This document shows positions 1 to 30,415 of a DNA stretch of 30,415 bases, one piece after another. The position numbers and the translations under genes were made by a program. The DNA comes from a virus. Position 1 is the stretch's first letter. Every line of letters begins with the position of its first letter. The stretch spans positions 1 to 30,415 of the IMG/VR virus record IMGVR_UViG_3300049728_000029. One strand, written 5' to 3'. The notes under the pieces were generated by a model. The model was given only the letters and a program-made list of their open reading frames with translations. It had not been told where the DNA came from and ran no database searches.

Positions 1-251
1 CTCTTATCCATATGACCAAAAATTGTTTTACTTATGTCACTAATTTTTGTAAAACCATATGCCAAAGAAGCTAAATAAAATAATTTATCTGTTAATAGGG
101 GAATAAAAGAAGGATTTTTAATAAGGGAGTAGGGGTTATATAAAACAAGAAGATGTATAATAACAAGAATAAAAAATGAGGCACCAGATAAAATCCGCCC
201 AAAACTAGCATCTTCATTTGAGGATAATACTTGTTTAATCCAAGTTAGCAT
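1..251 (-). CDS. Holin-like small membrane protein, C-terminus outside window
   Basis: An ATG at 251 preceded by an AGGTAA ribosome binding site opens a frame that stays open for 83 codons and runs off the left edge. The product starts MLTWIKQVLSSNEDASFGR and then has two hydrophobic segments, about residues 20-42 (ILSGASFFILVIIHLLVLY) and 54-72 (LLTDKLFYLASLAYGFTK), separated by a short polar, proline-containing turn. Two membrane spans, small size and a place after the tail genes beside other small membrane and coiled-coil proteins suggest a holin, which would open the inner membrane for the endolysin. I see no catalytic domain, and the endolysin itself would have to lie further left. The role is inferred from topology and context only; another phage membrane protein is possible. 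Confidence 0.55.
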   Translation of the reverse strand, partial: MLTWIKQVLSSNEDASFGRILSGASFFILVIIHLLVLYNPYSLIKNPSFIPLLTDKLFYLASLAYGFTKISDISKTIFGHMDK

Positions 252-291
252 ATATTACCTATAAGTTTGTTCTGTTTTATTCTATTCTGTT

Positions 292-597
292 CTATTTTGT
301 TTTGTTAGTAATCATCAAAGTTAATATTTTATCACTTTTATCATTTTGACTTTGTAGTTGGCTTTCGATTCTGTTCAATTGGTCTTTGGTATCTTCATTA
401 TTTTGCTGAACCTGTTGCTCTACCTTGGTTATTCTACTTTCATGAACGGCTACTGTTTTAGATAATTCTGCTGTGTCTGTTTGTATATAACTATGAACCG
501 TAAATCCAAGACACCCACCAAGTAGAACTAATGCCCCAAGAACAGTGCCGAGAAAACTCCAAGAAAACTCTTTACCATTAGCTGTTATCTTACCCAT
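292..597 (-). CDS. Membrane-anchored coiled-coil protein, possible spanin/XhlA-like lysis accessory
   Basis: 101 residues. A short basic N-terminus is followed by one membrane span at about residues 14-38 (FLGTVLGALVLLGGCLGF within it), then a long polar region (about 45-100) rich in Q, E, D, N and K with heptad-like spacing, expected to form a coiled coil. This is the topology of inner-membrane spanins and of XhlA-type haemolysin accessory proteins. A strong AAGGGG ribosome binding site precedes the ATG. It sits 40 nt upstream of the holin-like gene and 16 nt after the 78-residue coiled-coil gene, consistent with a lysis cluster. No outer-membrane spanin partner with a proper lipoprotein signal is visible, so the spanin reading is tentative. 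Confidence 0.55.
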   Translation of the reverse strand: MGKITANGKEFSWSFLGTVLGALVLLGGCLGFTVHSYIQTDTAELSKTVAVHESRITKVEQQVQQNNEDTKDQLNRIESQLQSQNDKSDKILTLMITNKTK

Positions 598-613
598 TAT
601 AAAGCCCCTTAAT

Positions 614-850
614 TTAATAATTCTGAAGATACTTTATTAACTCTCTTTTAGTATCCATTTCAAGTTGTAATTCTTCTAATTCTATAAATGTATTTAATAA
701 TTTTTGAACTTCAATAGTATCTTCAGCCGTATTATTACTTTCATTATGTTGAAAAGAGGCTATAATTTTACATTTCTCTGCTATATCCATCTCTAATAAA
801 TCTATATTCTGTAATAAGGATAAAACAGTATCAGAAGAAGTATGAGACAT
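614..850 (-). CDS. Small acidic helical protein of unknown function
   Basis: 78 residues, no membrane span, rich in Glu, Leu, Ile and Asp, and likely almost wholly alpha-helical (for example ELEELQLEMDTKRELIKYLQ near the C-terminus). An AAGGAT ribosome binding site lies at good distance before the ATG at 850, which supports translation. It lies between two small membrane-protein genes in the same direction, so it probably belongs to the same late or lysis transcript. I do not recognise a family; a soluble regulator or partner of the neighbouring coiled-coil protein would be speculation. Confidence 0.5.
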   Translation of the reverse strand: MSHTSSDTVLSLLQNIDLLEMDIAEKCKIIASFQHNESNNTAEDTIEVQKLLNTFIELEELQLEMDTKRELIKYLQNY

Positions 851-886
851 ATTTTTTATCCTTATATTGTATATCTTTTTATAGTT

Positions 887-1072
887 TTATAGGTCTTTTA
901 CATCTTTCTTCACATCTTCTACAATTTTTTCTACTTCACTTTCCTTTGCTTTTACGGCAGAAGCATCAGCAGAAATAGTAGTAGAAACAGCAGTAGCAGT
1001 CTTTTTATTATTAAGACCAACTAATAGACCAATAATAAACCCTATAATTAAACAAACACAAGCTGATAACAT
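887..1072 (-). CDS. Small single-span membrane protein with charged helical tail
   Basis: 61 residues starting MLSACVCLIIGFIIGLLVG, one hydrophobic span at residues 1-20, then an Ala/Thr/Ser-rich linker and a Lys/Glu amphipathic tail (about 40-61). I chose the ATG at 1072 because it has a good AAAGGAAATAAT leader. A longer reading from a TTG at 1114 would add 14 residues (LIITNLSKGN) with no ribosome binding site. Size and topology fit a phage lysis-region membrane protein such as a holin accessory or inner-membrane spanin-like peptide. The LSAC at residues 2-5 resembles a lipobox but has no signal peptide before it, so I do not call a lipoprotein. Confidence 0.5.
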   Translation of the reverse strand: MLSACVCLIIGFIIGLLVGLNNKKTATAVSTTISADASAVKAKESEVEKIVEDVKKDVKDL

Positions 1073-1138
1073 ATTATTTCCTTTAGATAAGTTTGTTATT
1101 ATTAATATTAACAATTCTTCATATAGTAAATTGTTTTA

Positions 1139-1450
1139 TTAGTAAGGACAGGTTTGAACAGGTAAGATTCCTTGTCTAACTAATACTTCTCCAGAGGCAA
1201 GTGTTATTACTGCTCTTATTAAATATGAAACACCAGCAATACCACCAATAATTCTTTGTAGGACAGCAGGAGGATTATCAATAAAATCAGGAGAACCAAA
1301 AATTATGGCCTCTGGATTAGGATCGGTTCCAGAATAAGTAGAAGCAGAAACCACACAAGAAACAATATTATCACCAGTTTGTTGCTCATTTCCAAGCAAA
1401 AAAGTAACGGGTATTATTTCTGACGGATCTTTATATGACAGTAAGGACAT
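1139..1450 (-). CDS. Small Ig-like phage structural/accessory protein
   Basis: 103 residues, starting MSLLSYKDPSEIIPVTFLL. The pattern KDPSEIIPVTF, then a G.P.F...PAVLQRI.GG..GVSYLIRA segment and a closing GEVLVRQGILPV strand is one I recognise from small proteins encoded beside phage fibre or decoration genes; the fold is probably Ig-like beta. The exact role is unknown. It begins 20 nt inside the end of the 1055-residue gene with an excellent AAGGAG site, so the two are translationally linked and may act together on the virion surface. The C-terminus ends in a short Pro/Cys tail (QTCPY). Confidence 0.6.
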   Translation of the reverse strand: MSLLSYKDPSEIIPVTFLLGNEQQTGDNIVSCVVSASTYSGTDPNPEAIIFGSPDFIDNPPAVLQRIIGGIAGVSYLIRAVITLASGEVLVRQGILPVQTCPY

Positions 1451-4400
1451 TAAAACTCCTTGATGGTGGATTAACTATAAAATTACGAGTAATTTCCGGA
1501 GAAACTATCCAAGAACGAGCCTTTGGATTCATTAAGTAAATTATTACGGGTTCTTCTGCTACCCATGAACGAGCAGGAGGATTAACTACATAAGTCCAGT
1601 TTACTTCTACATAAGTTCCTGCTGTTAATCCTTCACTAGAGCCTGTTATAAAGATATAGCAATTAGAATATCCTGCTGAAACAAGATAAGCGGTTATTTG
1701 TCCTGAAATAGAAGGAAGAGAAGCCGAAGAAGAACCAAGAACAGGAGGAATAAAATAGCCAGTAATAGAACCTGTAATAAATAAAGTATCATTAGAAGAA
1801 GCATTATTTCCCAGAGCCCCATTACCTGAACCTGTAATAATGGGAAGGGTATTAGAACTTCCTCCTATAAAGTTTATTACATTTCCAGAAGATACTGCTG
1901 TTATACTTATACTTCCATTACTATGCCCACCATTACCTATATTAGCATAAACAAAACCAGCAAGAGAAAGGGCTTCGCCTATAGAAGAAGCAACAACACC
2001 TCTTACAGCATTAATATTACCAGTAATAGATAGAATCGCATTACTTGTTCCTATATAGTCTATTATATTACCATTTGAAGAACCAGTTATAGCAATTGTA
2101 TTATTAGAAGATAGGACATTAACACCTCTTACAGCATTAATATTACCAGTAATAGATAGAATCGCATTACTTGTTCCTATATAGTCTATTAGATTGCCAT
2201 TTGCTGAACCGGTTATATTTAAAGCATTATTAGAGGATAAAACATTAACGCCTCTATTACCTATAACTTGTCCAGAAAGTAATAAGCTTCCATTACTTGT
2301 TCCTACATAATCTATTATAGAACCAGTAGAAGAACCAGCTATATTAAGTGTATTACTACTTGTTCCAATTATCTTAATAGCAGCATTAATATTTCCAATA
2401 ATAGATAAAGTTCCATTACTTGTTCCTACATAATCTATTATATTACCATTTGAAGAACCAGTAATAGATATAGAACCATTACTTATTCCACTAACACCAG
2501 AAAACCAATTTCCAGAAGCAGCACCAGTTATAGATAGAGATAGGGCATTAGAAGAAGCAGTATTACCTAAAGCTCCTACAACTTGCCCCGAAAGAGATAT
2601 GGAAGCATTAGATGTTCCAGATTCGCCCAAAACTCCTACTACTTGTCCTGAAATAAGTAGGGAAGTATTAGAAGAAGCAGTATTACCTAAAGCTCCTACA
2701 ACTTGCCCCGAAAGAGATAGAGAGCCAGTAGATGTTCCAGATTCACCCCTATTACCTATTCCTTGTCCAGTAATAGATAAAACCCCATTACTTATTCCAG
2801 TTTCACCTAAAGCTCCTACAACTTGTCCTAAAATAGATATGGAAGCATTAGATGTTCCGGATATTAAAGAAGTAAAGGTTCCAGCAGCCTGTCCTGAAAT
2901 AGATAGGGAACCATTACTTGTCCCAGAAACTCCTGAAATAGTAACATTTCCAGAAGCGGTACCAGAAATAGATATAGAACCTTGTGAATAATTAGTTATA
3001 ATGGATATATTACTTTGTCCATTAATTACAAGTCCACCAGCTTGGGTTATTGTATAAGAAGTTGGCCAGAAAAAGAAACCAGCAACTTCTTCTGATGGTG
3101 TTGTTCCTTGATAAATGTCTATATTTCTACGGAAAGTTCTATCTGTCCATAAAGTTGATTTAGTTGTTGTTATTGGATATACAATAGGGTTAGACTTTGA
3201 CGTTCCAGATACTACAAGAGTCGCAGAGATATTACCAGAGATGACTAAAGAACCAGTAGATGTTCCTGCAACTGCTACTTGTCCCATATCAGTTTCAGAA
3301 GCTGATATAACTAAAGAACCAGTAGATGTTCCTATAGTATTTATGTATCCTATAGAAGTTCCTGAAATAGTTATAGGAACTTGTGTAGAGGCATTAGAGA
3401 AAGTAGCTAAAACTTCTCCTAAATATCCCGTAGAACTTGTTATAATTTCCTGTGTAAAATTACTAGTTCCTAATGGAGGATTATAATAATTATACATTGA
3501 ATAGGAAGGTAAGGCACTCCAACCATTAGAGGTAGCACTAGTTAAATAAGCTACATATAATACAGAAACGGCATATTCAAAGTATTGTGTTACAGATACG
3601 GCAGGAGTATAATAAGTTCCAGCAGCAGCACTTCCATTCCAGGCAGAAGTAGAGGTTAAATATCCAGAGCATCCTGAAATTATGGCTACTGAAAGAATAG
3701 TTGAAGTAAATGGAGTAGAATTAGGAGTTATATTTAATGTTCCGGAAGAGGAAATAACAGCATAACATGTATAATACTCGTTACTTTGATTATAATAATA
3801 GCCTAAAGAAGTATAAGTGCTTCCTAAATTATCAGAAGGAAGTTCTTGATACCCAGTAACTCCAGATAAACTTACCCATACTATTTGACCTGCTGTAACT
3901 GCAATTCCAGTTCCAGTAGAATATTGAGATATGGTTGGTGTTACTACTCCACTAGTTCCTTCATTAATAGTATATCCAGAGGCATTGCCAGATATTCCTA
4001 ATCCTTCTACTGGATTAAATGCAAAAGTTAAAGTTTCATAAGCGGTATTTGGTCCTGATATTGTTTGAGTAAAGGCTAATGAAGTTGAGCCTATTGATGG
4101 ATTGTATAGAAGGTAGGCATTATTTTGATAAGTATAATTAGTTCCAGTAATAGTAAGATAAGAACTACTAGAAGAGTTATATATAAAAATTATAGATAAT
4201 TCATTTGCTGATGTAATAGTTGTTGGAGTAGTTGTATAATTTCCTGCAGTGCTGACCGATCCTGAAGTATAGGAAATAAGAGAAGCATTAGATAAAACAT
4301 ATACTAAAACAATAGAGGTTGGAGGAGAACTATTTCCTGAAATAGTTATAGTTCCAGCAGTAGAAGCTATAGTTGACCAAAGATAAATATAGGGATATCC

Positions 4401-4598
4401 CCCCCAAGATCCAGTAGAGGTATTTGCAATAGTTCCAACTGATGTATAAGTATTTCCTTGGCTATCTGTAGGAGCATAAGAATTGCTAAAACCACTGTTT
4501 AAAAATACATATATAAGATTACCAGCATTTACACTAATGCTTGTTCCAGATGTATATTGAGTTAAACCAGAAGAACTATACCCTGTTACAGTGGACAT
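1431..4598 (-). CDS. Giant repeat-containing tail fibre/adhesin-like protein (1055 aa)
   Basis: The largest gene in the window. Residues 1-196 and about 204-410 are two diverged copies of one beta-rich domain; shared features include an AG-[NQ]-[LI]-[IV] strand, a [TS]D..G.TYTS turn and a late AT.N/TSN..S segment. A linker (about 420-550) with W and F residues follows. Then come about 21 tandem repeats of about 20 residues with the theme GTSNGSLSISGQ..G, expected to form stacked beta-strands. The C-terminus has three diverged copies of an NPPARSW-like motif (NPPARSW, NPKARSW, NPPSRSF). The composition is extremely rich in Ser, Gly, Asn and Thr. Position after the tail-fibre genes and the repeat architecture suggest an elongated host-contact or surface protein. 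A GGAGG site precedes the ATG. Function is inferred; I see no enzymatic motif. Confidence 0.75.
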   Translation of the reverse strand: MSTVTGYSSSGLTQYTSGTSISVNAGNLIYVFLNSGFSNSYAPTDSQGNTYTSVGTIANTSTGSWGGYPYIYLWSTIASTAGTITISGNSSPPTSIVLVYVLSNASLISYTSGSVSTAGNYTTTPTTITSANELSIIFIYNSSSSSYLTITGTNYTYQNNAYLLYNPSIGSTSLAFTQTISGPNTAYETLTFAFNPVEGLGISGNASGYTINEGTSGVVTPTISQYSTGTGIAVTAGQIVWVSLSGVTGYQELPSDNLGSTYTSLGYYYNQSNEYYTCYAVISSSGTLNITPNSTPFTSTILSVAIISGCSGYLTSTSAWNGSAAAGTYYTPAVSVTQYFEYAVSVLYVAYLTSATSNGWSALPSYSMYNYYNPPLGTSNFTQEIITSSTGYLGEVLATFSNASTQVPITISGTSIGYINTIGTSTGSLVISASETDMGQVAVAGTSTGSLVISGNISATLVVSGTSKSNPIVYPITTTKSTLWTDRTFRRNIDIYQGTTPSEEVAGFFFWPTSYTITQAGGLVINGQSNISIITNYSQGSISISGTASGNVTISGVSGTSNGSLSISGQAAGTFTSLISGTSNASISILGQVVGALGETGISNGVLSITGQGIGNRGESGTSTGSLSLSGQVVGALGNTASSNTSLLISGQVVGVLGESGTSNASISLSGQVVGALGNTASSNALSLSITGAASGNWFSGVSGISNGSISITGSSNGNIIDYVGTSNGTLSIIGNINAAIKIIGTSSNTLNIAGSSTGSIIDYVGTSNGSLLLSGQVIGNRGVNVLSSNNALNITGSANGNLIDYIGTSNAILSITGNINAVRGVNVLSSNNTIAITGSSNGNIIDYIGTSNAILSITGNINAVRGVVASSIGEALSLAGFVYANIGNGGHSNGSISITAVSSGNVINFIGGSSNTLPIITGSGNGALGNNASSNDTLFITGSITGYFIPPVLGSSSASLPSISGQITAYLVSAGYSNCYIFITGSSEGLTAGTYVEVNWTYVVNPPARSWVAEEPVIIYLMNPKARSWIVSPEITRNFIVNPPSRSFNVLTVI
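1995..2065 (-). repeat. Exact direct repeat, copy 1 (71 bp, partner at 2121-2191)
   Basis: Bases 1995-2065 match 2121-2191 without a mismatch by eye, offset 126 bp (42 codons). The match spans a GTSNAILSITGNINAVRG unit. Identity at silent sites implies a recent duplication or gene conversion within the fibre gene. Confidence 0.85.
2121..2191 (-). repeat. Exact direct repeat, copy 2 (71 bp, partner at 1995-2065)
   Basis: Second copy of the 71-bp block. The copies begin to differ right after 2191 (AG in place of AT), which sets the right boundary. Confidence 0.85.
2547..2599 (-). repeat. Exact direct repeat, copy 1 (53 bp, partner at 2667-2719)
   Basis: Matches 2667-2719 by eye at an offset of 120 bp (40 codons). 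It encodes the LSGQVVGALGNTASSN unit; two successive repeat units were probably copied as a pair. Confidence 0.85.
2667..2719 (-). repeat. Exact direct repeat, copy 2 (53 bp, partner at 2547-2599)
   Basis: Second copy of the 53-bp block in the fibre repeat array, diverging at 2720 (G in place of T). Confidence 0.85.
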
Positions 4599-4648
4599 AA
4601 TTTAATAACCTCCATAATTTTAATAGAGATTATCATTTTATCACTTAT

Positions 4649-4680
4649 TAATAGGGTGGCCATCTAACCCTCCCCTATTA
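4649..4680 (-). terminator. Possible terminator-like hairpin after the cysteine-rich protein gene
   Basis: TAATAGGG at 4649-4656 is the perfect reverse complement of CCCTATTA at 4673-4680, giving an 8-bp stem with a 16-nt loop; a competing GGGT/ACCC pairing exists inside. It overlaps the TAA stop at 4678-4680 and precedes the fibre gene. There is no clear T-run after it on the transcribed strand, so it may be a weak terminator, an RNA-processing site or an mRNA stabiliser. Confidence 0.35.
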
Positions 4681-5511
4681 GTGAGTTCCAACAACTATAT
4701 TATAACTTATAGAACCATAAGTAGTGGTTGTAGTGTATTGAAAGGTAGACATGCAGCATTGAGGAGCAATTAGAGGCATAGCACAAGCAGCCCAATCATT
4801 TTCAACTGTGGTATTGGCTACTGGAATACATGTGGCCTGTATTATTTTTCCAGCAGTTATTCCAAAATTTCCAGCAGTTCCGGTAGTTGCGCTTAATGTA
4901 ACTCCTGTAATAGCCATAATAGAAGTATCACCAGAAGCAAGACTTATAATTGGATAAACACGGGCAGCAGGAACAGAAGCAGGAATAGAAACTGTAGTTG
5001 TATTACCTGTATTACCTAATTGATCTGTATAAGTTATTGTAGCAGTAACAGCAGTAGAGCCCGTTGCTGTATACCATTCAAGGCCCCACATTACATCAGA
5101 CCCATTTGATTGGCATCTTCCAGAAGCAGCAGGAGTAGTTAAAGAAGAACCTACTGACTGAAGGGTTGCTACGGTTCCTGATAAACCACCCATATGACCA
5201 ATTCTATCATATAATATTAGATTTGTTACGTTTGATGCTGTATAAGAAGTATAAAGTAATCTATTAGTTGTTCCTAATGTTTCATCCACTAATTGAGGAG
5301 CCCAACAACCAACTGTAGATTGATTACAAATAGCCCAAGCACCCGGAGTAGCACCAGTTCCACCAGTTCCACCACAAGTCCATCCAGAATAATAAAAAGA
5401 GGCTACTGTGGTTATAGACCCTTTGGCACCAAATTGTCTACATCCAGCAGAGCCATTACCAGCACCGGCTAATCCAGTAATAATATCCCCAGGAACAGCA
5501 AAATCTGTCAT
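4678..5511 (-). CDS. Cysteine-rich virion structural protein
   Basis: 277 residues. The middle (about 120-230) has a signature I know from phage virion proteins: LYDRIGHMGGLSGTV, then LEWYTATGSTAVTATITYT and an ARVYPIISLASGD segment, followed by TLSATTGTAGNFGITAGK. This fits a beta-rich surface or decoration protein of the particle. Nine cysteines are spread through the protein (near residues 24, 45, 62, 69 and 133 and four in the last 50, including a CC pair), unusual for a phage tail region. The start at 5511 lies just 1 nt past the stop of the 63-residue gene with a weak GGTGAG site, so translation is probably coupled. The exact role is unknown. Confidence 0.6.
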   Translation of the reverse strand: MTDFAVPGDIITGLAGAGNGSAGCRQFGAKGSITTVASFYYSGWTCGGTGGTGATPGAWAICNQSTVGCWAPQLVDETLGTTNRLLYTSYTASNVTNLILYDRIGHMGGLSGTVATLQSVGSSLTTPAASGRCQSNGSDVMWGLEWYTATGSTAVTATITYTDQLGNTGNTTTVSIPASVPAARVYPIISLASGDTSIMAITGVTLSATTGTAGNFGITAGKIIQATCIPVANTTVENDWAACAMPLIAPQCCMSTFQYTTTTTYGSISYNIVVGTH

Positions 5512-5512
5512 A

Positions 5513-5704
5513 TTAACTCACCACTTGTAGATAAGAAAAACTAAAAGCACTAATTACAGCATTTCCATTACTGTCATTTAATATAGCCGTAGAGGGTGTG
5601 CTACTTCCATTAGGATCAAATATAGAAACCACTGTATAGCTGCCTGGATAGAAAGCAGTAAAAGGTGGTAAAATAGTTACTGTATTTCCAACAGCTATTG
5701 ACAT
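5513..5704 (-). CDS. Tiny beta-barrel-like protein (63 aa)
   Basis: The product begins MSIAVGNTVTILPPF and alternates hydrophobic and turn residues (VGNTVTI, PGSYTVVSIF, NDSNGNAV, YLQVV) in the way of an SH3- or KOW-like small beta-barrel. An AGGT ribosome binding site precedes the ATG at 5704. It lies between two virion surface protein genes, nearly abutting the next one (stop 5513, next ATG 5511), and probably makes a minor tail or fibre-associated protein. I do not recognise a named family. Confidence 0.5.
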   Translation of the reverse strand: MSIAVGNTVTILPPFTAFYPGSYTVVSIFDPNGSSTPSTAILNDSNGNAVISAFSFSYLQVVS

Positions 5705-5731
5705 ATCTTATACCTATTCTTTCTGTTTTTA

Positions 5732-6313
5732 CTACATCTGCCGGGTAAAGGATGTCACAGCCAAAGGACCTGAAGCCACAATAGAAGTAGTGTTCAAGTT
5801 TAAATCTGATCCAGAAGTTCCAACTAAACCCTGCTCAAGAGTTGTCATTAAAGTAGCTGTTCCAGTTCCAGTTAAGGTAGTAGCAGAAGCAACAAACATT
5901 TGACCAGCAGCAGCAGTAGTTCCAGAGGGCAGACCAATAGAAATCCAGTTAGCAGAAGTTGAAGTGCCAAGAGTAGCTATATTGTATACATTGCCTACTA
6001 TAAAACCAGAAGTTGAAATACCGCCAGTAGTTCCAGCAGAATAGGCTCTAAAAAATGAGGCCGTTCCTGTGGCTATTGCGTTCTCCTGGGTAATAGTATT
6101 GGCAGTAATTACAGAAGGAGTAGCAGCAGTAGCAGAACTAAAAGGTGTTGAAGAGAAGGGAACATTAGCTAAAATGACGTTGCTGGATAGAGCGGTATCA
6201 GCATTAGTAGGAGCAGTTCCAGAAAAAATAGCTAACTGGGCAGCAGCACCAAATTGAGCAGCATAATCATTAAGTTCAGTTTCACGTGAAGCCATTGCTA
6301 TTGTTAAAGACAT
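5732..6313 (-). CDS. Tail/surface protein with an inserted beta module
   Basis: 193 residues. Residues 1-95 (LAIFSGTAPTNADTAL and ATGTASFFRAYSAGTTGG) and 157-193 (QGLVGTSGSDLNLNTTSIV) look like the two halves of a short phage protein family of about 130 residues in which the FR.Y.AGTT strand is normally followed directly by the G.VGTSG.DLNLN strand. Between them, residues about 99-156 (VGNVYNIATLGTSTSANWIS, GQMFVASA, GTGTAT) form a separate module of a type I have seen appended to other phage proteins. A good AGGAG site precedes the ATG at 6313. Placement among fibres suggests a virion surface or fibre accessory role; no enzymatic motif is visible. Confidence 0.55.
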   Translation of the reverse strand: MSLTIAMASRETELNDYAAQFGAAAQLAIFSGTAPTNADTALSSNVILANVPFSSTPFSSATAATPSVITANTITQENAIATGTASFFRAYSAGTTGGISTSGFIVGNVYNIATLGTSTSANWISIGLPSGTTAAAGQMFVASATTLTGTGTATLMTTLEQGLVGTSGSDLNLNTTSIVASGPLAVTSFTRQM

Positions 6314-6361
6314 TAAATAATCTCCTGAAGAAAGGTAAGTATCTATGTAGTAATTTATATA

Positions 6362-7984
6362 TTAAGTAGCAGAAGTTGAAGCAAGTAAATAATAAGTTAC
6401 TCCACCAAGAACAATAGAAACTTTATTTGTAACAGTATTAGAAGAGCTTGTAGTTACTGCTAAATTAGTCCAGGAAGGTTCATTAGCTGCTGAACCAGTT
6501 CCAGTGCTTGTTAGAAGGGCAGTAGTAGCAGCAGTTGGACCAGCTAATCTTAAAGGAGAACCACCAGTAGCACCTATAATTACATCTCCTAAAGCAGTCA
6601 TAGGATTAGACATACTAACAATAGTAGGAACTTGTGATTGTATTCTATTTAAAAATAATTTATTTACACCAACTATCTGACATTTACCACTATTGGAAGC
6701 AGAAGATAATACTTGATAGTTTATCTGATAGAGGACAACATATTCAATACCAAAGAAAAGTTGTAGAGATAAATTAGCAAACTGTTCTCTTTGAGCCGCA
6801 GCTAAATTAGTATAAGTAGTTTGACCAGGAATTGCTATAATTTGTTGACCAGTTAATCCAGTAGTGGCAACAATATAATAGTTTACAAAGGAACTGGTAG
6901 CTGCATCTGTCATTTGCCAAGCACCTCCAGTATATTGATTATATTGAATATACGAAGTGCTGGTATTATATATAAAAGGCACAGTATAAGCAGAACCCAT
7001 AACAAAATTATTTGCAGAGGTTGCTAAATGGACAACATTATAAGGACCAGCAGAAGGAACAGCTGTAGTTAATACATTTATATCTTCAGCATAAACTGTT
7101 CCAGAACCAAGAGCCCATTGATTAGCAGCATTAGAATACGTGCTTAAAGTATAACCACTTATAGGAAAATCAGTTAATAAGTTTTTAACGAAAGTTCCAT
7201 TAGCAAAATATTCAGAAAGCACCCATTCTGGAGAACTATCAAAATGATGCCTCTTATCAAACATAATATAACTTGGAGTTACAGCATCATAATATAAGGC
7301 AGCTACTAATGTATTACCTAATGGATTCCAAGCAGTTTGTGAGGAAGTTAAAATACCAGAAGAAGTATAATAAAAATACCATACACCTTGAGTAGCTGTA
7401 TGAGTTACTGTTTGTGCCCCAGTAAAGGTATATAGAGTCCCCTGATTCCAGATTCTAAAGGAAGAACTAGTAGGTGTTATAGTTAATGTTAAAGTTCCTA
7501 TATTATACGATAAAGTAGTTTCATATACCAAATTAGTTGTATCATACCAGAAACCATGTAGAGGCACTTTATTATTAGTATTTACACCATAAGCTACAGC
7601 CCAACCAGTCATTAAGGTATTAGGATTATTGGTATTTCCGGCACTTTGATTAATAACTACATCACCATTAGTTTTTTGTATACAGGCATATAAAGGATAA
7701 CCACCAGGAATAGAGGCATCAAACTGTGGTAAACCTCCTAAATATTGCCAAGCTGTATAAGAAGTAATCTCATAAAGTATTCCATTTAAATCGGCAAGTT
7801 GGGGAGGAATACCAGAACCATTAGGAGCAACTGGCTGTGAGCATACTAAAGGAAAGCCATCAGCAAGAGAAGCTAAATTAGAACCAGTAGCAGATACTGG
7901 TATAGAGTTTCTGCCTCCCGCTGTTCCTGTAGTATTAGTAGCAAAAGGCTGATAAATCGGTATATTTGGATATGTTTGGGACAT
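6362..7984 (-). CDS. Tail fibre protein (540 aa)
   Basis: Residues about 36-130 (LASLADGFPL, then DLNGILYEIT, then a GGYPLYACIQKTNGDVV strand and NTLMTGWAV) match in order the N-terminal half of the neighbouring 311-residue fibre (SFADGFPV, DINGILNQVT, GGFPIGCVVLLNDGQ, NISLTGWRYL). This shared part probably docks to the baseplate. The rest (140-540) is beta-rich, with many Tyr, Thr and Ser, and differs from its neighbour, so it is probably the distal host-contacting part. The last ~90 residues (MTALGDVIIGATGGSPLRLA) resemble fibre ends seen in other phages. An AGGAAAG site lies before the ATG. No chaperone gene for it is recognised nearby. Confidence 0.7.
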   Translation of the reverse strand: MSQTYPNIPIYQPFATNTTGTAGGRNSIPVSATGSNLASLADGFPLVCSQPVAPNGSGIPPQLADLNGILYEITSYTAWQYLGGLPQFDASIPGGYPLYACIQKTNGDVVINQSAGNTNNPNTLMTGWAVAYGVNTNNKVPLHGFWYDTTNLVYETTLSYNIGTLTLTITPTSSSFRIWNQGTLYTFTGAQTVTHTATQGVWYFYYTSSGILTSSQTAWNPLGNTLVAALYYDAVTPSYIMFDKRHHFDSSPEWVLSEYFANGTFVKNLLTDFPISGYTLSTYSNAANQWALGSGTVYAEDINVLTTAVPSAGPYNVVHLATSANNFVMGSAYTVPFIYNTSTSYIQYNQYTGGAWQMTDAATSSFVNYYIVATTGLTGQQIIAIPGQTTYTNLAAAQREQFANLSLQLFFGIEYVVLYQINYQVLSSASNSGKCQIVGVNKLFLNRIQSQVPTIVSMSNPMTALGDVIIGATGGSPLRLAGPTAATTALLTSTGTGSAANEPSWTNLAVTTSSSNTVTNKVSIVLGGVTYYLLASTSAT

Positions 7985-8007
7985 TTAATGCTTTCCTATC
8001 TATAAAA

Positions 8008-8943
8008 TTAATACTTTATGAAATAATACATAGCCAAGAAAGGTTGCATATTATTATGAGGAGCACCACCACCTGTATAACTACTATTCATAGTTCCATC
8101 AAAAGAAGGACTATTTCCTCCAATAATTGCACCATTTCCAGAAGGAGATCCAGCATGGGGGTTTTGGTGATTATGGCTTGGCATTTCACCAATTTGTAAG
8201 GTATGAGTTACTTCACCACCAGAAGCGCCTACTCCCCAATTTCCACCGGCACCAACAGCCACATTATTAATCATATTAGGAACATAGAAAGTGCTCCCAC
8301 TTCCACCCCAATAATAACCAATAGCAGAAAAAAGATTAGGGAATGAGGAAGTGCTATACCCACCACCATTACAAAAAAGATAACCAGAAGGAGTTCCAGG
8401 TCCAGCAAAAGATATTACAGTTCCAGGAGGAACTCCATTAGCTGCTGTTGTGGCATTTACAGCATTAGTAGCATTTACAGCAGTGGTAGCTAAAGTTGCT
8501 GTTGCTGCGTTACCTGCACTTGTGGCATAACCTGCTTGAAGATATCTCCATCCAGTTAGAGATATATTAGGATCTTGTAAATTAGCTGTAATAGTGCTTT
8601 GAACTAATGTTTGTCCATCATTCAATAAAACAACACAACCAATAGGAAATCCGCCAATAGCAGCAGCAAGGGTGGCATTGAAATACCATATACCGCCAGC
8701 ATTAATATATTGTAAAAGGGTTGTTACTTGATTTAATATTCCATTAATATCTTGTCCACGAGGAGGAGTTCCACCAGCAGCCTCTGATGTCATAGTAGCT
8801 ACAGGAAATCCATCCGCGAAGGAAGCAATTTCATTACCGGCAGAAGTTATAGAGGGAAGAGATAATAAACCGGCATTTGGTCCAGTTAAACCTCTCCAAG
8901 GAAGTTGAATTAATGTTGATGTATTTGGAACAGAAATAGCCAT
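8008..8943 (-). CDS. Tail fibre with phage tail-collar domain (311 aa)
   Basis: Residues 38-135 are the attachment-type region shared with the 540-residue fibre. A low-complexity Ala/Thr/Asn linker (about 139-170) follows, then a typical tail-collar domain at about 172-230 (PPGTVISFAGPGTPSGYLFC, FPNLFSAIG, FYVPNM). The C-terminus carries a His-containing MPSHNH motif at 254-259, a Gly/Ser/Asn loop and the closing MQPFLAMYYFIKY, the usual end of collar-domain (microcystin-dependent-protein-like) fibres. These proteins form trimeric fibres that contact the host. AGGAC precedes the ATG at 8943. The gene lies just after DUF2612, as expected. Confidence 0.8.
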   Translation of the reverse strand: MAISVPNTSTLIQLPWRGLTGPNAGLLSLPSITSAGNEIASFADGFPVATMTSEAAGGTPPRGQDINGILNQVTTLLQYINAGGIWYFNATLAAAIGGFPIGCVVLLNDGQTLVQSTITANLQDPNISLTGWRYLQAGYATSAGNAATATLATTAVNATNAVNATTAANGVPPGTVISFAGPGTPSGYLFCNGGGYSTSSFPNLFSAIGYYWGGSGSTFYVPNMINNVAVGAGGNWGVGASGGEVTHTLQIGEMPSHNHQNPHAGSPSGNGAIIGGNSPSFDGTMNSSYTGGGAPHNNMQPFLAMYYFIKY

Positions 8944-8979
8944 ATATTGAAGTCCTATTATTAGTAAATGAATTTATAA

Positions 8980-9651
8980 CTATACTAAATTATCATTCCA
9001 GAAAGTTCCTTGATTCCATGTGCTTAATCCAGAACCATTAAAACCAATAGTTGTTGCAGGCACATATCCTGGGGAAAGAGACAAAGAAACACCAGTAGGA
9101 ATAGGAATAATACCAGAAGTTTGTAGAATTGCTAACTGAAGAATGGTTGGCTGAAAGAATAAATATACAGTCATTGTCATATTTCCAGTATCTTTAACAT
9201 AAGCATTTCCATAACCAGCAAAAAGAGTAGTTAAAAGAACATTAATCGATTGACTAGAACAAGAAGTTATATTTAATAATGCTTTAGCTAAAAGTAGAGT
9301 TCTAAAGGCATTATCAGTTAATGTTTCAGTAGAAGAGCCAGATAAAGCATCAGCACCATTCCAAAAAGGGGCTTGACTCCATCCTTCCCAACTATACGTT
9401 CCTGAAAGAATGGCCTCTGCAAATCCAAAATAGGTAGTTGTGGGAGGAATTGTTATATATCTATTAATACCAAGAATTCTACCCCAAACATCTAATCCAT
9501 ATCCTTGTGCTGTATTTATGTTCCATATTTGGCTATAAAAATTATTCATATTTGTAGATGGATCAATGTAAGCATTCATATTATTAATTAAAGTTAATAA
9601 TATGGGAGAATTAGCATATTGGGCAATTATAGTAGATTCAAGATTTAGCAT
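8980..9651 (-). CDS. DUF2612 baseplate/tail protein
   Basis: 223 residues with the family signature clearly readable: YANSPILLTLINNMNAYIDP near the N-terminus, then FYSQIWNINTAQGYGLDVWG and RILGINR (about 38-65), TYFGFAEA, and DNAFRTLLLAKALLNITSCS (about 112-131), ending with AILQTSGIIPIPTGVS. In known myophages this gene follows the J-like wedge gene and is thought to act as the tail-protein-I or gp53-type wedge or fibre connector. The ATG at 9651 lies just past the J gene's stop (9656) with no strong ribosome binding site of its own, so it is probably translated by coupling. Confidence 0.8.
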   Translation of the reverse strand: MLNLESTIIAQYANSPILLTLINNMNAYIDPSTNMNNFYSQIWNINTAQGYGLDVWGRILGINRYITIPPTTTYFGFAEAILSGTYSWEGWSQAPFWNGADALSGSSTETLTDNAFRTLLLAKALLNITSCSSQSINVLLTTLFAGYGNAYVKDTGNMTMTVYLFFQPTILQLAILQTSGIIPIPTGVSLSLSPGYVPATTIGFNGSGLSTWNQGTFWNDNLV

Positions 9652-9655
9652 ATTA

Positions 9656-11122
9656 TTAAGCCAAAATTAAAGTGATTTCATTAGTTAAAAGAGGAGAAGG
9701 CAAATAAGGTATCTGATTTATATTCATTGCTAATTGAGAGGCAGTAGGGGAAGCTGAAGTTCCTATTGATACATTTAATATAGTTGCTGTAGGAAGTATT
9801 TGAGAAATAGTGGTATAGAAACGAGAGGCATAAATAGTAGCACCTATATTACTTATAGAGGCAGCACCATCAGTTCCTAAAAAGGCCATATTTAAACCTG
9901 TAATACTATTCTGTAATAAGGTTAGAGCATTTGTGGGGGGATTAGAGGCAGCAGCTAATGTTACAGCAATATAAATTGGAATTTGCTGTGGAACTGTGTA
10001 GCATATATTGTATGAGGGTTGATTTCCTACTGGATAATTAGTATCATAAATAGTATATAAAGTGCTTGAGTATATAGTGCTAGAAGATAGGGTAAGATTA
10101 CCACTTAATACATACACTCCAACTCCTCCAGTTGTTCCACTAGTTTGACTTGAAATAGTAACATTATAGGGTTGTTGCGAGGTAGAATTTATTAAACTTT
10201 GTCCAGGAGCTATATAACCAGAAGAAATAGAAGTAACAGTTAAGGTAGTAGTTGAAGAAGAGCCTGTAAAAATAGCAGAAGGAGTATAGTTGCACCCAGG
10301 AGCTTTTTTTGTCCATATTGCATTAGCTATTGAATAGCTATCTCCACCATTAACTGCTACATAAATTGAATTTGGTATTAAAGTTATTCCGCCAAAGGTT
10401 ACATTAACAGAAGTATTATTCTCATATAGATAAGCAGAAACTGGAACTGTTGGAGGATTTAAAGAAGATCCAGAAGAGAGAACAGCAGCTTTCATACTTT
10501 GTAGTATACCAACAGCATTACCTGCTACACTGGCTTGTCTTCTTACTTCAAAGGCCTGTTGAGTTTCTATTGCTAAACCAAGAGCCTGCGTAGATACTGA
10601 TACAATAGAGTCCCATCCTGGAGTTGTTTGATAAATATTTAATGGTGCAGTATAAGCAATTGGCCCAGTAGATACATTATTAAATATTATAGTAGTATTT
10701 GTAGAGCCAATAGTGGCCCCAGAACACTCATATAGATTTCCAGCACCATCTACAGCTAATGGAGTATTAGCAGCCAATACAGTTCCATTTAAGCCCTGAC
10801 AAACCACAGAAAGAGTAGTTGAAGTGGCGGGTATTCTGGTTTGAAAATAAATAGAGCCAATGGCATCCTGCATAAATCCTTGAGCATATTGAGGATCTAC
10901 TTGTGTAACTATATTTAAAAATTGAGAATTACAATCAGAAATAATAGCAGCCATAGAAGAAGCTAATTGACCTTGTGGAGTAGTTAATGAAGAATTTAAA
11001 CCTCCACCAAAGGCATTATTTATATCTGTTTGAACACCAGAAAGTATTTGATTCTCCTCTGGAATAGTGTATCCAGTAGGAGAAAGAGTAGGAATAGGAA
11101 CAGAAGTAGTTACGAGTGTCAT
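9656..11122 (-). CDS. Baseplate wedge protein, J/gp6-like
   Basis: 488 residues. The N-terminal half (PEENQILSGVQTDINNAFGG, TPQGQLASSMAAIISD, GFMQDAIGSIYFQTRIPAT) and the middle (AIETQQAFEVRRQASVAGNA, near 183-203) are hallmarks of the baseplate J family, whose members dimerise into the wedges that trigger sheath contraction. Residues about 284-355 hold an inserted Ser/Thr-rich beta module (TTTLTVTSISSGYIAPGQS and following) like those in the cement, neck and sheath proteins. The C-terminus (NIGATIYASRFYTTISQILP) returns to the J pattern. The gene lies directly between the gp25-like and DUF2612 genes, the standard order W-J-I. AGGT precedes the start. Confidence 0.88.
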   Translation of the reverse strand: MTLVTTSVPIPTLSPTGYTIPEENQILSGVQTDINNAFGGGLNSSLTTPQGQLASSMAAIISDCNSQFLNIVTQVDPQYAQGFMQDAIGSIYFQTRIPATSTTLSVVCQGLNGTVLAANTPLAVDGAGNLYECSGATIGSTNTTIIFNNVSTGPIAYTAPLNIYQTTPGWDSIVSVSTQALGLAIETQQAFEVRRQASVAGNAVGILQSMKAAVLSSGSSLNPPTVPVSAYLYENNTSVNVTFGGITLIPNSIYVAVNGGDSYSIANAIWTKKAPGCNYTPSAIFTGSSSTTTLTVTSISSGYIAPGQSLINSTSQQPYNVTISSQTSGTTGGVGVYVLSGNLTLSSSTIYSSTLYTIYDTNYPVGNQPSYNICYTVPQQIPIYIAVTLAAASNPPTNALTLLQNSITGLNMAFLGTDGAASISNIGATIYASRFYTTISQILPTATILNVSIGTSASPTASQLAMNINQIPYLPSPLLTNEITLILA

Positions 11123-11132
11123 ATTATTAAAC

Positions 11133-11504
11133 CTATGTTAATACTTGAGAAAAAGTAATTCCAGTAGCAGCACCTGTAGTATCTATTATCATAACATCTG
11201 CAGAAAGTGCCCTTGAAGCATATTCAAAAGAAAGATTACTAATTTGAACAGATACAACTCCAGGAACAGTTAGAGCAGTAGTTTGTAGAAGAGAGGATAT
11301 TAATGAAGAAGAATAAGATTGTCCAAATATTTCACTTAAATAAGGAATACCCAAAGTAGTATCATAATAAACTTCTCCTAGAAATGTAGATATAGCAGAA
11401 GCAACATCTTGAGCAATAGCTGAAGAATCAGATAATAGTGCTATATTACCTGATGCGTTAGCATATAGGTCCCAATCAGAAGTTTGTAAGGCAAGCGTAT
11501 TCAT
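11133..11504 (-). CDS. Baseplate wedge protein, gp25/W-like
   Basis: 123 residues. The layout SDWDLYANASGNIALLSDSS, AIAQDVASAISTFLGEVYYD and GIPYLSEIFGQ, followed by a helix, VPGVVSVQISNLSFEYASRA and a final short strand, fits the gp25-like (P2 W) family, an EPR-type baseplate component that connects the wedge to the sheath. Its place between the spike and the J-like gene supports this. AAGGAC lies 11 nt before the ATG. The length is usual for the family. Confidence 0.8.
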   Translation of the reverse strand: MNTLALQTSDWDLYANASGNIALLSDSSAIAQDVASAISTFLGEVYYDTTLGIPYLSEIFGQSYSSSLISSLLQTTALTVPGVVSVQISNLSFEYASRALSADVMIIDTTGAATGITFSQVLT

Positions 11505-11543
11505 ATAATAGTAATTGTCCTTTCTATACTTTAATCAGGCAAA

Positions 11544-12287
11544 TTAACCTTGAGGACCACCAGTAGAACCAGAGCCAGTAGTAACACCAGTATGAGTGTG
11601 TGTGGTAAGAGTAATAGTTCCAGAAGTTATTTGTCCAGTAGTTGTCAAGGAACCTGACATAGTTGATGTGCCACTACCATTTACTGCTATTGTTCCAGCA
11701 ACTATAAGATTACCAGTAACATTAGTTGTAGGAGCTGTTACTGTTACAGTAGAAGCAGTGACATTACAAGTAGATGATGTAGTTATAGCAATTGGATTAG
11801 GACTGATTACATTTATTCCACTATCACTAATCTGAATATAGTTAGTAGGAGCTATTGTAAAGTTATACCCTCCAATATACAGAGCATCAGAATAGTCAAA
11901 AGTTCTTGAAGAAGCAGGCATACTCTGACTTCCACTAACTTTTACGGAACTTATATCCTTTTCTGCAAACATACAAAAGCCGATATCTCCTGCTTTTGGG
12001 TCTATTATTACAGCATTATCTCCACCTTGATATCTGAAATAAGGTACATTATATATCTTACCATGAGAAACAGAATTTCCAGCACCATCCACCTGATTTA
12101 CTAATGGAAGAATAGTTACAGTGCCAACAGGAGAAGTTCCAGAAGACGTAGAGGAAATAACTTTTACTAATGTTGAAGTATGAACTTTTGACAACATCAT
12201 TTTCATAAAAAAAGACATTTGATTAAAGTCAGAATTTCCAGATGCTATATCTTGTTTACCATATACGGGATTGTCTGTATTTGCCAT
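11544..12287 (-). CDS. Baseplate central spike, Gp138-type, with iron-binding tip
   Basis: 247 residues. Residues about 35-130 fit an OB-fold domain as in Gp138-type spikes (LVKVISS, GTVTILPLVNQVDGAGN, GKIYNVPYFRYQGG, VIIDPKAGDIGFCMFAEKDI). Residues 155-225 are a run of short Val/Thr/Ser strands expected to form a trimeric beta-helix. The tip contains HTH at 230-232 (THTHTGV) followed by a Gly/Ser-rich tail; in such spikes paired histidines bind an iron ion at the membrane-piercing point. GAAGG precedes the ATG. The hub gene lies immediately upstream (3-nt gap), matching the order hub, spike, W, J. Confidence 0.85.
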   Translation of the reverse strand: MANTDNPVYGKQDIASGNSDFNQMSFFMKMMLSKVHTSTLVKVISSTSSGTSPVGTVTILPLVNQVDGAGNSVSHGKIYNVPYFRYQGGDNAVIIDPKAGDIGFCMFAEKDISSVKVSGSQSMPASSRTFDYSDALYIGGYNFTIAPTNYIQISDSGINVISPNPIAITTSSTCNVTASTVTVTAPTTNVTGNLIVAGTIAVNGSGTSTMSGSLTTTGQITSGTITLTTHTHTGVTTGSGSTGGPQG

Positions 12288-12289
12288 TA

Positions 12290-13168
12290 TTAATTACCTT
12301 CCCAAGAAGCACTAACTTGTGAAAACCAAGCTCCATTAGGCATTAAAGATGATAATTTATGCTCTAATTTATTAATTCTCCAAGTTCCATTAGCTACTGA
12401 TACTACACTATTTGAAATGGTAACTAATCCACCTAATTTAAGTCCATTATTATATAAACAAGTAAATTTTAATCCTTTTTTATCAAATATAGGATAACCT
12501 TTTAATCCAGTATTAGGAGAAATTACGGGACTTGTACCCTTTCTTGCTACACCTCTTGGAGCAATAAATAATATATCATCATCTATACCAAATTCTATAT
12601 TAGCAGCTTCAGCAATTTGAGAAGCTTGTTGATAAGAAGAACCAGAAATATATTGATTATGTAAAAAAGAATTAACCCCATTATTTTCAAAGGTATATCC
12701 CATTTGAGCAGCTAATCCTGACATTAAATTTGCTACAGAAACTCCACCATTATATCCTGTAGGTGAAGCAGGAGCAATAGCAGGATAAAACCCAGCTAAA
12801 GCCTCAACATGAAAATATATTTGGTCAGAACTTTCATAAGAAGTCCATGCACCACTAATTTCTCCTCCAAAAGCCACTTTTAATGGTGATGTAGTATCTC
12901 CCGCTAGAATACTAATTCTACTTTTATGTATTGCTAATGGTTTTTCAGATTTAGCTGGTAAAGTGGTTAAACTATTCATATCAGATTGTGTCATACCAAA
13001 TACTTTTATTTTAGCTTGATTTTTACTTGGATGACCTGCCTTAACAATTTCAACTTCGGCTCTTAATCCAGATAAAGATAAAGTATTAGATCCATTAGCA
13101 AAAGTTCCACTCTCTAATGTGAAATTTATCTGTAATTCTTTAATGGTATAGGAAGTTAAATTAGACAT
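12290..13168 (-). CDS. Baseplate hub protein (gp27/gpD-like analogue)
   Basis: 292 residues. Features fit the short hub proteins of this phage group: an N-terminal strand rich in polar residues (LRAEVEIVKAGHPSKNQAKI, near 34-53), an FGMTQSDMNSL segment, LAGFYPAIAPA, and SVANLMSGLAAQMGYTFENN (about 143-162). These are followed by ASQIAEAANIEFGIDDDILF (about 180-199), a pattern shared with late-control D-like hubs, and a C-terminal WRINKLEHKLSS strand. The protein should form the trimeric hub joining tail tube and spike. AAAGG precedes the ATG. No lysozyme domain is present. Confidence 0.75.
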   Translation of the reverse strand: MSNLTSYTIKELQINFTLESGTFANGSNTLSLSGLRAEVEIVKAGHPSKNQAKIKVFGMTQSDMNSLTTLPAKSEKPLAIHKSRISILAGDTTSPLKVAFGGEISGAWTSYESSDQIYFHVEALAGFYPAIAPASPTGYNGGVSVANLMSGLAAQMGYTFENNGVNSFLHNQYISGSSYQQASQIAEAANIEFGIDDDILFIAPRGVARKGTSPVISPNTGLKGYPIFDKKGLKFTCLYNNGLKLGGLVTISNSVVSVANGTWRINKLEHKLSSLMPNGAWFSQVSASWEGN

Positions 13169-13179
13169 TATTATACCTT

Positions 13180-13545
13180 TTAAACATTTAATATGGAGTT
13201 AGGAATCTGTAACAGTTGTCCAGAAGTAGTTGAAGGAGCATAAGGACATGTATATAAAGAAATAGTGCAGCTTTGTCCCCCCAAAGTTATATCAAATTGT
13301 TGTGAGGGAATTGCCTGAAGAGGAACTAATAATACATCTACTCCTGTTTGATAATAATATAAAAAATATTCTGATCCTAATCCATCATAGGTTGGATTAG
13401 CACCATCCATACTATCATTAAAATAAAGAATACCATTAAAAGGAAAGCTAATATAATTACCTATACCTATTAAATTATCACAAGGCATTCCAGTATATAT
13501 TGTAATTCCATTAACTATTAAATCCATAAATAAACTATTAACCAT
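13180..13545 (-). CDS. Baseplate plug-like protein, apparently circularly permuted
   Basis: 121 residues. The second half contains LLVPLQAIPSQQFDITLGGQ and CTISLYT, the strands that normally begin the small baseplate-plug (Pam3 gp18-like) family. The first half contains LFMDLIVNGITIYTGMPC, FNGILYFNDSMDGANPTYDG and LGSEYFLYY, which normally end that family. The order of the two halves is thus swapped compared with the members I remember. The genetic position (after Dit-like, before the hub) is exactly that of the plug gene. GAGG precedes the ATG at 13545, and no missing N-terminal piece lies in the 23-nt gap upstream. Confidence 0.7.
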   Translation of the reverse strand: MVNSLFMDLIVNGITIYTGMPCDNLIGIGNYISFPFNGILYFNDSMDGANPTYDGLGSEYFLYYYQTGVDVLLVPLQAIPSQQFDITLGGQSCTISLYTCPYAPSTTSGQLLQIPNSILNV

Positions 13546-13568
13546 AATAACCTCTATATTTTATTATA

Positions 13569-14150
13569 TTAAGCACCAGCAGCAGCATGAGCTCTTCCTG
13601 CTACATTACTTAAACTTAATGGTTCTGAAACAGCAGTAGAACCAGTTGAATTAGCAGAAGAGGGGGACTGTGTTTGTGATTTGCCTTGAATTGTCTTTCC
13701 TTTAGAAGTAGGATTCTTTGAATTTTTTAAAGCAATTGTAGTATATGCTGGAGTTATTTGTCTTATTTCAATAAAGGATAAAACAGCAGTAATCATAGAA
13801 ACACCATTACTTGCCGTTCTGCTATAATCATAAGACTCTAAAGTAGCATTAATATAAGTTATAGCAGGAGTTACTATATTATATAAATTAGCAGCTGATT
13901 TTTCTATTTCCAATTGAGCTAAAAAGGGAATAGTTTTATCTGTTCCATTGGCAGTTAAGGTTATATTAACTTTAAAAGGTTCTACAACTTTGTTATATGA
14001 TGCAAATGACCCCTGCTCTACTGGAAAATCACTGACTTTTGATGAACCCGTATATTTTAAATCAGAAAAGGAGTCTACATTAAAAACTAATGATCCTGGA
14101 TTTCCTGCATTTGAACCAACCGCATAATAAATACCCCAACCATTTGCCAT
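13569..14150 (-). CDS. Dit-like baseplate/distal tail protein
   Basis: 193 residues. Residues about 20-140 carry the Dit-like signature of contractile phages: SLVFNVDSFSDLKYTGSSKV, DFPVEQGSFASYNKVVEPFK, then LYNIVTPAITYINATLESYD and SYDYSRTASNG, MITAVLSFIEIRQITPAY. The last 45 residues are a Ser/Lys/Ala-rich disordered tail. These proteins form the ring at the tail end onto which the baseplate builds. The ATG shares one base with the stop of the tape measure gene (TAATG), and GGAGG lies before it, so translation is tightly coupled. I am confident of the family. Confidence 0.8.
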   Translation of the reverse strand: MANGWGIYYAVGSNAGNPGSLVFNVDSFSDLKYTGSSKVSDFPVEQGSFASYNKVVEPFKVNITLTANGTDKTIPFLAQLEIEKSAANLYNIVTPAITYINATLESYDYSRTASNGVSMITAVLSFIEIRQITPAYTTIALKNSKNPTSKGKTIQGKSQTQSPSSANSTGSTAVSEPLSLSNVAGRAHAAAGA

Positions 14151-15805
14151 TAGAATAAACCTCCATCACTTTGATCAACAAGAGAATGATTTTGTATAGC
14201 TCCATGCATTCCATTAGCTATCCCAGAGGCATCAGTAGCTTGAGGAGCATTAACATTTAATTGCTGTATATTAACTTCCTTATGAGAAGTATTATTAACT
14301 GCTTTATTAGATATAGAAGGTGATAGGGCTTGTCCTGCATTAACCCCAGAACCAGTAATATTCTTTATATCGCCTATTACTTTAATACCAGATTGAATTG
14401 AGCCTTTAAAATCACCAGTTAATAATTTTCCAAAAATAGAATAATAATCTTTTAGCATATTTCCTATATTTTTAAGTTTATTTTCTACCCACATGAAAGG
14501 AGCTTCAGCACTCGTTTTAAAACTTGACCATATATCTTTAAATATTTTTTGGGCTCTAAAATAAAAAATTAATATTCCATAAATTAATAAGACTAATGCT
14601 TCTGATAAAATACGGTTAATATCACCACATAATTTAGACCATGCTTCTTTAATCTTATCTCCATTACCTGTAAAAATGGCAACTAATAGATTCCAAGCCT
14701 GTTTCCAAGTATCTAAATAGGTCATTACTATATCTTTTAATGTAACAAAGACATCCATTACTACTGTTTTTATATTATCCCATATCACCTTAAAGAAATT
14801 AAAGAAAGAATCTAAACTGGTCTTACTTCCAGACATCCACTCTTTCCATTTTTCATATGCCCAACCTATAGCAGCCCCTAAAGCAGCTACTCCAATAACA
14901 ATTAATGTAATAGGTCCACCAATAGCAGCAAGAGCTCCAGCCAAAGACCAAGTAGCAGCAGAAGCAATAAGAGCATTAATACCTATAACAGTAAAGGTAG
15001 TAGCTATTGCAAGTAAGGCATCTATAACAATAGATTTGTGTCCTTCTATCCATTGAACAACTTTTATTAAACCATTAGCAACCGCAGTTAAAGCAGGAAC
15101 CATAACTTCGACTATAGGAAGAGCTGCAGCAGTTATTGTTGTTTTAAGATGATTCATGCCCTTTTCTAATTTTTCGGCATTCTCTGCATCTTGTTCATGA
15201 GCCACTCCTAATTTTAATTGTTCCTCTATTGCTTTTTTAGTAGCTTCTCCACCTTCTTGTAATGATCTAACTACAGCTTCTGACAAACCAAAAGTAGCGC
15301 CCAATTTAATAGCTTTAAAATCCTGTCCTTTGTCATGTAAATTTTTTAAACCCGCAGCAATAGTAGATAACTGTTCTGTAGGATCTTCCTGTTTAATTTG
15401 AGACTTACTAATCCCCAATGCGGCAAGGGCTATTTCTGCTTGTTTTGCGCCTCTTAATTTGGTCCCTACAACAGCTATAGCTTCTCCTACACCCTTAATA
15501 GCAGCATCAGCCTCTTCTGAAGTTCCACCAGCATCTTTTATTACTCCTCTAAAGGCTTCTATTTCTTCCATAGAGGTGTGTGCTTCATCTGCCAATCTTT
15601 TAGCAGAAAGGGCAGCAGCATTAGTAGATTCTATAAATTTATATATACCGGCAGCAGAAGCCATAATTCCAAAGAACTCAAGAGCTCCTTTAGCTAACTC
15701 TGAAAAGGTTTCTTTACCCTTTTCTCCTGCCTTCTCTAAACCTTCATCATACTTTTTATGGTCTAAATCAAGTTCAGCAATTAGTATATCAACTATAGTA
15801 GCCAT
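14150..15805 (-). CDS. Tail tape measure protein
   Basis: 551 residues. An N-terminal helical region (LIAELDLDHKKYDEGLEKAG, ASAAGIYKFIESTNAAALSA) is followed by a coiled region, a hydrophobic core at about 255-312 (VIDALLAIATTFTVIGINAL, GGPITLIVIGVAALGAAIGW), a W-rich stretch (AYEKWKEW, WDNIKTV, WKQAWNLL), another hydrophobic segment near 405-420 (LVLLIYGILIFYF), and a Gln/Asn-rich C-terminus. This is the classic tape measure layout: it sets tail length and may enter the host membrane. At about 0.15 nm per residue the tail would be near 80 nm (inference). It follows the chaperone pair as usual, with GAAGGAAA before the ATG. Confidence 0.9.
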   Translation of the reverse strand: MATIVDILIAELDLDHKKYDEGLEKAGEKGKETFSELAKGALEFFGIMASAAGIYKFIESTNAAALSAKRLADEAHTSMEEIEAFRGVIKDAGGTSEEADAAIKGVGEAIAVVGTKLRGAKQAEIALAALGISKSQIKQEDPTEQLSTIAAGLKNLHDKGQDFKAIKLGATFGLSEAVVRSLQEGGEATKKAIEEQLKLGVAHEQDAENAEKLEKGMNHLKTTITAAALPIVEVMVPALTAVANGLIKVVQWIEGHKSIVIDALLAIATTFTVIGINALIASAATWSLAGALAAIGGPITLIVIGVAALGAAIGWAYEKWKEWMSGSKTSLDSFFNFFKVIWDNIKTVVMDVFVTLKDIVMTYLDTWKQAWNLLVAIFTGNGDKIKEAWSKLCGDINRILSEALVLLIYGILIFYFRAQKIFKDIWSSFKTSAEAPFMWVENKLKNIGNMLKDYYSIFGKLLTGDFKGSIQSGIKVIGDIKNITGSGVNAGQALSPSISNKAVNNTSHKEVNIQQLNVNAPQATDASGIANGMHGAIQNHSLVDQSDGGLF

Positions 15806-15855
15806 TATTTAATTTCCTTCAATCTTTTAATCTTTTAACATGTATATTAAGTAAT

Positions 15856-16466
15856 TTAGTCTTGATTTGCTGCTTGCTTTCTCTTATAAATCAAGTATTC
15901 GTTATAGTTATCTACCTGTATAATTTCTAATAAAAGAAACAAGTCTTCAAGAGAGTATATTTCCTGCAACTCTTGAAGACTTGCTAATTTTTTACTTATT
16001 ACAATCCCTATTCTTGAGGTTGTATTTTGATACTCCGCGAGATTTTCTTCGCCGGAATAGCTGCTGATTCTGATTGGTTGCCAGTGTAAAAAAAACCAAT
16101 ATGTAAATCTAATACTTCTTTTCTTAATTTTAATCGGGTGCTAATTTCTTCTATATCTTCTTCCATTAATGCTCTTCCTTGAGGCATGGCAGCAGGAGCA
16201 ATTTTAACACACTCCATCATTTCATCAAGTAGGGGTTCAGCTAATTCAAAAGGAATAGAACCCAAACTAGATAAATTAACATTGGCCAATCCAGCTATAC
16301 CTTGTTGAGCAGCATCTTCTGGAACTTCAATACCACTTTTCATGAGAGCTAATAGAGCCCTCATTGCCCATTTTTCAGCTTTAGCAGCACCCATTTCAGT
16401 AATAAGATAAGTTTTTCCCTTATCACGATTTTCAGCATCAATTGTAACTAATTTAGTTTTTCTCAA
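15856..16466 (-). CDS. Tail assembly chaperone, -1 frameshift fusion (GT-like, about 203 aa)
   Basis: The frame that follows the short chaperone has no start codon of its own but is open from the slippery T-run at 16095-16089 down to a TAA at 15856-15858. Slipping back one base at T TTT TTT joins residues 1-126 of the short form to 77 further residues that begin LHWQPIRISSYSGEENLAEY, run through KLASLQELQEIYSLEDLFLL and end YKRKQAANQD. The helical, charged second part is what GT-type extensions look like, and the gene lies directly between the tail tube and the tape measure, where such pairs (lambda G/GT, P2 E/E') occur. The long form would bind tape measure and tube subunits during tail assembly. 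It is absent from simple start-to-stop gene calling. Confidence 0.8.
16008..16466 (-). CDS. Tail assembly chaperone, short form (G-like, 152 aa)
   Basis: The product begins (M)RKTKLVTIDAENRDKGKTYL with a LITEMGAAKAEKWAMRALLA helix and ends IKIQPQE. The acidic, helical composition and the position between tube and tape measure mark it as the phage tail assembly chaperone. The start is a TTG at 16466, with AGGG eight bases before it; the next ATG (at M25-like position in EMGAAK) would delete the conserved N-terminal strand. The rare start may keep levels low. Most ribosomes should end at the TAG at 16008; a fraction would continue in the -1 frame to make the longer product. Confidence 0.82.
   Translation of the reverse strand: MRKTKLVTIDAENRDKGKTYLITEMGAAKAEKWAMRALLALMKSGIEVPEDAAQQGIAGLANVNLSSLGSIPFELAEPLLDEMMECVKIAPAAMPQGRALMEEDIEEISTRLKLRKEVLDLHIGFFYTGNQSESAAIPAKKISRSIKIQPQE
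16031..16059 (-). promoter_or_regulatory. GC-rich RNA hairpin downstream of the frameshift site
   Basis: On the coding strand, TATTCCG-G-CGA (16059-16049) pairs with TCG-CGGAGTA (16040-16031): ten base pairs including one T-G wobble, one bulged G and an 8-nt loop. It stands out because the surrounding DNA is AT-rich. It lies 29 nt after the slippery heptamer, farther than the usual 5-9 nt, so its role as frameshift stimulator is uncertain. Confidence 0.45.
16089..16095 (-). promoter_or_regulatory. Programmed -1 frameshift slippery heptamer (T TTT TTT)
   Basis: Zero-frame codons are GGT TTT TTT TAC (16097-16086), so bases 16095-16089 form the X XXY YYZ heptamer T TTT TTT. After a -1 slip, reading continues TTA CAC TGG with no stop until 15856. 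Both tRNA-Phe anticodons can re-pair perfectly after the slip. Confidence 0.75.
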
Positions 16467-16486
16467 GTTATTACCCTAAAATGTAA

Positions 16487-16930
16487 TTATAGATTACTCT
16501 TAATAACACTTTCCCAAACGATAGTGTATTCAACAGGCTGTAAAGTTCGTTTAGCAGCAGGCATATCCATATAAGAAGTTAAAAGACCATTAGTAAGAGT
16601 ATATACAGAACCATTATCCGCCATTGTTATAGTAGCTTGGGCAAAGATAACATTTCCTATAGTGGCCATACCAGAATACCAGTCATCAAAAATTTGTCTG
16701 GAAGGAGAATCTGCCTCTAATTTAACTTTCATAGTTCGTTCTTTATATACAAAGCCCCCAGACAGATGACCATCAACACCCATACGATGTTCTACATGGG
16801 CTGCTGGATCTAGGTCAAACATATCATCTACAGAAAAGCGGGAAATTTGAACAGGAGAATCATAAACTCCTGGAATCTGAATCGCCAGAACTGAATTGAT
16901 GGAGGTAATTGATTGAATCGGTATTGCCAT
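16487..16930 (-). CDS. Tail tube protein (DUF3277-like)
   Basis: 147 residues. The product has the usual tube features: MAIPIQSITSINSVLAIQIP, VQISRFSVDDMFDLDPAAHV, then EHRMGVDGHLSGGFVYKERT, an EADSPSRQIFDDWY helix, and a closing PAAKRTLQPVEYTIVWESVI. This corresponds to the DUF3277 tube family that pairs with DUF3383 sheaths. Tube monomers stack as hexamers inside the sheath and carry DNA. The gene lies immediately downstream of the sheath gene, the standard order, with a CAGGAG site before the ATG at 16930. Confidence 0.85.
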   Translation of the reverse strand: MAIPIQSITSINSVLAIQIPGVYDSPVQISRFSVDDMFDLDPAAHVEHRMGVDGHLSGGFVYKERTMKVKLEADSPSRQIFDDWYSGMATIGNVIFAQATITMADNGSVYTLTNGLLTSYMDMPAAKRTLQPVEYTIVWESVIKSNL

Positions 16931-16991
16931 TTTAGTAAACTCCTGTTATTATTTTATATCTATCTTTTATTATTTATTTCTGTTATTCTTA

Positions 16992-18749
16992 TTATTCTAT
17001 ATCAATGGAGGCAAGACTTAGAGTATTAATACTTCCACCATCCATATACCAAAGAGTGCAGGGAGGGGTGGTTCTATTTCCACGTGAAGTAGCTGTGGCA
17101 TCTAATATCTGAAGATAATAACCAGCAGAATAAAGAGTATTAGCTATATTTGTTCCAGCCTGTGAATTTACAAGAGCTGCTTGTGTAGATGAAAGTGACA
17201 CACCCTTTGAAATAACTCCATTTGATACTGCCTGGGTTAAAATACTCTGACAAGCAGCTTTAATTAAACCATAACCAATATTGTTATAGGGTAAACTATT
17301 AGCACTGGTAAAGAGAGTTATTAGAGCAAGCTGAAGATTACTATTAAGCCAAATCTGATTAACATAACTATCTACCCAATTAAATTCTCCTGATACCTGA
17401 CCATTATAGAAAATATTATAAGGTTGAGCAGCAGTGGCATAAGCCCCATAATAATTATATCCATTAGTAATTAAATTGGCAGCACTTATAGCATCTGTGA
17501 CTGAAGGAGTTATACCAGAACCAGTTCTATAGGCATAAGAAATACGACCATTAATAGCATTATAATTAGTAGAAGCAGCCATTCCTAATACAAAGGCAGC
17601 TACAAGGGGATCCTTATATACTACACAAACACCATTAGTTTCATTAACCGTTAAATAATTACCAAAACCTATAAAATTAGAAGGATTTTCAGTCGCAGTA
17701 ATATCAGTATCATAACATACATATAAAAATTCTAAATCAGTTCCATTAACCCACTGTGCAAATCCTTCTTTTAAGGTTAAAGAAGGTTCAAAAGCACTAG
17801 TAAAAGCTGCCCAATCAGAGTTGTAATTCTGTAGAGTATCCATAAAAGTTACTGGATCAACATTAGCTGAACCCTGTGAAAGAGTTGCACCAGTAGCTTG
17901 ACTTAAAGCAATAGGAATACCAGAAGTAGAGAAGGAGATTGTGGTAGCTTCCAGAGAAGTAGTTCCACCAGTTAAAGTATAAGTAGAACCAGGAGTATTT
18001 AGAACACCTGAAGCAAGAGCAGAAATTACAACAGATCCAGTAACACCAGTAGCAGAAAGTGTAGAACCTAAAGTAATAGTTCCAGAAGTAGGAGCACTAA
18101 CAAGAGTCATAACACCAGGAGAACCGGCAGTTAAAGTGCAAGTTCCACCAGAAGAAGCAGAAGCAGTGGTAGCAGAGCCAGAAGCATAGGCCACTGTATT
18201 AAGACCAGTTCCAGTAGGAGTAGTTACAACAAAAGCATTATATTGTGAAGACCAAGTAATAGTAGTTCCAGTAGCTCCACTTGTAAATGTAAATAGAGAA
18301 GTTAGAGAAGAGGCTGCAGAAGATGGAGAAGTGGCAGTAGCAAATACAGTTGAAACATCAGCTGAAGAGGTATATACTGTTCCATCAATGGTTAGAGTTA
18401 AACTACCTTTAATAGCATTTAAATTAGCAAGAGTAGTTAGAGAAGCTTGAGTGCCTCCTATAATAAAGGCAGCAATTGGAGAAACTGGATAACGACTAAA
18501 AAGAAGAGCAGTAGGAAGCATTGTAGCAGTAGTAAAACCACTAAAATAAACTTGGGCCATTTCTGCTTCCAAAGAAGTTGCTCCAAAATAAGCTGCTACA
18601 CTGGCATATGTAGGAAAACTAACAGGAGCACCAAAAGGCAGATAGGCATATTCAGAAAGAATAAGACCATTTAATGCTAATGCTTGACCACTTGCCTGTA
18701 ATACTGAAGGAGTCACAGAAATAAGTGTATTAACTGGTATGGTTGACAT
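16992..18749 (-). CDS. Contractile tail sheath protein (DUF3383-like)
   Basis: 585 residues. The N-terminus (VTPSVLQASGQALALNGLIL, FPTYASVAAYFGATSLEAEM, AQVYFSGFT, LLFSRYP) and the C-terminal half (DPLVAAFVLGMAASTNYNAI, NGRISYAYR, NYYGAYATA, FNWVDSYVNQIWLNSNLQLA, IGYGLIKAACQSIL) are typical of DUF3383 sheaths, which contract to drive the tube into the host. Between about 196 and 276 sits an extra Gly/Thr/Ser-rich module (PGVMTLVSAPTSGTITLGST and following) like those in the cement, neck and J proteins; it is probably displayed on the outside of the tail. The start is ATG at 18749. Confidence 0.9.
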   Translation of the reverse strand: MSTIPVNTLISVTPSVLQASGQALALNGLILSEYAYLPFGAPVSFPTYASVAAYFGATSLEAEMAQVYFSGFTTATMLPTALLFSRYPVSPIAAFIIGGTQASLTTLANLNAIKGSLTLTIDGTVYTSSADVSTVFATATSPSSAASSLTSLFTFTSGATGTTITWSSQYNAFVVTTPTGTGLNTVAYASGSATTASASSGGTCTLTAGSPGVMTLVSAPTSGTITLGSTLSATGVTGSVVISALASGVLNTPGSTYTLTGGTTSLEATTISFSTSGIPIALSQATGATLSQGSANVDPVTFMDTLQNYNSDWAAFTSAFEPSLTLKEGFAQWVNGTDLEFLYVCYDTDITATENPSNFIGFGNYLTVNETNGVCVVYKDPLVAAFVLGMAASTNYNAINGRISYAYRTGSGITPSVTDAISAANLITNGYNYYGAYATAAQPYNIFYNGQVSGEFNWVDSYVNQIWLNSNLQLALITLFTSANSLPYNNIGYGLIKAACQSILTQAVSNGVISKGVSLSSTQAALVNSQAGTNIANTLYSAGYYLQILDATATSRGNRTTPPCTLWYMDGGSINTLSLASIDIE

Positions 18750-18821
18750 TTATTTTAATCCTTTTAAGAAAAAATTATTCATATAGTAGTAAGTTATATT
18801 TGAGTGTCTCTATTCAATAAA

Positions 18822-19532
18822 TTATTGAGTATTTTGAACTCTATCAAGAACAATCTTACAAGAAGTTGCTGATTGATTGTATGAAATAAGTGTTGGATTA
18901 TATTGTAGATGTAGTCTCATTATCCATCTTTCTTCCCATTGACCTTCTCTATTTAGAAAAGGAATATGAACAGGAGCCTCACTATATAATGGAGCAAAGA
19001 GGTAAGGTGAGAAAAAATCAACAGCCTGTGTAGAACGATAGGCAAGCTCTAACATACTTATCCAATCTGAACCAATTTCCCCATAACAATCTATCTGTAA
19101 AACATAATCTATACTATCTTGTAAAGTTTCACCATTATAATAACCAAATACAGAAGTAGAAGGTATAGTTCCATTATCAATATTTAAATTAAAGGTATTA
19201 GTCGCTTCTCCAATTGATAATATATTGGTATTTAACGCAATTCCTTCACCACTTATCCACATTCCGGGCATTATTCCAGTTCCTGATATAATTGTTAAAA
19301 TTGTGCCAGAAATAGAGCCTGTTATTGTAGTAGATATATCGGCATAAGTATTAGTTGTTGTGGCTAATCTTGTTTTATTTAGATGATTTAATTGTATATA
19401 AGGTGGCTTTGGAGTAGATACCCTATTAATCATTTCTTTGACAACTTGATTTTGAGACACAGGTAAAACAGACTGTATCCAAGAAGACAGAGCAGTAAAG
19501 ATATTAGTATCTGTAATTGAAAGAGTATACAT
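18822..19532 (-). CDS. Neck/tail-terminator protein with inserted beta module
   Basis: 236 residues. Residues 1-68 (NIFTALSSWIQSVLPVSQNQ, TPKPPYIQLNHLNKTRLATT) and 131-236 (LQDSIDYVLQIDCYGEIGSD, WISMLELAYRSTQAVDFF, PLYSEAPVHIPFLNREGQWE, RWIMRLHLQYNP) match the neck or tail-terminator (LIC_12616-type) family of myophages. Those proteins cap the tube and sheath and dock to the head connector. Residues about 69-130 are an extra beta module (ITGSISGTILTIISGTGIMP, WISGEGIALNTNILSIG) inserted between the halves. The position right before the sheath gene agrees. The start lies inside the tail of the preceding gene region (next stop at 19536). Confidence 0.7.
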   Translation of the reverse strand: MYTLSITDTNIFTALSSWIQSVLPVSQNQVVKEMINRVSTPKPPYIQLNHLNKTRLATTTNTYADISTTITGSISGTILTIISGTGIMPGMWISGEGIALNTNILSIGEATNTFNLNIDNGTIPSTSVFGYYNGETLQDSIDYVLQIDCYGEIGSDWISMLELAYRSTQAVDFFSPYLFAPLYSEAPVHIPFLNREGQWEERWIMRLHLQYNPTLISYNQSATSCKIVLDRVQNTQ

Positions 19533-19535
19533 ATT

Positions 19536-19907
19536 TTAGGTATCCAATTGTTGTTTAATAACTACACAGGACCAAGCATCATAACTTTCTAGTATATGAA
19601 CTACAAGCCAAGTAAAGCCATCAAAATATAATTTATCTCCACCTAATCCTCTACTTCTTATTACAGTGTTTAATTGTCCATTTATATATACTTTTCTAAT
19701 TATTCCAGATAGATTAAGTCCATTTATATGTTGTAAATCTGAAGAGCTTAATTCTTGAACTTGTGCTTTTTGGATATAGGAAGGTAAATAATTAGGTATT
19801 TGAGTTCCATCTGGATTTACAGAATATCCATTTGAAATACTTATATTAACTATTCTATTAGCATTTACAGAAGCTATTGAGGAGGAAGCTATACTTTGTA
19901 AGTTCAT
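19536..19907 (-). CDS. Head-closure/neck-like protein of unknown exact role
   Basis: 123 residues, starting MNLQSIASSSIASVNANRIV. The C-terminal half (YINGQLNTVIRSRGLGGDKL, YFDGFTWLVVHILESYDAW, VVIKQQL) has the look of small beta-barrel head-completion or stopper proteins, with a final strand that would pack on a neighbour. It lies between the HK97-gp10-like gene and the neck-terminator gene, a place usually held by head-closure proteins. AAGGAT precedes the ATG at 19907. I do not recall a named domain for it, so the role rests on context. Confidence 0.55.
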   Translation of the reverse strand: MNLQSIASSSIASVNANRIVNISISNGYSVNPDGTQIPNYLPSYIQKAQVQELSSSDLQHINGLNLSGIIRKVYINGQLNTVIRSRGLGGDKLYFDGFTWLVVHILESYDAWSCVVIKQQLDT

Positions 19908-19941
19908 GTTATATCCTTCTTTTTATTATATTATACCACAC

Positions 19942-20385
19942 CTATTTTTTAGTTACTTTAAAGGATACCGCATCTAATAAATTACCAGTATCTATAAGTG
20001 GATCATTAAATCCTTTTGCCTTAACAGTAGAGGGGGCATTTGGTGGAGTATCCCATTCTCTCATAGTCTCTTGTAAATCACCCTTGGCTTGATTTCCTAT
20101 AATATCTAATGCTTTTTCTCCATCAAACTTGGCATTTTTTAATGCTGGTGCTAAAAGTGTAGTCCAATTTTTACGATTTTGATTAACACAAGTAGAAAAG
20201 AAAGGTCTAGCAGGTATATTAGATGTGCCATATTCTTGATAAGCAGCTATTTCTGCGGCACTTTCTCCATTATCTCCTGCTGTGCTACCCTCTAAAAAAC
20301 CAATTTCTAATTTAGCTCCTGCTTTTTTACCAATATCTCGTAATTTATGAGTTAATTTATCGAATTGGGGTGCTTTCATAACCAT
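19942..20385 (-). CDS. HK97-gp10-like tail completion protein
   Basis: 147 residues, starting MVMKAPQFDKLTHKLRDIGK. The signature AAEIAAYQEYGTSNIPARPF, a W..LLAPAL helix, LDIIGNQAKGDLQETM and PPNAPSTVKAKGFNDPLIDT, then GNLLDAVSFKV, is that of the HK97 gp10-like family, which joins head and tail. I chose the ATG at 20385 because AAAGG lies six bases before it and it starts 3 nt after the stop of the DUF4054 gene. A longer reading to 20469 would add a Phe/Cys/Trp-rich stretch that overlaps that gene and lacks a ribosome site. Confidence 0.82.
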   Translation of the reverse strand: MVMKAPQFDKLTHKLRDIGKKAGAKLEIGFLEGSTAGDNGESAAEIAAYQEYGTSNIPARPFFSTCVNQNRKNWTTLLAPALKNAKFDGEKALDIIGNQAKGDLQETMREWDTPPNAPSTVKAKGFNDPLIDTGNLLDAVSFKVTKK

Positions 20386-20387
20386 AA

Positions 20388-20810
20388 CTAACCTTTGGGC
20401 ACGTAAGTAGGAATTGGTTGAGGAGGACCAACATAAAAGAAAGAACGGAAACCAGCAGAAGCTTGCCAAAAAGAAGCACCATATTTAGTCTGCATAAACC
20501 AAGCTTCATAATCGCTTATATTTTTAGACATTTCAGACTTAACTTCAATACTACCTTGTTTAGCATCTGTTATACGACCTACTAACTGGCTTGCAGGTTC
20601 ATCACTGGCACCAAAATAGATAAAGGCTATATGTGCAGTTAACATATTTAACAATAAAGCCCGATAATTAGTGTCAATTACCGGACTATTGTTAGTGTTA
20701 TTACAATATATTTGAGCTTCGTTAAAGCATGATTGAAGATTTGCACTAACCCTTGTGAATTCTGGATAGCGACTTAAAAACATTCCTTGGTTAAAAGTAA
20801 CAACACTCAT
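20388..20810 (-). CDS. DUF4054 head-tail connector protein
   Basis: 140 residues. The family order is clear: FLSRYPEFTRVSANLQSCFN, EAQIYCNNTN, RALLLNMLTAHIAFIYFG, VGRITDAKQGSIEVKSEM, then SDYEAWFMQTKYGASFWQAS and FFYVGPPQPIPTYV. DUF4054 proteins are small helical adaptors that attach to the portal ring (gp6/gp15-type). The gene follows the capsid and a small unknown gene, the standard place. AAAGGA precedes the ATG at 20810. I see nothing unusual apart from the tight junction with the next gene. Confidence 0.85.
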   Translation of the reverse strand: MSVVTFNQGMFLSRYPEFTRVSANLQSCFNEAQIYCNNTNNSPVIDTNYRALLLNMLTAHIAFIYFGASDEPASQLVGRITDAKQGSIEVKSEMSKNISDYEAWFMQTKYGASFWQASAGFRSFFYVGPPQPIPTYVPKG

Positions 20811-20818
20811 TACATCCT

Positions 20819-21283
20819 TTACATTCTGATGACAGGTGAGTCATCTCTCTTTTTACCATCTTTTGAATCGGGTTCTATTGACCTAACTCTATCTGGATTA
20901 ATTTGTTCTAAACCGTTTTTAGTTCCTTCTAATTCTTTGGCTTTAGAAGCAGCATAACTTCGATCATTTTTAGTCCAGGTAATACTTTTATTCATGAAGG
21001 GAGGAAAACCACATTCAGGATTATTTGGATCGGTATTAGGAACTGGAATATCTTTATATAATTCATTTTGCTGAATTACAAAAGCATCCCAAAGTTCTTT
21101 ATCAACTACATTAATACTTCTATCAAGAACCATATTCTCATATGGAGTGCCCTTAAACTTACGATCTTTATTTGGAATGCAATAATGGGCAGCACCATCC
21201 AATTTAAATCGCTGCCCTGTTTTTGCAAGACGACAAACTAAACCATGAGGAAGAGAACACATTACGATAACTGAATCAGCCAT
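20819..21283 (-). CDS. Conserved phage protein between capsid and neck genes, function unknown
   Basis: 154 residues. The N-terminal part (DSVIVMCSLPHGLVCRLAKT, GQRFKLDGAAHYCIPN) reads like a beta structure seen in proteins encoded right after DUF2184 capsid genes; the middle has NVVDKELWDAFVIQQ, and the C-terminal third is highly charged (AKELEGTKNGLEQINPDRVR), ending in a Lys/Asp-rich tail. This recurring gene is usually annotated hypothetical; a head-tail joining or capsid-associated role is possible. AAAGGAG lies before the ATG at 21283, and 81 nt without a gene separate it from the capsid stop; I see no clear promoter or hairpin there. Confidence 0.65.
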   Translation of the reverse strand: MADSVIVMCSLPHGLVCRLAKTGQRFKLDGAAHYCIPNKDRKFKGTPYENMVLDRSINVVDKELWDAFVIQQNELYKDIPVPNTDPNNPECGFPPFMNKSITWTKNDRSYAASKAKELEGTKNGLEQINPDRVRSIEPDSKDGKKRDDSPVIRM

Positions 21284-21364
21284 TTAAATAACTCCTTTAA
21301 TTTCTGGGTAGTGGGCTTTTGTTTTATTAATCAGTTTTATTATTTTAATACTTTTATAACTTTA

Positions 21365-22474
21365 TTAAACACCAAGCAGCTGAACAATACCAGCAGGGAA
21401 CTTAATAACAGTTCCAAAAGTTCCACCACTCTTCTTCTGATGAGTGCTAGAAGTTTCACGAACAATGGCATGAGCTCTTAACTTTTCAGTAAAGGCACAA
21501 ATAGCAGTTTTCTGACCCTGAACTTCATCAAGAATTAGCTGAACAAGATTGCCAGAACTTGTGGAATACTGGGGAGCAACTTTAAATACCATCTTTGGAA
21601 ATACCTTCTGCAGATATTCTTTAATGGAAGCAGTGCCATAAACATTCTGCATTGAGGTAGCTAAAACAGCTTCAGTTAGAGTTGACATAGCAAGTGTCAT
21701 TGGTGAATCCATTCTAACATTACCCTGTAACTGGAACTGTAGCTGGGCAAACATAGCTTTTACATCAGCTAGAATCTGAACACCAGTAATAGTAGAAGCA
21801 GACCAAGCACCAGCAAGAGGAGTTAGTGGAGCAGTTAGAGAGGGGTCATTAAGAAGACCATAATTTTCCAGACCTAATACACCATAAAAATAAGTTTCAT
21901 TCTGGAAGATGTTCATAGCCAGGGCAGCAGAACGATTGATTTCAGCAGCCTGATTAATCTTGCCCAGAGCAGCCTTTTCTAGTTCCAGATCACCCCATTC
22001 AGTAAAAATCTGATAACGGAATGCTTGGCGAGGCTCCCAGTTTGTATTAGTAGTTGCTCGACCGCTTTTAGCAAAATCTCCATAAACAGAAGTTTCACCA
22101 AGAGCTTCATTCACTGGGAAGAGGGCAGAATCAGTAGTCCAATCACCCTTCTTAACTTCACTACCTACTATATCAACAGCAGCTAATACAGCAGTAACAA
22201 CATGAACCATTTCAGGATCAAGATACTGTGAAAGATAAGCAGGAATACCAGCATTACCCTGTAGAACAGCACCAGACTGAATAGGATTGGTTGGAGCAGT
22301 AGCATCAAATGCCATTATCTTTTTACCGGCATCCATACCAACAGTTGAATTGGTAGTAGATATGGCACCAGTAACTAGGCCATAACGATTTCTTGCAAAA
22401 TCCACAAATTCACGTGGATTAGCCTGAGCCTGGGCAGTAAGTTCTTCCAAGGTTGGGCTGGTTAATTTAGACAT
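21365..22474 (-). CDS. Major capsid protein (DUF2184, HK97-fold)
   Basis: 369 residues. Marks of the DUF2184 capsid family are readable throughout: AYLSQYLDPEMVHVVTAVLA, AAVDIVGSEVKKGDWTTDSA, GETSVYGDFAKSGRATTNTN, NWEPRQAFRYQIFTEWGDLE, LEKAALGKINQAAEINRSAA and GVLGLENYGLLNDPSL, with a C-terminal VIKFPAGIVQLLGV strand. It builds the icosahedral shell around the scaffold. An AAGGAG site precedes the ATG at 22474. The gene uses somewhat more C and G in wobble positions than its neighbours by eye, as expected for a highly expressed gene. It lies right after the cement gene. Confidence 0.9.
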   Translation of the reverse strand: MSKLTSPTLEELTAQAQANPREFVDFARNRYGLVTGAISTTNSTVGMDAGKKIMAFDATAPTNPIQSGAVLQGNAGIPAYLSQYLDPEMVHVVTAVLAAVDIVGSEVKKGDWTTDSALFPVNEALGETSVYGDFAKSGRATTNTNWEPRQAFRYQIFTEWGDLELEKAALGKINQAAEINRSAALAMNIFQNETYFYGVLGLENYGLLNDPSLTAPLTPLAGAWSASTITGVQILADVKAMFAQLQFQLQGNVRMDSPMTLAMSTLTEAVLATSMQNVYGTASIKEYLQKVFPKMVFKVAPQYSTSSGNLVQLILDEVQGQKTAICAFTEKLRAHAIVRETSSTHQKKSGGTFGTVIKFPAGIVQLLGV

Positions 22475-22509
22475 GTGTAATTCTCCTTGAGATGTTATAA
22501 AATTAAAAT

Positions 22510-23475
22510 TTAGTGAAGACTAATAGTAACTAAATCACCAACATTACCAGCACTTGTGAAATAGAAGGGAGTTTCAATAAAGGCAGTTGAGGTTACAGCC
22601 TGTGCAGCAATGGTTCCAGGTGTAGTGGAAAGATTTAAAGTGCCAGTAGAACCATTATAAGTGCCTAATGAAGTAATATAGGTTCCAGCAGCAACACTAG
22701 CTGAAGAAATTATCTGACCAACAGCAAAGGTTCCAGAAGTAGTAGCAGTAACAGTCATAACATTGGTAGCAAATGACGCAGTGCCAACACCACCACCAAT
22801 ACCAGTAGGAGTTGTGGTAGTTAGAGAACCAGCAGTAATGCTATATAAAGGAGCCTGGGTAAGAATAACAGTTCCAGTAGAGCCATTAAAGGTTCCAATC
22901 TGATCAATGAAGGTATTAAGAGGAATGTTAGTGCCAAATACTTGCTGACCAATGGCAGGAACACCAGAAGCCACAGCAGTAATATTTAGTGAGAAAGAAC
23001 CCGCTGAAATAGTGCCAGTAATAGCAGAGGCAGAACCAAAACTATTAGTGTTAAAACTTCCAGCAACGCCAGCAAAAATATCACCGGTGAATAGGTTAGC
23101 AAATACCTTATTACCTATAACGGTTTCATTGTAAGGGTTAACTACAAAGAAATCACCACGATCAAAAAGTGTAACACCATAACCAGCAGGAATAGTTAGA
23201 CCAGACTGCTGAAGGAAGGTAACATTTAATGCCTGCATCTCATTAGCAATAAAGCCAGTAGGAGCAACAGGAGGAAGTGAGCTGAAGTTATTTACAACAG
23301 CAGCTTCTGTGGAAACAGCATAGCTCATCCATCCAAACTTACCAATGACGGCACCTTGTGAACCGGCAGTTAGATTACCCTGACCAGCTTTAACAGTGTA
23401 AAGAGGATTTAGGGAAGCCTTGGAACCCACATTACCTTTTGGAAGATAATTATAAACTTGACTCTGAAATGACAT
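22510..23475 (-). CDS. Structural cement/head decoration protein with two beta modules
   Basis: 321 residues. Residues 1-140 (NYLPKGNVGSKASLNPLYTV, AGSQGAVIGKFGWMSYAVS, GFIANEMQALNVTFLQQSGL, TIPAGYGVTLFDRGDFFVVN) match the gp24-like cement family that stabilises the capsid exterior. Residues about 149-218 and 230-297 are two copies of a short beta module (SLNITAVASGVPAIGQQVFG and VMTVTATTSGTFAVGQIISS, each followed by a T.I...GT.NGSTGT strand), and the C-terminus (IETPFYFTSAGNVGDLVTIS) closes the cement fold. The modules are probably exposed on the capsid surface. The gene sits between scaffold and capsid genes. Confidence 0.82.
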   Translation of the reverse strand: MSFQSQVYNYLPKGNVGSKASLNPLYTVKAGQGNLTAGSQGAVIGKFGWMSYAVSTEAAVVNNFSSLPPVAPTGFIANEMQALNVTFLQQSGLTIPAGYGVTLFDRGDFFVVNPYNETVIGNKVFANLFTGDIFAGVAGSFNTNSFGSASAITGTISAGSFSLNITAVASGVPAIGQQVFGTNIPLNTFIDQIGTFNGSTGTVILTQAPLYSITAGSLTTTTPTGIGGGVGTASFATNVMTVTATTSGTFAVGQIISSASVAAGTYITSLGTYNGSTGTLNLSTTPGTIAAQAVTSTAFIETPFYFTSAGNVGDLVTISLH

Positions 23476-23513
23476 TTAATTCTCCGTAAGAAAGAAAAGG
23501 ATATGTATATTTA

Positions 23514-24509
23514 TTAACCTAATTTTGGTGCTGAAGGAAATAGAGATTCCATACTTGCTTTATCTTTATTAGTAAGTTTAGAATCTTTTGCTATATTAGA
23601 AGCATTATTTTTAGATTGAAGCTTAAAAATAGCACGATAAGTTTTTGTATCCGCTGAAATACCTGTTAAATCTACGTTCATGGCATCTAAACCCATTTTA
23701 TAGATGGCAAGAGTTGAGGCACCTTTAGCATTAACATCAATATCACCAACAACTGGCATTACTTCTTTAGCTGCCTGATAATGAGCTGCCATTCTATTTT
23801 CTATTTTCTTAATCATAGCATCCATAGCAGGTTTACCAATTGGGGTTTCTTTTTCATCGTCCTCATCATCATCATCATCATCAGAAGCAGGAGCAGGAAC
23901 AGCTTTAGGGGCTTTACCTATTTCATCTATAAGACCGCTAATCTCATCCATAGTATCTTTTGGAAGATTAAGTGTTCCAAGTTTATTCATTAGTTTGGCA
24001 GCAGGAGCATCTTTATCTGAATCGGCACCAGCATCAGAATCCTCATCTTCGTCACTGTCAGAATCTTCATCACTATCTTCATCTTCATCTTCATCTTCGT
24101 CAGCAGCAGGTTCAGGCATTTCTTTAGCTTTTACCTTCTTTGATTCCTTATCCTTGTCCTTAAGATTAACTGGAAGGGCATCAGTATCTTCATCACTATC
24201 TTCATCTTCATCACATTCAGGAGCTAGAGAAGTAGGACCAGTTAGAGCACCAAGAATGTCAGGAAGATCAGATAGGTCAGCATCACCAACTAAACGTGAG
24301 CCAAATAAATCTTTTACAGAACCAGCAATACCATTAATCTGCTTATTAAACTTGGCAGTATTAATTTTACGGGCTATTGAATCTAATTCTTCCGGCTTAA
24401 TTTTAGAATCAGCTGCCATTTTAGGAGCAAGATAAGTAGCAAGACACCCAACTACTCGATGACCTAACGGCTGAATTGGCTGAATTGATTTTTGTTTCTT
24501 TATTGTCAT
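23514..24509 (-). CDS. Acidic capsid scaffold protein, split from the protease
   Basis: 331 residues. The N-terminal part (about 10-90) is helical (CLATYLAPKMAADSKIKPEE, KDLFGSRLVGDADLSDLPDI). A very acidic stretch (about 98-222) follows, with runs of Asp and Glu such as EDEDEDSDEDSDSDEDED and a six-Asp run. A helical C-terminal part (HYQAAKEVMPVVGDIDVNAK, LAIYKMGLDAMNVDLTGISA) resembles the C-terminal portion of DUF2213 protease-scaffold fusions. Here it is a separate gene 63 nt after the DUF2213 gene, with its own GGAG site. It should guide capsid assembly and then be cleaved away by the protease. Repeated GAT/GAA triplets make the gene prone to slippage. Confidence 0.7.
   Translation of the reverse strand: MTIKKQKSIQPIQPLGHRVVGCLATYLAPKMAADSKIKPEELDSIARKINTAKFNKQINGIAGSVKDLFGSRLVGDADLSDLPDILGALTGPTSLAPECDEDEDSDEDTDALPVNLKDKDKESKKVKAKEMPEPAADEDEDEDEDSDEDSDSDEDEDSDAGADSDKDAPAAKLMNKLGTLNLPKDTMDEISGLIDEIGKAPKAVPAPASDDDDDDEDDEKETPIGKPAMDAMIKKIENRMAAHYQAAKEVMPVVGDIDVNAKGASTLAIYKMGLDAMNVDLTGISADTKTYRAIFKLQSKNNASNIAKDSKLTNKDKASMESLFPSAPKLG
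23863..23883 (-). repeat. (TCA)7 microsatellite encoding an Asp run
   Basis: Seven TCA triplets on the plus strand read as GAT codons on the coding strand, giving six consecutive Asp in the scaffold. A second simple repeat of TTCATC type lies near 24076-24099 (Asp-Glu repeats). Unit-length changes would keep the frame. Confidence 0.8.
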
Positions 24510-24572
24510 GTTAAAAACTCCATGTAGAGTATAATCTCAAACTATTAAGTAAATTAATTCTTTTTGCGACTT

Positions 24573-25415
24573 TTATTTAGTATGCTTAAACATTGCCATT
24601 CTTTTTAATGCTTTTTTAGCCTCCTCCTTACTTTTACCTGACCATATTTTCTTCCCTGTCTTTTCTGAACGAATTGACCAAGGACCATTCTCTCCAGGTT
24701 CATGAATAATTGTATCAGAAGTAATTAATGGAGTTAGCATATTTTTAATTTTATCAGAGGTGTTAATAGTTTCAGAAATGGAGCAAATTGGATAAAGTAA
24801 ATCAGCAATTTTTTTAGCTATTTTTAAATTATCTGGCTTGTTATCTGCTACACACACATCATGTCCTGCTCTACCTTCTGGAACTATAGCAACATGATTT
24901 CCTTTAATATTTGTCATTATACCATCATAATGAACTCCGTTAAATTCGCCAGATTCTAATACTATATCATAAGCATAAGCACAAGAAATCTCCTTCTGCT
25001 CTTCTGTTTGAATTGCTGCAATAGCTCCGGCAGTAAAAATAACTAAATCATTAACAAGATAAGGTTCTTCAAATCTACATAAAGAACCTGTGGCACCTAT
25101 TTGATGGGCCTTAATATTGGTATTTTCAAGATTAAAAGAAGATAGAGGAATATGAACATCCATTAGTGGAAGATTATTAAAGGTAGAAGCCGCCTTCGCC
25201 AATTCATCTGCTGGTCTTAAAATATAATAAACTCTATTACTTTCTAATGCTAATTGTTCCCAGTCAGGAATTTCATAACCATTATAAGGAGATATTTGAT
25301 TTTTTGAAATATTACAACCTGATACATGTAAAAAACCATTAGTATCATAGGAACGTGAGGTAAGTTTATCGTAGGTTAATCGTTCATTTTTATAAGTAAT
25401 CATTTTACTAATCAT
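24573..25415 (-). CDS. DUF2213 prohead protease-like protein
   Basis: 280 residues. Residues about 12-200 are DUF2213: LTYDKLTSRSYDTNGFLHVS, YNGYEIPDWEQLALESNRVY, LMDVHIPLSSFN, VFTAGAIAAIQTEEQKEISC and TNIKGNHVAIVPEGRAGHDV, with the histidines (MDVH, GNHVA) and the serine of the EISC strand that such proteases use. Residues about 240-280 (NGPWSIRSEKTGKKIWSGKS, EEAKKALKRMAMFKH) form a short separate module of a kind often found at the end of phage head proteins. The start at 25415 has AAAGGA; a second ATG four codons on lacks one. The gene follows the portal and would mature the capsid. Confidence 0.82.
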   Translation of the reverse strand: MISKMITYKNERLTYDKLTSRSYDTNGFLHVSGCNISKNQISPYNGYEIPDWEQLALESNRVYYILRPADELAKAASTFNNLPLMDVHIPLSSFNLENTNIKAHQIGATGSLCRFEEPYLVNDLVIFTAGAIAAIQTEEQKEISCAYAYDIVLESGEFNGVHYDGIMTNIKGNHVAIVPEGRAGHDVCVADNKPDNLKIAKKIADLLYPICSISETINTSDKIKNMLTPLITSDTIIHEPGENGPWSIRSEKTGKKIWSGKSKEEAKKALKRMAMFKHTK

Positions 25416-25463
25416 TTTATATTCCTTTTATATTCCTTTTATCCTTTAATTCCTATAATAAAG

Positions 25464-27845
25464 TTATATTTCTGGTTCACAACTACAATTACAGTTAGGA
25501 TGAAGTGGCGGAACATCATCACCAGAAGAGAATGAGGTATTAATATCTATTGGTCCGTCTGCTTCATTACTGGCACATTCATCACAAGCATCAGAAGCAG
25601 CTAACCAAGATTTTTTTGTAATGCCATGTAATCTATAACTATCTATCTGACCATTACTTTTAGCTGCTCTTGATTCTGTTAAAGCAACCATACGAGCTCT
25701 TGAAGCAGAAAAGGCATGTGAAGAAGATAAAGTAGTGGCTAATTTATCAACAGACCAGTTTTGAGTCATAGCCTTGGTTATAGTTGTATTAATATTATCT
25801 TTGGTTGTTTGATCTATACCTGTTATTAATTTAGCGGCATTATTTTTAGCCCAATTAATACTTTCTTTTCTTGCCTGTTCTGTATAAATAGAATCACCAG
25901 TTATATTCTGTTTAACTTGTTCTGGGAGTCTTAATTTAGCTTCTGCGCTTTGATATCCATTAAAATACAGTTTAGAAAGTGGCTGTTTTAATTTATCAGT
26001 AATTATATTTAGCTTGTCTATATTTAAGCCATAATTTAAATCTTTATAATGTCCACTTTTTCTTATTTGAGAAGTTAATGAGGATAATTCAGAAGATAGA
26101 TGGTCCATTACTATATTATAAATCTTCTCTTCGGCTCTATTTAATTTGACATTATCTAAAGATTTATCAGAAGCAATATTAGAATCAGTAGCATTATCAG
26201 TATCGGGCTCATCTGATTCTTCTTCCCCTTCTCCTTCCTCTTCTGGTTGGGTGGTCTGTGCTTGTTCTGTTGGTTCTGCTGTTTGTCCTAATTTGCCACC
26301 CTGTAAGAAACCACCTTTAGGATTAGAAACATCTATATTGTTATAACCAGAAGTTGGATCAGATGCTACCTTTTCTCTGATTTCCTGTGGAGTAAATACT
26401 TGTGTTTGAGCATATACAGAATCAGTTTCTCCATCACTCTTACGAATAGCTGCCTGTTCTTTACCAGTTATTTCAAAGAGGGGTTCAAAATCAAAAGTTA
26501 AATCTTCCAGTATCTCACCAAATTCAGAAAGCATGATTACTTTGATAAGATGTTCTAAATTCTCTCTAAAAAGACATTCTTGCATATCATGAATATAAGA
26601 ATAATAAACTTTTAAATCACCCTCATTAGTTGGATTTAGCCCAGAAGGAGTAATACCTAATAGAATAGTTAGAGGAGTTTTAGCAACAGCAGCCATATGT
26701 TCCTGTGCCTGTGATTGTAGTTTTTCAAGACCGGATAAATTAGTCTGTATTTTCTCCAATTCCTCTGAAGAATCTAATAAAAATATACCTTGAGAATCTT
26801 GCATTCCAGTAAAGAAACGGGCCTTATCTAAAATCTCCTGATATCTATTTCCCTGTAAGAGCATTTGTAGATTAATTTTTAGAGTTGTAGTAGAATAATT
26901 TTTAAGTAATTTTCCAACAGCATTACGAGTAGATAGCCAATAATCTACATAAGGCTGTGCTAATTGAGATAGAGACATGCCAGAAAAATTATATACTGGC
27001 TTTAATAAATCAGGTAAAGGACGAGACACAAAGGTTAATAGGCGAGAACGATGAACCTTCTGACCATATACCCACCAAGCTTCAGGAACATAGTAATTTT
27101 GTTTGAGTGGCCAAGAAGCATTATAAGAAGCAGGATAAGTTGTAATAGGCTCAATAAGTTTCAAAGCCTTAATGCTATCTCTTTTAATCTTTAATGGGGA
27201 TAGGGTTAAAGGAGTTTCTAATTCTTGACTAACTTCAGTAGATATATTACCTCCTGAATCTCCTAAATCCATAAATATCTGACAACGGCCCATAAAACCA
27301 TCCATAGCTGCGGCAGATTGAAATAAATCCCTAGCCTTTAATTGTTTTAGTTTGGCCTCTATTTTATATATTTGTTCTCCTCTATCTTCCTTGCTTGAAG
27401 TTCTAAATTTAATCCACTTTCTTGTCATTTCTTTAGCAGTTCGTTCAGATAAATCACGATATTCTGTAATTTGTGTAAGTTCTGTCAAATAAGGAAATCC
27501 AGGAAAACCTAATCCACTAAATAGAGTAGCAGTTGAGGCAAATTCCCCAGATAAATAATCATCAAAGGCTATATTATTATTTTTTATAGCTGCAGAATCT
27601 GAACATATTTTAGAGGGGGGAATATAAGGCTTATTAGAATATTGAGGGGTAATAACAGGAACAGAAGATTGGTTCATAAGAGATAATACTTCTGATATTT
27701 TGCCAGAGTTTTTCTGTAGAGCCTCTTCTCTGGCTTTAATAGCTTTAGTATTATTCTCATTTTGCTCTTTACGCTTTCTCTCAACATATTTATTATCAGA
27801 AAGCCTTTTAAAATAGTTTCTTATTGACTTACTTGGATTAATCAT
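25464..27845 (-). CDS. Portal protein fused to MuF-type head morphogenesis domain (793 aa)
   Basis: Residues about 80-500 are a DUF1073-type portal (LFSGLGFPGFPYLTELTQIT, EYRDLSERTAKEMTRKWIKF, LLLGI-like segment TPLTILLGITPSGLNPTNEG, TPQEIREKVASDP), the ring through which DNA enters. An acidic linker at about 520-560 (PEEEGEGEEESDEPDTDNAT) joins it to a MuF/SPP1-gp7-like domain (about 565-793) with ARMVALTESRAAKSNGQIDS, GITKKSWLAASDACDECASN and PPLHPNCNCSC; the CDEC (754-757) and HPNCNC (782-787) residues could bind a metal. In many relatives these are two genes. There is no frame break; the join is a continuous reading frame. Confidence 0.85.
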   Translation of the reverse strand: MINPSKSIRNYFKRLSDNKYVERKRKEQNENNTKAIKAREEALQKNSGKISEVLSLMNQSSVPVITPQYSNKPYIPPSKICSDSAAIKNNNIAFDDYLSGEFASTATLFSGLGFPGFPYLTELTQITEYRDLSERTAKEMTRKWIKFRTSSKEDRGEQIYKIEAKLKQLKARDLFQSAAAMDGFMGRCQIFMDLGDSGGNISTEVSQELETPLTLSPLKIKRDSIKALKLIEPITTYPASYNASWPLKQNYYVPEAWWVYGQKVHRSRLLTFVSRPLPDLLKPVYNFSGMSLSQLAQPYVDYWLSTRNAVGKLLKNYSTTTLKINLQMLLQGNRYQEILDKARFFTGMQDSQGIFLLDSSEELEKIQTNLSGLEKLQSQAQEHMAAVAKTPLTILLGITPSGLNPTNEGDLKVYYSYIHDMQECLFRENLEHLIKVIMLSEFGEILEDLTFDFEPLFEITGKEQAAIRKSDGETDSVYAQTQVFTPQEIREKVASDPTSGYNNIDVSNPKGGFLQGGKLGQTAEPTEQAQTTQPEEEGEGEEESDEPDTDNATDSNIASDKSLDNVKLNRAEEKIYNIVMDHLSSELSSLTSQIRKSGHYKDLNYGLNIDKLNIITDKLKQPLSKLYFNGYQSAEAKLRLPEQVKQNITGDSIYTEQARKESINWAKNNAAKLITGIDQTTKDNINTTITKAMTQNWSVDKLATTLSSSHAFSASRARMVALTESRAAKSNGQIDSYRLHGITKKSWLAASDACDECASNEADGPIDINTSFSSGDDVPPLHPNCNCSCEPEI

Positions 27846-27886
27846 ATTTTATATCTTCCTGTAAAGTAATTTTATAGGTATATTTA

Positions 27887-29458
27887 TTATCTGTAGCCCA
27901 ATCCTAATCCTGCCCCTATTCCTCGTCCAGAACCTAACATATTTAATAAGGCTTGTGGAATTACAACAGGCTTACCATTAGATTCAGCAAAGGCATTTAA
28001 ACATTGGCTCATACAATCTATATTATCATCATGTGTCCCATTTGGAAAAGCACAAATCTCATTAATTAGGTTATTAGTCCAAGGTTTAAAATCTGGTAAT
28101 TTAATTTTTTTAATTTCCCATAAAGGCACAGAATGTTGATTAGCATAAAACACTTTATCTTTATCCTTATATACTGGACAAACTGGTAGATTAGTCGTTT
28201 CTTGTAATCTTTGAACTAATACATCACCATGGGCATTTTTTTCTATAATTATCTTACTTGTTTTAGGATAAGAAGCATATAATACTTTAATCTTATCTTC
28301 CACTTCTGTATATGATAGTTTTTCTGTGGCACATTCTAATAACCAATAGCCATCTGTATCAGTTTCTCCCCAAACCTGTAAACCACAAGGGTCATTCTTC
28401 TCACCCTTATGAAATGCTGGGTCACAACTGATAAATATACGAGAAAAAGTTTGATAATTTAATGCAGTATTTGAATAAAGACTTACAAACTCTTTTTTAA
28501 ATAGTTCTCCCCTACTGTCTACTGGTAATTGATTATATTGAGTTGAGAAATAAGCAGAACCACCAACACCATTTCTTAATGCTTCTATTTCTTTTATGCC
28601 CCATCTATCAGATAATAGCAATTCTTTATCATGAGTTCTCGGGTCTTCTATAAGTTTCTTTCCTTCCCTATCATATAATATAGCTTTTCTATTTAAGTCA
28701 TATTCCATTGGCAAACATAAATGCTGCCATAATGTTCCTTCTTCTGCTAATACATGTCCAGTTAAATCCTTCTCATGGTTTCTCTGGGCTATTAAAACTA
28801 TTATAGCCTTTTTAGGGTCATTCATTCTACTTGCTATTGTCTGATATAACCTATTAATTTCATCAAGAGACACATTACTGTTTACTATATTACTTTGTGT
28901 TATATCATCTAAAATTAATACATTACCACCAGCACCTTGAATACTACCTGTGATTGTTATACTTGTTCTTGTGCCCTTTTTTGTATTCTGAAATATATTA
29001 TTATTATCCTGCTTCTTATTGAATGCCCAAGAAATATCAAAGGTAGATTTAAACCAAGAAGAAGATAGTAAATCATGTGAGGCTACTGATGTGCTACTTA
29101 AAATCCTATCAGAGCCAGCAATACTTAATATAGATTCAGAAGGATTATGTAGCCAAATCCAACAAGGGAAGCAAATAGAAGTTATAGTTGTTTTAAGACT
29201 TCTTGGAGGAACTGATATAACTAATCTTTTCTTATTTAATTTGCCCTCATATAATGCTTGTAGACTATCAGCAATCATCTTTATATGCCAGCCAGTTGTT
29301 AGAGGCATAGAAGGATTTATTATAGGCCAAGAAGCTAATACAAACTCATAAAAAGAATCCAGATAGATGCTTTTTCTTAATTCATGCTCAAACTTTGCTG
29401 TTTCTTGTTGTGAGGGCATGTTAGAAGCTTTATATTTTTTATGGTCTATATAACTCAT
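27887..29458 (-). CDS. terL: Terminase large subunit
   Basis: 523 residues. The ATPase part has a Walker A motif VPPRSLKTT (83-91), Walker B LILDD (181-185) and motif III VLIAQRNHEKDLTGHV (221-236). The RNase H-like nuclease part has SCDPAFHKG (D346), IIEKNAHGD (E406) and GTHDDNIDCMSQ (D477/D478). It pumps DNA into the capsid at the portal and cuts concatemers. The PPRSLK form of Walker A and the HEKDLTGHV motif recall terminases of phages in Alphaproteobacteria (weak host hint). The start at 29458 has an AAAGAGA leader. It is followed by the portal gene after 41 nt. The motifs appear intact. Confidence 0.93.
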   Translation of the reverse strand: MSYIDHKKYKASNMPSQQETAKFEHELRKSIYLDSFYEFVLASWPIINPSMPLTTGWHIKMIADSLQALYEGKLNKKRLVISVPPRSLKTTITSICFPCWIWLHNPSESILSIAGSDRILSSTSVASHDLLSSSWFKSTFDISWAFNKKQDNNNIFQNTKKGTRTSITITGSIQGAGGNVLILDDITQSNIVNSNVSLDEINRLYQTIASRMNDPKKAIIVLIAQRNHEKDLTGHVLAEEGTLWQHLCLPMEYDLNRKAILYDREGKKLIEDPRTHDKELLLSDRWGIKEIEALRNGVGGSAYFSTQYNQLPVDSRGELFKKEFVSLYSNTALNYQTFSRIFISCDPAFHKGEKNDPCGLQVWGETDTDGYWLLECATEKLSYTEVEDKIKVLYASYPKTSKIIIEKNAHGDVLVQRLQETTNLPVCPVYKDKDKVFYANQHSVPLWEIKKIKLPDFKPWTNNLINEICAFPNGTHDDNIDCMSQCLNAFAESNGKPVVIPQALLNMLGSGRGIGAGLGLGYR

Positions 29459-29559
29459 ATTTTTATCTCTTTATTTTTATAACTATGATAAAACTTTTTA
29501 TTGAAGACGCTTATAACCCATTCTCATAAATAATTTTAATAAAAGCTGCTGAATAACTG

Positions 29560-30156
29560 CTATATTTCATTAGTTATATCACCATCAATTGTATTATCAG
29601 AAAGGGTGGGAAGGGATATAATAGATGGTTCTTGTATTGTCTTTATAACACTCATTTTAAGTAACATTTCCTTTCTTTCTTCTATATTAAACTTTGTAAA
29701 ATCATAGATAACATTATTAGTCTTATTCATAACATTGACATTAATATTATCATTTGTATAGCCTAATATTTTTGCCATAAGTGTTAAACTTTGATTTACA
29801 GCATTTAATTTTCCTGTTTCCATGCCTAATTTAATAACTTCATCTAACTTTGCTAATATACCTTCTACACTTCTTGTAACAGAAATGGCAGCTTTATTAA
29901 TAATAGTAGTTTGTAATTTATGAATTCGTGCTATTACTTGTGGTCTATCTAATATACTATAACCATAAATCTCTCTTGAATGTTTACTTGGATTGGCTAC
30001 TTTACATGGGTAGGCAATATCAAGAGCAGCAATTACGTTTTGTTTATTTTTTACATATTCCTGACAAAATAGTTCTTCTTTTGCCGTTAGCTTATTAATT
30101 TTCTTACTAATTTTATCAGAATTGTTAGCTTTAGGCATGGGCATACTTCTTTCCAT
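29560..30156 (-). CDS. terS: Terminase small subunit
   Basis: 198 residues. Residues about 18-80 form the DNA-binding Terminase_2-like region: KLTAKEELFCQEYVKNKQNV, AALDIAYPCKVANPSKHSRE, YSILDRPQVIARIHKL. A middle helical part (EGILAKLDEVIKLGMETGKL, AVNQSLTLMAKILGYTN) suits oligomerisation, and a polar C-terminus would contact TerL. Two starts are possible: ATG at 30156 close to the stop of the previous gene, and ATG at 30144 with a GGAAAGAAG leader, which I think at least as likely. A 101-nt stretch without a recognisable gene separates it from terL; I see only a 9-codon open frame there. Confidence 0.85.
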   Translation of the reverse strand: MERSMPMPKANNSDKISKKINKLTAKEELFCQEYVKNKQNVIAALDIAYPCKVANPSKHSREIYGYSILDRPQVIARIHKLQTTIINKAAISVTRSVEGILAKLDEVIKLGMETGKLNAVNQSLTLMAKILGYTNDNINVNVMNKTNNVIYDFTKFNIEERKEMLLKMSVIKTIQEPSIISLPTLSDNTIDGDITNEI

Positions 30157-30159
30157 ATA

Positions 30160-30415
30160 TTAGTAATTAGATAAAAAAATGTATTCATCAATCAAGTTTT
30201 TATAGGCTTCTTTAACTTCTTTTAAATGGAAACCTGTTTTTATAACTAATTCTTTAATAAGGCTGTCATTATTTTGAGCAATTATTCGTCTATTGCTATC
30301 CCTATTATTTTTTAATAGAGCAAGTAATGGTTCTGCTAATGGATTAAAACTATCGGATAAAAAGTCCATAAAATAGTTTAATTCATGTAATTTCTCATCA
30401 TCAATAGGATAATCT
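30160..30415 (-). CDS. Small gene before terS, start outside window
   Basis: A frame ending at TAA 30160 is open all the way to the right edge: upstream of the ATG at 30369 it reads DYPIDDEKLHELNYF without a stop, and that ATG has no ribosome site. The true start is therefore probably beyond the window. The visible 84 residues are helical and charged (LSDSFNPLAEPLLALLKNNR, NDSLIKELVIKTGFHLKEVK, YKNLIDEYIFLSNY) with no domain I recognise. The location just before terS suggests a packaging- or regulation-related small protein, without proof. Confidence 0.55.
   Translation of the reverse strand, partial: DYPIDDEKLHELNYFMDFLSDSFNPLAEPLLALLKNNRDSNRRIIAQNNDSLIKELVIKTGFHLKEVKEAYKNLIDEYIFLSNY

Follow-up and report, generated by a model that had tools for sequence, protein, structure and literature searches.

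The window analysed here, 30,415 bases long, represents an entire IMG/VR record, and its virion genes lie on the minus strand. Four of these genes encode unrelated virion proteins, and a module of ~65 residues occurs within them in five copies. The capsid cement (decoration) protein gene (22510–23475, minus strand), typed by PF23982 (XM1_gp53_minor_capsid, 2e-16) and phrog_2122 (1e-33), contains two of these: copy 1 at residues about 152–221 (22813–23022, minus strand) and copy 2 at residues about 229–297 (22585–22791, minus strand), both delimited by profile and by AlphaFold (AF2) prediction. The neck/tail terminator gene (18822–19532, minus strand; PF23961, 1.3e-17; phrog_1876, 2.2e-35) carries one copy at residues 71–128 (19149–19322, minus strand), delimited by profile. 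In the tail sheath gene (16992–18749, minus strand; PF11863 DUF3383, 4e-100; solved homologue E217 gp31, 8ENV/8FVG) the copy spans residues about 200–276 (17922–18152, minus strand) and was assigned through a bridging copy from locus L125, a match to alignment A6 and AF2 prediction. The fifth copy, at residues about 286–351 (10070–10267, minus strand; profile), lies in the baseplate J wedge gene (9656–11122, minus strand; phrog_6, 3.6e-30), for which E217 gp44 is a solved homologue. The head-completion gene (20388–20810, minus strand), which gave no profile match, is free of the module in the window.

A preliminary description of this DNA had placed five related segments in four unrelated virion proteins. 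The genes and segments are present at about the positions it gave, with borders refined here to residues 153–221 and 232–295 in cement, 71–128 in the neck, about 200–276 in the sheath and 286–350 in J, and the assignment of the hosts to four separate families bears out that the proteins are unrelated.

Detection of the module and its most divergent copy

Compared naively with one another, the five raw segments scored above shuffles only in part: cement copy 1 against copy 2 exceeded 1000/1000 shuffles, and the neck–sheath and sheath–J pairs showed no excess. Because this raw pairwise likeness was patchy, evidence from beyond the window was required. We gathered 22 related loci with the sheath, later adding 80 IMG/VR and 19 GTDB loci, and iterated a module profile seeded on the two cement copies over the ORFs of these loci. 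The first iterated profile, from the ORFs of the 22 loci, found 36 copies at iE <1e-3, with the best reversed or shuffled sequence at 0.1–1.1. The enlarged set of 5309 ORFs yielded 305 module copies, spread over 194 ORFs and 113 loci, and the reversed sequences of the 5309 ORFs gave no match to the enlarged profile at E<=10. Within the window, the profile recovered cement copy 2 (iE 2.5e-16), cement copy 1 (2.9e-13), the J copy (2.2e-10) and the neck copy (1.8e-4, improving to 1.2e-8 with one further profile round).

Detection persisted with leave-one-host-family-out profiles, which are built without any module of the tested copy's host family. These scored cement copy 1 at 38.7 bits, cement copy 2 at 48.8, J at 35.5 and neck at 21.7, and 1200 block-shuffled window proteins reached a maximum of 7.6 bits against the full profile. 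None of the remaining window proteins, head-completion included, exceeded 2.5 bits with the module profile. In a near-identical 41-kb phage (G001), a single profile, A6, recovered all five copies (E 1.5e-19 to 1.3e-5) and found no sixth. The proposal that the segments represent one homologous module is borne out by this recovery with one profile, the controls lying far lower, and the search of this genome and other phages returned the five copies together with many further phage hosts. Tblastn searches of cultured phages with the isolated module or a consensus returned no match or a single weak one, probably because the low-complexity filter masks the module, a near-null result that does not imply absence; the cultured Methylophilaceae phage P19250A, reached by a capsid-type query, is without the module.

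Divergence is greatest in the sheath copy, which was missed both by the 305-copy profile and by its own leave-family-out profile. An unrelated protein in another phage (L024) contains a segment with 76% identity to it. The link to the remaining copies is provided by the module copy from L125, which matches the sheath copy with 56% identity over 50 aa (E 9e-10) and cement copy 2 with 50% identity over 68 aa (E 8.5e-9). Alignment A6, which includes the L125 copy and leaves out the sheath copy, matches the latter directly in G001 (E 1.3e-5). A profile–profile search with the sheath pair against the module did not settle the link (probability 17.6%, E 0.0014). As judged from these alignments, the sheath copy is the weakest member of the family, tied in via the L125 bridging copy.

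Insertion sites, host proteins and relatedness of the copies

Relatives of the four hosts carry the module at varying sites or lack it. Sheath relatives have four module sites, located after a YFG motif, before a TVTYDS strand, after TTGA and before IALSQATGA, the last being the site used in the window; the sheaths of L010, L012, L013 and L023 are without the module. Of three sites in J, the window's is common to L020 and L006, another is particular to L013 and a C-terminal one is used in L009, L011, L017 and L022, and the J protein of L010 has none. The neck family has two sites in all, a common one that is filled in 7/15 members and empty in 8/15, and an additional one in L114. Cement proteins hold one, two or three copies ahead of the last strand, and the C-terminal strand of the host resumes beyond the modules; six relatives keep two copies at the same place, with ~45–50% identity to the window, and others have one copy instead of two. 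The module also occurs in the L007 homologue (7046–7708 of that locus; phrog_302) of the window's head-completion gene, to which it is alignable in sequence. In the insertion-less relatives of sheath, J and neck, the host sequence is contiguous across the site, which agrees with the earlier statement that the host family resumes on either side of each segment. Since the sites vary within a family and many relatives are without the module, it appears to be unnecessary for assembly.

For a census of hosts, modules were masked, the remaining sequence was clustered and names were taken from PHROGs. The module is carried by 38 host clusters. Insertions in head closure Hc3 and in the head–tail adaptor were found in 54 loci each, a count drawn from loci that were fetched for having the module. 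Further named hosts are cement, sheath, J, neck, head protein 1912, a DUF2612 structural protein, the major head protein, a head-completion protein, wedge 438, tail protein 376 and several tail fibres. Thus, at least a dozen kinds of virion protein carry the module in many other uncultured phages. Beyond phage genes, a Roseicella protein that also has a GH5 cellulase domain contains two copies; tail fibres and cellulase-domain proteins are settings in which adhesion modules are common. In bacterial genomes with several matches, these crowd one stretch of one contig, with 7 in 20 kb in Paraburkholderia and 7 within 8 kb in Sulfuritalea. Such tight clustering is as expected for prophages and unlike general low-complexity sequence. 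Prevalence was low: with the seed genome counted, 4/200 genomes from the Paraburkholderia genome's family and 1/287 from the phylum of a Patescibacteria genome.

To relate the copies to one another, we examined 50 modules, each from a genome in which several proteins bear the module. None (0/50) had its best match within its own genome, own-genome scores were uniformly low, and 36/50 matched best a module of another genome that sits in a different host family; as the sample holds far more foreign than own modules, this result is an indication and no test. Duplication within the genome as the origin of the five copies is unsupported by the same count. That best matches always lie in other genomes suggests that the module spreads between phages and between genes, and on sequence grounds the most fitting reading of the window's five copies is that they belong to a shared pool and were taken up separately or at a very early date. 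The earlier view that the copies are diverged and not recent is therefore upheld. Its picture of one module inserted five times stands with respect to the homology of the inserts; five insertions in one lineage need not be assumed, the copies being nearer to the modules of other phages, often in other genes. Taken together, the module almost certainly constitutes one autonomous domain family of ~65 residues that is mobile among phages and virion genes.

Composition, fold and database coverage

The composition of the module is distinct from that of its hosts. Thr, Ser and Gly make up 51% of the module, with 3.0% charged residues, 3.7% aromatic residues and 0.1% Trp; the corresponding values for the rest of the same proteins are 26%, 13.4%, 10.1% and 1.8%. 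Gly, Thr and aliphatic residues of buried type occupy most of the conserved positions, and no conserved polar or aromatic patch was seen in the module. With 3% charged residues and near-zero Trp, a classical carbohydrate-binding module is unlikely, and the composition fits a compact, neutral, non-catalytic surface unit.

AlphaFold prediction of the cement protein (16 alignment rows; mean pLDDT 81.5) gave an identical series of six strands at residues 148–221 and 229–297, with block pLDDT values of 83–92 for copy 1 and mostly 84–91 for copy 2. The isolated sheath copy was predicted with six strands in the same pattern (mean pLDDT 70.5), from an alignment of 14 rows that includes other modules and hence leans towards them. 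Agreement in fold, for which the preliminary description had proposed a check, is thus obtained in strand pattern for the cement and sheath copies, with modest confidence in the sheath model. In Foldseek searches of viral predictions, the module alone was matched in a predicted HK97 major capsid protein (72 columns, 1.1 Å, 40% identity), and multi-domain matches were to a P22 gp10-like protein and to giant-virus collagen-like proteins. Among solved structures, the cement part matched Pam3, FCWL1 and T1 capsid chains.

At the size of the module, the cement model's first phage match was 8ECI chain 1 (72 columns, 2.7 Å, 29%), the capsid decoration protein gp7 of Arthrobacter phage Bridgette, and the same chain was the top PDB match of the isolated sheath copy (query-normalised TM 0.59, 3.1 Å). 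Foldseek assigned these matches probabilities of 1.00 and 0.97 but weak E values of 0.3–0.6. For the sheath copy they were followed by F1-ATPase and EF-Tu barrels, and no Ig domain was among its best 50 PDB matches, the confidence of this model being moderate. These predictions indicate a small six-stranded beta unit, and the matches suggest that it is probably a barrel and not an Ig sandwich. Bridgette gp7 is a dimeric cement protein that bridges capsomeres (PMC13033339). It is the best solved structural match and shows a similar sequence theme (VGRTITRAGIPAGTTITAV..GT); however, gp7 is a stand-alone protein of 126 residues and the window module is an insert. Sequence comparison of the two gave 6.4 bits only, with heavy bias, so common ancestry is unsupported.

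No Pfam model matched the module in scans of 22 and 44 diverse members, and NCBIfam holds no model for it. Among the 44 diverse members, the Ig, Big (Big_2), I-set, fn3 and PKD models of Pfam gave 0 matches, as did the profiles of known carbohydrate-binding modules in Pfam and NCBIfam. Sequence and profile searches of the PDB returned matches at chance level only (MCE/YebT, LysM-type and others), with Bridgette gp7 not among them. Two PHROGs, 21413 (unknown function) and 38233 (tail fibre), contain the module and match 16/22 and 12/22 copies, respectively; these are whole-protein families of 595 and 896 positions, and neither delimits the module or its spread. A description of the domain was not found in the open-access literature searched. 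The novelty lies in how widely an unnamed, non-Ig promiscuous virion domain is spread; promiscuous virion domains as such are already known.

Display and function of the module

Cement and sheath have solved relatives. XM1 gp53, a member of the cement protein's family, forms trimers on the capsid surface (PMC10457771), and the sheath family has been solved in E217 (PMC10329688). The sheath of Vibrio phage XM1 has an insertion domain within its N-terminal domain, horizontal with it in the extended tail (PMC10457771). This is likewise an extra domain in a sheath, but it was reported to be unique to XM1, is FliD-D3-like and differs from the module. By analogy with the surface trimers of XM1 gp53 and with the solved sheath relatives of E217 and XM1, exterior display is likely for the cement and sheath copies, and we expect, with reasonable confidence, that the module is displayed on the particle exterior in most of its hosts; for the neck and J copies, the outward position implied by the preliminary description may also hold. 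The adhesion to glycans, mucus or cell surfaces that the same description suggested is plausible as a hypothesis.

The explanation we consider best overall, and to which we give an even chance, is a mobile exterior domain with a contact-layer function. On this model, phages would trade the module among themselves, through recombination between phages and between genes that we infer from its distribution, and the module would be dropped into surface loops of virion proteins with the host fold undisturbed. Hosts present in many copies, cement and sheath among them, would then coat the particle with the module. The coat would act as a weak multivalent contact layer, making many contacts of low affinity and low specificity with the host's extracellular matrix or cell envelope, and would hold the particle near cells. 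That contact or adhesion is the function for which the module was selected, a proposal made by analogy, is nearly an even proposition. Our preference for a contact layer derives from the tail-fibre and cellulase-protein contexts and from the precedent of the 936 phages.

In these lactococcal phages, carbohydrate-binding modules occur on neck passage, major tail and Dit proteins, and two of them bound host cells (Hayes et al. 2019, PMC6669499). The 936 modules are likewise small, grafted on several proteins of one virion and variable from phage to phage. Their folds, however, are related to known carbohydrate-binding modules, whereas the window module belongs to another sequence family and is aromatic-poor, and, unlike the 936 modules, it also reaches cement, sheath, J, head closure and adaptor.

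More broadly, the module may be a general exterior brick, a non-Ig beta-barrel used on capsid, connector, sheath, baseplate and fibres as a coat that tunes the interaction of the virion with its surroundings; the case for this falls a little short of balanced. With the same reserve, this reading may span myo-, podo- and probably siphovirus-type phages. Protein mosaicism is general in phages (PMC10684548).

A structural role is less probable and, on balance, unlikely: the module would serve as spacer, clamp or passivating coat, lending stability to the particle or preventing sticking, and would be no adhesin, its almost uncharged, T/S/G-rich surface serving, again with low probability, as a neutral shell. 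Its composition of 51% T/S/G and 3% charged residues is compatible with this, the nearest solved fold is that of the capsid decoration protein Bridgette gp7, and connector hosts such as adaptor, head closure and neck are odd places for receptor binding. Against it, the site differs within one family and many relatives are without the module, which is therefore not required for assembly, and the module also occurs in tail fibres and in a cellulase-domain protein.

It is decidedly improbable that the module is a tolerated passenger, compact, with termini that fit any surface loop, spread by recombination and of little or no function in most hosts. Its patchy presence at many sites, the lack of conserved functional residues and the sister phages that have the same genes without it would be accommodated by this idea. 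Against it, six cement relatives have kept two copies at the same place at ~45–50% identity, the head-closure and adaptor insertions are each common to 54 loci (selected for the module), and open frames and structural residues have been maintained over long divergence.

Ig-like domains invite comparison. Fraser et al. in 2006 reportedly described them on phages as promiscuous all-beta domains on many unrelated virion proteins. The phage Ig-like domains in that work are reportedly for the most part terminal or frameshift additions, and for these domains and Hoc a weak binding to surfaces or mucus has been proposed. Both they and the window module are promiscuous, all-beta and found on many virion proteins, but the latter is non-Ig by profile and by fold match and is inserted inside the host fold at several sites. 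Hence, that the module is an immunoglobulin-like domain as known on phage virions is very improbable: the same promiscuity across capsid, neck, tail and baseplate and the small all-beta build speak for it, and the 0 Ig/Big/fn3/PKD matches in 44 members and the solved matches, which are 8ECI and barrels, speak against it. Finally, a chance likeness among T/S/G-rich linkers of a low-complexity proteome, to which the weak scores of several raw pairs and the T/S-rich proteome might point, is practically excluded by the reversed and block-shuffled controls, the leave-family-out detection, the exactly five matches in the 41-kb relative, the clustering of matches in prophage-like stretches and the repetition of the six-strand prediction, and for the cement, J and neck copies the controls and leave-family-out profiles rule it out.

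So far, discussion of promiscuous surface domains in phages has centred almost exclusively on Ig-like domains and carbohydrate-binding modules. The module described here is an unnamed, very common domain that reaches core machinery such as the contractile sheath, head closure and adaptor. A named profile would annotate many hypothetical phage proteins and would correct tail-fibre labels that are owed to the module alone. As relatives provide natural pairs with and without the module at the same site, its effect on adsorption and stability is directly testable.

The module in genes unrelated to the sheath

The module copy in the window tail sheath (residues about 200-276) is the most divergent of the five, and it is 76% identical to the module in a plus-strand protein of the related locus L024 (9908-10852) that is unrelated to the sheath. 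This pair is the clearest single case of between-gene transfer. Neither PHROGs nor a tblastn search of cultured phages yielded a match to the L024 protein. In a Roseicella protein (related locus L108, 2157-6353, plus strand) with two GH5-cellulase-like stretches, the second stretch contains two modules. A related-looking unit, ISGTGIPGNTTVISVDTPTQFTISNAATAAGT, occupies the corresponding position in the first.

Other repeat proteins and the tape-measure region of the window

A 193-aa protein encoded on the minus strand (5732-6313) carries a T/S/G-rich unit, GFIVGNVYNIATLGTSTSANWISIGLPSGTTAAAGQMFVASATTLTGTGTA, which did not match the module profile and looks like a second recurrent theme of phages. 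The 1055-aa protein at 1431-4598, also on the minus strand, is built of numerous near-tandem units such as GTSNGSLSISGQ, and it matched no PHROG, nor did any Pfam family reach a meaningful E-value. Within 15806-16466, ~200 bases separate the tape-measure-like ORF (14150-15805) from the neighboring ORF, which has a TTG start (16008-16466). A frameshifted tail chaperone is usually located in this position.

Structural matches

Gp7 of Arthrobacter phage Bridgette (L140 6585-6965, plus strand) is a capsid decoration protein of solved structure (PDB 8ECI); the GenBank record nevertheless labels it a hypothetical protein. When the AlphaFold model of the window cement protein, which includes two module copies, was compared with BFVD, the top structural match by E-value was a collagen-repeat protein from Indivirus, a giant virus, and this suggests that similar units also exist outside phages.
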